Assembly: GCF_023571765.1 (NCBI RefSeq)
Contig: NZ_JAMJXC010000016.1
Span: forward strand, 1 to 64,000
Length of the DNA stretch: 64,000 nucleotides
Origin: Xanthobacter aminoxidans
GTDB taxonomy: Bacteria > Pseudomonadota > Alphaproteobacteria > Rhizobiales > Xanthobacteraceae
Reading direction: 5' to 3'
Positions 1 to 64,000 of this stretch are shown piece by piece. Within the stretch, counting starts at the first letter, position 1. Each line of letters opens with the position of its first letter. Made by a program: the position numbers and the translations under genes. The notes beneath the pieces were generated by a model that was not told where the DNA came from, ran no database searches, and was given only the letters and a program-made list of their open reading frames with translations.

Positions 1-127
1 TCGCGCCGCCAGACTCCGCAAGGATCTTCGTGATCGCTGCCGTCAGCGACGTCTTGCCGTGATCAACGTGACCGATCGTGCCGATGTTGCAGTGCGGCTT
101 CGAGCGGTTGAACTTCTCTTTGGCCAT
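1..127 (-). CDS. tuf: Elongation factor Tu, N-terminal fragment (cut by window edge)
   Basis: The first 42 codons read leftward from an ATG at 127 and continue beyond the window. The translation opens [12 protein letters not shown] and carries GHVDHGKT, the P-loop of EF-Tu, which identifies the translation GTPase that delivers aminoacyl-tRNA to the ribosome. No fusA lies upstream; a solute-binding protein gene does. This is therefore probably the tufB-type copy, which in proteobacteria usually precedes tRNA-Trp-secE-nusG (expected to the left, not visible). tRNA-Gly(TCC) and tRNA-Tyr(GTA), the usual upstream partners of tufB, lie 11 kb away on the same strand. Confidence 0.97.
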
Positions 128-300
128 TTCGTCTCTCTCACTCTCGGTCAGCGCCCCGCGCGGGCCGCCAAAAAATCCGCCGTGGGATAGGGGGTTTCAG
201 AAGCGGATGCAAGAGGCGGGACAATCGCGCGCAAAACCGTCCGCCCCCGCGCGCACGCGCGAAGGCCGGTCCGGCAAGGCCGCGGCGCGGCCCCCTCCCC

Positions 301-1134
301 CTATCCGCCGTCCCCGGGACAAGCCTCAGAGCCACGGCCGGCGCCATAGGGCGTCGCGGCGATGAAGGCGTTCAGCGCGTCCGCAACGCCCGTCGATTTC
401 GCGCGGACGATGAAGGAGAACGGCTCGTTCCGCACGTTTCCGTCCGGCGTCATCATGCAGTGCGGCCAGACCGGGACGAGGCCCATCTTCTGCGACAGGT
501 ACTGGACGGTGCCGAGCCCCGAGCCGAAGGCGAACGGGCCTTCTCCCTCCGCGGCGTCGCGGACCCGCCGGGCATTTTCCACATCGTCCGAGGTGCCGAT
601 GATGGTCACGTCGGCGATCCGAGCCTGTGCAACGCGGCTGCGGGCGTCGACGTCGGCCGTCGAGCCGGCGATGACCATGATGGTCCTGCCCTCAAGGTCG
701 GCCGCACGCGCCAGCTTCCCGGCATCGGCCTTGCGCACGCCGAAGGCACGCAGCACGAAATAATAATGATCGGACCACACCCCCGCCGCGCCGGTCGCCT
801 GCCGGCGCGTGGTGAGGTCGGCGATACCCGAGGCGGCGATGTCGCAGGCGTCGGCACCGGGGCGCGTCCACAGGCCGTCGAAATCCGCCACCTCCACCGG
901 CTGGAACCGCAGCCCCTGCGACGCGGCGAAGGCCTTGAGATAGTCCACGTCCCACCCCTCCCAGACGCCGGCGTCGGACTTGCCGACGAAGGGCGGGAAG
1001 GTGGCGAACATGCAGACCGAGAGCGTACCGGGCGCGAGCGTTTCAACCGGCGCGGCTGCGAGCGGCAGCACGGTTGAAGCCGCCAGAATCATCCCGGCCG
1101 CGAAACCGACGGCCCCACGTCGAGCTACCCGCAC
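301..1134 (-). CDS. Periplasmic solute-binding protein, family 3-like (SBP_bac_3)
   Basis: A 277-residue protein starting at GTG 1134, five bases after a strong Shine-Dalgarno (GGGGAGG, complement of 1140-1146). The longer reading from a TTG at 1188 would put basic residues ahead of an otherwise ordinary signal peptide (hydrophobic run, then Leu-Ala-Ala-Ala). The mature part has the fold signature of amino-acid-type binding proteins: FPPFV near the N-terminus, then WEGWDVDYLKAFA, and a central AADLEGRTIMVIAGST. No permease or ATPase accompanies it, so it may feed a distant transporter or serve as a binding or chaperone component, as XoxJ/MxaJ-type family members do. It diverges from the LuxR-type regulator and shares its control region. 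Substrate unknown. Confidence 0.75.
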   Translation of the reverse strand: MRVARRGAVGFAAGMILAASTVLPLAAAPVETLAPGTLSVCMFATFPPFVGKSDAGVWEGWDVDYLKAFAASQGLRFQPVEVADFDGLWTRPGADACDIAASGIADLTTRRQATGAAGVWSDHYYFVLRAFGVRKADAGKLARAADLEGRTIMVIAGSTADVDARSRVAQARIADVTIIGTSDDVENARRVRDAAEGEGPFAFGSGLGTVQYLSQKMGLVPVWPHCMMTPDGNVRNEPFSFIVRAKSTGVADALNAFIAATPYGAGRGSEACPGDGG

Positions 1135-1195
1135 GCACGCCTCCCCAAAGCTGTGCCGGGACCATAGTCGAGCCGGCCGAACGCGCAATGCGGAG

Positions 1196-1203
1196 GTATC
1201 GGC
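1196..1203. promoter_or_regulatory. GTATCGGC motif, copy 1
   Basis: GTATCGGC lies in the divergent control region between the binding-protein gene and the LuxR-type regulator. The same octamer recurs at 2422-2429 and 8820-8827 in the next two control regions of this cluster. Operator function is inference from position only. Confidence 0.3.
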
Positions 1204-1325
1204 GAGCGCTAAGGAATCGCCCCCACGGCTGGCGCCTTGCCCCCGCGTCCGCGAACCGTCACAGTGCGACGGTCTTTGCTGACCTCAAGGAAATGCAGGG
1301 GCACCACAGCCAGCGCGGGTGCGAC

Positions 1326-2189
1326 ATGAGCCCTGACATGTCCCCTCTTTCCAGCCCTCCTCTTGCCTGCTCTCCTCTTGACTGCGCGCCGGACGACCTC
1401 CTGTCCGCCTCCGACGTGCGCGACATCGTGAGGCTGCTGGGCGACGTCATCGTCTCGCGCGCGGACTTCTCCTGCGTGAAGCGGCAGCTCATCGATGGCA
1501 TCTCGACGCTGGTCGGCGCCGATTCCTGGACCTGGAGCCTCGGCTGCCTCGCGGAGCCGGGCGAGCAGCCGGTCTATCTCGGCGTGGCCCATGGCGGTTT
1601 CGACGAGGCGCGCTACGGGCGCCTCCTGCTCGCCGCCGCCCATCCCGACATGGCCTGGACCTCGGCGAAGCTGCTGGGCGAGATGCGCGCGTGCAACGCC
1701 CACGTCACCCGGACACGGCAGCAGATCGTGGATGAAGCCACCTTCGTCGCCTCGGGCGTCGGCAGCCACCTGGCTGATGCGGACATCGGACCCTTTATCT
1801 TCTCGCTCCGGCCCATCGACGAGCGCGCGGTCAGCACCATTTCGCTCTTCCGGCGCCGGAACGCAGCCCCGTTTTCCGACCGGGAAGCGCGGATCGCCCA
1901 TATCCTGCTCAGCGAGCTGCCCTGGCTGCACGAGCAGGGCTGGCCGAGCGACCGCGGCGCCAGCGTGCCCCGCCTCTCCCCCCGGCTGCGGCTGGTGCTG
2001 AACCTTCTGCTCGACGGGCGCACGCGCAAGGAAATCGCCGTCAGCCTCAACCTCTCCGAATACACGGTCGCGCAATACCAGCGGGCGGTCTATCGCCACT
2101 TCGGCGTCCGCTCCCACGCCACCCTGCTGCGGCGGTTCCAGATGGGCGACGGTGGCGACCGCCGGTCGACCGTACAGGAGGCGGGCTGA
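1326..2189 (+). CDS. LuxR-family transcriptional regulator
   Basis: About 287 residues. The last 65 or so form a GerE/LuxR helix-turn-helix: LSPRLRLVLNLLLDGRTRKE, then IAVSLNLSEYTVAQYQRAVY and RHFGVRSH. The preceding 200 residues have no receiver aspartate and no recognisable autoinducer-binding motif, so this is an orphan regulator of unknown signal. The start is uncertain: ATG 1326 has a weak ribosome site, and ATG 1293 and ATG 1338 are in frame. It sits between the divergent binding-protein gene and the molybdenum-hydroxylase operon on its own strand, which makes it the obvious candidate regulator of both. Confidence 0.8.
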   Translation: MSPDMSPLSSPPLACSPLDCAPDDLLSASDVRDIVRLLGDVIVSRADFSCVKRQLIDGISTLVGADSWTWSLGCLAEPGEQPVYLGVAHGGFDEARYGRLLLAAAHPDMAWTSAKLLGEMRACNAHVTRTRQQIVDEATFVASGVGSHLADADIGPFIFSLRPIDERAVSTISLFRRRNAAPFSDREARIAHILLSELPWLHEQGWPSDRGASVPRLSPRLRLVLNLLLDGRTRKEIAVSLNLSEYTVAQYQRAVYRHFGVRSHATLLRRFQMGDGGDRRSTVQEAG

Positions 2190-2208
2190 CCACCGCGGTC
2201 CCGCCCCC

Positions 2209-2224
2209 TCCCTCAAATGAGGGA
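2209..2224 (+). terminator. Small hairpin after the LuxR-type gene
   Basis: TCCCTC-AAAT-GAGGGA forms a 6-bp stem with a 4-base loop 20 bases after the stop codon. There is no T-run, so it is at best a weak terminator. Confidence 0.25.
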
Positions 2225-2356
2225 ATAGGAAGAGTTCCGGCGCGTTTGGTATGCAGGGCAAGCTGCAGCGTCGGCGGACAGCATCTGTGAAGCACGGACA
2301 GCTTCACGCGGCAGGATATGCCCCGCAGGGCGCATGCGCACTTGCACGTCCAGATT

Positions 2357-2381
2357 AAATTTAAACGCCTGATTTAAATTT
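2357..2381. promoter_or_regulatory. AT-only inverted repeat upstream of the molybdenum-hydroxylase operon
   Basis: AAATTTAAA (2357-2365), seven bases, then TTTAAATTT (2373-2381): a perfect 9-bp dyad made only of A and T inside very GC-rich DNA, about 100 bases before the ATG at 2483. It could be an operator, an UP-like element or a nucleoid-protein site. Confidence 0.4.
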
Positions 2382-2417
2382 TATCGCACCGCACGCCTCG
2401 AATTTCCGAAAATGACG

Positions 2418-2430
2418 CGACGTATCGGCA
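2418..2430. promoter_or_regulatory. CGACGTATCGGCA motif, copy 2
   Basis: This 13-base string is repeated exactly at 8816-8828. Here it is followed by an inverted GATAC at 2444-2448, so GTATC and GATAC form a spaced dyad ending about 35 bases before the ATG at 2483. Candidate regulator-binding site for the hydroxylase operon. Confidence 0.35.
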
Positions 2431-2482
2431 TTCATAAATTACTGATACCCTGATTTTTACTTGGTCCGGGGAAGAAAAAAAC

Positions 2483-5254
2483 ATGCGTCCTTCGCGGCGT
2501 GATTTCGTGACGTGGGTTGCTGCCAGCGGGATCATGCTTGCCATGAGCCGCATCGGCGCAGCGCGGGCCGCCGGGTTCGACGCGAGCCAGACGCTCCCCG
2601 GCCCGGCCGCGTTCCGCCTCCCCGGCGCCACGGCCGGGCGCATCGATGCCTTGGCCAAGGTGACGGGCGCCAAGCTCTACGCATCGGATTTCCGCGCGGC
2701 GGACATGGAGGGCTGGCCGGCGACGACCGCCCACGCCCTGCTCCTGCGTGCCGCCGACGCCACCCACGTCTTCACCGGGCTCGATCTCTCCGCGCTGGAC
2801 GCCGGCGCCCGGCCGACGCAGGTGGTGACGGCGCAGGATCTGGAGCGCGCCGGGGTCCGCGTGCCGCCCTTCTATGCCGGCGACCTGCTCTGCCCGGCGG
2901 GCAAGACACCGCTCTATCTCGGCCAGCCGCTGGCGCTTCTGCTGTTCGAGACGTTCGATGCCTATGACCGGGCGCGGGCGATCCTGCGCGAGAAGGCCCC
3001 CGCCCGATTCGGCGCCGAGACCGGACCCGTGGCGGAGCCGAACTACGCCGCCCTGCGCTTCACCCGCGTCGCCGGGGATGCTCCCGGCGTCCCGGATGTC
3101 TATTCGCCGCTGATCGAGGGCTGGATCAGCCCCGGCGTCTTCGAGCCCGGCGGCCGGCCCGTCTGGCAGCCGCTGCCCACCTCGGAAGGTGGCCAGTACA
3201 AGAAGGGCGCCATCCACGGCGAGGCCATCCGCGCCTTCATCGCCGCCGGCGCGCCGGACATGCTGGTCCTCGACCGCCGATTCCGCACCCAGTCCGTGGA
3301 CCCCATGTTCCTGGAACCGGAGGGCGGCCTCGCCTGGTACGACCCGCAGGCCAAGGCCCTGCGGATGGTGCTCGGCGTCCAGTCGCCGCTCGAAGCGAGC
3401 GAGGAGCTGGCCCACCTTCTGGGAGCGGCGGCGGCGGGGTTCCGCCCCGAGCGGATCGAGAGCCATTTCGCCCATCTGGGCGGCGGCTTCGGCGGGCGCG
3501 ACCATACCCCGTTCCCGTTCTACGTGGCTTTGGCCGCCATGTTCCTGCCGGGACACCCCATCCGCCTCGCCCACGACCGGTTTCAGCAGTTCCAGGGCGG
3601 CATCAAGCGCCATGCCTTCGACATGCACACGCAGGTGGCCTTCGAACGCGCCACCGGACGGATGCGGGCCTTTGCGGCCGACCATGTCCTCGATGGTGGC
3701 GGCCTCGCCAACTATTCGGCGAGCGTGGCCGCAGTGTCGGCCACATCAGCCATCGGCATCTACGATGTCCCGAAAGTGGACGTGACCACCCTCGCCGAGC
3801 ACACCCGGGGCGTCACGGCCGGGTCCATGCGCGGCTACGGCGTGCTCCAGACCACCACAGCCCTTGAGACGCTGGTGGACGAAGCGGCGCAAGCCCTGTC
3901 GATGGACCCTATCACCCTAAGGCGGCGCAACCTGCTGAAGGCCGGCGGCCTCACCATGACCGGCAATCCGTGGACCGTCTCGATCCGCACGCCAGAAATC
4001 CTCGACAAGCTGGAAGGCCATGCCCTGTGGCGGGGCCGCGACGAGGCCCGCAAGGCAGCCCCGGCCGGGTCACTGGTCGGCACCGGCGTCGCCGTCTGCG
4101 CCAAGGACTACGGGACGGGCGCCGACTGCTCCCTCGGCCGGGTGGAGGTCGATCCCCAGGGGCACATCCGCATCTTCTGCGACGCGGTCGAGATGGGCAA
4201 CGGCATCGGCACGGCGGTGGCGAACCGCGTGGCGGGCCTGCTCGGACGGCGGGCGGATGCGGTCTCCGTCGCCCGCATCGATGCGTTCGATGAACTCGGG
4301 CTCGTGACCTCAGGCGATCCCTACACCCTCACACAGGCGGAGCAGGACGCCGCCGCCCGCAATCCGCGCTGGGTGCCGGCGATCAGTTCGGCCACCAGCG
4401 CCTCCATCGGTGCCCATGTGGGTACCCAGGCGGCGGCCGAGGCGGCGCGGCTCATTTTTCGCTTCGGGCTGTGGCCGGCGGCGCTCAGCCTGTGGGGCAT
4501 CGCCCAGGACGATCCGCGCCGCTTCCTTTGGCAGGAGGCGTTCTGGTTCGACGGTGCGCTCATCCTCTCCGGCCTGCCGCCGCTGCAGCAGGAGAAGGTG
4601 GCCGCCCGCGCGCACGAGATGGGCGGCCTCACCGGCGCCATGGCCCACGCCTTCTCCCGCTGGGCATGGGCGCAGGCGGCTTTTCCGCTGGACGGGTTCG
4701 AATGGGTCGTGGACCTCGACGCGCTGGCGGTGCGGCGCGGCGGCGGTGCGTTCAAGGTGCTGGACCGCAGCTTCATCGCCTTCCCGCCGGCGAGCTACAA
4801 CCGGATCGGCACCTCCTTCACATCGAGCTGCGGCACGCTGGTCAAGGTCGAGATCGAGAAGGCGAGCGGCGCCGTGCGGGTCTCGCGGGCCTACAGCGTG
4901 CTGGAATGCGGCGAGGTGCTAACCCCCGAGGTGGTGGTCGGCCAGGCGCAAGGCGGCTTCGCCATGGGCCTTGGCTACGCTTTGCTCGAAACCCTGCCGC
5001 CGTTCGAGGACGGGCCCGGCAATGGCCGCTGGAACCTCGGCGACTATGTGGTCGCCCGCGGCTCCGATCTGCCCCTCCACGCGCTGGAGGTGGAAGTCTT
5101 GCCACGCGTCGCCCCGAACGAACCGCCCAAGGGCATGGCCGAGGTGGTCATGATCCCGGTGGTGCCCGCCATTCTCAACGCCATCCACGATGCCACCGGC
5201 CATCGTTTCCGTGCCTTGCCCGTCACGCCGGACGATGTCCGGCGGGTGCTGTGA
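2483..5254 (+). CDS. Xanthine-dehydrogenase-family molybdopterin-binding subunit, Tat-exported
   Basis: 923 residues, slightly longer than usual aldehyde-oxidase-type large subunits because it carries its own export signal. A twin-arginine motif (SRRDFVTWVAASG, Arg5-Arg6) precedes a hydrophobic stretch, so the folded cofactor-loaded enzyme should go to the periplasm. Family marks are GGGFGGR near residue 333 (molybdopterin side), QGGFAMGLGYALLE late in the chain, and the C-terminal GMAEVVMIPVVPAI with the expected catalytic glutamate near residue 887. The reaction class is hydroxylation of an N-heterocycle or aldehyde with water as oxygen donor. The [2Fe-2S] subunit and a cytochrome c follow at once, so electrons probably pass to the respiratory chain rather than NAD; no FAD subunit is present. 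The nearest described class is isoquinoline 1-oxidoreductase/periplasmic aldehyde dehydrogenase. Substrate not deducible. Confidence 0.92.
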   Translation: MRPSRRDFVTWVAASGIMLAMSRIGAARAAGFDASQTLPGPAAFRLPGATAGRIDALAKVTGAKLYASDFRAADMEGWPATTAHALLLRAADATHVFTGLDLSALDAGARPTQVVTAQDLERAGVRVPPFYAGDLLCPAGKTPLYLGQPLALLLFETFDAYDRARAILREKAPARFGAETGPVAEPNYAALRFTRVAGDAPGVPDVYSPLIEGWISPGVFEPGGRPVWQPLPTSEGGQYKKGAIHGEAIRAFIAAGAPDMLVLDRRFRTQSVDPMFLEPEGGLAWYDPQAKALRMVLGVQSPLEASEELAHLLGAAAAGFRPERIESHFAHLGGGFGGRDHTPFPFYVALAAMFLPGHPIRLAHDRFQQFQGGIKRHAFDMHTQVAFERATGRMRAFAADHVLDGGGLANYSASVAAVSATSAIGIYDVPKVDVTTLAEHTRGVTAGSMRGYGVLQTTTALETLVDEAAQALSMDPITLRRRNLLKAGGLTMTGNPWTVSIRTPEILDKLEGHALWRGRDEARKAAPAGSLVGTGVAVCAKDYGTGADCSLGRVEVDPQGHIRIFCDAVEMGNGIGTAVANRVAGLLGRRADAVSVARIDAFDELGLVTSGDPYTLTQAEQDAAARNPRWVPAISSATSASIGAHVGTQAAAEAARLIFRFGLWPAALSLWGIAQDDPRRFLWQEAFWFDGALILSGLPPLQQEKVAARAHEMGGLTGAMAHAFSRWAWAQAAFPLDGFEWVVDLDALAVRRGGGAFKVLDRSFIAFPPASYNRIGTSFTSSCGTLVKVEIEKASGAVRVSRAYSVLECGEVLTPEVVVGQAQGGFAMGLGYALLETLPPFEDGPGNGRWNLGDYVVARGSDLPLHALEVEVLPRVAPNEPPKGMAEVVMIPVVPAILNAIHDATGHRFRALPVTPDDVRRVL

Positions 5255-5267
5255 AGGGAGAAACCGC

Positions 5268-5783
5268 TTGCCTCCGGTCTCACTCACCATCAACGGTCGC
5301 AGCCACGGTCCCATCGAGGTCCGCGAGGGCCTGAGCATGAACGACTTCCTGCGGGAAGTGCTGGGCATGACCGGTACCAAGTTCGGCTGCGGCGCCGCCC
5401 AGTGCCTCAGTTGCGCGGTCATCGTGGATCATGCGGACGGAACCAGTTCCACCACGCCCACCTGCATCGCGTCCGCCACCGATTTCAACACGCTCGCCAT
5501 CCGCACTGTGGAGGGCCACGCGAAGAGCGGCGAGCTGACGCCGCTGCAGAAGAGCTTCGTCGCCCATTTCGCCTTCCAGTGCGGCTATTGCACCCCCGGC
5601 TTCCTCAACGAGGGGCAGGTGTTGCTGGAGCGGCTGGAACGCTCGCCCATTCCCCGGGCCGATCTGGAGCGCACCATCGCCGAGGCCCTCGACGGCCATC
5701 TGTGCCGCTGCTCCGGCTACGTCAAATACCACCAGGCGGTGCGCGATGTCGTGCTCGCCGACCCCAAACGCTTCCTGACCTGA
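5268..5783 (+). CDS. [2Fe-2S] subunit of the molybdenum hydroxylase
   Basis: 171 residues from a TTG at 5268, chosen because GAAGGGAG lies just upstream and the translation PPVSLTINGRSHGPIEV matches the family's N-terminus. The plant-type cluster ligands are Cys41, Cys46, Cys49 and Cys66. The second, four-helix cluster uses Cys105, Cys108 (CGYCTPGF), Cys146 and Cys148 (CRCSGY), so both clusters are intact. It relays electrons from the molybdenum centre to the downstream cytochrome. There is no signal peptide, so it should be exported by hitchhiking on the Tat signal of the large subunit, as known for this family. Thirteen bases separate it from the preceding gene. Confidence 0.93.
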   Translation: MPPVSLTINGRSHGPIEVREGLSMNDFLREVLGMTGTKFGCGAAQCLSCAVIVDHADGTSSTTPTCIASATDFNTLAIRTVEGHAKSGELTPLQKSFVAHFAFQCGYCTPGFLNEGQVLLERLERSPIPRADLERTIAEALDGHLCRCSGYVKYHQAVRDVVLADPKRFLT

Positions 5784-5792
5784 GGAGCTTCG

Positions 5793-6428
5793 ATGCTGTT
5801 CGACAGGCGCCTCGCAATAACCCTGCCTGCGGCGGCCCTCGCCGGGCTGCTGGCGGCAGCCGGGATCGCGCTGTCGGCGCCCGCAGGTACGCTTTCGGCG
5901 CCCGCAGGTACTCTTGCGCCGCCGGACGCCTTCGCCGCCATCGCCGATCCCGCGCAGCGGTCGGCGGCCTATTTCGGTGAGCTGAGCAAGGTGCTCACCC
6001 ACCCGCGCTGCACCAATTGCCACCCCGCCACGGATCGGCCCCGACAGGGGGATTCAGCGCGTCTGCACCAGCCGCCGGTGACGCGCGGCGCGGACGGGTT
6101 CGGCACCGCGAGCCTTAGGTGCGGCACCTGCCATCACGGCGAGAATTACGCGCCGGCCGGCGTCCCCGGCCATCCCGAATGGCATCTCGCGCCCGCCGAG
6201 ATGGCCTGGGAGGGCAAGAGCCCGGCCGAAATTTGCATCCAGATCAAGGACCCGAGCCGCAACGGCGGACGATCGCTGGCCGATCTCATCGCCCATATCG
6301 GCGACGACACGCTGGTCGGCTGGGCCTGGCATCCGGGCGGCGCGCGGACGCCCGCGCCGGGCTCGCAACAGGAGGCGAAAGCCCTGGTCAAGGCGTGGGT
6401 CGAGAGCGGCGCCGCCTGCCCCAAATGA
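5793..6428 (+). CDS. Di-haem cytochrome c electron acceptor of the molybdenum hydroxylase
   Basis: 211 residues with an N-terminal signal sequence and two haem-binding CxxCH motifs, CTNCH (73-77) and CGTCH (110-114). It follows the iron-sulphur subunit by nine bases in the same operon. Three-subunit hydroxylases of this layout (large, small, cytochrome) are exported oxidoreductases that feed a terminal oxidase; similar proteins are often labelled 'isoquinoline 1-oxidoreductase subunit'. A seven-residue unit SAPAGTL occurs twice just after the signal region, apparently a recent in-frame duplication. Confidence 0.88.
   Translation: MLFDRRLAITLPAAALAGLLAAAGIALSAPAGTLSAPAGTLAPPDAFAAIADPAQRSAAYFGELSKVLTHPRCTNCHPATDRPRQGDSARLHQPPVTRGADGFGTASLRCGTCHHGENYAPAGVPGHPEWHLAPAEMAWEGKSPAEICIQIKDPSRNGGRSLADLIAHIGDDTLVGWAWHPGGARTPAPGSQQEAKALVKAWVESGAACPK
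5874..5911 (+). repeat. 21-bp tandem duplication within the cytochrome gene
   Basis: The 17-base string TCGGCGCCCGCAGGTAC occurs at 5874-5890 and 5895-5911, a 21-base period that keeps the frame and duplicates seven residues at the signal-peptide/mature junction. Confidence 0.85.
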
Positions 6429-6474
6429 TCTGCCCCCAGCGACCCGCGCAAAATGACATATGGAGGAGGAAACG

Positions 6475-7572
6475 ATGAAATACCGTTCCGTCGGATTGGC
6501 CGTGGCGGCGGCGCTCGCCGCAACGCCGCTGCCCGGCGCCCTCGCGGCCGAGCCACCGGCCTATCTCAAGCCCATCTCCGGGCCGCCGCAGCCGCTTTCC
6601 GCGCAGGATCTCGCCACCCGCAACGTCCTCCAGCTCAACACCACCATGTTCGCGCTGTACGACAATGCCGGCACCGCGTTTCGCCGCAACATCCTCGCCA
6701 GCCATCCGGTCATCCTGGCGCTGTTCTCGGGCGCCGGCGGCCGCATGATCCTCTACCGGCCGGGCCAGCCGCCGCTGGAGGCGCCCTCGGTGCCCAAGGC
6801 CTATCAGGTGATGAAGTCGCTGGGCCACAGCGCCATGGCCATTTCCGAGGTCGTGCTGCCGTATCTGGACACGCCGAGCGACACCTCCTGGGTCGCGCCC
6901 ATGCGGGCCTATCTGAGTGAGATGAAGAGCGCACTGGAGACCATCGGCGCGGCGGAGATGCCCGATGCGTGGCGGGCGAATTCCCGCGCCATCCTGGAGA
7001 ACAACATCGCCTTCATGGAGGACAGCCTCGCCAAGGGCGTCGTCACCCTCGATGCGGTGCAGGCCTATGCGAAGAAGCAGGCGCCGGTCCTGCGCAACGC
7101 CATCGCCTGGGCGGCCCAGACGCAGGTGAAGCACTGGATGGGCGTGCTGGACGGCTGGAAGAAGGACCTCGGCGGCAACTTCGATCAGGCCTTCGGCGCC
7201 AGCAACACCATCTATGTGGCCCGCCAGAACAACGTGCTGTTCAGCGTCCTCGCCCAGTATTTCGGCGAGAAGGCCATCAACGACCGCCTGTTCCTGATCG
7301 AGACCGTCTCCTTCACCACCACGCCGGAGGACATGCTGACCGCCGTGGTGCGCATCATCTCCGACCGCTCGGTGGGCGGGCTGTTCTTCAACAACGACCG
7401 GCTCATGGATTACGAGCTGATGGGAGGCGATGCCCGCAAGGCCATCATCGCGGAGATGAAGGCGCGCGGGCAGGAGCCGTTCCTGCCGCCGCAGGTGCCG
7501 TTCGGCTCGAAGCAGTGGCCGGCGCTGATCTCCGGCGGATCGGGCGCCGCCTCCCTCGACGATCTCCATTGA
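6475..7572 (+). CDS. Secreted protein of unknown function in the hydroxylase operon
   Basis: 365 residues from ATG 6475, preceded by an excellent ribosome site (GGAGGAGG). Residues 1-25 form a clear signal peptide ending ALAA. The mature part is mostly helical in character, with no cysteine pairs or haem motifs and no family I recognise. It contains GGRMILYRPGQPP, a long helical middle (YLSEMKSALETIGA) and a conserved-looking GGLFFNNDRLMDYE. Its place between the cytochrome and the PuuE-like gene, with short gaps, marks it as an operon member; a substrate-handling or assembly role is only a guess. Confidence 0.8.
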   Translation: MKYRSVGLAVAAALAATPLPGALAAEPPAYLKPISGPPQPLSAQDLATRNVLQLNTTMFALYDNAGTAFRRNILASHPVILALFSGAGGRMILYRPGQPPLEAPSVPKAYQVMKSLGHSAMAISEVVLPYLDTPSDTSWVAPMRAYLSEMKSALETIGAAEMPDAWRANSRAILENNIAFMEDSLAKGVVTLDAVQAYAKKQAPVLRNAIAWAAQTQVKHWMGVLDGWKKDLGGNFDQAFGASNTIYVARQNNVLFSVLAQYFGEKAINDRLFLIETVSFTTTPEDMLTAVVRIISDRSVGGLFFNNDRLMDYELMGGDARKAIIAEMKARGQEPFLPPQVPFGSKQWPALISGGSGAASLDDLH

Positions 7573-7628
7573 ACGACGCCCCGGGCGCGGCACATCCGTG
7601 CCCGGGACCATGCACAGGCAGGTGGGAC

Positions 7629-8615
7629 ATGCGCGCACCGATCTTCGCCCTTCTCCTTGCCGCCGTCGCGGCGCTCACCCCCGGGCGCGCTCCGGCGGCA
7701 GAGGGCGCTGGCACCGACTGGATCACCGGCCTGCCGCGGCAGGACATTCCGGTCGCCGCATGGCCGGGCGGCAGGAAGGTCGCCGTGCTGTTCGTCCTCT
7801 ACGTGGAAACATGGGGCCACGGACAGGGGCCGAACTTCCGCCCCGACATGACCGGCCGCACGCCCGATCTGGTGGACGAGGGGTTCCGGCAATACGCCAT
7901 CAATTTCGGCCTGCCCCGCACCGGCCGGCTGTTCAAGGAGATGGGCGTTCCCCTCAGCCTCGCGCTGAATGCCCAGTTCCCCAAGGCGCAGCCGCAGGTG
8001 TGGGCGACGCTGCGGGCGCTCGTTCCGTCAGCGCCCATCATCGCCCACGGGCTGAACAATTCCACCGACCTCCTGCCCCTGTCGGAGGGGCCGGCGGCGC
8101 AGCGGGCCTATATCCGCAAGACGCTGGACATGATCGAGGCAGACACCGGCGTGCGCTCCACCGGCTGGTCGAGCCCGAGCGTCTATCCCGATGCGCAGAC
8201 CTTCGAGGCCACCGCCGCCGAAGGCATCCGCTACACCCTCGACGGGATGGATTCCGACGTGCTGGCGCGCCTCGACACCAAGCCGGCGCCGCTGGTGCTG
8301 GTGCCCTACCCGCCGAGCGTGGTGGACATGGGCCAGTATCTCTCCCGCTTCAAGGAAGCCGACGACCTCGCACGCCTCTGGATCGACTACGTGCGCGAGC
8401 TGGCCCGCGAGGCGAAAGCCGATCCGGCACGCCCGGCGACGGTGGTCGCCATCGGCATCCACCCCTTCGTCGTCGGCACGCCGGCGGGTGCGGCCGCCCT
8501 GCGGCGGGTGCTGGAGGCGCTGAAGGCCGAGGACCAGGTCTGGCTGGGCAACACGGAGGCGGTGATGCAGGCCGCCGGTCCGTCTTTGGCGAGTCCCGCT
8601 CCCGGCAAGAAGTGA
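7629..8615 (+). CDS. Secreted polysaccharide-deacetylase-fold hydrolase, PuuE-like
   Basis: 328 residues with a signal peptide (RAPIFALLLAAVAALTPG). The fold is the NodB/polysaccharide-deacetylase barrel, and the variant resembles cofactor-free allantoinase PuuE: VLYVETWGHGQGP where the family has its first motif, AHGLNNS in the metal-motif position, and a late GIHPFVVGTP. PuuE-type enzymes open cyclic amides or ureides. Paired in one operon with a molybdenum hydroxylase this suggests, but does not prove, stepwise periplasmic attack on an N-heterocycle: hydroxylation to a lactam, then ring opening. Metal-dependent sugar deacetylation is the alternative. Start chosen at ATG 7629. Confidence 0.78.
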   Translation: MRAPIFALLLAAVAALTPGRAPAAEGAGTDWITGLPRQDIPVAAWPGGRKVAVLFVLYVETWGHGQGPNFRPDMTGRTPDLVDEGFRQYAINFGLPRTGRLFKEMGVPLSLALNAQFPKAQPQVWATLRALVPSAPIIAHGLNNSTDLLPLSEGPAAQRAYIRKTLDMIEADTGVRSTGWSSPSVYPDAQTFEATAAEGIRYTLDGMDSDVLARLDTKPAPLVLVPYPPSVVDMGQYLSRFKEADDLARLWIDYVRELAREAKADPARPATVVAIGIHPFVVGTPAGAAALRRVLEALKAEDQVWLGNTEAVMQAAGPSLASPAPGKK

Positions 8616-8967
8616 TGAAGCGTCCTCAAATACCGCTCATACCGAGATCTGGAGGGTGCGCCGGGGCTTGACGAGAAGTTGAAGCCAATTTTCGGCGGGG
8701 AAAAATGCACAGCCCTCCCTTGACCCGCGAAGATCGACGAAGTCGGCGCAGGCGTTGAATAAATCCTGTTTTAAGAAATGGCCTCCGAACGGACTGAGAT
8801 TACTAACCTACCACCCGACGTATCGGCAGGTATCAACATATTTCCCCGCCCCCTGTGCGATGGCGCGCAAAGCAAAACGCGGCGCTTGGGCTTGAGATAA
8901 CGTCCCGCCGCGCCGCAGGGCGGCTAGATGCAACGCAAGTTGCTCTTTATCGATTGGGGGATACGCA
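8616..8967. other. Intergenic control region, 352 bp
   Basis: No convincing reading frame. It holds the second exact copy of CGACGTATCGGCA (8816-8828), followed directly by a direct GGTATC (8829-8834), an AT-richer stretch around 8755-8815 and a small hairpin GCAAC-GCAA-GTTGC (8930-8943). It most likely contains the promoter of the DUF1254 gene. No T-rich terminator for the upstream operon was found. Confidence 0.5.
8816..8828. promoter_or_regulatory. CGACGTATCGGCA motif, copy 3
   Basis: Exact 13-base repeat of 2418-2430, here followed at once by GGTATC in direct orientation. It lies about 140 bases before the ATG at 8968. Confidence 0.35.
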
Positions 8968-10398
8968 ATGAAAGTTTCCAGGCGCACAGTTACGGCCGGT
9001 CTCGGCCTTCTGGGTGCAAGCTCAGCGCTTGGCTCTGCGCAGGCGGAAGGCTTCATCGGCGAAATGGTGACGGACGCGGAAGATCTGCGCGCCGCGTCGG
9101 ATGCCTATATCTACGGCTACCCGCTCGTGACCATGGAGTTCACGCGCCGGGTGATGACCAATGTGGCCGCCCCCGAGGGCAGCCATGCGCCCATGGGGCA
9201 ATTCGCGCGCCTGCGCACCTATCCCGACGCGAGCTTCCGCGACGTGACCGCGCCCAACGCGGACACGCTCTACACGATGACGTGGCTCGACGTGGCCAAG
9301 GAGCCGTGGATCGTCAGCATCCCCGACATGAAGGGGCGCTATTACCTCTTCCCCATGCTGGACGGCTGGACCAACGTGTTCCAGGTTCCCGGCACCCGCA
9401 CCACGGGCACCGGCGCGCAGACCTACGCCATCACCGGCCCCGGCTGGAAGGGCACGCTCCCGGCCGGCGTCGTCCAGTACAAGTCGCCGACCGCGCTCGT
9501 CTGGCTGCTCGGCCGCATCTACTGCACCGGCACGCCGGAGGATTACGCTGCCGTCCATGCGCTGCAGGATGCCTGCAAGGTCTATCCCCTCAGCGCCTAT
9601 GGCAAGGACTACACCCCGCCCGCCGGCAAGGTGGACCCGTCCGTCGACATGAAGACGGCGGTGCGCGAGCAGGTGAACGCCCTGAGCGGCGTCGAGTACT
9701 TCAAGCTTCTGGCGGAGCTGATGAAGACCAACCCGCCCGTTCCCGCCGACGCGCCCATCCTACCGAAGCTCGCCGAGATCGGCATCGTGCCCGGCAAGGA
9801 TTTCGACGCCAAGGCCGCCAATCCCGAAGTGCTCGACCGGGTGAAGAAGATCAGCGTCGACCGTGTCATGCTGCACATGGTCACCAGCGGAGACTTCAAG
9901 AACGTCAACGGCTGGCGCTACAGCACCAAGACCGGCCTCTACGGCACCGACTACATGCAGCGCGCGCTGATCACCGCCGTCGGGCTCGGTGCCAACCGCC
10001 CCGAGGACGCGATCTATCCCATCTCGCTGAAGTCCGGCAGCGGCATTTTCGCGCGCAAGTACAACGGCGCGAACAAGTATGTGATGCACTTCCCCAAGGG
10101 GCAGCTGCCTCCGGTGAAAGGCTTCTGGTCCCTCACCATGTATGACGACAAGTATTTCTTCGTCGCCAATCCCATCAACCGCTACTCGATCAGCGCCCGG
10201 CAGAACCTGAAGGCCAATGCCGACGGCTCGATCGACCTCTACGTCCAGCACGACTCGCCGGGAGCGGACAAGGAATCGAACTGGCTGCCGGCACCGGCGG
10301 GCGAGTTCATCCTCATGCTGCGCATGTACTGGCCGAACCCCAAGAAGCCTTCGATCCTCGACGGCACCTGGACGATCCCTGAAGTCAAGGCGTCCTGA
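8968..10398 (+). CDS. Exported DUF1254/DUF1214 protein
   Basis: 476 residues. The N-terminus SRRTVTAGLG followed by a hydrophobic stretch is Tat-like or Sec-like. Residues 40-180 match DUF1254 (AYIYGYPLVTMEFTRRVM, then TAPNADTLYTMTWLDV) and the last 130 match DUF1214 (GFWSLTMYDDKYFFVANPIN, then PAGEFILMLRMYWPNP). The two domains normally occur together in secreted proteins of unknown biochemical role. It is physically adjacent to the hydroxylase operon and shares an upstream motif with it, so a joint function is likely. No catalytic residues can be named. Confidence 0.88.
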   Translation: MKVSRRTVTAGLGLLGASSALGSAQAEGFIGEMVTDAEDLRAASDAYIYGYPLVTMEFTRRVMTNVAAPEGSHAPMGQFARLRTYPDASFRDVTAPNADTLYTMTWLDVAKEPWIVSIPDMKGRYYLFPMLDGWTNVFQVPGTRTTGTGAQTYAITGPGWKGTLPAGVVQYKSPTALVWLLGRIYCTGTPEDYAAVHALQDACKVYPLSAYGKDYTPPAGKVDPSVDMKTAVREQVNALSGVEYFKLLAELMKTNPPVPADAPILPKLAEIGIVPGKDFDAKAANPEVLDRVKKISVDRVMLHMVTSGDFKNVNGWRYSTKTGLYGTDYMQRALITAVGLGANRPEDAIYPISLKSGSGIFARKYNGANKYVMHFPKGQLPPVKGFWSLTMYDDKYFFVANPINRYSISARQNLKANADGSIDLYVQHDSPGADKESNWLPAPAGEFILMLRMYWPNPKKPSILDGTWTIPEVKAS

Positions 10399-10545
10399 CA
10401 CCAGGGCGCTGGCTCCAGCGCCCCCGCAGAGAAACGATCCGCCCTCCGGACGCAGGCGACCTCACCGGCCGCCTGCGCAGAGAGCGTTCATTGACTGTTC
10501 CCGAACTCCCGGCCCGGGCGCCGGGTCCACCACAAGGAAAATGAG

Positions 10546-11166
10546 ATGACCTTTCGCACGCTGAAGCTGGCCATCGCTGCCGGCAGCCTTGCCGCCGCCA
10601 GCCTCGCCGCCGCCCTGCCGGCCGCGGCCCAGGCACCTGTCGTGCCGAAGCCCGAGGCGGTCGAGGTCGTGACCCTGCCGGGCGTCGGCAGCGCCACCGT
10701 CCTCACCTACAAGGTTCGCTTCGTCTCTGCCGATCCGGCGACCCGCCGGGTCGTGCTCGAGACCCCGGCCGGCAAGCGCTGGGCCGTCATCGCCCCGCCG
10801 CTGGTCGGCGACCTCACCGCCTTCCGCAACGGCCAGAGCCTGCTGATCCGCAAGCTGCCCGGCGTGGTCACCGCCATTGCCAAGCCTGCCAAGAACGAGC
10901 CCGCGGAAGTCCTGAACGAGGTCGTGGTGAACGACGGCCTGCCCGGCCTGCCCGAGGGCTTCGGCCTGCGCGAGGTGACGATCGTCGCCCCCGTCGTCGG
11001 CACCGATCCCGCCGCGGGCACCGTGAGCTTCCCCGGCCCGGATGGCTACCTGCGCACCCTGAAGGCCGCCAACGGCAAGGTTCTCAGCGACCTCCAGACG
11101 CTGCAGCAGGGTGTCAACGCGAAGTTCACCTACGTGGAAGGCCTCGCCATCAACGCGGTGCAGTGA
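10546..11166 (+). CDS. Secreted protein of unknown function
   Basis: 206 residues with a textbook signal peptide ending AAAQA. The mature part is beta-rich in character and lacks cysteine. It reads like a periplasmic beta-barrel or OB-type domain (SATVLTYKVRFVSADPATRR, VVLETPAGKRWAV), but I recognise no named family. It is the last gene of the exported cluster, 147 bases after the DUF1254 gene. Hairpins begin at its stop codon. Confidence 0.78.
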   Translation: MTFRTLKLAIAAGSLAAASLAAALPAAAQAPVVPKPEAVEVVTLPGVGSATVLTYKVRFVSADPATRRVVLETPAGKRWAVIAPPLVGDLTAFRNGQSLLIRKLPGVVTAIAKPAKNEPAEVLNEVVVNDGLPGLPEGFGLREVTIVAPVVGTDPAAGTVSFPGPDGYLRTLKAANGKVLSDLQTLQQGVNAKFTYVEGLAINAVQ

Positions 11167-11185
11167 ACGGTCGCTAACGACCGTT
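11166..11185 (+). terminator. Hairpin overlapping the stop codon
   Basis: AACGGTCG-CTAA-CGACCGTT, an 8-bp perfect stem beginning in the TGA stop of the preceding gene. There is no T-run. Probably an mRNA 3'-end structure. Confidence 0.45.
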
Positions 11186-11260
11186 TGAAGGATTGGAACC
11201 TCGACCTCGGTGGGGTGTGCGATGTCGGCTCCGGGCCGCCGTGCAGCGAGCGAGGTTCCA

Positions 11261-11293
11261 GGCCGTCAGGGGCTCCGAACGCCCCTGACGGCC
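11261..11293 (+). terminator. Strong intrinsic-type terminator hairpin
   Basis: GGCCGTCAGGGGC (11261-11273), a seven-base loop, and the exact complement GCCCCTGACGGCC (11281-11293), followed by GCTTTCGTTCT. This 13-bp perfect stem with a T-rich tail closes the exported cluster. A further dyad, GGAACCTCG/CGAGGTTCC (11195-11203 and 11251-11259), brackets the region before it. Confidence 0.75.
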
Positions 11294-11455
11294 GCTTTCG
11301 TTCTGGGAGCATAATCGTCACGGCCATCGGAGTCGCCGCATCACCGGCGTGCTCGCGTCCCGACGAATCGGGTGGTCAGCACCCGAGGCGATCGGCGCTC
11401 ATGAGCCGGCTGGAACAGCGCGGACGGGGACGGCCTGAAATTCAGAAGACAGGGC

Positions 11456-11529
11456 TGGAGCGGGTGAAGGGAATCGAACCCTCGTATTCAGCTTGGAAGG
11501 CTGCTGCTCTACCATTGAGCTACACCCGC
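11456..11529 (-). tRNA. tRNA-Gly(TCC)
   Basis: Read on the minus strand: acceptor GCGGGTG pairs with CACCCGC, the anticodon loop is CTTCCAA (anticodon TCC), the T-loop is GGTTCGATTCC, and CCA is encoded. In E. coli the TCC isoacceptor is glyT, next to tufB. Confidence 0.97.
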
Positions 11530-11662
11530 ATGCCGGCTGGCTTAGCATGCCGGTTCAAAGGGCGGAAGAGGTGGCGGGCGACCGGACAGGCCGGTTCCCT
11601 CCTGCTTCCGCGGGCCGGCGGACACCGGCCCCACGCTCGCGAGAGCGCATTGCGACGACGGG

Positions 11663-11747
11663 TGGTGGAGGGGGTTGGATTTGAACCAACGTAGGCAGAG
11701 CCAACGGATTTACAGTCCGTCCCCTTTAACCACTCGGGCACCCCTCC
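11663..11747 (-). tRNA. tRNA-Tyr(GTA)
   Basis: Long variable arm, acceptor GGAGGGG, anticodon loop CTGTAAA (GTA), T-loop GGTTCAAATCC, encoded CCA. It lies 133 bases upstream of tRNA-Gly on the same strand. Confidence 0.97.
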
Positions 11748-12047
11748 ATAACGACGCCCGTCATCGCGGACCTTCATGCCAGAGCAGGAAGGCTTCGAGC
11801 CGGACTGGTGATGCAGGAAAGCGCCAGCGGCCGAAGGTGACGCAGAGCGTGAACTCAAATCGCCATCCGAGGCCGGGTTTATGTGAAAACACGGTGCCGA
11901 AGTCAACCGGAAATCGCCCGCCCATGCGCCTCGATCCCCGCCCCTGTGGACGGCCGGGCCGGCCGTGCCGCCGCAACCGGCACCGAAACGCCTGTCCGGG
12001 CCCCGCCGCCCCTTGCGCGCGGCGGCGGTGTCTGACAAAGCCACGTC

Positions 12048-12905
12048 ATGTCTGATCGTCCGCCCCGCGAACCGCGCCGCCCCGGCGCCCGCCCGCCCTT
12101 CGCCGGCCGTGGCGGCCCGCGCCCATCCGGCGCGCCGTTTCCCCCACGCAAGGGCAAGGGTGGCGGCAAGCCGCCGCCGTGGGCCGGCGCGGACGATGTC
12201 GCGCTGCTCTATGGCTGGCACACGGTCGCCGAGGCGATCGGCAATCCCAAGCGGCGGTTCCGCAAGCTGATGGCGACGGAAAACGCGATCAACCGCCTCG
12301 CCGAGGAGGGACTTGTCCCGCCGGTTACGCCCGAGCTAGTGCGCCCCGGCGACATCGACAAGCTGCTGGGGCCGGATGCGGTGCATCAGGGGCTCCTGGC
12401 GGAGGTCGACCACCTGCGGTCGCCCCCGCTCAAGGATCTCGCGCAGAGCGAGCTTGTCCTCGTGCTCGACCAGATCACCGACCCGCACAATGTCGGCGCC
12501 ATCGTGCGCTCGGCGGCGGCGTTCGGGGTGAGCGCCATCGTCACCACCGCCCGTCACAGTCCGGCGGCCACGGGCGTGCTCGCCAAGAGCGCGTCAGGCG
12601 GGCTGGAGCACGTGCCCTTCTGCCTGGTGCAGAATCTGTCGCGGGCGCTGACCGAGCTGAAGGACAACGGCATGCTGGTGGTCGGCCTCGACAGCGAGGG
12701 GCCGGCGGACATCGAGGACACCCGGTTGCGGGCACCCCTTGCCCTGGTGCTGGGCGCCGAGGGCAAGGGCCTGCGCCAGCTCACCCGCGAGACGTGCGAC
12801 GTACTGGCCCGCATCGACCTGCCCGGCGCCATCAAGAGCCTCAACGTCTCCAATGCCGCCGCCTTGGCCCTCGGCATCGCTCGCCGCGCGTTGAAGAAGG
12901 GCTGA
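12048..12905 (+). CDS. rlmB: 23S rRNA 2'-O-methyltransferase, TrmH/RlmB family
   Basis: 285 residues. A disordered Pro/Arg/Gly-rich head of about 45 residues precedes a substrate-binding domain (LLYGWHTVAEAIGNPKRRFR) and a SpoU knot domain. The knot motifs are intact: LDQITDPHNVGAIVRSAAAF, LVLGAEGKGLRQLTRE and SLNVSNAAALAL. The family transfers a methyl group from S-adenosylmethionine to a 2'-hydroxyl, in RlmB on guanosine 2251 of 23S rRNA. The basic head is longer than in E. coli RlmB. Linkage to tRNA-Tyr/tRNA-Gly is common in alphaproteobacteria, supporting this ortholog over other TrmH paralogs. Confidence 0.9.
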   Translation: MSDRPPREPRRPGARPPFAGRGGPRPSGAPFPPRKGKGGGKPPPWAGADDVALLYGWHTVAEAIGNPKRRFRKLMATENAINRLAEEGLVPPVTPELVRPGDIDKLLGPDAVHQGLLAEVDHLRSPPLKDLAQSELVLVLDQITDPHNVGAIVRSAAAFGVSAIVTTARHSPAATGVLAKSASGGLEHVPFCLVQNLSRALTELKDNGMLVVGLDSEGPADIEDTRLRAPLALVLGAEGKGLRQLTRETCDVLARIDLPGAIKSLNVSNAAALALGIARRALKKG

Positions 12906-13235
12906 CGTGGGTCAGGCCTGCCAGAAGGCAGCCCACCATGCTGCGGCGCATGCATTTTTCGCCCTGCACCTAAGACCAATGACCAATCGTAAGGCTGCCA
13001 CACCTTCGCCATGATACCGCTCGACGCGCCGTGCGCGTCCAGCCCTGCGGGATATCCGTGCGCCAACAATGACGCGGAACCCAGAGGGTCTACCGGAGGA
13101 ACGCCCTGAGATCCGTCGCACTCCCGCGTGCGCACGGCGCTGTGGGCTTGCGCCGAAAAGACCCTCTCTCGCAGGACCTGTTGGGTCCGACATCCGCCGG
13201 CGGCGGAACCCGAAGCGATGGGAGGGATAGGTTCC
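12906..13235. other. Intergenic region, 330 bp
   Basis: Between rlmB and the MFS gene. No coding frame, RNA gene or strong hairpin seen. A Shine-Dalgarno (GGAGGGA, 13221-13227) ends it. It presumably carries the promoter of the MFS gene. Confidence 0.5.
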
Positions 13236-14903
13236 ATGAGCGTGACCACAGCGGGGGCGGCAGCCAAGCCTCGCCCCATGAGCCGGGAGGAGAAGAAGGT
13301 CATCTTCGCCTCGTCCCTGGGCACCGTCTTCGAGTGGTATGATTTCTATCTGTATGGCTCGCTGGCAGCCATCATCGGCGCGCAGTTCTTCTCCGCCTAT
13401 CCGCCGGCCACGCGCGATATCTTCGCCCTGCTGGCCTTCGCAGCCGGCTTCCTGGTGCGCCCCTTCGGCGCCATCGTGTTCGGGCGCATCGGCGATCTCG
13501 TCGGCCGCAAGTACACCTTCCTCGTCACCATCCTCATCATGGGCCTGTCGACCTTCATCGTCGGCATCCTGCCCAATGCCGCCTCCATCGGCATCGCGGC
13601 CCCGATCATCCTGATCGGCCTGCGCCTGCTGCAGGGCCTCGCCCTCGGCGGTGAGTATGGCGGCGCCGCGACCTACGTGGCGGAGCACGCCCCGCACGGC
13701 CGCCGCGGCTTCTACACCTCCTGGATCCAGACCACGGCGACCCTCGGCCTGTTCCTGTCGCTGATCGTGATCCTGTTCACCCGCACCATCGTAGGCGAGC
13801 AGAACTTCGCGGCCTGGGGCTGGCGCGTGCCGTTCCTCGTCTCCATCGCGCTGCTCGGCGTCTCGGTCTGGATTCGCCTCCAGCTCTCCGAATCGCCGAC
13901 CTTCCAGAAGATGAAGGAGGAGGGCACCACCTCGAAGGCACCGCTCTCGGAGGCCTTCGGCAAGTGGGGCAACCTCAAGGTGGTCCTGATCGCGCTGTTC
14001 GGCCTCGTCGCCGGCCAGGGCGTGGTCTGGTACACGGGCCAGTTCTATGCCCTGTTCTTCCTGCAATCGATCCTCAAGGTCGATGGCTACACCTCCAACC
14101 TGCTGATCGCGTGGTCGCTGGTGTTCGGCACGATGTTCTTCGTGTTCTTCGGCTGGCTGTCCGACAAGATCGGCCGCAAGCCGATCATCCTCGCCGGCTG
14201 CCTGATCGCCGCGGCGAGCTATTTCCCGCTGTTCAACATGATCACCACCTACGCCAACCCGGCGCTGGAGAAGGCGATCCAGAACATCCGGGTCACGGTT
14301 GTGTCCGATCCGGCGAACTGCGGAAGCCTGTTCAACCCGGTGGGCACCCGCATCTACACCCAGCCCTGCGACCTCGCCCGCGACTTCCTCGCGAAGTCCT
14401 CGGTGAAGTACTCGACCGAGGCCGGCCCCGCCGGTTCCCCGGTGCAGCTGAAGGTCAACGACACGGTCGTGCCCTACAGCCCCGACTTCAACAAGACGGC
14501 CCTCGCGGCGCTCCAGACGGCGGGCTACCCGTCGGCGGCGACCAACAAGGACGTCGTGAAGATGGCGCATCCGTTCGACATCTTCCGCCCGCAGGTGGCG
14601 GCGGTGATCGGGCTGCTGTTCATCCTCGTGCTGTTCGTGACCATGGTGTACGGCCCGATCGCGGCAGCTCTGGTCGAGCTGTTCCCGGCCCGAATCCGCT
14701 ACACCTCCATGTCGCTGCCCTACCATATCGGCAACGGCTGGTTCGGCGGCCTGCTGCCGGCCACCGCCTTCGCCATGGTGGCCGCCACCGGCGACATCTA
14801 CTACGGCCTCTGGTACCCGATCGTGATCGCGCTGATGACCTTCGTCATCGGCCTTCTGTTCGTGCCCGAGACCAAGGATCGCAACATCGATCACTGGCAC
14901 TGA
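13236..14903 (+). CDS. MFS transporter, metabolite:H+ symporter (MHS) type
   Basis: 555 residues, twelve predicted membrane helices. ATG 13236 is chosen because GGAGGGA sits eight bases upstream; an in-frame ATG at 13218 overlaps that site. Family marks: SSLGTVFEWYDFYLYGSLA at the first helix, FGRIGDLVGRKYTF in loop 2-3, GLRLLQGLALGGEYGGAATY in helices 4-5, and GWLSDKIGRKPI in loop 8-9. An extra-cytoplasmic insert of about 100 residues (near 345-455, with two cysteines) marks the long ProP/KgtP-like subgroup. Substrates of the family are organic acids or osmolytes; which one cannot be read here. Monocistronic, ending in a terminator. Confidence 0.9.
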   Translation: MSVTTAGAAAKPRPMSREEKKVIFASSLGTVFEWYDFYLYGSLAAIIGAQFFSAYPPATRDIFALLAFAAGFLVRPFGAIVFGRIGDLVGRKYTFLVTILIMGLSTFIVGILPNAASIGIAAPIILIGLRLLQGLALGGEYGGAATYVAEHAPHGRRGFYTSWIQTTATLGLFLSLIVILFTRTIVGEQNFAAWGWRVPFLVSIALLGVSVWIRLQLSESPTFQKMKEEGTTSKAPLSEAFGKWGNLKVVLIALFGLVAGQGVVWYTGQFYALFFLQSILKVDGYTSNLLIAWSLVFGTMFFVFFGWLSDKIGRKPIILAGCLIAAASYFPLFNMITTYANPALEKAIQNIRVTVVSDPANCGSLFNPVGTRIYTQPCDLARDFLAKSSVKYSTEAGPAGSPVQLKVNDTVVPYSPDFNKTALAALQTAGYPSAATNKDVVKMAHPFDIFRPQVAAVIGLLFILVLFVTMVYGPIAAALVELFPARIRYTSMSLPYHIGNGWFGGLLPATAFAMVAATGDIYYGLWYPIVIALMTFVIGLLFVPETKDRNIDHWH

Positions 14904-14942
14904 GGTCGCACGCGGCCCCGCCGCGCGTCTCCCCGCAATCGA

Positions 14943-14967
14943 ACGGCTCCGCCCAAGGCGGGGCCGT
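14943..14967 (+). terminator. Intrinsic terminator of the MFS gene
   Basis: ACGGCTCCGCC-CAA-GGCGGGGCCGT, an 11-bp stem with one G-T pair, followed by TTTTCATTT. Confidence 0.85.
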
Positions 14968-15031
14968 TTTCATTTCCCCCAGCCCCCCCGCTTGTTCAGC
15001 CCTTGGCGCGCTGGTAGAGCATGGGGCCGGA

Positions 15032-15106
<75 letters not shown>

Positions 15107-15240
15107 TTTCCCGGTCGGCCCACGTCGGTTGGCGTCGATAATTCAAAGAAAATCAACGGACTGAAAGCCCCGCTCGTCGGAGGCCGCCTTTGGGCATCTG
15201 CTGGCATCGTCAGGTGCCAACAAATCCGGATGCCAACAAT

Positions 15241-15378
15241 ATGGCGCTTTCCGATGCCGTCGTTCGTTCCGCCAAGCCCCAGCCGCGCCCCGTAAAACCG
15301 TCTGGCGGAGGCGACCTCCACCTGCTCGCGACGCCCGCGGGCGGCCGCCTTTGGCGCCTGGCTTACCGATTCGATGGC
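15241..15378 (+). pseudogene. Tyrosine-recombinase integrase remnant (N-terminal DUF4102-type segment only)
   Basis: Starting at ATG 15241, about 46 residues match the N-terminal arm-binding domain of tRNA-targeting phage/island integrases: MALSDAVVRSAKPQPRPVK, then DLHLLATPAGGRLWRLAYRF. After DGGWG the family similarity stops abruptly; the core-binding and catalytic domains (Arg...His-x-x-Arg...Tyr) are absent. Upstream, TGCCAACAAA and TGCCAACAAT repeats resemble the leader of such integrases. It starts 134 bases after tRNA-Thr in the usual orientation, so it records an integration that has since been deleted. Confidence 0.75.
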
Positions 15379-15380
15379 GG

Positions 15381-15422
15381 CTGGGGATCACCAAGCACTC
15401 GCTCTACGAGTGGAGGAAGCGG
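15381..15422 (+). pseudogene. IS3-family OrfA-like helix-turn-helix fragment
   Basis: In a different frame from the integrase remnant, LGITKHSLYEWRKR matches the recognition helix region of IS3-type transposase OrfA. Only these 14 or so residues are recognisable. Its direct abutment to the broken integrase suggests a deletion junction. Confidence 0.45.
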
Positions 15423-15713
15423 AACGGCAACGGCGTCCTTGTCCGACACCCGTCGTCGCCGGACAGCCAGTGCTGCCTGGATCTCGCGGCAACTCAATTC
15501 GCGCGCGCGCCACCGGTGATCCGGTTGGTGGAAAGCGCCCCATATTCGAATAATTCAAATTATTATCTGAATACAAATATCTCACCTCTCCACCAACCAT
15601 CATCCATTTCGGGCGACTATTTATTATAGTTCCAAATCAACGCGATTGATCCCTCAGCTCAGACCGGATACCTCCTCCATACTCAATTCAAATATTTCTC
15701 CTGCCCCACCACG
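15423..15713. other. AT-rich scar/leader region before fecI
   Basis: This stretch, especially 15540-15680, is far richer in A and T than its surroundings and encodes nothing recognisable. It contains the palindrome annotated at 15548-15567 and must carry the promoter of the fecI-fecR unit. Confidence 0.5.
15548..15567. promoter_or_regulatory. Fur-like AT palindrome upstream of fecI
   Basis: AATAATT-CA-AATTATT is a perfect 7-bp dyad (15549-15564) flanked by G and ATC. It resembles the imperfect GATAATGATAATCATTATC Fur box in spacing and composition. A second dyad TTCA-N10-TGAA overlaps it. Iron control through Fur, Irr or RirA is inferred from the downstream fecI-fecR-receptor genes. Confidence 0.45.
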
Positions 15714-16238
15714 ATGACTGCGAAACCTGATGCCGCTGGCGATCTGATGCTGGCCTACATGCGCCAATGGCACGACCTGCGCGGCCACCTCAGCAGGCGC
15801 GTGGGTTCGCGAGACCTTGCCGAGGAGGCGCTCCAGGAGACCTGGCTACGGCTCGCCGGCATGGGACAGGCGCGGGCGGAGGTGCGCGACTGCCACGCCT
15901 TCCTGCTGCGCATTGCGGGGAACATTGCCATCGATCTGTTGCGGCGCGAACGCCGTCATGTCGCGCGGCAGATCAGCAACGAGGCCGTCCTGCGCGAGAT
16001 TGCCGACGCCGCCCCCTCCCCCGAGGCCTATGCCCTGCACCGCGACGAATTGCGGGTGCTGGTGGCGGCCCTTGCCGAGTTGGCGCCGAAGCCTCGCGCC
16101 GCCCTGCTGCTGAGCCGCTGCGACGGGCGGACCCATGCCGAGGTCGCGGCGCACCTGAAAGTCTCCGAAAGCATGGTCGCAAAATATCTAGTGCAGGCTC
16201 TGCGTCACTGCCGCGACCGCCTGAGGGCATTGGGCTAA
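15714..16238 (+). CDS. ECF sigma factor, FecI-like
   Basis: 174 residues with both ECF regions. Sigma-2 has GSRDLAEEALQETWLRLAG and FLLRIAGNIAIDLLRRERRH; sigma-4 has LPKPRA-type spacing (LAPKPRAALLLSRCDGRTH) and the helix-turn-helix AEVAAHLKVSESMVAKYL. Such sigma factors direct RNA polymerase to TonB-receptor operons when a surface signal arrives. The fecR-like gene follows about 30 bases later and the receptor gene after that, giving the classic sigma/anti-sigma/transducer unit. Confidence 0.93.
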   Translation: MTAKPDAAGDLMLAYMRQWHDLRGHLSRRVGSRDLAEEALQETWLRLAGMGQARAEVRDCHAFLLRIAGNIAIDLLRRERRHVARQISNEAVLREIADAAPSPEAYALHRDELRVLVAALAELAPKPRAALLLSRCDGRTHAEVAAHLKVSESMVAKYLVQALRHCRDRLRALG

Positions 16239-16266
16239 CCTCAAGGGTTCGTTGAGACATACCCGC

Positions 16267-17238
16267 ATGACGCACACGCCGCCCCCGTCCTCCGCAGCGG
16301 TCGCCCGCCCGTCCATAGCGGCGAGCGATCGCGCCATTGATTGGGTCGTGCGTATGCATTCGGGAGCGCCGGGGGCTGAAGCGGAAGCGCGGGCCTTCGC
16401 CCGCTGGCGCGCGGAAAATCCCGAGAACGAGGCGGCGGCGCGGGAAGCCGAGGCGCTCTGGCATGGGCTCGGCGGTGCCGGCGTCCTGGCTCTGGACGCG
16501 AAGCGCAAGGCGTCGCGGGAGAAGATCACGCGCCGCGCGCTGATCGGCGGCGGCGCCTTCGCCGCCCTGGGCCTCGGAGCGCTTGCAGCCGGCGCCGTCC
16601 GCGATCGCCTCGCCGCGGATGTCGCGACCGGCGTCAACGAGGTGCGGACAACCGAACTGCCGGACGGCTCGCGCGTCCTGCTCAATGCCAGTACGGCGCT
16701 GGCGCTCGATTTCAGTGCAACGGAGCGGGGGGTGAGACTGCTGTCCGGGCAGGCCATGTTTACCGTGGCGCGAGATCCGGCGCGGCCGTTCGTCGTCACC
16801 GCGGGTGATGGGCGGACCCGGGCCATAGGCACGGCCTTCGACGTGGACATCCGGCCCGATGGCGTGGTGGTGACGGTGGTGGAGGGCGTCGTCGCCGTGG
16901 CGACGGCAGCCGGCGGAGCAGGTGCCATCCTGCGCGCCGACCAGAGCCTGCGCTATGACGGACGCGGCCGCGTCATTGGCCCGCAGGCGGTGAATGCGGA
17001 TGCCGCAACCGCCTGGCGGCGCGGGAAGCTCATCTTCGATCGCCGCCCCCTGGTGGAGGTGGTGGCAGAGCTTCAGCGTCATACCCACGCGCGCATCATC
17101 ATCGCCGGCAACCGCCTCAAGGGCCTGGAAGTGACGGGCGTGTTCGAGTTGGACGACCCCAGTGCCGTGCTGGAAACCATCGAGCAGACGCTCCCGGTGC
17201 GGGTCGTGCGCCTGCCGCTGATCAACGTCATCCTCTGA
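16267..17238 (+). CDS. FecR-family anti-sigma/signal-transfer protein
   Basis: About 323 residues from ATG 16267; a TTG at 16252 with AAGGG upstream is a possible earlier start. The cytoplasmic N-terminal DUF4880-like part (WVVRMHSGAPGAEAEARAFA, with a WRAENPEN segment) precedes one membrane helix at about residues 95-115. The periplasmic FecR domain contains LPDGSRVLLNASTALALDFS and AIGTAFDVDIRPDG, then a C-terminal secretin/TonB short N-terminal-like segment (RRPLVEVVAELQRHTHARI). It holds the FecI-like sigma inactive until the receptor's signalling domain touches it. Confidence 0.92.
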   Translation: MTHTPPPSSAAVARPSIAASDRAIDWVVRMHSGAPGAEAEARAFARWRAENPENEAAAREAEALWHGLGGAGVLALDAKRKASREKITRRALIGGGAFAALGLGALAAGAVRDRLAADVATGVNEVRTTELPDGSRVLLNASTALALDFSATERGVRLLSGQAMFTVARDPARPFVVTAGDGRTRAIGTAFDVDIRPDGVVVTVVEGVVAVATAAGGAGAILRADQSLRYDGRGRVIGPQAVNADAATAWRRGKLIFDRRPLVEVVAELQRHTHARIIIAGNRLKGLEVTGVFELDDPSAVLETIEQTLPVRVVRLPLINVIL

Positions 17239-17348
17239 TTGGAAAAAAGTCGCCCGCGCCGGTGCAAGGTCGCCGGGCTGGTTTCGTCCTTGTCCTTGAA
17301 GGTCCTGAACGGCGGCGCGCTGGCGGGCCGGCCTCAAGGAGAGAGACG

Positions 17349-19844
17349 ATGGCGGCGGTTGGGAATGGCGTCCGGCGACGGGCGCGCGGAGCGTTGACAC
17401 GAACGGCTTGGCTGACGGGTGCGGCCATCTGCGCCCTGGTCGCGACAGCCTCGGCCGGTCGTGCGCAGTCTGGCGAGGCGCCCCCCGGCATCGCCTTCAG
17501 CATCCCTGCGCAGGATCTCGGCAGCGCGCTCACGACCTTCGCCGACAAGGCCGGCGTACGCCTGCTGTTCCCGTCTGATCTGGTGGCTGGGCGCCGCACG
17601 CCTGGGTTGACCGGCACCTATTCGCGCGATGCCGGGCTGGCGCGCCTGCTGGCGGGCACCGGCCTCGTTTACCGCTTCACAAGCGCCAACACGGTGACCA
17701 TCACGGCGCCTCAGGCGCAGGGCGCGACAGGGGCCGGCGACGCATGGCTCGGCATGGTGGATGTGCAGGGCGAGGACACCCAGCAGGTGGTGGCGCTGGA
17801 GACCTCGGCCGGGACCAAGACCGAGACGCCGCTCATCGACACCCCGCAGTCCATCAGCGTGGTGACGCGGGCGGAAATGGACCAGCGCGGCGTGCAGGAC
17901 TTCAATTCCGCCGTGGCTTACACGCCGGGCGTGCGGGCGGTGGACTATCCCGGCGGCCAAGGCATGCCGGACATCTACATTCGCGGTTTCCGCGCGATCG
18001 ACCAGAATGCCAATTTCCGCGACGGCCTGCGCAACGGCTTCAATAATTATGACGCCGACATCGAGGTCTATGGCCTCCAGCGCCTGGACGTGGTGAAGGG
18101 GCCGGCCTCGGCTCTTTACGGCGCCGGCACGCCGGGCGGCATCATCGATGCCGTCACCAAGCGCCCGACATCCACGCCGCTGCACGAGATCGAGATTCTC
18201 GGCGGCAGTTACGACCGCATCCAGGGCGCCTTCGACATCGGCGGACCGGCGACCGAAGACGGGACCTGGCTCTATCGCCTCACCGGCCTGATCCGGGACA
18301 GCGGCACCCAGATCGACTATTCCCCCGACAACCGCATCTACATCGCGCCTGCCGTCACATGGCAGCCGAACGCCAATACATCGCTGACCCTTCTCGCCAA
18401 TTACCAGAAGACGGAAAAGGGCGGCTCCGAGCAGAGCATTCCCATGGCCAACAGCCTTTTTCCGCTGGGGCCGAAGATCTCGCCCAGCCTCTATCTCGGC
18501 GCCCCCGGACTGACCAGCTGGAACGTCGAGAACACCTCCGTCGGCTACGAGTTCAAGCACAGGTTCGAGAATGACTGGCAATTGGTCCAGAATGCCCGGT
18601 ACGCTCACGCCGATGTGGACTATAACTCCGCCTGGGGCTGGGACTGGCCCATCGCGGTGGTCGACAACAAATACTACAATGTGGGCGTTCAATTGAGGCC
18701 CAAGGTGGCGGACAGCTTCCTCATCGACACCCACCTCTCCCGCGATTTTCAGACTGGGCCGCTGACACACAAGATCCTGATCGGCATCGACGGGGGGTGG
18801 TACAACTCGACCGAAACCCGCACGAACTCCACCAACTACAATTCCATCAACATTTTCGCGCCGAACTACAACTTCATCTACACATTCGGTCGTCCCTGGT
18901 CGGACAGCGAGAGCACCATCTCCCAGATCGGCGTCTACGCGCAGGACCAGGTGACCCTCAACAACTGGCTGCTCACCTTGAGCGGGCGTCAGGATTGGGT
19001 GCGCAACGAAGAAGCCAACTATTATTCCCGCACCCTCCTCGCGGACTCCGGCCTGACGGACCAAATCGCGACGGCCAATTATTCTGCTTTCACGTGGCGT
19101 GCCGGTCTTGGATACAAATTCGACAACGGCGTGATGCCCTACGCCAGCTACGCGACCTCCTTCCTGCCGGTGGCCGGGACGGACTTCCGTGGCCAGTCCT
19201 TCAAGCCGACGACCGGCGAGCAGTACGAGGCCGGCATCAAGTATGAGCCGCAGGGCTGGCGGGCCCTGTTCACGGCATCCGTCTTCCAGATCACCCAGCA
19301 GAACGTGCTCACCACGGATCCCGTCAACGTGGGCTACTCGGTGCAGGACGGCGAGGTGCGCTCGCGCGGCATCGAGCTGGAGGCGAAGGCCAACATCACC
19401 GCCAATCTCGATATCATTGCCTCCTATACCTATCTCGACGCGGTGGTGACGCAGGCCAACCCCAACGAGGCGGGCATCAGCAAGGTGGGCACCGCGCCGT
19501 CAGGCGTGCCGCACAACAGCGCCGCCCTCTGGGCCTACTATACGTTCCGCGAGGGCGCGCTGGACGGGCTCGGCATCGGCGCCGGCTTGCGCTACGTGGG
19601 CAGTTCCTGGGCGGTGATGAACGAGAGCAACGGCGGCCAGGTCGCCATTCCCGGCTATACGCTGGTGGACGCCTCCCTCCGCTACGACCTCGGCAAACTC
19701 AATGAGCAACTGCGCGGTGCGACCTTCTCGCTTTCGGGCACCAACCTTTTTAACACGGAATATTATACCGCAGGCTTCTACGCGAATTCTGTCATCTACG
19801 GCACCCGACGCACCATCTACGCATCCCTGAACTATCGCTGGTAG
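17349..19844 (+). CDS. TonB-dependent siderophore receptor with signalling (STN) domain
   Basis: 831 residues from ATG 17349 (GAGAG upstream). A signal peptide ends near AGRAQS. An STN domain (IPAQDLGSALTTFADKAGVR, then YSRDAGLARLLAGTGL) spans roughly residues 50-120. The plug follows (DTPQSISVVTRAEMDQRGVQ, RLDVVKGPASALYGAGTPGG), and then a 22-strand barrel that ends in aromatic Trp, as outer-membrane proteins do. The STN domain makes it a transducer that signals through the FecR-like protein to the FecI-like sigma. The plug/barrel pattern is of ferrichrome/ferrioxamine-type receptors; the exact ligand is unknown. Confidence 0.94.
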   Translation: MAAVGNGVRRRARGALTRTAWLTGAAICALVATASAGRAQSGEAPPGIAFSIPAQDLGSALTTFADKAGVRLLFPSDLVAGRRTPGLTGTYSRDAGLARLLAGTGLVYRFTSANTVTITAPQAQGATGAGDAWLGMVDVQGEDTQQVVALETSAGTKTETPLIDTPQSISVVTRAEMDQRGVQDFNSAVAYTPGVRAVDYPGGQGMPDIYIRGFRAIDQNANFRDGLRNGFNNYDADIEVYGLQRLDVVKGPASALYGAGTPGGIIDAVTKRPTSTPLHEIEILGGSYDRIQGAFDIGGPATEDGTWLYRLTGLIRDSGTQIDYSPDNRIYIAPAVTWQPNANTSLTLLANYQKTEKGGSEQSIPMANSLFPLGPKISPSLYLGAPGLTSWNVENTSVGYEFKHRFENDWQLVQNARYAHADVDYNSAWGWDWPIAVVDNKYYNVGVQLRPKVADSFLIDTHLSRDFQTGPLTHKILIGIDGGWYNSTETRTNSTNYNSINIFAPNYNFIYTFGRPWSDSESTISQIGVYAQDQVTLNNWLLTLSGRQDWVRNEEANYYSRTLLADSGLTDQIATANYSAFTWRAGLGYKFDNGVMPYASYATSFLPVAGTDFRGQSFKPTTGEQYEAGIKYEPQGWRALFTASVFQITQQNVLTTDPVNVGYSVQDGEVRSRGIELEAKANITANLDIIASYTYLDAVVTQANPNEAGISKVGTAPSGVPHNSAALWAYYTFREGALDGLGIGAGLRYVGSSWAVMNESNGGQVAIPGYTLVDASLRYDLGKLNEQLRGATFSLSGTNLFNTEYYTAGFYANSVIYGTRRTIYASLNYRW

Positions 19845-19846
19845 GC

Positions 19847-19867
19847 GGCCGGGCGTCATGCCCGGCC
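19847..19867 (+). terminator. Terminator hairpin of the TonB receptor gene
   Basis: GGCCGGGC-GTCAT-GCCCGGCC, an 8-bp perfect stem three bases after the TAG stop, followed by CGATCTTTGAT. Confidence 0.65.
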
Positions 19868-20103
19868 CGATCTTTGATACCAGGCGCTGGGACCGGAAGA
19901 CGCCGGACGCCGCCCTCGACAAGGCGAACGGGCGGCGGCGACGGCGTAGAAATCACCACACCATCGCGTCCGTCTCGCCCCTCGTGGCGAGGCCGGCTCA
20001 CGCTGCGCCGCGCATTGACGGCGGCGTGGGAACGGGTGCCCATACGTAGCCGCAACATCAGAAGCGCTCTTGAGCACGATCTGCACGGCTGGGGCAAACG
20101 TTC

Positions 20104-20490
20104 ATGACTTACATTGTGCTGATAGCGGTCGGAGGCGTTCTGCTGCTGCAGTGGAGCGGCGCCATACCGATGGATAGCGTTGGCGGCGCGCTGGTGATCG
20201 CGGCCGCTGTAATCCTGGGTTCGCTGGCGGTCGCGATCCACGAGGCATGGACGAAACGACGGGGCGTCCTCGGCTGGATCGTCAACATCGTCGTCTCGTT
20301 CGCGGGCGCGTTGCTGATCGCTCCTCTCGCCGGCGGCGTGATGGTGGCGCTGCTCCTTCCGTTCATGGACGGAGCGTCGTCACTGGCTGCGGCCGGCGGG
20401 GCCAGGATGTCTGTCGCGCTTTCCGGCCAAATGGCCCTCACGCTCCTGGGCTCCTGGGGCGCGCTGTGGCTCTTGAACCGTTGGCGATGA
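20104..20490 (+). CDS. Small integral membrane protein of unknown function
   Basis: 128 residues with four hydrophobic segments (about 2-17, 27-45, 55-80 and 105-122) separated by short polar loops such as HEAWTKRRGV. No cysteine or charged motif points to a function, and I do not recognise the family. Codon use is ordinary for this window. It stands alone between the iron cluster and the convergent PsiF-family gene. Confidence 0.65.
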   Translation: MTYIVLIAVGGVLLLQWSGAIPMDSVGGALVIAAAVILGSLAVAIHEAWTKRRGVLGWIVNIVVSFAGALLIAPLAGGVMVALLLPFMDGASSLAAAGGARMSVALSGQMALTLLGSWGALWLLNRWR

Positions 20491-20517
20491 GCCCACCGGG
20501 CGCGCCCCTGCCGGCGT

Positions 20518-20760
20518 CTACTGTCCGACGGCATCCTTGACGCACTTCGTGGTGAAGCTGGTCTGGGCGGCGCCACGGAGCTTCTTGTCGGTCGCCTGGG
20601 TGTTGCAGGCCGCCGTCGCGTCCTTCTGGCACTTGGTGAGGAAGCTGGTGCGGGCCGCACCGGCGAGCTTCTGCGCATCGGCATTGGCGACGCAGGTGTC
20701 CGCCGAGGCGGCGGCGGCCGAAAACGACAGCAGGGTGAGCGCGATTGCGAGCGTCTTCAT
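20518..20760 (-). CDS. PsiF-repeat secreted protein
   Basis: 80 residues. A signal peptide (TLAIALTLLSFSAAAASA) precedes two repeats of the PsiF type, KLAGAARTSFLTKCQKDA and KLRGAAQTSFTTKCVKDA, each with a conserved cysteine; two further cysteines lie between and before. PsiF of E. coli belongs to the phosphate-starvation regulon, but its activity is unknown. ATG 20760 is preceded by GGGAGGGAATC. It is convergent with the membrane-protein gene on the plus strand. Confidence 0.88.
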   Translation of the reverse strand: MKTLAIALTLLSFSAAAASADTCVANADAQKLAGAARTSFLTKCQKDATAACNTQATDKKLRGAAQTSFTTKCVKDAVGQ

Positions 20761-20828
20761 GATTCCCTCCCACAGGTGGAGACGGGAGGCTATCATCGGC
20801 CGGGACGACGTTCGATGGTGACCAAGCG

Positions 20829-20936
20829 TCAGACGCCGAACCACCGGCGCCACACCCTGACGATCGGGTCCAAGAACAGGACCAGAAACAGGACCAGGAA
20901 CAAGTCCAGGAACAAGAGTATCCACGCCGGGGGCAT
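20829..20936 (-). CDS. Possible 35-residue single-pass membrane peptide with repeat-built helix
   Basis: ATG 20936 is preceded six bases upstream by GGGGGG. The peptide starts MPPAWIL, then has four copies of a four-residue unit (LFLD, LFLV, LFLV, LFLD) forming a single membrane helix, then a basic aromatic tail (VRVWRRWFGV). The repeat helix is the direct product of a 12-bp tandem repeat in the DNA. The architecture (short neutral head, helix, Arg/Trp-rich tail) resembles known small membrane peptides. No independent evidence of expression. Confidence 0.4.
   Translation of the reverse strand: MPPAWILLFLDLFLVLFLVLFLDPIVRVWRRWFGV
20869..20916. repeat. Four imperfect 12-bp tandem repeats
   Basis: Units TCCAAGAACAGG, ACCAGAAACAGG, ACCAGGAACAAG and TCCAGGAACAAG follow each other without gap. 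On the minus strand they encode the LFL(D/V) repeats of the small membrane peptide. Confidence 0.9.
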
Positions 20937-21043
20937 GTCGAGCCCCCCGGGGATGCTTTGAGGGGCATCTCGACTGTTGGCATGTCGGGCCAAAGCGCTC
21001 CGGCCTCTGGCAGCCATCCTGATCGGCAAGACGTCCGCTGACC

Positions 21044-21064
21044 ATAAGGAAGACTTCGCCTTAT
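21044..21064. promoter_or_regulatory. Inverted repeat upstream of the metal-efflux genes
   Basis: ATAAGG-N9-CCTTAT, a 6-bp dyad 45 bases before the first gene of the RND region, followed by a TTGACA hexamer at 21073-21078. Spaced dyads of this size suit MerR- or ArsR-type metal regulators, but none is encoded in the window, so this is speculative. Confidence 0.3.
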
Positions 21065-21108
21065 CGCCGTGCTTGACATTCCGGGCGGCGTTGGGCTCTC
21101 TCCTCGCC

Positions 21109-21528
21109 ATGCTCCGAACCTCGGGATGGCACTTTGCACGTTTGTGGTCGCTGGCGCTGCGCCGGCTGATCGCGGCCTGCGTCGTGCTGTCCATGGTTGC
21201 GGCCCCCGTCGCCGCCGGGCTTGTCACCCATCATTCGGACGATCTGGACAGCACCGCCTTCGCGGCGGCCGTGGCTGGTGCGGAGGCCGCCCTTCCGCTC
21301 GCGGCTGCAAAGGATGTGGCCGTCGACAGCGCCAAGAATGGCGACGCCGCCCAGACGAAGCATGTCGTTCCCTCCGCAGACCATGATTGCCATGGCTGCG
21401 CCGCCGTGCTCCTCCCCGCTGCCGATGCCACCCGTTTGGCTGAGGTCGTGGCGGTGACGGGCATCACCATCCCGGCGCTCGGCTCCGGCCGCGCCGTTCC
21501 CGCCGACCCCCGCCCCCCGCGCGCCTGA
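21109..21528 (+). CDS. Small exported/membrane protein ahead of the RND efflux operon
   Basis: 139 residues from ATG 21109. A basic head (LRTSGWHFARLWSLALRRL) is followed by a signal-anchor helix (IAACVVLSMVAAPVAAGLV). The exposed part includes THHSDD and DHDCHGCAAV, His/Cys clusters that could bind a metal. Such short proteins commonly precede copper or zinc/cobalt efflux operons (DUF2946-like architecture), but I cannot assign a family firmly. It lies 63 bases before czcC on the same strand and is probably the first gene of the transcript. Confidence 0.6.
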   Translation: MLRTSGWHFARLWSLALRRLIAACVVLSMVAAPVAAGLVTHHSDDLDSTAFAAAVAGAEAALPLAAAKDVAVDSAKNGDAAQTKHVVPSADHDCHGCAAVLLPAADATRLAEVVAVTGITIPALGSGRAVPADPRPPRA

Positions 21529-21591
21529 TCCCTTCTGTTCGCACGCCGATGTCCTGCATCGGCCCATCGCAATCAGAATCCGGATCAGATC

Positions 21592-22875
21592 ATGCCGCCC
21601 CGTGCAAACGGGCAGGCTCTCGCGCTCGCGCTCGGGGCAGCATTCGCGCTGCTTTCCGCTCTGCCCGGCCGCGCGGAGACCCAACGCCCGCTGACCCTTA
21701 CCAGTGCCCTTGCGAGCGCGCTCGCAGCCAATCCACGGCTGACCGCCGCCGAGCGTGACATCGGCATGGCCGCCGGCCGCGACCGGCAGGCCGCGGCGCT
21801 GCCGAACCCGAACCTCTCGCTGGAGGTGGACAACGCCTTCGGGTCCGGACCCTACCAGGGGCTGGACCTTGCCGAGCAGACGCTTCAGATCAGCCAGCTG
21901 GTCGAGCTGGGCGGCAAGCGGGAGGCCCGCATGGCGGCCTCCGGGGCCGGCGTCGGCATCGCCCGCTGGGAGCGCGAGGCCATCCGCCTGCAGGTGCTGG
22001 CCGAGACGACGGCTGCCTTCGCCGGCGTCCTCGGCGCGCAGCAGCGGGTCAACATCCTCCAGGCCCAGGCCGAGGCCATCGGCCGCCTCTCCCCGCTCCT
22101 TCAGCAGCGGGTGGAGGCGGGCGCATCGTCGCCGTCCGAAATCTCCCGCGCCCGGGTGGCGGCCGATTTCGCGCGGGTGGAGCTGGACCGCGCCAAGGCG
22201 GCCCTCGGCACTGCCCGGCGGGAGCTGGCCCTCCTCATGGGCCTCGGGGCGGCGAATTTTTCCCGCGCCACGGGCAATCTCCTCCGCGTGGCGCCCCCGC
22301 CGGCGCTGCCGCAACTGCTGAAATCCACACAGGGCAACCCGCAGCTCACCCGCTTCACCGTGCTCCAGGCGCAGCGTCGTGCCGAGCTGCGCTCGGCCCA
22401 GGCCAAGGCGGTGCCGGACGTCACCCTCGGCGTCGGCTACCGGCACTACAACGAGACCGCCGACAGCGGGATGATCTTCACCCTGTCGGTTCCCATCCCG
22501 CTGTTCGACCGCAACGAGGGCGGCATCAGCGAGGCGCGGGAATCCCTCCTCAGGGCCGAGGCGGAGGAGGCCATCGCCCGCAGCGCGTTGATCTCCCAGC
22601 TCGGGCGCGCCCACGACCAGCTGAAGGCCGCCTTCGACGAGGTGACGCTGCTGCGCGGCAGCACCATTCCCGGCGCGCGCAGCGCCCATGAAGGGGTCGA
22701 GACCGGCTACACCCAGGGCCGCTACACGCTGCTGGAACTGCTCGACGCGCAATCCGCCCTCTCCGAGGCCTCCCTGCGCGAACTCGACGCGCTCGTCACC
22801 TATCACACCGCGCTCGCGACCATCGAAGGCCTCACCGGCCGTCCCGTCGCCGTAGCCAAGGGAAAATCCAAATGA
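21592..22875 (+). CDS. czcC: Outer-membrane factor of heavy-metal RND efflux, CzcC-like
   Basis: 427 residues; TolC-type. A signal peptide is followed by two long helical repeats (ALASALAANPRLTAAERDIG, then the second half with RAQAKAVPDVTLGVGYRH). It forms the outer-membrane channel of a tripartite cation pump. The stop codon overlaps the ATG of the adaptor gene by four bases, so translation of the two is coupled. Assignment to the CzcC branch rests on the neighbouring HME-type permease. Confidence 0.9.
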   Translation: MPPRANGQALALALGAAFALLSALPGRAETQRPLTLTSALASALAANPRLTAAERDIGMAAGRDRQAAALPNPNLSLEVDNAFGSGPYQGLDLAEQTLQISQLVELGGKREARMAASGAGVGIARWEREAIRLQVLAETTAAFAGVLGAQQRVNILQAQAEAIGRLSPLLQQRVEAGASSPSEISRARVAADFARVELDRAKAALGTARRELALLMGLGAANFSRATGNLLRVAPPPALPQLLKSTQGNPQLTRFTVLQAQRRAELRSAQAKAVPDVTLGVGYRHYNETADSGMIFTLSVPIPLFDRNEGGISEARESLLRAEAEEAIARSALISQLGRAHDQLKAAFDEVTLLRGSTIPGARSAHEGVETGYTQGRYTLLELLDAQSALSEASLRELDALVTYHTALATIEGLTGRPVAVAKGKSK

Positions 22876-23847
22876 GCCGCTCGGCGCGACGGGACCTCGC
22901 GATGCTGCTCGTCGGCCTTCTGGCCGGAGCGGGTGCCGCCTACACATTTTCGGACCGCGCCGCCCCGGTGGGCGGCAGCCAAGCGGCGGAAGACAGCCAC
23001 GCCGAAAAGGCGGGCGGCGGCCACGGCGACAGCCATGGCGAAGGCGCCGTCGAGCTGGACGACGCCAAGCTCTCCGCCGCCGGCATCGGGCTGGAGACGG
23101 CCGGCCCAGGCACCCTTAGGCAGACGCTCCGGCTCAACGGGCTGATGCAGACCAACCAGGAAGCCGTCGTCCAGGTGACGCCGCGCTTTCCCGGCATCGT
23201 CCGCGAGATCCGCAAGCGCATCGGCGACACCGTGCAGAAGGGCGACGTGCTCGCGGTGATCGAGAGCAACCAGAGCCTCACCAGCTACGACCTGAAGGCG
23301 CCCATCGCCGGCACCGTGGTGGACCGGCAGGTGGCTTTGGGCGAATACGCCTCCGACCAGAAGCCGTCCTTCGTGGTCGCGGACCTCTCCACCCTGTGGG
23401 TGGATCTCTCCGTCTACCGGCGCGACTTCGCCCGCGTGCGCGTCGGCGACGCGGTGGCCATCGACCCGGACGACGGAGCGCCGCCCATCATCGGCAAGGT
23501 CTCCTATGTCTCGCCCATCGGCTCGGCCGATACCCAGTCTGCTCTGGCGCGCGTGGTCATTCCCAATGACGGCCTGAGGCTGCGGCCGGGGCTGTTCGCC
23601 AGCGGCACCATCGCCCTCGCCGAGCAGCCCGTGGACCTCGCGGTGCGCCTCTCGGCCCTTCAATCCACCGAGGGGCGCACGGTGGTCTTCGTGCGCACCG
23701 GCGACGCCTTCGAGCCACGCGACGTGGAGACCGGTGCGCGCGATGGCGCGTTCGCCGAGGTCGTGTTCGGCCTCATGCCGGGCGACGTCTACGCGGCGAA
23801 GAACAGCTTCGTGGTCAAGGCGGAACTCGCCAAAGGGAGCGCCAGCC

Positions 23848-23858
<11 letters not shown>
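22872..23858 (+). CDS. czcB: Periplasmic adaptor of heavy-metal RND efflux, CzcB-like
   Basis: 328 residues, shorter than classical CzcB (about 500) because the extra metal-binding ends are missing. One N-terminal membrane helix is followed by a His/Asp-rich linker (EDSHAEKAGGGHGDSHGEGA), which could collect metal ions. Then come a lipoyl-like hairpin domain (VIESNQSLTSYDLKAPIAGT, VVDRQVALGEYASD) and a beta-barrel (PDDGAPPIIGKVSYVSPIGS). It bridges the permease and outer-membrane channel. It overlaps czcC by four bases and the next gene by eleven. Confidence 0.9.
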
Positions 23859-27443
<3,585 letters not shown>

Positions 27444-27460
27444 CCCCAAGGAGAAATCCC

Positions 27461-27838
27461 ATGCTCAAGAGCCTGATCGTCGCCCTCGGCCTCGTCGCCG
27501 CCGGCCCGGCCCTCGCCCAGCACGCCCACGGCGCCCAGAAGGGGCCGAACGGCGGCCCCATGGAGGATGTGGCGGGCGTTCATGTGGAGTTGGTCGTGGC
27601 CGGGGAGGCCGTGACCTTCAACCTGCTCGACGAGGCAGGCAAGCCGCTCGGCGCAGCCGGATTCACCGGCTCCGCCATGGTTGCGGCCGGGACCGGACGC
27701 AAGACGCTGCCGCTCGTCGCCGCCGGCGAGGCCCTCGCCGGGAAGGCTGCCGCGCCCGTGCCCAAGGGCGCCGCCGTGACCCTGCTCATCAAGACGCCCA
27801 CCGGGAAGTCCGGTCAGGCGAAGTTCACGGCGCCGTAG
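27461..27838 (+). CDS. Small periplasmic protein downstream of czcA
   Basis: 125 residues from ATG 27461 with a strong AAGGAGA site. The signal peptide ends ALAQ. The mature protein starts HAHGAQKGPNGGPMEDV, a short His-containing head that may bind metal, and continues as a small beta domain (VHVELVVAGEAVTFNLLDEA). Similar small secreted proteins occur behind zinc/cobalt/nickel RND pumps and are usually unnamed. It lies 17 bases from czcA, almost certainly the same transcript. Confidence 0.8.
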   Translation: MLKSLIVALGLVAAGPALAQHAHGAQKGPNGGPMEDVAGVHVELVVAGEAVTFNLLDEAGKPLGAAGFTGSAMVAAGTGRKTLPLVAAGEALAGKAAAPVPKGAAVTLLIKTPTGKSGQAKFTAP

Positions 27839-27839
27839 G

Positions 27840-28118
27840 ATGGCACCGATGGCACGGCATCGAAGGCTCCGCGCCGGTGCTGCGGCCGTCACTGCCTTGC
27901 TCGGTCTCGGGTCGCCGGCGCTGGGCCTGGACCCGAGACCGACAACCTATCGCGAAAGGCTGAAGCACGACTTCCGCGATGTGCAGCTCGGCCTCGCGCA
28001 TCCCGTACCCGACGGGCGCAGCACGCCTGTCGGTCCTCCGGCCACGCAGGGACGGTCCCGCGGGCCAACCACCGCCCCCGGCATCCCCGCCACACCGATT
28101 ACGAAAGGCACGCCATGA
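27840..28118 (+). CDS. Small secreted protein of unknown function (coupled set, 1 of 3)
   Basis: 92 residues; an in-frame ATG at 27849 is an alternative start. A basic head and hydrophobic stretch (LRAGAAAVTALLGLGSPALG) form a signal peptide. The mature part is short, with YRERLKHDFRDVQLGLAHPV and then a Pro/Thr-rich tail that looks disordered. The start is one base after the preceding stop and the end overlaps the next ATG (ATGA), so the reading frame is embedded in a coupled chain, which argues that it is real. Confidence 0.6.
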   Translation: MAPMARHRRLRAGAAAVTALLGLGSPALGLDPRPTTYRERLKHDFRDVQLGLAHPVPDGRSTPVGPPATQGRSRGPTTAPGIPATPITKGTP

Positions 28119-28384
28119 AAGGCCCGCGCTACACAAGCCTCATCTGCCTCACCCTCAGCAGCCTTGCCGTGGGCCCGGCCCTTGGAGACGGCATCCCGCC
28201 CGCGCGGCCAGCGAGCGCCTCGGACGCCGGCTGCGAGCATGGCAGCGCCGGCACGCACAACCTCTTCTGCGCGAAGACCAAATCGGAATGCATCAGCAAA
28301 AACCGCGCATTCCGGCCGCACGAGATCACCCATTGCACCATTCGCTATGACCAGTGCATGCGGGTGTGGGGCACGGCCAAATGA
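28115..28384 (+). CDS. Small cysteine-rich secreted protein (coupled set, 2 of 3)
   Basis: 89 residues. The signal peptide ends near GPALG. The mature part contains five cysteines and three histidines (GCEHGSAGTHNLFCAKTKSE, HEITHCTIRYDQCMRVWG), a density fitting disulphides or a metal site. Its ATG overlaps the previous stop and its own stop overlaps the next start, both as ATGA. No family recognised; a periplasmic metal-binding role is inferred from the efflux operon context. Confidence 0.65.
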   Translation: MKGPRYTSLICLTLSSLAVGPALGDGIPPARPASASDAGCEHGSAGTHNLFCAKTKSECISKNRAFRPHEITHCTIRYDQCMRVWGTAK

Positions 28385-28854
28385 GGGCGGCGGCGTCTGC
28401 AGCGTGGATGCTGCATCTTTTGGTGGCGGCCGCATCACCTCTTGCGCTCGGGCCGGTGCAGGCGAGCGAGAGCCACAATGAGCGCGATCTGATCCGGGCC
28501 TTCACCTTTCAAAACCTCACGGTCTATTGCGGCCAGTTCACCCCCGCCGCCCTCTCCCAGACGGTCGGAAAGGACGGCGGGATCAACGGGCTGGCTCACC
28601 ATGTGAAGGCGGAAGCCGCAGCCGGGCTCCCCGAGGCGGACGCCGATCGCCTCCTCCGGCGCTCCGCGGATACCGCACGCGCCCTCGCACTGAACGCGGT
28701 GCGTCTGCACTATGACGCAGATCGCGAAGTGGAAAACGCCCGCATCACACAATGGTGCGACGCGGTCGTGGTGCCTGCGGTGCGGCGACAGATTGAATCG
28801 CATGGTGCGGCGGAAGAGGGTGGCCCGACGGCGCCTGAGCAGCGCCGGCCTTGA
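28381..28854 (+). CDS. Secreted helical protein of unknown function (coupled set, 3 of 3)
   Basis: 157 residues from ATG 28381, overlapping the previous stop by four bases. A signal peptide (AWMLHLLVAAASPLALGPVQ) precedes a mostly helical body with two cysteines (VYCGQF and TQWCDA) and an Arg-rich middle (ADRLLRRSADTARALALNAV). No recognisable family. It is the last gene of a run that starts with the RND pump; the following DMT gene begins 143 bases later with its own ribosome site. Confidence 0.65.
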   Translation: MRAAASAAWMLHLLVAAASPLALGPVQASESHNERDLIRAFTFQNLTVYCGQFTPAALSQTVGKDGGINGLAHHVKAEAAAGLPEADADRLLRRSADTARALALNAVRLHYDADREVENARITQWCDAVVVPAVRRQIESHGAAEEGGPTAPEQRRP

Positions 28855-28997
28855 GCCGGTCTCACTCAGAACGCCGCTGGCGCACCCTCATCACCGAGCA
28901 CGCCTCCCGGAAGGTCCCCGTGTGCGTTGTGGAGCATCGGTGCCAACCGTTTCATATCCCGCCCCAGCGGATAGAAATACTCCCAAGGGAGGCGGCC

Positions 28998-30044
28998 ATG
29001 AACACCGGAATTGTCTTCGCACTCGTCTCGGCCGGGTTATTTGGCGCCAGCACGCCGCTCGCCAAGCTGCTCCTTGGCGCCGTCGATCCGTGGATGATGG
29101 CCGGCCTGCTCTACCTCGGGGCCGGTGCGGGCCTTGCCGCCGTGCATCTGTCCCGGGCCGCGCTCCGGCTGCCGGCGGTGGAGGCGCCGCTGCGGCGGAC
29201 CGACGTGCCATGGCTCGCGCTGGTGATCCTCGCCGGCGGTGTCCTCGGCCCCCTGCTGCTCATGTTCGGCCTCGCCCGGACCGACGGCGCGAGCGCGTCC
29301 CTTCTGCTCAATCTGGAAGGTGTGGCGACCATGGCCATCGCCTGGATCGCCTTCCGCGAGAATGTGGACAGACGCCTCCTTCTGGGCGCGCTCGCCATCC
29401 TCGCCGGCGCGGCGCTGCTGTCATGGCAGGGCCGGGCGACGCTCGACCTCGGCGCCATGCTGATCGCCGGCGCCTGCCTGTGCTGGGGCATCGACAACAA
29501 CCTCACGCGCAAACTGTCCTCCGCCGACCCCGTGCAGATCGCCATGCTGAAGGGCCTGATCGCCGGAACCATCAACCTGGTGATCGCGCTTGGCCACGGG
29601 GCGGCCCTTCCTTCGGCAGGGGCTGTGGCCGCGGCTGCCGTGGTCGGCTTCTTCGGCTATGGAATCAGCCTCGCCCTGTTCGTGCTCGCGCTGCGCCATC
29701 TCGGCACCGCGCGCACCGGCGCCTATTTCTCGCTCGCGCCGTTCGCGGGCGCACTCCTCGCCATCGCGCTGCTCGGCGAGGCCCTTACGCCCCAGCTCGT
29801 GATCGCGGGCCTCTTCATGGCGCTCGGCCTCTGGCTCCACCTCTCCGAGCAGCATGAGCACGAGCACGCCCACGAGGCTCTGGAACACGAGCACCGCCAC
29901 CGCCACGACGCGCACCACCAGCACGCCCACGATGCGGGCATCCCGGCCGGCGAGCCGCACACCCACCGGCACCGGCACACTCCGATGGTGCACAGGCATC
30001 CGCACTACCCGGACATCCATCACAGGCACGGACACGGCGCGTGA
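28998..30044 (+). CDS. EamA/DMT-family permease with histidine-rich cytoplasmic tail
   Basis: 348 residues from ATG 28998 (AAGGGAGG upstream). Ten membrane helices in two EamA repeats; the first begins VFALVSAGLFGASTPLAKLL and the second contains ACLCWGIDNNLTRKLSSADP. After the tenth helix the last 66 residues contain 23 histidines, as HEHEHAHEALEHEHRHRHD and HTHRHRHTPMVHRHPHYPD. Such tails bind nickel, cobalt or zinc. Adjacency to a CzcA-type pump suggests metal movement or sensing rather than the usual metabolite export of this family. The tail is low in complexity and probably variable. Confidence 0.88.
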   Translation: MNTGIVFALVSAGLFGASTPLAKLLLGAVDPWMMAGLLYLGAGAGLAAVHLSRAALRLPAVEAPLRRTDVPWLALVILAGGVLGPLLLMFGLARTDGASASLLLNLEGVATMAIAWIAFRENVDRRLLLGALAILAGAALLSWQGRATLDLGAMLIAGACLCWGIDNNLTRKLSSADPVQIAMLKGLIAGTINLVIALGHGAALPSAGAVAAAAVVGFFGYGISLALFVLALRHLGTARTGAYFSLAPFAGALLAIALLGEALTPQLVIAGLFMALGLWLHLSEQHEHEHAHEALEHEHRHRHDAHHQHAHDAGIPAGEPHTHRHRHTPMVHRHPHYPDIHHRHGHGA

Positions 30045-30156
30045 CGTCTGAGACCGGATTGCGCGCGGATCATCGATCACGGTCGGCCGTCGTCGAGGCT
30101 TCCCTATATGCTCGAAATCCCGTCCCATAGGGACAGGACACGAGACGGAGGTTCAG

Positions 30157-32217
30157 ATGCGGGAGGGACAGGGACCGGATCTCATCCAACGCATGGCACC
30201 TCCCCCCATGAGGCCGCCGCGCCGGTACCGCGCAGTCCTTGCGGGTGCGCTGGCTGCGGTGCTCGCCGCCATGCCTGGTATGGCCGAGACACAGAAGGCA
30301 TCGACGTCAACGTCGCCGGAGCCGGTGCGGATGGTGCTGGATCGGCCCGCCCTGAGCATGGTCGAGGCCAAGGGCTGGTCGTTCGCCGCGCTCATGGGCG
30401 CGCCCGGCGCGGCAACGCTCGATGCGTTGAAGGCCCGCAGCCCGCTCTATGGCGATCTCTCCCGCCAGCTCGGAGACGACGTGAAGACGCTGCGGACGGA
30501 GATGGCGGCCAACAAGCGCCCGCTGTTCGAGGTGACCGACGACAATGTGGGCCGGATCATCGACCTGCGCTGGCTCGCCTCGCCTTTGGCCAGCTTCCGC
30601 CTCGTCGGCGTGGTCAACCGCACCGACCGGCGCGATTTCACCGCGCTGACGTTACGGCCATCCTGCGGCGAGGTGCGCCTCATCTATCGCCTCGCCTATC
30701 GCTTCCGCCGGGGCGCCCTTGTCTACGCCTCCCGTCTGCCGGTGAACATCAATGCGGTGTTCGACGTGCCCGCCGCGGCCGGGGTCCCCTGCCCTGACCT
30801 CGCCCGCGCCTGGACGCCGCCGCACCCCGATATGGACGCGACCGAGACGGCGAACTGGCTGGCGACCGGGCCGCTCGCGGGCCTCGCCTTGCGGCAGATC
30901 GAGATCAACGCCCAGGTGGTCCGCCTGCCGTCCGGCATGGAAACCGAGCTCGGCGGGCAGGCCATCTATCTCATGCGGGTGTTCCGCATTGAAGGCGACC
31001 GCGCCATTCCAAAGCCGCTGGAGAACACCCCGGATGTCGCGCGGCTCGGCGCCGATGCCGCATTGAAGGCGCGTCTGGTGGACTATCTGCGCGCCCACCT
31101 GCCTGAGATCGACCGGGGCGTGTACCAGATCCCGGACGAGTTCCTGGCCGACAAGGTCCTCTCCTTCTCCACCTTCGGCAGCGCGCGGACCGCCAACCAT
31201 CCCTTCGCCAGCCTTTTCACGCCAACGGATTTTGCCGGCCTGCCCTATGCGGACCTCGGCTATGTGGCCTCCCCGGCCGGGCTGATCGCGCGGCTCGATG
31301 ACGGAACCTGCACCGGCTGCCATCAGGGCGCGGCGACGGCGGGCTTCCACCTGATCGGCCATGACGAGCCGGATGCCTCCCCCTTCAACGTGGTGAAGGT
31401 GCCCATCTCGCCCCATCTTTACGCCGAGGATGCGCGGCGGCGCGCCTATCATGCCGCGCTGGCGGAGGGGCGCGACCCCGACGTGTTCCGGCCGCTCTCC
31501 ATCGCGCCGCCGGCCTCGTGGACCGGCGCGACCCCGCATGCGCCGATGCCGGCGGCCGCCACCATGGCATGCCTGCTGCCCAGGGAGCCGGCGCCCTTCA
31601 AGGACGGATGGAGCTGCGGCGGGGCGTTCTCCTGCGAGGCCATCGCCCACAATCCCCGCCTGCCGGTGGAGACCGGCCAGTGCATGCCTAGGCAGGACAA
31701 GGGCCGCAACAATGGCATCGTCTCCGGCATGGCCTGCCTCTCCGGCGAGATCGTGCCCGGCAGGGCGCCCTATCTCGATCGGTTCCGCATCCTCCGGCAG
31801 ATCAACAGCCCTTCGGCGACGGTCTCGCCCACCGCCTACAATTGCCGGCCGGCAAAACTCGGCGTGCCGGGCGGTGCGGCCTATCGCCAGTGCACGCCGG
31901 CCGAGCGCGCGTTCTCGGGATTCACGGCGGGCCAGCCACCGGCGGAAATCTGCGCCCTTGTCGGCGGCAAGGCGTTCGATTTATGTGTCGCAACCGACAA
32001 CTTCGCCAGGTGCATGGATGCCAGCGTGGTCCGAGGCAACCGGCCGAGCTGTGGCACCGGCCGCTTCTGCCGCGAAGACTTCATGTGCCAGGCCCTGCCG
32101 CCGAACATTCCCGGCGTCGCCCCGGTGGCGCGGGACAACGGCTTCTGCTCACCCACGTATTTCGTGTTCCAGATGCGCATCGACGGCCATCCGGATCCGA
32201 TCCAGGGCGTGAAGTAA
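30157..32217 (+). CDS. Large secreted cysteine-rich protein with one CxxCH motif
   Basis: 686 residues from ATG 30157 (GGAGG seven bases upstream); Met13 is a second option. A basic head and hydrophobic stretch (RRYRAVLAGALAAVLAAMPG) form the signal. The N-terminal half resembles no family I know (FRLVGVVNRTDRRDFTALTL, IYRLAYRFRRGALVYASRLP). In the middle, DDGTCTGCHQGAATAGFH is a single haem-c binding site. The C-terminal 200 residues carry many cysteines (WSCGGAFSCEAIA, FDLCVATDNFARCMDASV, GRFCREDFMC), suggesting disulphide-rich modules. Probably a periplasmic or surface redox protein. Monocistronic, ending in a strong hairpin. Confidence 0.75.
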   Translation: MREGQGPDLIQRMAPPPMRPPRRYRAVLAGALAAVLAAMPGMAETQKASTSTSPEPVRMVLDRPALSMVEAKGWSFAALMGAPGAATLDALKARSPLYGDLSRQLGDDVKTLRTEMAANKRPLFEVTDDNVGRIIDLRWLASPLASFRLVGVVNRTDRRDFTALTLRPSCGEVRLIYRLAYRFRRGALVYASRLPVNINAVFDVPAAAGVPCPDLARAWTPPHPDMDATETANWLATGPLAGLALRQIEINAQVVRLPSGMETELGGQAIYLMRVFRIEGDRAIPKPLENTPDVARLGADAALKARLVDYLRAHLPEIDRGVYQIPDEFLADKVLSFSTFGSARTANHPFASLFTPTDFAGLPYADLGYVASPAGLIARLDDGTCTGCHQGAATAGFHLIGHDEPDASPFNVVKVPISPHLYAEDARRRAYHAALAEGRDPDVFRPLSIAPPASWTGATPHAPMPAAATMACLLPREPAPFKDGWSCGGAFSCEAIAHNPRLPVETGQCMPRQDKGRNNGIVSGMACLSGEIVPGRAPYLDRFRILRQINSPSATVSPTAYNCRPAKLGVPGGAAYRQCTPAERAFSGFTAGQPPAEICALVGGKAFDLCVATDNFARCMDASVVRGNRPSCGTGRFCREDFMCQALPPNIPGVAPVARDNGFCSPTYFVFQMRIDGHPDPIQGVK

Positions 32218-32221
32218 ATCC

Positions 32222-32252
32222 GTCGGCCGGCCTCGGGGGGAGGCCGGCCGAC
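32222..32252. terminator. Bidirectional terminator between convergent genes
   Basis: GTCGGCCGGCCTC, five G, GAGGCCGGCCGAC: a perfect 13-bp stem between the stop of the cysteine-rich gene and the stop of the ABC ATPase on the other strand. Confidence 0.7.
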
Positions 32253-32279
32253 CACTCGCATGGACCTATCGCAGGTCCG

Positions 32280-33632
32280 TCAGGTCGGGTTTTCCAGATT
32301 GAACTGGCCGGCATGCTCGTCATAGCCGAACAGCTCGCCATAGCGGCCCCAGGTTATGAGCGCACGCAGGGTCGTCTCGGCGAAGTCCTCGGACATGTGG
32401 TCCTCCAGCTCCTCGCTGAAGCGGGTGAACGGCGCGCGGTGGGTCGGCCGCTCGTCCAGCACCCGACGGATGAGGCCGGCCAGCGGCACGTAGGCCATCA
32501 GGTGATCCGCGAACAGGCGCTTGCGGGCATCCACCTCGGATTCGGCAAAGTGCCGGCCGGCCTCAGACAGCGTCACGTCGCCCGCTTCCACCCCCGCGAA
32601 CCGCAGCAGTTGCAGCGTCTCGACGATGGGGAACAGCTCGTCCACCTCCATCTGCAAGGCGGCTGCGAGAACGGGGAGATCGGCCCTGCCGTTGTAAGGC
32701 GGCCCGGCCAGCGTCTCCATCAGGCCTGACAGGAGGTTGGTGGAGATGTTGGGCAGAGCGGTGCCGATGCCCGCGATGCCGGCGCCTTCGTGCCTGGGTT
32801 CGCTCTTTTCCAGCGGCGTCCGCTGGGTCATGCGGCCATAGATGTCATCCACGATGGCGCGGAACACCGGGTCGAGCCGCGCGCGCGGGTGCGGCAGGTC
32901 GATCTTGATCTCCGCCGCCACCCGGCCGGGATTGGAGGAGAAGATCAGGATACGGTCGCACATGAGCACCGCTTCCTCGATGTTGTGCGTGACCATGAGG
33001 ATGGACTTGATGGGCAGCCGCCCCTCGATCCACAGGTCGATCAGGTCGGTGCGCAGGGTCTCGGCGGTGAGCACGTCGAGCGCGGAAAACGGCTCGTCCA
33101 TGAGCATCAGGCGCGGGTGCACCACCAGGGCGCGGGCGAAGCCCACGCGCTGGCGCATGCCGCCGGAAAGCTCCTTGGGATAGGCGCTCTCGAAGCCGTC
33201 GAGGCCGATGAGGTCGATGGCCTGAATGGCGCGGCGCCGGCCTTCGGCCGCGGGCACGCCGATGGCGTCGAGACCGACCTCCACATTCTCCAGAACGGTG
33301 AGCCAGGGAAACAGCGCGAAGCTCTGGAACACCATGGAGAGGCCCTCGCACGGGCCGGTGACGGGCTTGCCGCACCATTCCACGCGGCCGGTGGTGGGCT
33401 TCACCAGGCCGGAGATGATGCGCAGGAGCGTGGACTTGCCTGAGCCCGAGCGGCCCAGAAGCCCCACCACTTCGCCCTCATTGATGGTGAGCGACACGTC
33501 ATCCAGCACCAGCAGGTCGGCATTCTCACCCTTGTGGTAGATCTGCCGGACGCCCGAGGCGGAGACGAGGGTTTTCTTTTCGCTGTCGACGACAGAGGCG
33601 TGGTGTTCCATCAGGGTCATCTCATCCTCCAT
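32280..33632 (-). CDS. ABC transporter ATPase with C-terminal AAA-associated domain (nitrate/taurine type)
   Basis: 450 residues. The first 270 are a NitT/TauT-type ATPase: Walker [13 protein letters not shown], signature [20 protein letters not shown], Walker [13 protein letters not shown] and the switch histidine in [10 protein letters not shown]. The C-terminal 150 residues form the winged-helix AAA-associated domain ([40 protein letters not shown]) found in a subset of these transporters. Its start overlaps the stop of the permease gene by one base. No binding-protein gene accompanies the pair, so the substrate is open. Confidence 0.9.
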
Positions 33633-35368
33633 CAGTCGAGGCGCAGACGGCGGCCGGCGAAGACATAGAGCGGACGCCAGAGCAGTCGGTTGAACAGGAT
33701 CACGAAGATCGACATCACCGCGATGCCGAGCACGATGCGCGGATAGTCGCCCGCGGCGGTGGCATCGGCGATGTAGGCGCCGATGCCGTGGGCGCGCAGC
33801 GTGGTGTCACCCCAGCTCGCCACCTCGGCGACGATGGAGGCGTTCCAGGAGCCTCCGCTCGCGGTGATGGCGCCGGTGACGTAATAGGGAAAGATCCCCG
33901 GCAGCATCACCTTCTTCCACCAGCTCCAGCCGCGGATGCGGAAGGTGCCCGCCGCCTCCCTCAGATCGTTGGGGAAGGCGCTCGCCCCCGCCACCACGTT
34001 GAACAGGATGTACCACTGGGTGCCGAGCACCATCAGCGGCGACAGCCAGATGTCCGGGTCGAGGCCGAGCCGGACGATGGCCACCACCGCGAACGGGAAG
34101 ATGATGTTGGCCGGGAAGGCCGCGAGGAACTGCGCCAGCGGCTGCACCCGCTCGGCCCAGGCCGGCCGGAGGCCGATCCAGACCCCGATGGGCACCCAGA
34201 TGAGGGTGGCAAGGGCGATCAGCACGATCACCCGCAGCATGGTCAGCACCCCGAGGCCGAAGGCCTGCGCCACCTCCGGCCAGGTCAGCTCGGTGGCGAC
34301 GAAGGTGACGATAGTCCACAGGCAATAGGCCGTCACCGCCAGCACCAGCGCGAGCCACACCTTGTCGGAGAGCGGGCTGGACAAGGCGCGGCGGGCGTCC
34401 CCCGGCACCGCGACCGGAAGGGCGAGGCGCTGGCGCGGGACCGCGGACAGCAGCGCGCCCAGCGGCCCCAACAGGCGCTGGAACAGGCGGGTGCGCCGGG
34501 CCGCCGAGAGCAGCCAGGAGGAAGGCGCGGCCCCGCTGGCGGAGGTCTCCACCCGGAACTTGTCGGCCCAGGCCACCAGCGGGCGGAACAGCAGCTGGTC
34601 GTAGATGAGGATGACGGCCAGCATGGCCAGCACCGCCCAGCCCACCGCCGGCAGGTTCTGCTCCTTGATGGCGAGGGCCACGTAGGAGCCCACCCCCGGC
34701 AGGGTGATGGTGGTGTCGCCCACCGAGATGGCCTCCGACGCCACCACGAAGAACCAGCCCCCGGACATGGACATCATGGTGTTCCACACCAGTCCCGGCA
34801 TGGAGAAGGGCACTTCCAGCCGCCAGAAGCGCTGCCAGCCGGTGAGGCGGAAGGAGCGGGTGGCCTCGTCGAGGTCGCGCGGCACGGTCTTCAGCGACTG
34901 GTAGAAGCTGAAGGTCATGTTCCAGGCCTGGCTGGTGAAGATGGCGAAGATGGCCGCCAGTTCCACCCCCAGCACCTTCCCCGGGAACAGGGACATGAAG
35001 CCCACCACGGTGAAGGACAGAAAGCCCAGCACCGGCACCGACTGGAGAATGTCCAGCATGGGGATGAGCACCATCTCCGCCCGCCGGCTCTTGGCCGCCA
35101 GCGCGCCGTAGAGGAAGGTGAAGACCAGCGAGGCGACGATGGCCGCCAGCATGCGCAGCGTGGTGCGCAGCGCATATTCCGGCAGCTGGGCGGGATCGAG
35201 GGAGACGGGCGTCTGGTTCAAGGCGGCGAGGGGCACGAGTGTGCCCTGCCCGCCATGCACAATCAGGATGAGCGCGCCGAACAGCAGGCCGAAGGCCAGC
35301 GCATCCCACAGGTTCGGCGCGAAGCGCCGCCGACGGCCCGCTTCCAGGGCCGGGTGCTGCATCGTCAT
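33632..35368 (-). CDS. Fused double ABC permease (two BPD_transp_1 domains)
   Basis: 578 residues from ATG 35368; longer readings add an unlikely Arg/Pro-rich head. Two complete permease units lie in one chain. The first has [20 protein letters not shown] and the EAA-type loop [20 protein letters not shown]; the second has the equivalent [21 protein letters not shown] full transporter would therefore need only one copy of this protein. Fused permeases partnered with AAA-associated ATPases form a recognisable subfamily with unknown substrates. No solute-binding protein is encoded nearby. Confidence 0.88.
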
Positions 35369-36039
35369 GACGACAGATCCGAATGCGATTGGGAATTTGC
35401 GGCGCCGACGGGCAGCCGGTGCCGGGAGGTTTCGCATGGGACTGGGGCTCACCCTGTCCTGCCGGGACAGCAGGAACCGCCCTGCCCGAGGCCGCGCAGC
35501 GGAGCACGGCCATGCGACGCCACCGTGACGGCGCCGCGATGGGGCTGTGGTCAGCCAGGATGGGTGCCAGGCCTGCGCCTGTGCGCGCATCGGCTTCGAT
35601 CGCCGTCCTCGTTACGATGAGAGAACGCGATAGGTCTGCGGAAATACAGCGCCCGCATGGCTCACCTCTTGTCCCGGAGCCTGCCGGCGGGACGGTGAAC
35701 CGGACGCGAAAGGTCAGGTCCGCGCGGCCGCGGGCGGGCTCGAGCTAGATCGACTGGAACTGTCCATCACCCGATTGCTTTCAAGAAATCCGGCCGGCCT
35801 GACGGTGGAGTCTTCGATGAACCCGCGAACGGGCACGCTCCATCTCCCAAGCATCCGGTGACGCCGCCTATCGCGCCCGGCGCCGGCGCGGTCAAGCGGA
35901 AAATGCGCGGTGCGGCAAGGCGTCCGGACTGACGCTGCGAGACCGGCTTCGGCGCCCTGGGACAGCAGCTGAGGCACGAAATCTCCGGTCATCACCCATG
36001 AATGGATGCATCCGGCGCGGCCTTGAGCCGTGCCCCGCC
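35369..36039. other. Intergenic region, 671 bp
   Basis: Separates two minus-strand operons. Composition is like the rest of the window. No RNA gene, repeat or hairpin with a T-run was found. A minus-strand frame at about 35940-36010 contains DFVPQLLSQGAEAGL, which vaguely recalls the end of a periplasmic binding protein but has no supporting flanks. The promoter of the permease gene should lie near 35369-35600. Confidence 0.45.
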
Positions 36040-37251
36040 CTACCTGCCGCTCCGTCTCCGGAGCCCATCGACCGCCCGAAGGATCGCCTTCGCCTCGGCC
36101 CCTGCGTCGAACGGCACTGCATCTCCGCCCCGCCCATAGAGCCGCGCGTCGAGGCGGGCCGTCTCTTGCCCGCTCACCGGCAGTCCGAGTGCGCGCCACC
36201 GGCGCAGGTGACGCTCCACCGCACGGCGGAGCGCGAATGGCTCGCCGGTCCGCACCGCCCGGCGCAAGGCGAGACGGGTGGGGTCCACTGGCGAGAGCCG
36301 CCCGAGCACCCTCAGCACGTCGTCCCGCCGGCGCGGCCCGAGGCCCGCGAGGACCAGCACACATCCCGCCAACAGCCCGCCCGTGATGGCCAGCGCCGCG
36401 GCCCGCACCTGCCCGGCGGGCAGATGCCCGGTGCCGCCGACCCCGGCGTAGATGCTGGCATAGCCGAAGGGGATCGCGGGAATCTCCGCCGTGCGCATCT
36501 GCCGTGCTTCGGTGTCAAACCAGGGGATGGCGATGGCCGGAAGGACGGCGGGGTCGCCGGTGCTCGGCCGCAGGTGCCATTCCCATGTCACCGTCGTGAC
36601 CGGCCCGTCTGGCGTCAGGCGCTGCGTGCGCGCCTCCGGCGCCGCGAAGCTGATGAGCCAGGGCGCGCGCACGATGGGGCGCGGCGGCACCAGATGCGAG
36701 GGCGCCCCCACCGCCTCGATGGTGACGCGGCGGACGAGGGTTTCCCCGTCGCGCAGCTTGCCGGGTTCGGCGGACAGCACGTCGGTGACGGTGAGGCTGC
36801 GCGCCGCGAGCGTCGCCCCCTCGACCGGGAACGGGGCCACCGCCACCGTCACGGGCTCCGCCGTGACCGGCAATTCCTCCCGCGGCGCATCGGTGCCCAC
36901 CACAGTCAGCCGGTGCGTCACCGGCCCGATGGTGAGCGGACCGGCATGGCGCGGGAACAGCGCGATGCGGCGCTCGAACACCCGGACGGACCGCCCCTCC
37001 ACCTGCTCCGTTCGCCACTGGTCGCGGGCGAGCTGCATCCAGTCATAGTCGGGAGAATCGGGAAAGCTCAGCTTTTCCAGCGTGATCTGCCGCTCGTATT
37101 CGCCGCGCACGAGAACGGGGATCATCTCGCCCGCCACCGGCCGCATCTCGGGAATGACCAGCCGCAGGCTCTCCCCTCGCGCGGCGCCAGCCGGGCACAG
37201 GAGGAACAGGAGGCAAAGCGCACGGCGGATCATCAGGGCGCGTAGCCTCAT
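36040..37251 (-). CDS. BatD-like membrane protein
   Basis: 403 residues. A signal peptide (LCLLFLLCPAGAARG) precedes beta-rich repeats (LVIPEMRPVAGEMIPVLVRG, VRRVTIEAVGAPSHLVPPRP) that correspond to the extracytoplasmic oxygen-tolerance BatD region. One membrane helix lies at about 290-312 (ALAITGGLLAGCVLVLAGLG), with a cytoplasmic tail of about 90 residues. It is the last gene of the MoxR-Bat operon and overlaps the preceding gene by four bases. Bat proteins act with MoxR ATPases in envelope integrity or protein maturation; the client is unknown. Confidence 0.75.
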   Translation of the reverse strand: MRLRALMIRRALCLLFLLCPAGAARGESLRLVIPEMRPVAGEMIPVLVRGEYERQITLEKLSFPDSPDYDWMQLARDQWRTEQVEGRSVRVFERRIALFPRHAGPLTIGPVTHRLTVVGTDAPREELPVTAEPVTVAVAPFPVEGATLAARSLTVTDVLSAEPGKLRDGETLVRRVTIEAVGAPSHLVPPRPIVRAPWLISFAAPEARTQRLTPDGPVTTVTWEWHLRPSTGDPAVLPAIAIPWFDTEARQMRTAEIPAIPFGYASIYAGVGGTGHLPAGQVRAAALAITGGLLAGCVLVLAGLGPRRRDDVLRVLGRLSPVDPTRLALRRAVRTGEPFALRRAVERHLRRWRALGLPVSGQETARLDARLYGRGGDAVPFDAGAEAKAILRAVDGLRRRSGR

Positions 37252-37871
37252 TGTGAGTCTCCATCCCGCCCGATCAGGCCCAGGGCTGCGCGGCGCTCGA
37301 ACTCCTTGCGCAGGCGCAGGCGCAGATATGCGCCGGGATCGTCGGCGATGGTGTCGAGCCAGGCATCGGAGGCGACGATGCCGCGCGCCTCGATGGGCTT
37401 CTTCAACTCCGGGTCGGGTGTCGCCACCACGCCGTCGCCCGTGTTCGCGGATGCAGTTCCCACAGCAGCCGGGATATGGCCACGGACGACGCTGGTGCCC
37501 ACCGTCTTGGGCACCAGCGCGTCGATGATCCCGCGCAGCCGGCGCGCCTCGGTGTCCGCCGGGTCCACGAACAGCACAGCGTCGAGATAGGCGACGGACA
37601 GCGCGTAGCGGCCGGTCGCCGCGAGGGTCAGGGCGCGGTTGAAGGTCTCGCTGCGGCCGGCCTCCGCGAAGGCCGCATCGGCGGCGGAATAATCACCGTC
37701 CCGGTAGAAGGCGATGCCCCGTGCGGCGGCATCATCCTGCCAGCCCGCCGTTCCCGGCGCCCCCGCCCAGAAGGCGAGCCGCGCAAGGGAGGACAGCCCC
37801 GCAAGCATGAGGCAGGCGAGGCCCGCCGCCGCCATGAGGAGGATGCGCCGTGCCGGGGAGAGGCCGCTCAT
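37248..37871 (-). CDS. BatC-like membrane protein with TPR-like segment
   Basis: 207 residues. One N-terminal membrane helix (ILLMAAAGLACLMLAGLSSL) leads into a short tetratricopeptide-like region: GIAFYRDGDYSAADAAFAEA, then FNRALTLAATGRYALSVAYL. The C-terminal part has DPGAYLRLRLRKEFERRAAL, similar to the ends of BatC/BatB-TPR proteins. Four-base overlaps on both sides bind it to the operon. It may recruit or scaffold the two vWA proteins. Confidence 0.7.
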   Translation of the reverse strand: MSGLSPARRILLMAAAGLACLMLAGLSSLARLAFWAGAPGTAGWQDDAAARGIAFYRDGDYSAADAAFAEAGRSETFNRALTLAATGRYALSVAYLDAVLFVDPADTEARRLRGIIDALVPKTVGTSVVRGHIPAAVGTASANTGDGVVATPDPELKKPIEARGIVASDAWLDTIADDPGAYLRLRLRKEFERRAALGLIGRDGDSQ

Positions 37872-38740
37872 GCGCGCCTCCGGAACAGGGCGAGAAACGG
37901 GACGAGCGCGAGCGCCGCGACCAGCGGGCCGAGATCCTCGAACGCAAGCCCCGCCGCCCGCCCGTCAGGCGCGAACGCCGCCGAACCGGACAGGCGGTCG
38001 ATGACCGGCCGGGGCGCACGGGCCGGGGCGGATGCGACGCCCAGCGCCTCCAGTGACGCCCCTCCGGCACTCCCCGCACCGAGGGCAAGAGTGAAGAGGC
38101 GGACGCCGCCCGTGGCGAGCCGCGCCGCCTCCGTGCGCGCCGCCGCATCGAGGCCGCTGCCGTCCGAGATCAGAACGAGATCGGCGTCCGGCGTCCCCTC
38201 CAGCATGCGGCGGGCAAGTCGCAACGCGGCGGCCGGCCGGGCGCCGCTGCTCGGCATGGTATCGGGGCCAAGCACGGCGATCAGGCTCTCCAGCACCGCG
38301 GGATCGCCCGTCGGCGCCGCCACGTCATAAGCCTCGTCGGAATAGAGGATGAGGCCCACCGGCCGCCCAGCCGCGGCAGCCATGACGCCGGCGGCGGCGG
38401 CCTGCGCATCGGCCAGCGCCGCTCCGGCGACGCCAGGCGTCAGGCCGATGGCCATCAGCACCGCCCCCGCCCCGGCGAATTGCGGGGCGTCCGCGCGCGG
38501 GATCGCAGGCCCCGCAAGGCCGAGGCCGACCAGCGCCGCCGCCGCCACCGGCATCAGGCTGGCACCGGCATCGTCCCGGCGCAGATGGCCGAGGGAGCGC
38601 ATGGCCGCCAGCATGGCGGGCGTCATCACCCGCCCCCAGCCGCCCGCCACGGGGCCGCGCCGCCACAGCCAGACGGCCAGCGCGGCGAGCAGCGGCAAGG
38701 CGGCGAGCCACCAGGGGCGGAGCAGGACGAAGCCGCTCAT
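37868..38740 (-). CDS. vWA-type membrane protein, BatB-like
   Basis: 290 residues from ATG 38740. Two N-terminal hydrophobic segments and one at the C-terminus frame a degenerate von Willebrand A domain. The usual metal motif Asp-x-Ser-x-Ser is not evident: the expected site reads LMAIGLTPGVAG, while the later LVLISDGSGLD is retained. Loss of the metal site is typical of one of two paired vWA proteins. It overlaps its neighbours by four bases on each side. Confidence 0.75.
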   Translation of the reverse strand: MSGFVLLRPWWLAALPLLAALAVWLWRRGPVAGGWGRVMTPAMLAAMRSLGHLRRDDAGASLMPVAAAALVGLGLAGPAIPRADAPQFAGAGAVLMAIGLTPGVAGAALADAQAAAAGVMAAAAGRPVGLILYSDEAYDVAAPTGDPAVLESLIAVLGPDTMPSSGARPAAALRLARRMLEGTPDADLVLISDGSGLDAAARTEAARLATGGVRLFTLALGAGSAGGASLEALGVASAPARAPRPVIDRLSGSAAFAPDGRAAGLAFEDLGPLVAALALVPFLALFRRRA

Positions 38741-39690
38741 GAACGCCGCCCCGTGGCCGGCAGCAGGGCCAGCAGCGCGGCGAGGACGAGCGCCGCCGCC
38801 GCGGGCCACATCCAGAGGGAGCGCCAGTACAGGGCCGGGGGGCGCCGCATGGGGTTCGGCTCCAGCCGGTCGAGGGTCGCGGCCACGTCCACCAGATCGT
38901 CGAGGGTGCGCACCCGGAAACTCGCCCCGCCGCCGGCCGCGGCAGTGGCCCGGAGGCCGGCGACATCCACCGCATCGCTGGCGTCCGGCTGGCTCTCCAG
39001 ATCCTCCGGTCCAAGGGCGATGGTGTGCACGCGGATGCCGTGGCGGGCCGCAAGCTGCGCCGCGTCGCTCGCCTGCACCTTGCCCGAAGTGTCGATCCCG
39101 TCCGACAGGAGGATCACGGCTTTGGACTTGGCATCGCTGCGGGAAAGGCGGCGCACCGCGAGGCCGAGCCCCTCGGAAATCGCCGTGGACAGGCCGGAGA
39201 TGCCGATCTGCAGCGTATCGACGGCGCGGGCCGTGGAAGCCACGTCGAAGGTGGGCGGCTGCGCCACATAGGCCCGGTCGCCGAAGACGACGAGGCCGAT
39301 CCTGTCGCCCTGCCGGCCGGCAATGAAGCGCGCCGCGACCGCCTTGACCGCGTCGAGCCGCGACAGCGGCCGGCCGTCGAGCACGAAGTCCGTCTTCGCC
39401 ATGCTCCCCGACAGGTCGAGGGCGAGGATGATCTCCCGGCCGGACGCGGTGGGAAGGCTCACGGGCGTGGCGACGCGCGGCCCGGCCAGCGCCACCACCA
39501 GCGCGATCCAGGCCCCCGCGCGCAGCAGGGCCGCGACGGGGTCATGGCGCAGGCCGGACGGGGCGGCAGCGGCAAAGGCGGTGGCATCGACGGCGAGCGA
39601 AGCCATCGCCGGCGCCCGCGCCGCGAGGACGTAGCGAACCAGCCACGGCAGGGGCAGGAGCAGCAGGGCGAGGGGAAAGGCGAGGCTCAT
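38737..39690 (-). CDS. vWA-type membrane protein, BatA-like
   Basis: 317 residues. Two N-terminal membrane helices precede a vWA domain with an intact metal-ion site: IILALDLSGSMAKTDF (Asp-x-Ser-x-Ser), the following GDRIGLVVFGDRAYVAQP and AVILLSDGIDTSG. A final helix anchors the C-terminus. In MoxR systems such proteins are thought to be partners of the AAA ATPase. The overlap with the BatB-like gene is four bases. Confidence 0.88.
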   Translation of the reverse strand: MSLAFPLALLLLPLPWLVRYVLAARAPAMASLAVDATAFAAAAPSGLRHDPVAALLRAGAWIALVVALAGPRVATPVSLPTASGREIILALDLSGSMAKTDFVLDGRPLSRLDAVKAVAARFIAGRQGDRIGLVVFGDRAYVAQPPTFDVASTARAVDTLQIGISGLSTAISEGLGLAVRRLSRSDAKSKAVILLSDGIDTSGKVQASDAAQLAARHGIRVHTIALGPEDLESQPDASDAVDVAGLRATAAAGGGASFRVRTLDDLVDVAATLDRLEPNPMRRPPALYWRSLWMWPAAAALVLAALLALLPATGRRS

Positions 39691-40028
39691 CGGCGCGCGC
39701 GCCTCGCCTTCAGCGCGATGCGCTCGATGGCCTCGGCGCCGGGCGGCGGGGCGGCGCCGTAGGCGGCGGCGCGCAGTTCGTCGGGCAGGCGGCCGAGGAT
39801 GCGGGCGATGGCGAGCAGCCGAGCCTCGGGCTCAAGGGAGCGCACCGCCCGGAGCCGCGCGCGGAGCGGGACAGGCCGCGCGAGGAGTGGCAGCACGAGG
39901 GCGCAGCACAGCGCGCCGAGGAGCAGGCCGAGGCCGAACAAGGCGACAAGGTCGGTCGCATGGAGCGCCATCAGGGCGGGCGGCAGGCGCCCTTCCGGCA
40001 AGGCGGCGATCAGCTCAGCCTGCGTCAT
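39687..40028 (-). CDS. Small one-helix membrane protein of the MoxR-Bat operon (DUF4381-like)
   Basis: 113 residues. One hydrophobic segment near residues 28-50 (LVALFGLGLLLGALCCALVL) is followed by a basic cytoplasmic tail (SLEPEARLLAIARILGRLPD). Its place between DUF58 and BatA genes, and its topology, match DUF4381 proteins of Bat operons, though the sequence is too short to be certain. It overlaps the upstream gene by 14 bases and the downstream gene by four. Confidence 0.65.
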   Translation of the reverse strand: MTQAELIAALPEGRLPPALMALHATDLVALFGLGLLLGALCCALVLPLLARPVPLRARLRAVRSLEPEARLLAIARILGRLPDELRAAAYGAAPPPGAEAIERIALKARRARR

Positions 40029-40863
40029 CCGGGATCACCTCGAGGCTGACATTCAGGCCGGCCATGCGGTCGGCCAGCGGTGCGGGATCGAACGGGCGGA
40101 GCCGCGCCAGCCGCCGCTCCGGCCCGGCATGGATCGGCAAAGGCGCGGCGGGCGGCGCCACGTCGAGCGGATCGAGGGGAAGCAGCACGCGCACCCGCCG
40201 CTGACGCGCGAGGCGTGCCAGCGCCGCCTCGTCGGCCGGGCGGATGCCGTCCGGCCCGGTGGCGATGAGCACCTCCGCGCCCGATGGGACCATGGCCACC
40301 GCCCGCGCCAGCACCTCGCGCAGGGACGTCGCCCTGTCTCCCCTCCGGCCCGCCGCGAGCGCGCGGTCGTGGCTGTCGGCCAGCATGCGGCTGATGCGGC
40401 CCATCTGCGCCACCCCGGCGCCTGCGGCGGCGACGGCAACGCCGGACGCATCGAGGCTGATGGCGGCGAGGACGGCGCGGCGCGCCGCCGCCTGCCAGCC
40501 GCGCCGCGCCAGAACGCGGGCGGCGCGCACCGAGCGCAGGCTGTCCCCGGTGCCCCAGAGCATGGCCGGCCTGAAATCGGCGATCAGCAGCACCGTGTCG
40601 TCGCGCTCCTCGTGGAAGCTGCGGATGTGCGGCGCGCCGGTGCGGGCGGTGGCGGCGGGATCGATCCGCCGGAAGTCATCGCCTTCGGCGAAGGCCCGGA
40701 TCTCCCGAAGGTCCATGCCGGAGCCGGCCGGGCGCGCCTGCACCGCGCCGGGGCGCCGCGTCACCGGGCGATGGCGGGCGCGCGGCAGGCGCGTGTCGCG
40801 CAGCGCCAGCAGTTCCTCTGCGACGAGCCGGATGCCGGGCACATTGAGCGCCGCCGTCACCAT
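40015..40863 (-). CDS. DUF58 protein, partner of MoxR ATPase
   Basis: 282 residues from ATG 40863. The DUF58 core signature is clear: REIRAFAEGDDFRRIDPAAT followed by IRSFHEERDDTVLLIADF. A vWA-like remainder covers the C-terminal half (VPSGAEVLIATGPDG). DUF58 proteins almost always follow moxR, and this one overlaps moxR by seven bases. It is soluble as far as can be seen. Role: adaptor or client-binding partner in the MoxR system (inferred). Confidence 0.88.
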   Translation of the reverse strand: MVTAALNVPGIRLVAEELLALRDTRLPRARHRPVTRRPGAVQARPAGSGMDLREIRAFAEGDDFRRIDPAATARTGAPHIRSFHEERDDTVLLIADFRPAMLWGTGDSLRSVRAARVLARRGWQAAARRAVLAAISLDASGVAVAAAGAGVAQMGRISRMLADSHDRALAAGRRGDRATSLREVLARAVAMVPSGAEVLIATGPDGIRPADEAALARLARQRRVRVLLPLDPLDVAPPAAPLPIHAGPERRLARLRPFDPAPLADRMAGLNVSLEVIPDDAG

Positions 40864-41807
40864 GGCTCCACCGCCTTCAGGATGTCGGCGACGAGGCTGC
40901 GGCCAGTGCGTCCCTCGCCGACGGCAGCCCAGGTCGGCACCAGCCGATGGGCCAGCGCGTCGGGCGCCAGGGCAATGACATCCTCGGGCAAGCCGTAGTC
41001 GCGCCCCTTCAGCCAGGCGAGGGCCTGCGCCGCCGCGGCCAGCGCCAGCGTGCCGCGCGGCGAGACCGGATGTTCCACCCATTCGGCGACCACACCACCG
41101 GGCCGCGAGGCCATCACCAGCCGGACGATGAAATCCTTCAGCGCCGGTGCGAGATGGACGGTCGCGACTTCGGCCTTGGCCTGCGCCAGCGTGTCCGGCG
41201 ACAGCGCGGCCTCCGCCTGCGCCGGCCCCGCGATCCGCTCCGCAGCGACGAGATCGAGGATCGCGCGCTCCTGCTCGGCGTGGGGCAGTCCGAGGGACAG
41301 GTGGAGCAGGAAGCGGTCCATCTGGGCTTCGGGCAGGGGAAAGGTGCCCTCGTGTTCGATGGGGTTCTGGGTCGCCACCACCATGAAGGGCTGCGGCAGC
41401 GGGCGGGTGACGCCCGAGGAAGTCACCTGCCCCTCGGCCATGGCTTCCAGCAGCGCCGACTGCACCTTGGGCGGCGCCCGGTTGATCTCGTCCACCAGGA
41501 CGAGCGCGTGGAACAGCGGGCCGGCGACGAAATCGAAGCGTCCGGTCTCCGGCCGGAACACCTGGGTGCCCGTCAGGTCCGAGGGGAGCAGGTCCGGCGT
41601 GCACTGGATGCGGGCGTGGCTTCCCGGCAGGCTGGCGGCGAGGCGCTTGACGGCGCGGGTCTTGGCGATGCCCGGCGGCCCCTCGATCAGCACATGGCCG
41701 CCGACCAGCAGGGCGATCAGCAGCCGCTCCACCAGCGCCTCGTGGCCGATCAGCCCGGCGGCGACGGCGCTGCCGAGGCGGGTGATCGGATGGCTCATGT
41801 CGTTCAT
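40857..41807 (-). CDS. MoxR-family AAA+ ATPase
   Basis: 316 residues, the normal size for the family. Walker A is GPPGIAKT, Walker B LVLVDEINRAPPKVQSALLE, and sensor 1 VVATQNPIEHEGTFPLPEAQ, followed by the MoxR lid with DRFLLHLSLGLP. These ATPases act as chaperones that mature or insert metal-dependent complexes. The gene starts 93 bases after the sensor kinase gene on the same strand, so the two-component genes may belong to the same transcript. Confidence 0.93.
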   Translation of the reverse strand: MNDMSHPITRLGSAVAAGLIGHEALVERLLIALLVGGHVLIEGPPGIAKTRAVKRLAASLPGSHARIQCTPDLLPSDLTGTQVFRPETGRFDFVAGPLFHALVLVDEINRAPPKVQSALLEAMAEGQVTSSGVTRPLPQPFMVVATQNPIEHEGTFPLPEAQMDRFLLHLSLGLPHAEQERAILDLVAAERIAGPAQAEAALSPDTLAQAKAEVATVHLAPALKDFIVRLVMASRPGGVVAEWVEHPVSPRGTLALAAAAQALAWLKGRDYGLPEDVIALAPDALAHRLVPTWAAVGEGRTGRSLVADILKAVEPW

Positions 41808-41900
41808 GCCCGGCGCCTCCCATGGTCGGGAGAGGATGCAGGCGCCCGGCGCCGCGCCGCCAGAGAGCCCTTCCCGGCCGGTTCGGGAAGATCACCCGGA

Positions 41901-43226
41901 TCAGCGGGGAAGACGTGCCGTCGCCCGCATGCCGCCGCCCGACGGCAGCAGCGCGAAGCTGCCGCCGAGCGCATCGACCCGCTCGCGGATGCCGAGCAGG
42001 CCGTAGCCGTCGCCCGCCCGGCTGTCGGGCCGCGCGGCGCCGTCGTCCTCGACGGTCAGGGTGATCGTCTCGGCGACCTCCAGCGTCAGCACGACGCTGC
42101 CGGGGGCGCCATGGCGGACGGCATTGGTGAGGCATTCCTGGGCGATGCGGTAGAGGCTGAGGGCGAGGGTGTCCGGCACCGCCTCCATGTCGCCCTTCAG
42201 CTCCAACGCGAAGCGGATGGCAGGCACGCGGCTGCGCCAGTCGGCGACGAGCCGCTCCAGCGCGTGGCGCAGGCCGAGGTCGTCGAGATCGGGCGGGCGC
42301 AGGCGGGAGAGCTCGGCGCGCAGGCTGTCCATCATCTGGCCGCTGATCTCGGCGATCCGCGCGCCGTCCTCGGCGGTGGTCTCCTTCGACTGCGCGATGG
42401 CCGTGGCCAGCGCGCGGGTGGCGGTGAGGCACTGGCCGAACTCGTCATGCAGCTCGCGGGCGAGCGCCCGCCGCTCGCTCTCCTGCATGGTGAACAGGCG
42501 GCGCGTCAGCTCGGTGCGCATGGCCTGAGCCTCCTTGAGCGTCTCCGCCGTATGGTTCAAGGCGGTGCTCAGGCGATCGAACTCGGCGACGTGGAGCGGC
42601 GGCAGCCCGGCCGAGAAGTCGCGCCGCTGGAGGCGCTCGATGCCGCTCAGGATGATGCGGAACGGAGCGAGGAGCCGGACCATCAGCAGGCCGGTGAGAA
42701 TGGAGCCGCCGACCGCCATGCCCACCGCCACCCGCATCAGGTCGCCGGTCCGCGTCCAGGCGCGGCTCATGACGACGCCGGTGTCGGCCGAAGCGGTGAC
42801 ATAGGCATCGGTTAGGTAGCGCGTGCGCACCGGCACGGACATGGGCTCAGGCATCAGGCCGAGGTGCCCCGCCAGCCAGACGAACCAGCCCGGCGGCGCC
42901 ACATCGGCGGCGACATAGGGGCCGCAGCGCCGGTGCAGCGGATTCTCCCGCGCGCCGAGTTCGACGCAGATCCCCGGTGCGATGAGGGTCCAGGCGGGAA
43001 AGGCCTGCCAGTCGCGGAACACCGGCACCGGCGCCACGCCGCCGAAGGCGAGCCCCTCGAAGCTCGGGCGGGCGGCGATGGCGTCGGCGACGCGGACGGC
43101 GGTGGTCGCCACATCCTGCCGCGCGGCCTGCGCCGTATCCCACAGCACCCAGCCGGCGGCGACCACCACCGTGGCAAGCCCCGCCGCCAGCACGCGCAGC
43201 ACCAGCTGGGGCAGGAGCCGGCGCAT
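41901..43226 (-). CDS. NarL-type sensor histidine kinase
   Basis: 441 residues. Two membrane helices (about 7-30 and 165-185) enclose a periplasmic domain of about 130 residues with two cysteines (GICVELG, HRRCGP). A HAMP-like linker follows, then the HisKA_3 dimerisation helix RALARELHDEFGQCLTATRA with the phospho-accepting histidine in ELHDE. The ATPase domain has ECLTNAVRHG and GDGYGLLGIRERV. It partners the response regulator whose stop overlaps its start. The architecture is like MxaY of methylotrophs, though methanol-oxidation structural genes are absent here. Confidence 0.9.
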   Translation of the reverse strand: MRRLLPQLVLRVLAAGLATVVVAAGWVLWDTAQAARQDVATTAVRVADAIAARPSFEGLAFGGVAPVPVFRDWQAFPAWTLIAPGICVELGARENPLHRRCGPYVAADVAPPGWFVWLAGHLGLMPEPMSVPVRTRYLTDAYVTASADTGVVMSRAWTRTGDLMRVAVGMAVGGSILTGLLMVRLLAPFRIILSGIERLQRRDFSAGLPPLHVAEFDRLSTALNHTAETLKEAQAMRTELTRRLFTMQESERRALARELHDEFGQCLTATRALATAIAQSKETTAEDGARIAEISGQMMDSLRAELSRLRPPDLDDLGLRHALERLVADWRSRVPAIRFALELKGDMEAVPDTLALSLYRIAQECLTNAVRHGAPGSVVLTLEVAETITLTVEDDGAARPDSRAGDGYGLLGIRERVDALGGSFALLPSGGGMRATARLPR

Positions 43227-43861
43227 CAGATGGCCGGGACGAGGCCGGACCGCTGAGCCTTCAGCACCAGGTCGGCGTCACCGGAGGCGCCGAGCTTGGC
43301 CCGGATCAGCGACAGGTTGTTCTGGACGGTCTTGGAGGAAAGCCCGAGGCTGCGGGCGATCGAGCGGCCGTTCATGCCGCGCGCGACGAGCAGCAGGATC
43401 TCGCGCTCACGCGGTGTCAGGCTGGCGATCTCGTCGGTGCCGAGCGAGGTGCGGGCCAGCTCCTGGGCCATGTCGGACGACAGCGCCCGCCGCCCCGCCG
43501 CCACCGCCGTTATGGCCTTGACCAGTTCCTCCGGCGGGCTGCTCTTGGACACGAAGCCCCGCGCTCCCGCCGCCATGGCCTTCTGGGCGAAGATGGCGCC
43601 CTGGTGCATGGACACGACGATGATCCGCGCCCCCGGATCGCGGGCCACCATGGCCTCCACCGCCGTGAAGCCGCCGCCGCCGGGCATGGACAGGTCCATC
43701 AGCACGATATCCGGCGCATGGGCGGCGAAGGCGGTGAGCGCCGCGATCCCGTCGCCCGCCTCGGCCACGACAGAAAGGCCGGGCTGACGGTCGAGCAGCC
43801 GGCGGTAGCCCTCGCGCACGATCGGATGATCGTCGACCAGCAGAATGCGGATCATGTCCAT
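43226..43861 (-). CDS. NarL/LuxR-type response regulator
   Basis: 211 residues from ATG 43861 (ATG 43855 also possible). The receiver domain has the acidic pair and phospho-acceptor (ILLVDDHPIVREG, DIVLMDLSMPGGGG), the Ser/Thr switch (IIVVSMHQGA) and Lys (GFVSKSSPPEE). The C-terminal LuxR helix-turn-helix is LTPREREILLLVARGMNGRS then IARSLGLSSKTVQNNLSLIR. It forms a cognate pair with the downstream kinase and is first in the run that leads into the MoxR-Bat genes, so autoregulation of that operon is plausible. Confidence 0.92.
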   Translation of the reverse strand: MDMIRILLVDDHPIVREGYRRLLDRQPGLSVVAEAGDGIAALTAFAAHAPDIVLMDLSMPGGGGFTAVEAMVARDPGARIIVVSMHQGAIFAQKAMAAGARGFVSKSSPPEELVKAITAVAAGRRALSSDMAQELARTSLGTDEIASLTPREREILLLVARGMNGRSIARSLGLSSKTVQNNLSLIRAKLGASGDADLVLKAQRSGLVPAI

Positions 43862-44034
43862 GGGGCGAGGATATCCCTCCGCGGCGCCCACACAATGGGG
43901 CGACGCGCTTGGGAAGGCTCGACGGGAGGCTGCGGCCGGCCGGTCCGCCGCGATACGCGCGCCCTCCCCCCGTTGAACTCGGCTCACACCTGCCTCGGTC
44001 TATTCGACCTTCAAGGGTGAGGCGCGGCTGACCC

Positions 44035-45048
44035 TCAGCTGCCGCTGCGGGTGCGCAGCTGCGGCACGAACAGGTCGCTCCAGCTCGCCGGCTTCGCCTT
44101 GATGGAGCCCGCGAGGTGCATGAAATCGGCGATCTTCATGATGCCCTCGGGGGTGGTGGAGAACCAGGTGTCCTTGTCCTCCAGCATCTCCAGCACCTCC
44201 TGCTGGGTGGTCTTCACCTTGGAGGAGCGCACATAGATCTCGGCTGCGGCCGCCTTGTCCCTGGCGATGAACTGATCCGCCTCGTCGAGCGCGTCGAGGA
44301 AGGCCTGCACCACCTTCGGGTTGGCATCGACGAAGCGCTTGGGCGCGAAGGTCACGTCCATGGTCAGGCGGCCGAGGATGTCCACCGAGTTCGCCACCCG
44401 GCGCACATTAGGGTTCTTCACCTCCAGATAGGAGAAGGGCGGCGAGGTGAAGTGCGCGGTGATCTCGGTCCGGCCGGCGGTGAGGGCCGCGAGCGCCTCG
44501 GGATGGGGCAGGCCCACGGTCATGGGATCGAGCTTGGCGTAGTTCTCGCGGCCGAATTCCTGCGCCGCCATCATCTGGAGAATGACGGCCGAGAGCGAGG
44601 TCTTGATGCCCGGCAAAGCGATCTTGTCGGAGGACTTGAAGTCCTTCAGCGAATTCACCGCCGGATTGTTGGTGTTCATCCACAGGGCAGTGGAGGACAG
44701 GCCGCTGACGCCGACCACCTCCACGTTCGGGATGCCCTTGGCCTTGGACCAAAGCGTGATGAAGCCGGGCGCGCCGGTGCCGGCGATGTCCAGCGAGCCG
44801 GCCATCATGGCGTCGTTGATGACGTTGCCGCCGTCCAGCATCAGCCAGTTGACCTTGAGCGGGCCAAGGCCCGCCTTCTCCGCCTGCTTCTCCAGGAGCT
44901 TCTGGTCCTCCATCACGATGAGCGGCAGATAGAGGATGCCGTAGCCCTTCGAGATGCGGACGTCCTTCACTTCCGCCTGCGCGGCGCCGGCGGCGAGCGT
45001 CGCTGCGACGGCGATGGCGGCGGCCTTGAGGCACTTCATCCAGCCCAT
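44035..45048 (-). CDS. NitT/TauT-type ABC substrate-binding protein
   Basis: 337 residues. A signal peptide (CLKAAAIAVAATLAAGAAQA) precedes a bilobed SsuA/TauA-like domain: ISKGYGILYLPLIVMEDQKL, LDIAGTGAPGFITLWSKAKG, and LKDFKSSDKIALPGIKTSLS. The family binds nitrate, sulphonates, taurine, thiamine precursors or aromatic acids. The pocket cannot be assigned by eye, but nitrate-type extensions are absent. It is the last gene of the operon (ATPase, permease, binding protein), 49 bases after the permease. Confidence 0.92.
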   Translation of the reverse strand: MGWMKCLKAAAIAVAATLAAGAAQAEVKDVRISKGYGILYLPLIVMEDQKLLEKQAEKAGLGPLKVNWLMLDGGNVINDAMMAGSLDIAGTGAPGFITLWSKAKGIPNVEVVGVSGLSSTALWMNTNNPAVNSLKDFKSSDKIALPGIKTSLSAVILQMMAAQEFGRENYAKLDPMTVGLPHPEALAALTAGRTEITAHFTSPPFSYLEVKNPNVRRVANSVDILGRLTMDVTFAPKRFVDANPKVVQAFLDALDEADQFIARDKAAAAEIYVRSSKVKTTQQEVLEMLEDKDTWFSTTPEGIMKIADFMHLAGSIKAKPASWSDLFVPQLRTRSGS

Positions 45049-45097
45049 GTCTCTCTCCCTTTGTGTTCTCGTTCGATGACGGGTTTGGCGACCCGGG

Positions 45098-45964
45098 TCA
45101 GTGCTGCATGCCCCAGCGATGCACGGTCTTGCGCTCGATGGTGGCGAAGATCAGGTTTTCCACGGCGAGGCCGATGAGGATGACGGTGAACAGGCCGGCG
45201 AAGACGTTGGCCGTCTCCAGCTGGTTGCGGTTTTCGAAGATGAACCAGCCGAGGCCGCCGGAACCGGAGGATACGCCGAACACCAGCTCGGCGGCGATCA
45301 GCGTGCGCCAGGCGAAGGCCCAGCCCACCTTCAGGCCGGTGAGGATGGCCGGGAAGGCGGCGGGGATGAGGATGAGCCGCACCAGCTTCAGACCGCGCAG
45401 GCCGTAGTTCAGGCCCACCATGGTGAGCGTCTTGGACACCGCGCGGAAGCCCGAATGGGTGTTGAGCGCGATGGCCCACAGCACCGAGTGCACCAGCACG
45501 AAAATGACGCTGCCCTTGCCGAGCCCGAACCAGATGAGCGCCAGCGGCAGCAGCGCGATGGCCGGCAGCGGATTGAACATGGAGGTCAGCGCCTCCAGCA
45601 GGTCCGCCCCGAGCCGCGATCCGATGGCGATGGTGGTGAGCACGGCGGCGAGCACGATGCCGATGGCATAGCCGATGAGCAGCGTCTCCAGCGAGGAGAG
45701 GGTGCGCGCCGGGATCACCCCGTTGGCGACGTTCTCGAAGAAGGCCGAGAGCGTGTCGGTGAAGGTGGGGAACAGCAGCGGATTGGCGAGCCACAGGCCA
45801 TAGGCCTGCCACAGCGCCGCCAGCGCCACGAGGATGATGGCCTTGCGCACCGCGCCGATGCGGTAGATGCGCTCGAAGGGCGAAAGGGTGGCCTCGACGG
45901 TGATGTTACCGAGGGGCGTTTCCGGATTGACGATCTCCGGACGCAAGGCGAGGGTCTGGTTCAC
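45098..45964 (-). CDS. NitT/TauT-type ABC permease
   Basis: 288 residues, six predicted membrane helices. The cytoplasmic EAA loop is SKTLTMVGLNYGLRGLKLVR followed by LILIPAAFPAILTGLKVGWA. The N-terminal 35 residues are soluble. It forms the membrane channel with the ATPase gene 10 bases upstream and the binding protein downstream. Confidence 0.93.
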   Translation of the reverse strand: MNQTLALRPEIVNPETPLGNITVEATLSPFERIYRIGAVRKAIILVALAALWQAYGLWLANPLLFPTFTDTLSAFFENVANGVIPARTLSSLETLLIGYAIGIVLAAVLTTIAIGSRLGADLLEALTSMFNPLPAIALLPLALIWFGLGKGSVIFVLVHSVLWAIALNTHSGFRAVSKTLTMVGLNYGLRGLKLVRLILIPAAFPAILTGLKVGWAFAWRTLIAAELVFGVSSGSGGLGWFIFENRNQLETANVFAGLFTVILIGLAVENLIFATIERKTVHRWGMQH

Positions 45965-45974
45965 GGGCGTATCC

Positions 45975-46751
45975 TCAGTGTCCGAAGAGCATGTCGTTGA
46001 TGCGGGCTTCCAGCTCGACCTGCGCCGAGGTGCCCATCTGTTCGGCCGGAACGCTGTTCAGCTCCGCCCGCACCCGGCCGGGATGGGGCGAGAGCAGGAG
46101 GATGCGCGTGCCGATCTTGATCGCCTCCTCGATGGAGTGGGTGACGAACAGGACGGTGAAGCGCGTGTCGTCCCACAATTGCAGCAGCTCGTCCTGCATC
46201 TTGCGGCGGGTGAGCGCGTCGAGCGCGGCGAACGGCTCGTCCATCAGCAGCACGTCCGGCTCCATGGCCATGCCGCGGGCGATGGCGACGCGCTGCTTCA
46301 TGCCGCCGGAGAGCATGTGGGGATAGCTGTCGATGAACTTGGTGAGGCCCACCTTGTCGATATACGAGCGCGCCCGCTCGCGCGCCTCTGCGGCGCCCAG
46401 GCGGCCGGAGGAGGTGAGCGCGAAGATCACGTTCTCGCCGACGGTCTTCCATGGCAGGAGCTGGTCGAACTCCTGGAACACCATCATGCGGTCCGGGCCG
46501 GGCTCCTTCACCTCATGGTCCTTGAGGCGGATCTTGCCCTCGGTCGGCGTGATGTATCCGCCGATGGCCTTCAGCAGCGTGGACTTGCCGCAACCTGACG
46601 GACCGAGAAGAACGAAGCGGTCGGAATCGTAGACCTTGAAGTCCACGCGATAGGTGGCCGTGACGAGACTGTCGGGCGTCTTGTATTGAAGGGTCACGCC
46701 CTCGACGCTGAGCAGCGGCGCGAATCCAGTCTGGTCTGGATGCATAGTCAT
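45975..46751 (-). CDS. NitT/TauT-type ABC ATPase
   Basis: 258 residues from ATG 46751, preceded by GGGGAGGAACG. Walker A GPSGCGKST, signature HMLSGGMKQRVAIARGMAME, Walker B VLLMDEPFAALD and switch histidine FVTHSIEEAI are all present. It is the first gene of the three-gene operon, reversing the common binding-protein-first order. It diverges from the OmpR-type regulator across a 124-base shared control region. Confidence 0.94.
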   Translation of the reverse strand: MTMHPDQTGFAPLLSVEGVTLQYKTPDSLVTATYRVDFKVYDSDRFVLLGPSGCGKSTLLKAIGGYITPTEGKIRLKDHEVKEPGPDRMMVFQEFDQLLPWKTVGENVIFALTSSGRLGAAEARERARSYIDKVGLTKFIDSYPHMLSGGMKQRVAIARGMAMEPDVLLMDEPFAALDALTRRKMQDELLQLWDDTRFTVLFVTHSIEEAIKIGTRILLLSPHPGRVRAELNSVPAEQMGTSAQVELEARINDMLFGH

Positions 46752-46875
46752 CGTTCCTCCCCGCGCCAAGCGGCGCAAATTGTTCTTGGTGCACTTCGGC
46801 GACCTTGCTTAGGATCATAGCCGGCGATCCTGACCCGAACCTGACACGGGGCGGCTTTGATCGCGGGAGCGTTCG

Positions 46876-47541
46876 GTGCGCATTCTGCTGGTGGAAGACA
46901 CGCCGGAGATCGGCCTCGCGGTGCAGAAGCGCTTCGAGCGCATCGGCTATGCCGTGGACTGGGAGACCGACGGGCGCACCGCGAGCGAGCTGATCGAGGT
47001 GCAGCCCTACGACCTCGTGGTGCTCGACGTGATGCTGCCCAACATGGACGGCTTCACCGTGCTGAAGCACCTGCGCCGGCGCGGCCTGCGCACGCCCGTA
47101 TTGGTGCTCACCGCGCGCTCGGCGGTTGACGACCGGATCAGCGCCCTCGACCTCGGCGCCGACGACTATCTGGTGAAGCCGTTCGACTATCGCGAGCTGG
47201 AGGCGCGGGCGCGGGCCCTGCTGCGCCGGGCGGCGGGCATGGCGGACAACACCATCAAGGCCGGCCCGCTGGTGATCGACCGGGCGGGACGCACGGCGAT
47301 GATCGCGGGCGCACCGCTCGATCTCACCCGGCGCGAGCTGACCGTGCTGGAAATCCTCGCCTCGCGCCCCGGCGCCTTCGTCGGCAAGGAGGAATTGCTG
47401 GAGCAATTGTTCGGCTTCGACCGCGATCCCAGCACCAATGCGGTGGAGCAATTCATCACCCGGCTGCGCCGCAAGCTCGCCGCCACCTCCGTCGAAATCC
47501 GCACCGAGCGCGGCCTGGGCTACCAGCTTGTCGCTTCGTGA
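46876..47541 (+). CDS. OmpR-family response regulator, TctD-like
   Basis: 221 residues. The receiver has LVEDTPEIGLAVQKRFERIG and phospho-acceptor DLVVLDVMLPNMDGF, with LVLTARSAVDDRISALDLGA and Lys in DYLVKPFDYRELEAR. The winged-helix domain ends TNAVEQFITRLRRKLAATS, ERGLGYQL. TctD/QseB-type regulators often govern the transporter they diverge from, here the NitT/TauT-type ABC system. Its end overlaps the start of the kinase gene. Confidence 0.93.
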   Translation: MRILLVEDTPEIGLAVQKRFERIGYAVDWETDGRTASELIEVQPYDLVVLDVMLPNMDGFTVLKHLRRRGLRTPVLVLTARSAVDDRISALDLGADDYLVKPFDYRELEARARALLRRAAGMADNTIKAGPLVIDRAGRTAMIAGAPLDLTRRELTVLEILASRPGAFVGKEELLEQLFGFDRDPSTNAVEQFITRLRRKLAATSVEIRTERGLGYQLVAS

Positions 47542-48883
47542 CCTTCGGGCCTCCCTCCGCGCCCGCATGCTCACCGCGCTGGCGGCGATCCTTTTGCTGG
47601 GCGCCGCGGTCCTGAGCCTCGCCGCATGGCAATATGCGGCGCTGGCCGCCCGCGATGCCTACGACAAGCTGCTGGTGGGCGGGGCGGTGCAGATCGCGGA
47701 GAACATCTATCTGCAAGGGGGCGTCGTCACCCTCGATCCGCCGGTCGCCGCCATCGCCACGCTCTCCGCCTACGACCTCGTATTCTACAGCGTCACCGAT
47801 CCGCGCGGCATCGTGGTGGCGGGCTATGGCGACCTCACGCTCGCGGCCTCGCCGGAACGCCTGCGCAAGGGCGTCGTGCTGGAGGACGGCCAGTATCAGG
47901 GGCAGCCGGTGCGCGTCGCCGGCCTCGTGCGCAAGGTGGAGGGCGCGCCGGGGGATGGCTGGACCCGCATCATTGTCGCGCAGACGCTCTCGGCGCGGGC
48001 CGCGCTCACCTCCGACCTCGCCTTCAAGGCCCTCGCCATGATCGCGGCCATGAGCCTTCTCGCCCTCGCCACGGCGGCGCTCAGCCTGCGCCTCGTCTTC
48101 TCCCCGCTGACCCGCATCGAGCGGGAGATCGCCGGCCGCCAGCCCGACGATCTGAGCCCCATCGCACTCACACCGCCGCCCGAGGCGCGGGCGCTGGTGG
48201 AGGCCATCGACGGCTTCATGCTGCGCCTCAGAGAGCGCATCGCGCTCATGCAGCGCTTCATCGCCGATGCCGCCCATCAGATCCGCACGCCGCTCGCCGC
48301 CATCGATGCGCAGGTGGAACTGCTGGAGACGGAAGATCCCGCGCACACCGCGCAACTGGAGGGGCTGAGGTCGCGCATCGCCGAGTTGGGCCGGCTCACC
48401 AGCCAGTTGCTCGACCACGCCATGGTGCTCCACCGCGCCCGCGCGCAGAGCCTTGCGCCCACCGACCTCAACGCGTTGGCGAAGGCCGTGCTCTCCCGCG
48501 CCGTGCCTCTCACCCTCGATCGGGAAATCTCCATCAGCTTCGTGCCGCTGGAGGGCGCGCCGCTGCTCGATGTGGACGCCATCAGCGTTGGCGAGGCGCT
48601 GGCCAACCTGATCCACAACGGCCTGATGCACGGCGCCCGCAAGCGGCTGTCGGTATCTGTGGAGCGCACGCCGGACGGCGTCGCGCTGCGGGTGTGGGAC
48701 GACGGCCCCGGCATTCCCGCGTCCGATCAGGCGCGCATCGCCATGCCGTTCCAGAAGGGCGCCGCCTCGTCCGGCTCGGGCCTCGGCCTGGCCATCGCCG
48801 GAGAAGTCGCCCGCGCCCACGGCGGCACGCTGCGCTTCGAAGGGGGCGACGGCGATTTCAGCGTGGTCCTCGAATTGCGCTGA
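47528..48883 (+). CDS. Sensor histidine kinase, TctE-like
   Basis: About 451 residues if it begins at TTG 47528 (overlapping the regulator gene by 14 bases); ATG 47567 is the alternative and would shorten the cytoplasmic head. Two membrane helices frame a periplasmic 2CSK_N-type domain (YDLVFYSVTDPRGIVVAGYG). The H-box is FIADAAHQIRTPLAAIDAQV, with the N-box NLIHNGLMHGA and the G-box VWDDGPGIP and GSGLGLAIAGEV. It should phosphorylate the upstream OmpR-type regulator. 2CSK_N domains typically sense carboxylates. Confidence 0.9.
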   Translation: MSLRDLRASLRARMLTALAAILLLGAAVLSLAAWQYAALAARDAYDKLLVGGAVQIAENIYLQGGVVTLDPPVAAIATLSAYDLVFYSVTDPRGIVVAGYGDLTLAASPERLRKGVVLEDGQYQGQPVRVAGLVRKVEGAPGDGWTRIIVAQTLSARAALTSDLAFKALAMIAAMSLLALATAALSLRLVFSPLTRIEREIAGRQPDDLSPIALTPPPEARALVEAIDGFMLRLRERIALMQRFIADAAHQIRTPLAAIDAQVELLETEDPAHTAQLEGLRSRIAELGRLTSQLLDHAMVLHRARAQSLAPTDLNALAKAVLSRAVPLTLDREISISFVPLEGAPLLDVDAISVGEALANLIHNGLMHGARKRLSVSVERTPDGVALRVWDDGPGIPASDQARIAMPFQKGAASSGSGLGLAIAGEVARAHGGTLRFEGGDGDFSVVLELR

Positions 48884-48952
48884 ACCGGGCGCACTCGGAG
48901 CCGGAGCGGCAGCTCGATCCCGTCGATCATGGGGCGGGCGCGAAGAACGATC

Positions 48953-48980
48953 GGGCCGGCGGCGTTAAGACAGCCGGCCC
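48953..48980. terminator. Hairpin between convergent kinase genes
   Basis: GGGCCGGC, 12 bases, GCCGGCCC: an 8-bp perfect stem between the stop of the sensor kinase and the stop of the DUF1537 kinase. There is no T-run. Confidence 0.4.
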
Positions 48981-49010
48981 TGAGAGTGCGCGACAGGAAT
49001 GCGGAGCGCC

Positions 49011-50384
49011 TCAGCCCCTCACCTGAGGGAAGAAATCGGTCGGCCCCATCTGGCCGCCCTTCAGCACCAGTTCCAGCCCGTCATAGAGCGGGTCGTCGGA
49101 CCATGCGCGGCACAGGGGGGCGCCGGGGGCGAGGCCGGCGACGATGTCGAGGGCGAAGATGTTGAGCGCCTCCATCACCTCGCCCGAACTGTCGCCGCCC
49201 GCCACCATCACCCGCCGCACCGCGCCGCTCTCCACGATGCGGCGCATGATCTCCGCCAGCACCGTGCCCACCCGCCGTGCCGCATCGGCACGGGAAAGGC
49301 CGGCCGCAGCGGCGGTCGCGTCGAAGCCGGCGACGGCCGCATCGTCCGGCCCCTCGGCGCTGTAGACGACCGGGCTCAGGCCACGCGAAAGCGCATCCAT
49401 GGCGGTGGCGACGGCGCGGGCGACTTCCGCCTCCCGATGGACGTCGGAGAGCGCGTGGGAAAGGTCCAGCCGCTCCGTGTGGAAGCCGGCGGTCCGCGCG
49501 TGAGCGAGCTGCGCCGCCGTCACCGGCGAGCAGCTGCCCGAGACGACGGCGATCTTCTCCACGGCCGCGGCCTTGGGCAGACCGGGTGTTTCCGGCAGCA
49601 GACCGAGGCTGCGCCAATAGGCGGCGAGCGCATATTGCAGGCCGGAGGAGGAGGCGGAGAACAGGCCGTCGCCCCTGTTTTCCCAGATGAGCCGTCCGGC
49701 CTCCACCAGGGTCGCCTCATCCATCACGTCGATGAGCACCACGGGTGTGTCATCGCCCCGGAGCGCGTCGCAGCGCGCCTGCGCCTTGCCGGCGCGGATC
49801 TCGGCGAGATCGATGAGGGCCATGCGCCGGTCCGTCTGGCGCGCGAGATGGCGGCCGAGGTCCGCCTCGTCCATGGGCGTCACCGGATGGCGCGACATGG
49901 TGGGGTGGCGGTCCAGCCGGTAGGTGGTGCCGTTCCAGGTGACGAACAAATTGCCGAACATCTGGTAGCGGCCGAGGCGCGGCACGCCCACCACCATGGG
50001 CGACCAGCCACCGCCCATCTGCCGCACCCCGAGATCGATGGCGCGGCCGATGGAGCCCACATGGGGGGCGGAATCGAAGGTGGAGCAGACCTTGTAGTGC
50101 AGCACCGGCGCGCCCAGCGCCGCGAGGCGGGCGAACAGGGGCGGCAGCTCCTTGTCCATCCACTCCGGCGATCGCCCGCGCGAGGAGCCGGCAAGGCCGA
50201 TGGCGCGGGCATGGGGAAAGCGCGCGCGCATCTCCTCGGTGGGCGGGCGCAGAAACAGCACCGAGGGCACGCCGGCCGCGGTGATCGCCTCCAGCGCATC
50301 GGTGGAGCCGGTGAAGTCGTCGCCGTAATAGGCGAGGAGCAGGCCCTCCGGCAGCGCCGCCCCGGTCTTGGTCCCCGAGGTCAT
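49011..50384 (-). CDS. DUF1537 four-carbon-acid-type sugar kinase (probable 3-oxo-isoapionate kinase)
   Basis: 457 residues, two-domain DUF1537 fold. The N-terminal substrate domain has YYGDDFTGSTDALEAITAAG; the C-terminal nucleotide domain has VMVAGGDSSGEVMEALNI and LVLKGGQMGPTDFF. The family phosphorylates small sugar acids (erythronate, threonate) or, in D-apionate catabolism, 3-oxo-isoapionate (OiaK). It overlaps the RuBisCO-like gene by four bases (ATGA), and an ApnO-like gene lies upstream, so the OiaK reading is favoured over threonate kinase. OtnK-like function remains possible. Confidence 0.82.
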   Translation of the reverse strand: MTSGTKTGAALPEGLLLAYYGDDFTGSTDALEAITAAGVPSVLFLRPPTEEMRARFPHARAIGLAGSSRGRSPEWMDKELPPLFARLAALGAPVLHYKVCSTFDSAPHVGSIGRAIDLGVRQMGGGWSPMVVGVPRLGRYQMFGNLFVTWNGTTYRLDRHPTMSRHPVTPMDEADLGRHLARQTDRRMALIDLAEIRAGKAQARCDALRGDDTPVVLIDVMDEATLVEAGRLIWENRGDGLFSASSSGLQYALAAYWRSLGLLPETPGLPKAAAVEKIAVVSGSCSPVTAAQLAHARTAGFHTERLDLSHALSDVHREAEVARAVATAMDALSRGLSPVVYSAEGPDDAAVAGFDATAAAAGLSRADAARRVGTVLAEIMRRIVESGAVRRVMVAGGDSSGEVMEALNIFALDIVAGLAPGAPLCRAWSDDPLYDGLELVLKGGQMGPTDFFPQVRG

Positions 50385-51625
50385 CGCCAGAAGCCGAGCG
50401 CGGTCTTCAGCGCGGTGCTGCGGGTCGCCTCGTCCTCAAGGCTCGCCCCCGCCATGGCCGCCCGCCACGCCGCCCTGAGCGCCTCGACGCCAGCCGGCAC
50501 CCCGGCGGGATGGCCGAAGATGCCCCCGCCCGCCGTGTGGATGAGATCGGCGCAGCCGATGGCGGCATAGGTCTGTGCCGCCTGCCGTCCGGTCTGGCCG
50601 GAGGAGAAGACCGGCATGGCCTCCATGGGGGCCGTGTCATTGATGGGCGCCAGCACCGCGCGGGCGGCGGCGATGACGCTCTCATTGCTCTCGGAGAACT
50701 TGTTGTAGAGCCCGTTCACATGCAGGTGGTCCACCCCCGCCAGCCGCCAGAGCTGCTGCCAGGGGGCATAGTCCCACCCCAGCGCCGGGGCGCGGTAGAG
50801 CGTGCCCCAGCCGGCGCGGTGGCCGTGCAAGGGCAGCTGGGCGTGGCGGGCGATCTCCCGCACCCCCACGAGGCCGATGGAATTCAGGCACACCATCACG
50901 CAGGTGCCCCCCAGCTCCAGCACCAGGTCATGCCGGCGGCGCATCTCGTCCAGGTCGCCGGTGATGTTGAAGGCCACCATCACCTTGCGGCCCCGCCGGT
51001 CGGCGGCATCGTTCACCACCCGCATCACCGCCCGCGCCCGCTCCTCGAAGGGGCAGCGGCCGCCGTCGGCCTGCAATTCGTCGTCCTTGATGAAGTCGAT
51101 GTCGCCGGCGATCAGCTCACGCACCTGCTGCGCGGTCTCCTCCGCCGTGAGGCCGATGGAGGGCTTGATGATGGTGCCGATGATGGGCCCTTCCGCCACT
51201 CCGGCGAGGCGGCGGGTGCCGGAAATGCCGAAGGCCGGACCCTTGAAAGCTGACGTGAAACCGAATGGCAGCTGAAGGCCGGTGATACGCAGACCGGAAA
51301 CCTGGTGTAACTCGAACAGATTGCCGGCGACGGTGGACATCAGGTTCGGCAGGGACGGGCCGAAATTCTCCACCGGCCAGGACAGTTCGAGCGTCGCCCT
51401 CGTGTAGCGATCGGACGCCATGGCGCCCGGCAGGCTGGGCCGGTCCACCACGTCAAGTATCTCGAGACGCTCGACTTTTGCACCCGAACGCTGCTTCAGC
51501 TCCGCCGTCTCGGTGGCCAGCGCCACGAAGGTGCCGCTCGACTGCTCCCCGGCGATGACCTCCGCCGTCCGCGCCGGGTCGCCCCCGGTCTCCATCCAGT
51601 AGGTGGCATGGACACGATCGCTCAT
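50381..51625 (-). CDS. RuBisCO-like protein (probable OiaX/OiaT of D-apionate catabolism)
   Basis: 414 residues from ATG 51625; a TTG 15 bases earlier is in frame. The large-subunit fold signature is retained: GTIIKPSIGLTAEETAQQVR, and the metal-binding strand FIKDDELQ with Lys180 (the carbamylated position), Asp182 and Glu183. True RuBisCO loop-6 and phosphate-site sequences are not seen and no small subunit is present, so carbon fixation is excluded. In D-apionate pathways two RuBisCO-like subgroups act on 3-oxo-isoapionate 4-phosphate (OiaX, decarboxylase; OiaT, transcarboxylase/hydrolase). Which one this is cannot be told by eye. Upstream lies a 14-bp hairpin. Confidence 0.85.
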   Translation of the reverse strand: MSDRVHATYWMETGGDPARTAEVIAGEQSSGTFVALATETAELKQRSGAKVERLEILDVVDRPSLPGAMASDRYTRATLELSWPVENFGPSLPNLMSTVAGNLFELHQVSGLRITGLQLPFGFTSAFKGPAFGISGTRRLAGVAEGPIIGTIIKPSIGLTAEETAQQVRELIAGDIDFIKDDELQADGGRCPFEERARAVMRVVNDAADRRGRKVMVAFNITGDLDEMRRRHDLVLELGGTCVMVCLNSIGLVGVREIARHAQLPLHGHRAGWGTLYRAPALGWDYAPWQQLWRLAGVDHLHVNGLYNKFSESNESVIAAARAVLAPINDTAPMEAMPVFSSGQTGRQAAQTYAAIGCADLIHTAGGGIFGHPAGVPAGVEALRAAWRAAMAGASLEDEATRSTALKTALGFWR

Positions 51626-51659
51626 CACAGGGGTTCCCAAGGTCGTCTGTCAGGTGAGT

Positions 51660-51692
51660 CCAACCAATTGCCTTTGTTAAGGAATTGGTTGG
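51660..51692. promoter_or_regulatory. 14-bp inverted repeat between the oxidoisomerase and RuBisCO-like genes
   Basis: CCAACCAATT-g-CCTT, loop TGTT, AAGG-AATTGGTTGG: 14 paired bases with one bulge, in a 90-base gap inside an otherwise tight operon. No T-run follows in the direction of transcription, so an operator, internal promoter site or mRNA-processing hairpin is more likely than a terminator. Confidence 0.55.
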
Positions 51693-51715
51693 GCTCTCGG
51701 GGGAGCTGGTACCGC

Positions 51716-52546
51716 TCAGGTGATGCGGCGGATGCTCTCGGCGATCTCGTCATTGTCCAGGCACTTGAGCCAGTCGTCCCGCATCAGCCGCGGCTTGCCG
51801 AACTGGATGGCCTTGTTGCAAGCATCTGAGAACATGCCCGGAATCTCCTTGAACGTCACCGCCGCAAGGATGTTCATGTGGCCCAGCAGGAAGTCCCGCG
51901 CGCACTCCGCCGGCACCCCCCGCCGCACCGTCTCGTCCATGGCTTCCCGCATCACATCGAGCAAGGTGGCGCAGATGGTCTCGGACAGGCCCGGCTCCAG
52001 GATCGCCATCTGCTTAACGGTCAGGCGATAGGAGCGCAGGATGGGGGCGTAGATGGCCTTCGCCACCGCCTCGCCCAGGGCGAACGCCTCGTCCGGCCCC
52101 TGCATCAGCGCGGAGGTGATGGACTGCTTCGCGGCCACGCCGCCGAAATAGTCGCGCCGGCCTTCCTCGGTGGTCTCATCGTTGAAAATCAACGGGTGGC
52201 AGGGGTGCGAGACGAAATAGATGAGGTCGGGCCGCTCCGGCAGATGCCCAGCGAAGGGTGCTGCGGCGTCCAGCAGCATCACCATGGTGCCCGCCTTCAG
52301 CTTGGGCGAGATGGCGTGCGAGACCTTGCCGATGAGCGTATCCGGCACGGCGAGGATGACCACGTCGGCGCCGTCGAGGGCGGCATCCACCTCGGTGCAG
52401 TCGACGCCCACCTCGTCCTTGAGCCGCCTGCGGCCGACCTCGCTGACCTCCACATGGGCCACGCGGAAGTCCGTCTTGGCGAGGTTCTTGGACAGGCGCA
52501 CGCCCATCTTTCCGCCGGCGCCGAACAGCGCGATCTTCGCATCCAT
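51716..52546 (-). CDS. NAD-binding oxidoisomerase, ApnO-like
   Basis: 276 residues. A Rossmann motif KIALFGAGGKMGVRLSKNLA opens the chain, followed by DVVILAVPDTLIGKVSHAIS and the FVSHPCHPLIFNDETTEEGR segment. The C-terminal helical part belongs to the phosphogluconate-dehydrogenase C-terminal type. Proteins of this build next to DUF1537 kinases and RuBisCO-like proteins are D-apionate oxidoisomerases (ApnO), which oxidise D-apionate and shift its carbon skeleton to 3-oxo-isoapionate. That naming rests on genomic context plus remembered family architecture; a plain beta-hydroxyacid dehydrogenase is the alternative. Confidence 0.68.
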   Translation of the reverse strand: MDAKIALFGAGGKMGVRLSKNLAKTDFRVAHVEVSEVGRRRLKDEVGVDCTEVDAALDGADVVILAVPDTLIGKVSHAISPKLKAGTMVMLLDAAAPFAGHLPERPDLIYFVSHPCHPLIFNDETTEEGRRDYFGGVAAKQSITSALMQGPDEAFALGEAVAKAIYAPILRSYRLTVKQMAILEPGLSETICATLLDVMREAMDETVRRGVPAECARDFLLGHMNILAAVTFKEIPGMFSDACNKAIQFGKPRLMRDDWLKCLDNDEIAESIRRIT

Positions 52547-52613
52547 CTTGTTTCTCCCGTCGTCTTCATCGGGGCCGGCAGGGCCGGCCCCTCGTGTTTG
52601 TTCAGTTGCGCCG

Positions 52614-53954
52614 TCAGGCCGAGCGCGCCGGAGCCGCGGCCCTGTCGGCGAGGCTCTCGCCCTGCCGCGCCACCACCAGGGTCAGCACCGCGGACAGGAG
52701 CATGAAGCCGCCCACCAGCAACATCGCCGCCTGGAAGGAGCCAGTGGCATCCTTCACCCACCCGGTGATGAAGGGTGCCGCAAAGCCGGCCACATTGCCT
52801 ACCGTGTTGATGAGGGCGATGCCCGCCGCCGCACCGGCGCCCGACAGGAACCGGGCGGGGATGGCCCAGAAGTTGGGCAGTGCCGAGAAGATGGCGCAGG
52901 CCGTGACCGTGATGACCGCCACCGTGGCCGCAGGCGAGTTCACGTAGAGCGCCACCGGGATGGAAACGGCGCCGATGAGGGCGGGCAGGCCCACGTGCCA
53001 GGGCTTCACGCCGGTCTTCGCCGCCTGCCGGCTCCACAGCACCAGGGCGAATGCCGCGGGCAGATAGGGGATGGCGGTGATGAAGCCCTTCTGCATCACG
53101 CTGAACTTGGAGCCGAACTGGGCCTCGAAGCCGGAGATGATGGTGGGCAGGAAGAAGGCCAATGCATAGAGGCCGTAGATGAGGCCGAAATAGACGAAGG
53201 AGAGCAGCCACACCCGTCCGTTCAGCAGCGCGCCGGTGGCGAGGATGTTGTGCGAGCCGCCCTTCGCCTTCTCTTCCTTGGCGAGCTCGGACGTGAGCCA
53301 GGAGCGCTCCGCGGCGGTCAGCCATTTCGCGTCGGCCGGCTTGTCCACGAGGTAGAACCAGGCGATCACACCCACCACGATGGCCGGCACCGCGACGCCG
53401 AAGAACATGACACGCCAGCCGGCAAGGCCCATCAGCCCGTCAGCACCGATCAGCGCCGACGCGAAGGGCGCACCGATGACGATGGTGAGCGGTTGCGCCA
53501 CATAGAACAGCGCCAGCACCTTGTTGCGGTGACGCGCCGGTACCCACAGGCTGAGATAGAGGATCGCGCCGGGGAAGAAGCCGGCTTCGGCAACGCCCAG
53601 CAGGAAGCGCAGGAAATAGAGGCCTTCCACGCTGCTCACCCAGGTGAACAGCAGGGCGACGATGCCCCAGGTGACCATGATGCGGGCCAGCCAGCGGCGG
53701 GCGCCGAACTTGTGGAGCGCAAGGTTGCTCGGCACTTCCAGGAGGATGTAGCCGAGGAAGAAGATGCCCGCGGCGAACCCGAACTGTGCGGCGTTCAGGC
53801 CGAGGTCCTTGGTCATGCCGTTGGGTCCGGCGAAGGACACGGCGGTACGGTCGAGGAAGTTGATGAAGAACATCAGGCCGATGAACGGCGTCAGCCGCCA
53901 GCAGACCTTGCTGATGGCCGACCGCTCGACGGCCGACACCTCGGGCTCAGGCAT
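52614..53954 (-). CDS. MFS transporter, anion:cation symporter (ACS) type
   Basis: 446 residues, twelve helices. Family marks: INFLDRTAVSFAGPNGMTKD in helix 1 and loop 1, then GYILLEVPSNLALHKFGARR, then GVAEAGFFPGAILYLSLWVP in helices 4-5. ACS-type members import sugar acids such as galactonate, tartrate or phthalate. As first gene of the cluster it is the likely importer of D-apionate or a related acid. Its start lies 210 bases from the divergent LysR gene; the palindrome between them is the probable operator. Confidence 0.88.
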   Translation of the reverse strand: MPEPEVSAVERSAISKVCWRLTPFIGLMFFINFLDRTAVSFAGPNGMTKDLGLNAAQFGFAAGIFFLGYILLEVPSNLALHKFGARRWLARIMVTWGIVALLFTWVSSVEGLYFLRFLLGVAEAGFFPGAILYLSLWVPARHRNKVLALFYVAQPLTIVIGAPFASALIGADGLMGLAGWRVMFFGVAVPAIVVGVIAWFYLVDKPADAKWLTAAERSWLTSELAKEEKAKGGSHNILATGALLNGRVWLLSFVYFGLIYGLYALAFFLPTIISGFEAQFGSKFSVMQKGFITAIPYLPAAFALVLWSRQAAKTGVKPWHVGLPALIGAVSIPVALYVNSPAATVAVITVTACAIFSALPNFWAIPARFLSGAGAAAGIALINTVGNVAGFAAPFITGWVKDATGSFQAAMLLVGGFMLLSAVLTLVVARQGESLADRAAAPARSA

Positions 53955-54106
53955 GGTTATCCTCCCAGATAAGGCAGATGGGTTGCCGTCTGCGCATTCT
54001 TGTTTTTGGGCTCGGGACGCCGCGCAGGTGGCTGCCCGGGCTTAGAGCTGACGTGCGCCATTAGGCGCTGGGAGGCGGCAGGAACAATCGATTTGTTGTC
54101 CGCCGG

Positions 54107-54125
54107 ATGTGAGTTAAACTCACAT
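54107..54125. promoter_or_regulatory. Perfect 19-bp palindrome, probable LysR operator
   Basis: ATGTGAGTT-A-AACTCACAT is an exact dyad with a single central base, 40 bases upstream of the lysR ATG and about 150 upstream of the MFS start. Position and symmetry are those of a LysR-type recognition/autoregulation site controlling both divergent genes. A weaker dyad, AACAA-N5-TTGTT, lies at 54083-54097. Confidence 0.75.
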
Positions 54126-54164
54126 TTAGGATGCTGCATTGCAGCGAAACTGAGCCTTCAGCCG

Positions 54165-55085
54165 ATGTCTCAACAGCCGAGCCACCCCTTGCCATCATTG
54201 GTGGCGCTGCGCGCGTTCGAGGCCACGGCGCGGCACCGGAGCATGAGCCGGGCCGCGGAGGAATTGTGCGTCACGCACGGGGCCGTCAGCCGCCATGTGA
54301 AGGCGCTGGAAGCGACGCTCGGCGTGCAGTTGCTGGCCCGCCGGGGTACCGCCACCGATCCGACGCCCGAAGGCCAGCGCCTCGCCGAGGGGCTGACGAC
54401 CGCGTTCGGGGTGATCCATGCCACGCTTGAGCGGGTGCGGCCGGGACCGCTGACCCTCTCCTGCTCGGCCTCCATCATGCTGTGCTGGCTCATCCCGCGC
54501 ATGGCCGGGTTTCACCGTCGGAATCCGGACGTGCAGGTGGAGCTGAACATGAATTACGACAAGGTGGATTTCAGCCGCGACAACATCTCGCTGGCGATCC
54601 GCTCCTCCACCATCCCGCCGCCACGCGATGCCATCATCCGCGAACTGGGGGCAGAGTGGATCGGGCCGGTCTGCGCCCCCGACTATCTTGCCGCCATGCC
54701 GCTGGCGACGCCGGATGATCTGGCGCGCGCGCACCTTCTGGCCACCAACACCCGGCCGGAGGCGTGGCGGGACTGGGCCGAGGCGACCGGCAACGGCGAC
54801 CTCACCCTCAAGGCGCAGCGCAGCTTCGATCATTTCTATCTGCTCATCCAGGCGGCGGCCTGCGGCCTCGGCGTTGCGGTGGTGCCGCACATGCTGGCGC
54901 TGAGCGAACTGCAATCCGGCCGGCTGGTGGCGCCGTTCGGCTTCACGCCCGGCGCGCGGCACCTGAGGCTGTGGATCTCGCCGCAGGCCGCCATCCGCGC
55001 CGAACTGAGGGCACTCGAAGCGTGGCTCGTAGGCGAGATGGCGACATTCGGCGCGGCGCCCCGGCCGGCGCGTGGCGGAGCCTGA
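54165..55085 (+). CDS. LysR-family transcriptional regulator, GcvA-like
   Basis: 306 residues from ATG 54165. The winged helix-turn-helix is LVALRAFEATARHRSMSRAA, EELCVTHGAVSRHVKALEAT, then LGVQLLARRGTATDPTPEGQ. The effector domain has LSCSASIMLCWLIPRMAGFH and the GcvA-type IQAAACGLGVAVVPHML near the end. It diverges from the probable D-apionate genes, and the palindrome 40 bases upstream is a fitting target. It is convergent with acoR. Confidence 0.92.
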   Translation: MSQQPSHPLPSLVALRAFEATARHRSMSRAAEELCVTHGAVSRHVKALEATLGVQLLARRGTATDPTPEGQRLAEGLTTAFGVIHATLERVRPGPLTLSCSASIMLCWLIPRMAGFHRRNPDVQVELNMNYDKVDFSRDNISLAIRSSTIPPPRDAIIRELGAEWIGPVCAPDYLAAMPLATPDDLARAHLLATNTRPEAWRDWAEATGNGDLTLKAQRSFDHFYLLIQAAACGLGVAVVPHMLALSELQSGRLVAPFGFTPGARHLRLWISPQAAIRAELRALEAWLVGEMATFGAAPRPARGGA

Positions 55086-55170
55086 CCTCAGGTCGGCTTG
55101 GAGATGAGATCCATTCAGAGACTGCCGAAGCGGGCCATCGCGCATCCCCCCTTTTTGCGCATGGTTGGCC

Positions 55171-57132
55171 CTAGACGCGGCGCGCGATGCCGTAGCGGCG
55201 CATGCGGCGGTGGATCGTGGTGCGGTCCACACCGAGGTCGCGGGCGACGGCGGAAATGTTCCAGCTCCGCGCCCGCAGGGCGGCGAGGAGCCGGTCGTGG
55301 GCGATCTCTCCCTCTCCTGACGGGAAGGCGGGCGACAGGGCAGCCGCGCCCGCCTCGTGCGGGGCGTCAGCCTCGCGCAGGCGTTCGGGAAGGTCTTCCC
55401 ACTGGATCGTCCCCTCGGCGGCGAGCGCGCAGGCGAAATCGAGCGTGTTCATCAGCTCGCGGATATTGCCGGGCCAGCGATAGGCGCGCAGCAGATCCAG
55501 CGCGTCCGGCGACAGGCTGAAGCGGGTCTTCGCCGCCTTGCCCCGCTCCTCCAGGAGGCGCTCCACCAACCATTCGAAATCGGCGCGGCGGCGCAGCGGC
55601 GGCAAGGCCAGGACGGCGCCGCTCAGGCGGAAATAGAGGTCTTCGCGGAAGCGGCCGGCGTTCACCTCCGCGAGGAGATCGCGGTGGGTCGCGGCGATGA
55701 CGCGGATGTTCACCGGCACCGGCCGCGTGCGGCCCAAAGGCGTTACCTCCCGCTCCGCGAGCACGCGCAGGAGGCGGGTCTGGAGGGTCAGCGGCATGTC
55801 GCCGATCTCGTCCAGGAAGAGCGTGCCGCCGTCCGCCTCCAGCACCAGACCCTTGCGGCCGCGTGCGACGGCGCCGGTGAAGGCGCCCGCCTCGTAGCCG
55901 AACAATTCGCCCTCGATCAGCGTCTCCGGCAGCGCCGCGCAGTTTACCGCCACGAAAGGCCGCGCGGAGCGGGCGCCGGCAGCGTGGATGGCCTTGGCGA
56001 GGAACTCCTTGCCGGTGCCCGTCTCGCCGCAGACGATGAGGTTCATCTGCGTGTTCACGAGCCGCGCCGCGCGGGCCGTCACCGTCGCCATGGCCGCATC
56101 GCCGCCGTGGAGGCCGGCGAGCGGTGCCGGCAGGCTCGGCGGGGCGGCCGCAACCGACCGCGTGGAGATGCGGGCGGGCAGTTGGCAATGGGCGAACATG
56201 GGCGTCCCCGTGCCGGCGAGGCGGACCATGCGCTGCGCCACGGGGCTCGCCGGGCCAAGGCGCGGCAGGTCGTCGATGGCGATCTCGATGAACTCGCTCA
56301 GGCGGCGCCCCACCAGCGGCCGCACGGCATCGGCCGGCGGGCGTGCCTCCAGCTCGCGCCGCAGCAGCGCGCGGGCCTTGCTGTTGAAACCGGCGATGCA
56401 GCCGGAACTGTCCACCGCCAGCACGTAGGGCGGGTCCACGTCGGCGAATTCGGGCGAGGGCGCGAGGCGCAGGATGAACTCGCCCCGGAAGCGATTGAGC
56501 AGGTTCGCCGTCTCGATCTTGTGCGCGACCGACTTCACCAGCTGGAGCGCGAGGAGTTGGCTCTCCTTCGGCTGGGGGGAGCGCAGCGCCGAGATGTCGA
56601 GGACGGCGGCGAGCGCACCGGAGGGATCGAACACGGGCGCCGCCGTGCAGGTGAGCGGGATGTGGGTCGCGTCGAAATGATCGGTCTGGTGCACCACCAG
56701 CGCCTCGCCGGTGGCGATGCAGGTGCCCACGGCGCAAGTGCCCGCGCTCGGCTCCTTCCAGTCGGCGCCGAGATAGAGGCCGGCGCGCATGAGCGTGGCG
56801 TCGAAGGTGGGATCGCCGATGAAGTCCACGGTGATGCCCTTGGCATCGGTGAGCAGCAGCACGTAGCCGAGCCCCGCCACGTCCCGATAGAGCGTCTCCA
56901 CCCCGAAGCGCGCAGTGTGGGTGAATTCGTCCATGGCGTCCTGATGCTCGCGCAGCTGCGTCGAGGGCAGGATCAACGGCTCGCGCAACACCACCGGATC
57001 GAGACGGTGCTCGCTGACACAGCGCTGCCAGGACTTCATGATGACGGGATCGCGCGTGCCGCGTGACGGCACGGGCAAGCCGCTCGCCGCGCGCATGAGC
57101 TCGTCGATATGCGCGACCTGCTCCTGTCGCAT
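55171..57132 (-). CDS. acoR: Sigma-54-dependent activator of acetoin catabolism, AcoR-like
   Basis: 653 residues from ATG 57132 (GGGAGGA upstream). A GAF-type sensor ([40 protein letters not shown]) and a PAS-like segment precede the AAA+ domain: Walker [11 protein letters not shown], the sigma-54 contact loop [11 protein letters not shown], and Walker [12 protein letters not shown]. The C-terminal Fis-type helix-turn-helix is [20 protein letters not shown]. The normal central-domain contact GAFTGA is intact, so it can activate sigma-54 polymerase. It is divergent from acoA, whose leader contains a sigma-54 promoter. Confidence 0.93.
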
Positions 57133-57251
57133 GACGATCCTCCCAGATCGTTTTTTATTGTGCGCGAGTGTTGCCGCGAAATGGAGCGCCCGCAAGCCTT
57201 TCCGCGGGTCAGGGGTGTGTCCGCGAAATCCATGGTGAGGGCCAAGCTGCA

Positions 57252-57285
57252 ACACCTGTGGCACGCGCGGCGCCACACCTGTGGC
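57252..57285 (+). promoter_or_regulatory. Candidate AcoR upstream activating sites
   Basis: ACACCTGTGGC occurs at 57252-57262 and again at 57275-57285, a 23-base period (about two helical turns), 80-110 bases upstream of the -24 element. A dyad GTGGC-N9-GCCAC (57258-57276) spans the gap. The distance suits an enhancer-binding protein. Confidence 0.55.
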
Positions 57286-57361
57286 GTCACCGCCTCAGGT
57301 GCCCCCGCGCCACGCTGGCGGCACCGCCTTGTCCCGCAACGGTTTGACGCGACGGGCGCGA

Positions 57362-57378
57362 TTGGCCCGCCCCTTGCT
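57362..57378 (+). promoter_or_regulatory. Sigma-54 (-24/-12) promoter of the aco operon
   Basis: TTGGCCCGCCCCTTGCT matches YTGGCACG-N4-TTGCW. GG lies at 57364-57365 and GC at 57376-57377, with the required ten-base spacing. Transcription should begin near 57389, about 150 bases before the acoA ATG. Confidence 0.8.
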
Positions 57379-57537
57379 CTTGTCCTTTCCATCAAGCCGG
57401 CGCGAAGCCGGCACTGAAGAACACGGCAAGGGAAGGAAACGTGGCCCGCTCCGCCAGAAGCGGGCCGTGAACGGGCACGCCTGCGGCTGCCCTTCCTCCC
57501 TGCCGGTCCCGTCGATCCGAAGGAGGAGGAAAAGCCC

Positions 57538-58560
57538 ATGTCCATCACGTCGCCCATGCAGACCGCCGACGGCGCGCTGTCCAACAATCCCATTCCGCTG
57601 GAGAAGGACGCTCTGCTTGCGGCCTACCGCACCATGCGGACCATCCGCGATTTCGAGGAGCGGCTGCACGTGGAATTCGCCAAGGGCGACATCCCCGGCT
57701 TCGTCCACCTCTATGCCGGCGAGGAGGCCTGCGCCACCGGCATCATGATGCACCTCACCGACAGCGACCGCATCGCCTCCACCCATCGCGGCCACGGGCA
57801 CTGCATCGCCAAGGGCGTGGACGTGGAGGAGATGATGGCCGAGATCTACGGCAAGTCGTCCGGCTCGTGCCGCGGCAAGGGCGGCTCCATGCACATCGCC
57901 GATCTCTCCAAGGGGATGATGGGCGCCAACGGCATCCTCGGCGCCGGTGCGCCGCTCATCTGCGGCGCCGCGCTCGCCGCCAAGTGCCGCGGCGACGGCG
58001 GGGTCGGCATCACCTTCTTCGGCGACGGCGCGGCCAACCAGGGCACGGTTCTCGAAAGCATGAACCTCGCCGCCGTCTGGAACCTGCCGGTGATCTTCGT
58101 GCTGGAGAACAACGGATACGCAGAGGCGACTTCGGTTACTTACGCAACGGGCGTGGACAACTTTCTCGACCGCGCCCACGGCTTCGGCCTGCCGGGCGTC
58201 AGCGTGGACGGCACGGACTTCTTTGCCGTCCACAAGGCGGCCGGCGAACTGATCGCCAAGGCGCGCGCGGGCGGCGGGCCGGCGCTGCTCGAATGCAAGA
58301 TGGTGCGCTTCTACGGCCATTTCGAGGGCGACAGCCAGACCTACAAGGCCAAGGGCGAGAACGACTTCAACCGCCTCAACCGCGACTGCCTGAAGATCTT
58401 CGCCGATCGCGTGACGGCGGCGGGCATCGTCTCCGATGCCGAGATCGCGCTCATGGACCGCGAGGTGGCAAACCTCATCGACGACGCCGTGTCCTCGGCC
58501 AAGTCGGCCCCGCAGCCGACGCCGCAGGAGCTCACCAGCGACGTCTACGTCTCCTACTGA
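57538..58560 (+). CDS. acoA: Acetoin dehydrogenase E1 component, alpha subunit
   Basis: 340 residues with GGAGGAGG before ATG 57538. The thiamine-diphosphate motif is complete: GDGAANQGTVLESMNLAAVW ending in LENN. TMRTIRDFEERLHVEFAKGD and RGKGGSMHIADL are typical of E1-alpha. With AcoB it cleaves acetoin to an acetaldehyde-level unit bound to the cofactor, oxidised onto the lipoyl group of AcoC. Adjacent acoB, acoC and divergent acoR distinguish it from pyruvate or branched-chain dehydrogenase subunits. Confidence 0.93.
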   Translation: MSITSPMQTADGALSNNPIPLEKDALLAAYRTMRTIRDFEERLHVEFAKGDIPGFVHLYAGEEACATGIMMHLTDSDRIASTHRGHGHCIAKGVDVEEMMAEIYGKSSGSCRGKGGSMHIADLSKGMMGANGILGAGAPLICGAALAAKCRGDGGVGITFFGDGAANQGTVLESMNLAAVWNLPVIFVLENNGYAEATSVTYATGVDNFLDRAHGFGLPGVSVDGTDFFAVHKAAGELIAKARAGGGPALLECKMVRFYGHFEGDSQTYKAKGENDFNRLNRDCLKIFADRVTAAGIVSDAEIALMDREVANLIDDAVSSAKSAPQPTPQELTSDVYVSY

Positions 58561-58607
58561 GCCACGACAGCGAACCCGCACGGCCCAACGATTTCCTGGA
58601 GGAAACC

Positions 58608-59630
58608 ATGTCCCGCACCCTCAGCTTCAAGCTGGCGATCAACGAAGCCCTCGACCTTGAAATGCGCCGCGATCCCTCCGTCATCCTGCTCGGCGAGGAT
58701 ATCGTCGGCGGCTCCGGTTCGCCGGGGGAGATGGACGCCTGGGGCGGCGTGCTCGGCGTCACCAAGGGGCTCTACGGCAAGCACGGCAACCGCCTGATGG
58801 ACACCCCCCTGTCCGAGAGCGCCTACATCGGCGCGGCCATCGGCGCCGCCGCCTGCGGCATGCGCCCGGTGGCGGAGCTGATGTTCCTCGACTTCATGGG
58901 CGTGTGCTTCGACCAGATCCTGAACCAGGCGGCCAAGTTCCGCTACATGTTCGGCGGCAAGGCGAAGACGCCCGTGGTCATCCGCGCCATGGTCGGTGCC
59001 GGCTTCCGCGCCGCCGCGCAGCACTCGCAGATGCTCACCCCCATGTTCACCCACGTGCCGGGGCTAAAGGTGGTGTGCCCCTCCAACGCCTATGACGCCA
59101 AGGGCCTCCTGATCCAGTCCATCCGCGACGACGATCCGGTGATCTTCTGCGAGCACAAGAACCTCTACGCCAGCGAGGCGGACGTGCCAGCCGAGCCCTA
59201 CGCGATCCCCTTCGGCGAGGCGAACGTGGTGCGGGACGGGCGGGATGTAACCATCGTCAGCTACGGCCTCACCGTCCACCGGGCGCTGGAGGCGGCACAG
59301 ACCCTCTCGAAGCGCAGCGGCATCGAGGCGGAGGTGATCGACCTGCGCACCCTCTCGCCCATCGACTGGGACACGGTGATCGAGAGCGTGGAAAACACCG
59401 GCCGCCTGGTGGTGGTGGACGAGGCCAACCCGCGCTGCTCCATCGCCACGGACGTGGCGGCCTATGTGGCCCAGCAGGCCTTCGGGGCGCTGAAGGCGGC
59501 GCCGCAGATGGTGACCGCGCCACACACGCCTGTGCCGTTCTCGCCCGCGCTGGAGGACCTCTACATCCCCTCCGCCGACGCCATCGCCGCCGCCGTGCTG
59601 AAGACCCATCCCCAGGCGCTCGCCGCCTGA
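58608..59630 (+). CDS. acoB: Acetoin dehydrogenase E1 component, beta subunit
   Basis: 340 residues from ATG 58608 (TGGAGGA upstream). Transketolase pyrimidine domain marks: NEALDLEMRRDPSVILLGED at the start, with DTPLSESAYIGAAIGAAACG and the C-terminal IDLRTLSPIDWDTVIESVEN and VVDEANPRCSIATDVAAYVA. It supplies half of the thiamine-diphosphate site. The gap to acoA is 47 bases and to acoC 19. Confidence 0.94.
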   Translation: MSRTLSFKLAINEALDLEMRRDPSVILLGEDIVGGSGSPGEMDAWGGVLGVTKGLYGKHGNRLMDTPLSESAYIGAAIGAAACGMRPVAELMFLDFMGVCFDQILNQAAKFRYMFGGKAKTPVVIRAMVGAGFRAAAQHSQMLTPMFTHVPGLKVVCPSNAYDAKGLLIQSIRDDDPVIFCEHKNLYASEADVPAEPYAIPFGEANVVRDGRDVTIVSYGLTVHRALEAAQTLSKRSGIEAEVIDLRTLSPIDWDTVIESVENTGRLVVVDEANPRCSIATDVAAYVAQQAFGALKAAPQMVTAPHTPVPFSPALEDLYIPSADAIAAAVLKTHPQALAA

Positions 59631-59649
59631 TCGCCGGAGACATCGGACA

Positions 59650-60768
59650 ATGACGGATACGCGCATCAAGCCCATCGTCATGCCCAAGTGGGGGCTCTCC
59701 ATGGCGGAGGGCAAGGTCACGGGCTGGCTGAAGCCGGAGGGCACGGCCATCGCCATCGGCGACGAGATCGTCGAGGTGGAAACCGACAAGATCGCCGGGG
59801 TGGTAGAGGCGGGCGATGCCGGCGTCCTGCGCCGGACCCTCGGCACGCCGGGCACGGTCTATCCGGTCAAGGCGCTCATCGGCGTGCTGGCCGATGCGGA
59901 CGTTCCGGACGCCGAGATCGACGCCTTCGTCGCCGCCTTCGCGGTGCCGGAGGAGGCGGGCGCGGGGGAGGAAGCCGCCGGCCCACGCTACGAGTTCGTG
60001 GACACGCCCGCCGGCCGCCTGCGTTACGCTCGCCGAGGCGAGGGCGAGAAGACCGTGGTTCTGGTCCACGGCTTCGGCGGCGACCTCGACAACTGGCTGT
60101 TCAACATCGACGCCCTCGCCGGGGCTGCCACGGTCTATGCCCTCGACCTGCCGGGGCACGGGCAATCGGACAAGGCGGTGGGCGAGGCGAACCTTGCCTT
60201 CCTCTCCGGCGCGCTTATCGCCTTCATGGATGCGCTCGCAATTCCGCGCGCGCATCTCGTGGGCCATTCCATGGGCGGGGCGGTGGCGAGCGCCTCCGCG
60301 CTGGAGCATCCGGAGCGGGTGGCCTCCCTCGCGCTCATCGGCTCGGCCGGGCTCGGGCCGGAGATCAATTCCGGCTACACCGACGGCTTCGTCGCCGCCG
60401 GCTCACGGCGCGACATGAAGCCGGTGCTGGAGCAGTTGTTCCATGATCCCGGAACAGTGACGCGCCAGTTGATCGAGGATATCCTCAAGTACAAGCGCCT
60501 CGACGGCGTGGACAGCGCGCTGACCGCCCTCTCCGCCAATCTCTTCCCCGCCGAGCGGCAGACCCATGTGCTGGCCGACAGGCTGAAGCAGACCGACGCG
60601 CCCATCCTCGTGGTGTGGGGCGAGACCGACCGCGTCATTCCCGCCGCCCATGCCGGTGCGCTGGAAGGCCGCGCCACCGTGGAGGTGCTGCCCGGCGCTG
60701 GCCACATGGTGCAGATGGAAAAATCCGGCCGGGTGAACGAGCTGCTGCTCGACCACCTCAAGCGCTGA
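59650..60768 (+). CDS. acoC: Acetoin dehydrogenase E2 component (lipoyl domain plus alpha/beta-hydrolase fold)
   Basis: 372 residues. A lipoyl domain occupies residues 1-80, with the lipoylated Lys47 in EVETDKIAG. The rest is an alpha/beta hydrolase: VLVHGFGGDLDNWLFNIDAL, a nucleophile elbow GHSMGG with serine near 207, and a histidine in PGAGHMVQMEKSG. This lipoyl-hydrolase fusion is the usual AcoC form, instead of the catalytic domain of pyruvate-type E2. It passes the acetyl group to coenzyme A. No E3 (acoL) gene follows, so dihydrolipoamide dehydrogenase must come from elsewhere in the genome. Confidence 0.93.
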   Translation: MTDTRIKPIVMPKWGLSMAEGKVTGWLKPEGTAIAIGDEIVEVETDKIAGVVEAGDAGVLRRTLGTPGTVYPVKALIGVLADADVPDAEIDAFVAAFAVPEEAGAGEEAAGPRYEFVDTPAGRLRYARRGEGEKTVVLVHGFGGDLDNWLFNIDALAGAATVYALDLPGHGQSDKAVGEANLAFLSGALIAFMDALAIPRAHLVGHSMGGAVASASALEHPERVASLALIGSAGLGPEINSGYTDGFVAAGSRRDMKPVLEQLFHDPGTVTRQLIEDILKYKRLDGVDSALTALSANLFPAERQTHVLADRLKQTDAPILVVWGETDRVIPAAHAGALEGRATVEVLPGAGHMVQMEKSGRVNELLLDHLKR

Positions 60769-60829
60769 CCGCCTGAAACCCCGCAACGACAAGCACCGGC
60801 GCGCCAGGGCGACCGGCGAAGGAGGACAC

Positions 60830-61615
60830 ATGTCCGATCTCAAGGACAAGAGCATCATCATCACCGGCGCGGCCGGCGGCATCGGCGCCGCCATCGCCAG
60901 GGCCCTCGCGGAGGACGGCGCCCGCATTGTCGTCGCCGACCTTTCAGAGGCGGCAGCGACGAAGGTGGCGAACGAGATCACGGCCGCGGGCGGCACCGCC
61001 ATCGCCGTGCCGGTGGACGTGCGCGAGCGGCCGCAGGTGCGCGCGCTCATCGACAAGGCGGTAGAAGCATTCGGCCGCCTCGACGTACTGTTCAACAATG
61101 CCGGCGTCGCCCAGACGCGCCCCTTCCTCGACATCACCGAGGAGGACTGGCGCTTCGTCACCGATGTGAATGCGCTCGGCGTGCTCATCGGCATGCAGGA
61201 AGCGGTAAAGACGTTCCGCAAGCAGGGCGGCGGCGGCAAGATCATCAACACCGCCTCCATCGCCGCCAAGCAAGGCTACGAGCCCCTCGCCCACTACTGC
61301 GCCAGCAAGTTCGCGGTGGTGGCCATGACCCAGGCCGCCGCCCGCGCCTTCGGCAAGGAGGGCATCACCGCCAACGCCTTCTGCCCCGGCGTGGTGGCCA
61401 CCGACATGTGGAAGGTGATCGACAAGGGCTTCCGCGACAGCGGCCTGACCCACGGCGAGAACGAGGCGTTCGAGACCTTCGCGGCGGGCGCTGTGCTGGG
61501 TCGCGCCTCGCGCCCGGACGATCTCGTCGGCGTCGCCCGCTTCCTCGCCTCGTCCCAATCCGACTTCATGACCGGCCAGTCCCTGCTCGTGGACGGCGGC
61601 ATGGTCTTCACCTGA
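60830..61615 (+). CDS. Short-chain dehydrogenase, probable acetoin/diacetyl reductase
   Basis: 261 residues with GGAGG before ATG 60830. Cofactor motif IITGAAGGIGAAIARALAED, then NNAG in LDVLFNNAGVAQTRP, and catalytic Tyr-x-x-x-Lys in YCASKFAVVAMTQ, preceded by the Ser in NTASIAAK. The acidic residue after strand 2 (VVADLSEAA) suggests NAD(H) rather than NADP(H). In this operon it most likely interconverts acetoin with 2,3-butanediol or diacetyl. Confidence 0.82.
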   Translation: MSDLKDKSIIITGAAGGIGAAIARALAEDGARIVVADLSEAAATKVANEITAAGGTAIAVPVDVRERPQVRALIDKAVEAFGRLDVLFNNAGVAQTRPFLDITEEDWRFVTDVNALGVLIGMQEAVKTFRKQGGGGKIINTASIAAKQGYEPLAHYCASKFAVVAMTQAAARAFGKEGITANAFCPGVVATDMWKVIDKGFRDSGLTHGENEAFETFAAGAVLGRASRPDDLVGVARFLASSQSDFMTGQSLLVDGGMVFT

Positions 61616-61624
61616 GGAAACGCC

Positions 61625-61975
61625 ATGACATCTTCCGTGCCCCAGCAATTGAGAGAGATGAACCAGCGTTTCGGCGCCCTTGCCAAGGCGGCGCCGCAGG
61701 TGATGACGGCCTTCCGCGGTCTCATGGGCGAGGCGTCGAAGTCCGGCGCCGTGCCAGCCAAGATGAAGGAACTGGTGGCCCTCGCCATCGCCGTCCACCA
61801 GGGCTGCGCGGACTGCATCGTGTTCCACGCCGCCAATGCGCGGAGCCACGGCGCCACCCGCGCGGAAGTGGCCGAGATCCTCGGCGTGTGCATCGAGATG
61901 GGCGGCGGGCCGTCCGCCGTCTACGCGGGCAAGGCGCTGGAGGCGTTCGACGCCCTCGCCACCGAGCCGGCCTGA
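61625..61975 (+). CDS. AhpD-like carboxymuconolactone-decarboxylase-family protein
   Basis: 116 residues. The AhpD core CADCIVFHAANARSHGATRA contains Cys61, Cys64 and His68, the peroxidase-type thiol pair and proton relay. Small CMD-family proteins of this kind can recycle lipoyl groups (AhpD reduces AhpC through lipoylated dihydrolipoamide succinyltransferase). Its presence in an operon encoding a lipoylated E2 but no E3 is suggestive. It lies nine bases from the upstream SDR gene. Function otherwise unknown. Confidence 0.85.
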   Translation: MTSSVPQQLREMNQRFGALAKAAPQVMTAFRGLMGEASKSGAVPAKMKELVALAIAVHQGCADCIVFHAANARSHGATRAEVAEILGVCIEMGGGPSAVYAGKALEAFDALATEPA

Positions 61976-62011
61976 CCAACCATCAAGAACAGACACAAGG
62001 GAGAAACGCCC

Positions 62012-63079
62012 ATGAAGGCCGCCCGCTTCCACGCCAAGCGCGACGTGCGCGTCGAGGACATCAGCGAACCGCCCGCCCCCGGCCCCCGCCAGGTCGTCAT
62101 CCGCAACAGCTTCTGCGGCATCTGCGGCACCGACCTGCACGAATACGCCGCCGGACCCATCTTCATCCCGACCGACCCGCATCCCTACACCGGCGCGAAG
62201 CTGCCGCAGGTGCTGGGCCATGAATTTGGCGGCACCGTCGTCGCCATCGGCAGGGAGGTGACGAACGTGAAGGTGGGCGACCGGGTTTCGGTGCAGCCCA
62301 TGGTGTCGCCGCGCGACGACTATTTCGGCACGCGCGGCCTCTACCAGCTCTCCGAGAGCCTCGCCATCATCGGCCTCGGCTGGCAATGGGGCGGCATGGC
62401 GGAATACGCGTTGGTGAACGACTACAACGTCTTCGCCATGCCGGATTTCGTCAGCGACGAGCAGGCGGCGCTGGTGGAGCCCACGGCGGTCACCGTCTAT
62501 GCCGCCGAGCGTGGCGGGGTGAAGCCGGGATCGAGCGTGCTGGTCACCGGTGCCGGACCCATCGGGCAGTTGCAGGTGCTGGCGGCGCGGGCGGCGGGGG
62601 CGACGCAGATCTTCCTCTCCGACACCAACGACAACCGCCTCGCCATGGCGCGGGCCATCCTGCCTGATGTCATCACCCTCAACCCCAAGCGGGACGCGGT
62701 GGCCGATGCCATCCGCGACCAGACCGAGGGCCATGTGGGCGTGGACGTGGCGCTCGAATGCGTGGGCGCCGAGGCGGCGCTCGCCACCTGCATCGACGCG
62801 GTGCGCCGGCAGGGCGTGGTGGTGCAGGTGGGGCTGCATGTGGGCAAGCCGGCGGTGGACGGCTTCACCGTCACCTTCAAGGACATCGATGTACGCGGCT
62901 CGTGGTGCTACACGACCCTCATGTGGCCGAAGGTGGCGGCGCTGATCGGCAAGGGTCTGCTGCCGGCGGAAAAGGTGGTTACCCGCCGCATCCGCCTCGA
63001 CGAGGTGGTGGCAAACGGCTTTGAAGCCCTGCTCGACCCCGCCGGGCAGGAGCTGAAGATCCTCATCGACCTGCGCTGA
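62012..63079 (+). CDS. Zinc-dependent 2,3-butanediol dehydrogenase
   Basis: 355 residues, medium-chain dehydrogenase. Catalytic zinc ligands are in FCGICGTDLHEY and GHEFGGTVVAIGREV, and the Rossmann motif is VLVTGAGPIGQLQVLAARAA. The usual four-cysteine structural zinc loop is replaced by QPMVSPRDDYFGTRGLYQLS, as in the butanediol/sorbitol branch. It ends the acetoin operon (GGAGAAA before ATG 62012) and would oxidise 2,3-butanediol to acetoin. It is followed by a strong hairpin. Confidence 0.88.
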   Translation: MKAARFHAKRDVRVEDISEPPAPGPRQVVIRNSFCGICGTDLHEYAAGPIFIPTDPHPYTGAKLPQVLGHEFGGTVVAIGREVTNVKVGDRVSVQPMVSPRDDYFGTRGLYQLSESLAIIGLGWQWGGMAEYALVNDYNVFAMPDFVSDEQAALVEPTAVTVYAAERGGVKPGSSVLVTGAGPIGQLQVLAARAAGATQIFLSDTNDNRLAMARAILPDVITLNPKRDAVADAIRDQTEGHVGVDVALECVGAEAALATCIDAVRRQGVVVQVGLHVGKPAVDGFTVTFKDIDVRGSWCYTTLMWPKVAALIGKGLLPAEKVVTRRIRLDEVVANGFEALLDPAGQELKILIDLR

Positions 63080-63105
63080 GGACCGGAAGATCCGCTCCGT
63101 GACGA

Positions 63106-63135
63106 GGGCATCGCGCAGCTGCCTGCGCGATGCCC
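63106..63135. terminator. Bidirectional terminator hairpin
   Basis: GGGCATCGCGCAG-CTGC-CTGCGCGATGCCC, a perfect 13-bp stem between the convergent butanediol dehydrogenase and SDR genes. Confidence 0.75.
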
Positions 63136-63142
63136 CGGCCGC

Positions 63143-63919
63143 TCAATAGATGCCGGTTTCCACGGCCACGCGCCGATAGCTCGCGCCAGCCGTGAAGCCG
63201 CCGTCGATCACGAAGTCCTCGCCCGTGATGAAAGCGGAGCGATCCGAGGCGAGGAACAGCACCAGCTCGGCGATCTCCTGCGGCGTGCCGCTGCGGCCCA
63301 TGGGCGTCATGCCGATCATGGGCTGAAGGTGCGGGCTCGCGGCGTTGAGGGCCGTCACCACGAGGCCGGGGCACACCGCATTCACGCGGATGCCGCGCGC
63401 GGCATATTCCATGGCGGCGCTGCGGGTAAGACCCCTCAGGCCCCATTTGCTCGCGGTGTAGGCCGGGTCGTAATGCCCGGAAAAGGCGCTGTTCGACGAG
63501 ATGTTGACGATGGCACCGCCGCCGGTCTCCTCCATCAGCGGCACCGCCGCCCGGATGCCGAGGAAGGCGCCGGTGAGGTTGACCTTGAGCACCCGCTCCC
63601 AAGCCTCCGGCTCGGTGGCGGAGACGGTGCTGCGGTTGATGATGCCGGCATTGTTGACGAGGATGTCGAGCCGCCCCTTCCAGCCGCGCACCTCTTCCAC
63701 CGCCTGATCCCAGGCCTCGGGATCTGTCACGTCGAGAGGGCGGAAGCGGGCGTCGATGCCCTCGGCCGAAAGCTCCGCCACGAACGCCTCACCCTCGGGC
63801 ACCAGCACGTCGCAGACCAGCACTGCCGCGCCTTCGCGCCCCAGACGCCGGGACTCGGCCGCGCCCTGCCCCCGCGCGCCCCCGGTGACGATGGCGACGC
63901 GCCCCTCCAGCTCCGTCAT
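63143..63919 (-). CDS. Short-chain dehydrogenase/reductase
   Basis: 258 residues from ATG 63919. Cofactor motif VAIVTGGARGQGAAESRRLG, NNAG in LDILVNNAGIINRST, and catalytic YTASKWGLRGLTRS preceded by SSNS. The classical SDR end VIDGGFTAGASY is present. The branch resembles cyclic-alcohol or 3-oxoacyl reductases, and the acidic residue after strand 2 (VCDVLVPEG) indicates NAD(H). It is convergent with the acetoin operon and belongs to a unit that continues past the window edge, so its substrate is unknown. Confidence 0.88.
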   Translation of the reverse strand: MTELEGRVAIVTGGARGQGAAESRRLGREGAAVLVCDVLVPEGEAFVAELSAEGIDARFRPLDVTDPEAWDQAVEEVRGWKGRLDILVNNAGIINRSTVSATEPEAWERVLKVNLTGAFLGIRAAVPLMEETGGGAIVNISSNSAFSGHYDPAYTASKWGLRGLTRSAAMEYAARGIRVNAVCPGLVVTALNAASPHLQPMIGMTPMGRSGTPQEIAELVLFLASDRSAFITGEDFVIDGGFTAGASYRRVAVETGIY

Positions 63920-64000
63920 GTTTTTCTCCCGGCTTTATCGTTCGCGGCCGGCTGGCCTCCGGTCGCGCCTCCGCCCCCGAATACCCCTTGCCACGAATTC

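What the first reader, a model, noticed from the sequence alone, without database searches (positions are those of the whole stretch)
2483..8615. Periplasmic molybdenum hydroxylase coupled to a PuuE-like ring-opening hydrolase
A Tat-exported hydroxylase, its [2Fe-2S] subunit, a di-haem cytochrome c, an unknown secreted protein and a secreted PuuE-type deacetylase-fold protein lie in one run with gaps of 9 to 56 bases. A hydroxylase that makes a lactam from an N-heterocycle and an enzyme that opens cyclic amides form a chemically sensible two-step pathway outside the cytoplasm, feeding electrons to the respiratory chain. I know of no described pathway with this exact set.
Basis: partly seen in the sequence, partly recalled or inferred. 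Interest (0 to 1): 0.62.

Follow-up and report, generated by a model that had tools for sequence, protein, structure and literature searches.

The report
Periplasmic molybdenum hydroxylase with ring-hydrolase partner
A soil-bacterium gene set appears to oxidise a small molecule outside the cytoplasm with a molybdenum enzyme and, in some species, to cut the product with a relative of the ring-opening enzyme allantoinase; the enzyme type is known, the combination and its substrate are not.

Summary
The core is a Tat-type xanthine-oxidase-family hydroxylase with its [2Fe-2S] subunit (next to it in 80 of 80 related loci) and a di-haem cytochrome c (75 of 80). The unknown secreted protein lies near it in 52 of 80 and, in four genomes, heads a different molybdenum-hydroxylase operon.

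The PuuE-like gene is optional: near 9 of 80 hydroxylase copies. Yet its carriers nearly always have the hydroxylase: 12 of 13 carriers in 266 family genomes, against 44 of 266 overall. By sequence it lacks the usual deacetylase metal triad. It is not PuuE itself (62.5 bits, cut-off 424.6), and the genome has a true PuuE elsewhere.

The substrate stays unknown. A 40-41% identical sister sits in purine clusters on four Methylobacterium plasmids, which favours an N-heterocycle; but 17 other sister loci show no such genes, and known enzymes of this build oxidise deoxyribose and vanillin. Verdict: a new variant of a known kind.

The parts
2483..5254 (+). Large (molybdenum) subunit, 923 aa, Tat-type motif SRRDF; MoCoBD_1 at residues 261-484, MoCoBD_2 matched in two pieces around a long insertion; Q300 and E887 (in KGMAE) invariant in 12 aligned sequences
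5268..5783 (+). [2Fe-2S] subunit, about 171 aa, TTG start, no signal peptide seen (likely exported as passenger of the large subunit, inference)
5793..6428 (+). Di-haem cytochrome c with hydrophobic leader, 211 aa; Pfam Cytochrome_C7 only below its cut-off; CxxCH at 6009-6023 and 6120-6134; exactly two CxxCH in 73 of 73 homologues counted
6475..7572 (+). Secreted protein of unknown family, 365 aa, mostly helical in the model; recurs beside molybdenum hydroxylases
7629..8615 (+). PuuE-like NodB-fold protein with a leader peptide, 328 aa; E60 and H140 kept, no conserved second metal histidine (N144 at the usual spacing)
1326..2189 (+). LuxR-type regulator upstream on the same strand; present in front of the set in G828 (L015), G650 and G732, but in only 1 of the 80 loci; probable local regulator (inference)

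Best explanation
A periplasmic oxidation module. The molybdenum subunit binds the [2Fe-2S] subunit in the cytoplasm and the pair is exported by Tat (inferred from the motif and from the missing signal on the small subunit). It hydroxylates a small substrate with water-derived oxygen and passes electrons through the iron-sulphur clusters to the di-haem cytochrome c and so to the respiratory chain (inferred from family chemistry). The 365-aa secreted protein is a further component of unknown role that serves the same substrate route. In a subset of species a secreted, metal-independent PuuE-type hydrolase opens or trims the product, most likely a cyclic amide, imide or ureide made from an N-heterocycle. 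Shown: gene content, leader and cofactor motifs, conservation and co-occurrence. Inferred: substrate class, order of steps and the hydrolase reaction.
For: Core conserved: small subunit next to the large one in 80 of 80 loci, cytochrome within 1.6 kb downstream in 75 of 80; three of the five without (L036, L052, L082) are on contigs that end early, two (L025, L029) are not. Tat-type RR motif in 78 of 80. Unknown protein in 52 of 80 and next to a Mo hydroxylase in 8 of the 12 order genomes that carry it. PuuE-like clade in 13 of 266 family genomes, hydroxylase at 62% identity or more in 44 of 266, both in 12; Fisher P 1.2e-9; by genus 9 of 47 with both (10 and 11 singly), P 3.8e-7. Several gene orders: unknown then PuuE-like downstream (own, G650, G732, G828), unknown, PuuE-like, hydroxylase (G825), PuuE-like, unknown, hydroxylase (G721). 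Fold match to PuuE 3cl6: Z 26.1, rmsd 3.3, 269 residues. Metal triad not conserved. A sister hydroxylase is in a purine cluster with PuuD, uraD, uraH, puuE and a nucleobase symporter on 4 of 4 Methylobacterium plasmid records listed.
Against: The PuuE-like gene was found near only 9 of 80 hydroxylase loci and was near neither hydroxylase nor unknown gene in 5 of 13 carriers (G501, G657, G720, G706, G585). In G501 and G657 it is about 85% identical to the window copy while the hydroxylase is 65%, so it probably travelled separately. G608 (82% complete) and, outside the family, G292 have it without a hydroxylase match at E 1e-100. No PuuD, UraH, UraD, NCS2 or 8-oxoguanine deaminase match in the stored stretches of the 80 loci or of 17 other sister loci. 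Two of nine clade members (L062, L067) have a histidine seven residues after H140, where one alignment puts the second metal histidine of HpPgdA; the window has D147 there. The co-occurrence test is not corrected for phylogeny. Nothing here tests catalysis.
Confidence: 0.45

Rival explanations
1. The hydroxylase is a periplasmic aldehyde or sugar dehydrogenase of the deoxyribose/vanillin type. The PuuE-like protein, where present, opens a lactone or acts on an ester or formyl product.
For: The closest characterised build in the papers seen here, a two-subunit Mo dehydrogenase with a potential Tat signal plus a cytochrome c, oxidises deoxyribose (to a proposed lactone) in Pseudomonas simiae, and a relative is the proposed vanillin dehydrogenase of P. 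putida (PMC6365646, passages). PceSML, another member of the wider family, converts most aldehydes tested, though not with cytochrome c (PMC5131310, passages). 17 of 21 sister loci show no purine genes.
Against: PuuE acts on a cyclic imide (PMC3084791, passages); I recall no lactonase among its relatives. The Methylobacterium sister sits in purine clusters. No known lactonase or sugar gene was recognised in the five-gene set.
Confidence: 0.32
2. The PuuE-like gene is a passenger: a secreted deacetylase-fold protein acting on an unrelated envelope or environmental compound, linked by chance and by shared mobility.
For: Not found near 71 of 80 hydroxylase loci; alone in 5 of 13 carriers; occurs in distant lineages at high identity (Mesorhizobium soli copies).
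Against: 12 of 13 carriers also have the hydroxylase although only 44 of 266 genomes do; at least three gene orders keep it next to the unknown protein or the hydroxylase; the sugar-deacetylase metal site is not conserved.
Confidence: 0.2

Closest known systems
Periplasmic iorAB-like molybdenum dehydrogenases with cytochrome c (deoxyribose dehydrogenase of P. simiae, proposed vanillin dehydrogenase PP_3621-3623; PMC6365646, passages)
   Same: Mo subunit with potential Tat signal, small subunit and cytochrome c in one putative operon
   Different: The window has in addition the secreted unknown protein and the PuuE-like protein, and a long insertion in MoCoBD_2. Sequences were not compared with these enzymes here
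Sister hydroxylase in purine clusters of Methylobacterium plasmids (L156, L159, L207, L208)
   Same: Tat-type signal seen in L156 and L159, same insertion in L156, small subunit and cytochrome c next to it; a puuE in the same cluster
   Different: 40-41% identity; cytochrome of 442 aa with three CxxCH in L156; its PuuE is the annotated ordinary one; no paper on it was found in the searches made
PuuE allantoinase (3cl6, TIGR03212)
   Same: Fold (Z 26.1), no full metal triad, shared residues in the alignment (E60, H140, D208, Y227, D233, H278; their role was not tested)
   Different: Leader peptide; 62.5 bits against a cut-off of 424.6; 24% identity in the fold alignment; the genome already has a true PuuE (517.6 bits)
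HpPgdA / HP0310 and CE4 deacetylases
   Same: NodB fold
   Different: Metal triad not conserved in the window protein and its clade
E. coli PaoABC
   Same: Tat-exported family member whose other subunits hitchhike (PMC4273604, start of abstract in the listing only)
   Different: PaoABC has a FAD subunit and no cytochrome c gene beside it; large subunits 23% identical

Membership tests
Xanthine oxidase family of molybdenum hydroxylases | MoCo-binding domains and conserved active-site glutamate | tested here: met
   MoCoBD_1 151.9 bits, MoCoBD_2 89.9 bits, cut-off 27; E887 and Q300 invariant in 12 of 12 aligned sequences incl. E. coli XdhA and PaoC; that E887 is the catalytic one is from family knowledge
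Xanthine oxidase family of molybdenum hydroxylases | Fer2 plus Fer2_2 iron-sulphur subunit | tested here: met
   both over cut-off
Xanthine oxidase family of molybdenum hydroxylases | a/b hammerhead domain (PF01315) | tested here: inconclusive
   no Pfam hit at E 0.1, but the R-x-D-x-x-x-K-x-T-G start aligns with XdhA
Named equivalogs (XdhA, PaoC, CoxL, 4-hydroxybenzoyl-CoA reductase and others) | score over the NCBIfam cut-off | tested here: not met
   13 models matched, best 196.5 bits against a cut-off of 780
Periplasmic Mo dehydrogenase with cytochrome c (deoxyribose/vanillin type) | Tat-type signal, [2Fe-2S] subunit and cytochrome c in one gene run | tested here: met
Periplasmic Mo dehydrogenase with cytochrome c (deoxyribose/vanillin type) | sequence kinship to those enzymes | not tested
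   their sequences were not fetched
Periplasmic Mo dehydrogenase with cytochrome c (deoxyribose/vanillin type) | oxidises aldehyde or sugar | not testable with these tools
   needs enzyme assay
PuuE allantoinase | TIGR03212 score over cut-off | tested here: not met
   62.5 bits, cut-off 424.6
PuuE allantoinase | NodB fold without the metal triad | tested here: met
   fold; sites: E60 where metal-type 3rxz has D, H140 kept, no conserved second His
PuuE allantoinase | hydrolyses allantoin | not testable with these tools
   needs assay
CE4 metal-dependent polysaccharide deacetylases | D-H-H metal triad | tested here: not met
   by sequence alignment only (model coordinates not inspected): E60 for D, H140, then N144 (9 of 9 at that spacing) or the variable column 147 (D 3, Q 3, H 2, R 1 of 9)

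The most novel reading that the evidence does not exclude
An entirely extracytoplasmic heterocycle-degradation route parallel to purine breakdown: a Tat-exported hydroxylase plays the part of xanthine dehydrogenase, a multicopper oxidase or the unknown 365-aa protein that stands in its place supplies a second oxidation, and a secreted PuuE-type hydrolase opens the ring, so that only open-chain products need be imported.
Probability: 0.18. Interest if true: 0.75.

Novelty: new variant of a known kind. Interest (0 to 1): 0.48.

Why it matters
If right, some soil and plant-associated bacteria oxidise and open ring compounds outside the membrane and bank the electrons directly in the respiratory chain. 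It gives a defined, testable four- to six-gene set, and a first context (molybdenum hydroxylases) for a conserved secreted protein family with no match in Pfam, NCBIfam or PDB sequences, found in Bradyrhizobium, Ancylobacter and Methylocystis records among the 80 loci.

Tried and rejected
The puuE query was out of frame; its puuE column was dropped and redone in frame. Gene maps came from home-made callers (first version; second version) that miss genes; presence counts rest on tblastn. One search failed on a syntax error and was rerun. In one search the printed 'cyt any 80' is a counting artefact of the script (a dictionary lookup created empty entries); the count used is 75.

Fold of the unknown protein: AlphaFold pLDDT 72.8. 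Foldseek against PDB gave nothing at E 0.001 or better. VIA-align gave lpg1979 (4jx2_B) at Z 12.5, rmsd 7.5, 267 residues, next 9.0; for helical proteins such Z can be chance, and a profile search of PDB sequences gave nothing better than E 0.77, so it is not used. Distant homologues (22-28%) show no match to the molybdenum hydroxylases tested in the stretches fetched (six loci).

Purine-binding residues: I compared the window with bovine residue positions that I recalled and that no call supplied; not used as evidence.

A search of a wider phylum draw found no PuuE-like clade member in the 248 other genomes at E 1e-40. Promoter and terminator scans gave nothing usable. PADLOC gave no match. 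Seven of the 18 plasmid records with a large-subunit relative (H8, H11, H14, H15, H21, H23, H24) were not opened. Papers: passages only of PMC3084791, PMC10967932, PMC6365646, PMC4562309 and PMC5131310; everything else was search listings. The Ramazzina 2008 PuuE paper is not held, so its content is second-hand or recalled.
Full report
What is there. Five + strand genes lie at 2483-8615 with gaps of 13, 9, 46 and 56 bases. The large subunit (923 aa) starts with a Tat-type motif and carries MoCoBD_1 and a MoCoBD_2 matched in two pieces; the small subunit carries Fer2 and Fer2_2 and shows no leader. The third gene has two haem motifs, as do 73 of 73 homologues counted. The fourth has no match in Pfam, NCBIfam or PADLOC. 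The fifth is PuuE-like at 62.5 bits against a cut-off of 424.6. Leader peptides were read by eye.

Conservation of the core. A scan of a collection of 84,980 species genomes with short peptide patterns kept the best 80 of 256 loci encoding relatives of the large subunit. All 80 have the small subunit next to the large one; 75 have the cytochrome within 1.6 kb downstream; 52 have the unknown protein and 9 the PuuE-like protein in the stored stretch. Some stretches are short contigs, so these absences are upper bounds. Of the 28 loci without the unknown protein, 20 carry a multicopper oxidase, and none of the 80 has both. Over the 61 loci with at least 6 kb on each side the numbers are 43, 13 and 0. 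This is confounded by clade, and one genome (G705) has multicopper oxidase, unknown and PuuE-like genes in a row.

The unknown protein. In 297 genomes of the order it is found in 12 at E 1e-8. In four (own, G456, G501, G521) it is next to the window-type large subunit (coordinates). In four more (G292, G452, G492, G579) it is followed by a FAD subunit, a fused iron-sulphur and molybdenum hydroxylase and an ABM-domain protein; domains were assigned by Pfam in G452 (L143) and the others match it at 59-77%. In the last four (G303, G385, G405, G563) no match to these molybdenum hydroxylases was seen within the 16-kb stretch. The fused enzyme shows no export signal in L143 by eye, so the secreted protein is more likely tied to the substrate than to export of the enzyme. 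That is inference.

The PuuE-like protein. Its close clade is found in 13 of 266 family genomes and, apart from the window's own genome, in none of 249 genomes drawn from the phylum. The hydroxylase (62% identity or more) is in 44 of the same 266. Both occur in 12: own, G650, G732, G828, G657, G720, G825, G706, G705, G585, G721 and G501. The exception is G608, 82% complete, in which the gene follows the unknown protein. Fisher P is 1.2e-9 by genome and 3.8e-7 by genus, neither corrected for phylogeny. In the 13, it lies on one stretch with the hydroxylase in 6 (own, G650, G732, G828, G825, G721), with the unknown protein but no hydroxylase in 2 (G705, G608; both on short contigs), and near neither in 5. 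In the order draw, G292 has the gene without the hydroxylase.

Its mechanism. The model (pLDDT 76.5, 9 sequences) matches PuuE 3cl6 (Z 26.1, rmsd 3.3, 269 residues) and M. smegmatis 3rxz (Z 26.7, rmsd 2.9, 262 residues), a tie. Two loops of the model (63-80 and 229-240) are under pLDDT 50 and its coordinates were not inspected, so the site was judged by sequence only. 3rxz has D-x-D where the window has Y-V-E60, and H-G-Y-L-H where the window has H140-G-L-N-N144. HpPgdA, which binds a metal ion at its active site (PMC3084791 passages), has H-G-Y-S-H; HMMER places its second histidine either three residues further on, at window D147, by a gap, or at N144 if read without a gap. Position 144 is N in 9 of 9 clade members; position 147 is D, Q, H or R in 3, 3, 2 and 1. 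So no second histidine is conserved, as in PuuE, described as not metal-dependent (PMC10967932 passages). Metal binding through E60, H140 and another residue is not excluded. The genome has a true PuuE on contig 15 (517.6 bits), so this protein is not its only allantoinase candidate.

Substrate. Sister hydroxylases at about 34-42% identity have the same type of insertion in the four examples aligned. On 4 of 4 Methylobacterium plasmid records (40-41%) the sister follows a nucleobase symporter and sits with PuuD, uraD, uraH, puuE and an 8-oxoguanine deaminase. In 17 other sister loci, and in the 80 window-type loci, no match to PuuD, UraH, UraD, the symporter or the deaminase was found at E 1e-5; the only purine-type matches in the 80 were the nine PuuE-like genes themselves. 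On the other side, the closest characterised enzymes of this build that I saw oxidise deoxyribose and, as proposed, vanillin (PMC6365646 passages). I therefore favour an N-heterocycle, but not strongly.

Judgement. The kind of enzyme is known. The set with the unknown protein and a secreted NodB-fold hydrolase without the usual metal triad did not turn up in the eight paper searches.

Noticed in passing
L156, L159, L207, L208 (Methylobacterium plasmids), about 4630-18190 of each locus: A molybdenum hydroxylase (Tat-type signal seen in L156 and L159) with [2Fe-2S] subunit and c-type cytochrome (three CxxCH in L156) sits in a purine cluster with PuuD, uraH, uraD, puuE, 8-oxoguanine deaminase and a nucleobase symporter: a candidate periplasmic, cytochrome-linked purine hydroxylase.
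   Followed up: partly
80 loci L015-L094: The unknown protein (52 loci) and a multicopper oxidase (20 loci) never occur together in the stored stretch beside the hydroxylase, as if one stands in for the other; G705 (L187) has both.
   Followed up: partly
L143, L144, L145, L146: A conserved four-gene run: unknown secreted protein, FAD subunit, fused Fe-S/molybdenum hydroxylase (no export signal seen in L143), ABM-domain protein.
   Followed up: partly
L016 14107-15053; L019 9001-11770: In one Mesorhizobium soli record the PuuE-like gene is split between two frames; the other record (L019) gives one unbroken PuuE-like match, but its large-subunit match stops short at 11487. Their large subunits are 82-84% identical to the window's, which suggests transfer between families.
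   Followed up: no
L023 9001-14066: Mosaic: unknown protein 84% identical to the window's while hydroxylase is 71% and cytochrome 64%.
   Followed up: no
L035, L061, L150: In Bradyrhizobium-type loci a second 713-aa molybdenum hydroxylase and its small subunit lie on the other strand; TctC receptors (L061, L150), an SBP family 6 receptor and MmgE/PrpD (L035, L150) lie nearby, which looks catabolic.
   Followed up: partly
L154 7923-8909 (Agrobacterium tumefaciens pAt): A distant relative (22%) of the unknown protein follows an ABC-transporter gene run that includes a dihydropyrimidinase, another cyclic-amide hydrolase.
   Followed up: no
window 8968-10398: DUF1254/DUF1214 protein with a twin-arginine-like leader downstream; of the PuuE-like loci fetched from family genomes it was seen next to the set only in G650 (L182).
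   Followed up: partly
window about 4280-4820: Long insertion inside MoCoBD_2 with an H-x-F-x-R-W-x-W-x-x-A-x-F motif in the window-type subunits and in L156 and L160, absent from E. coli XdhA and PaoC.
   Followed up: no
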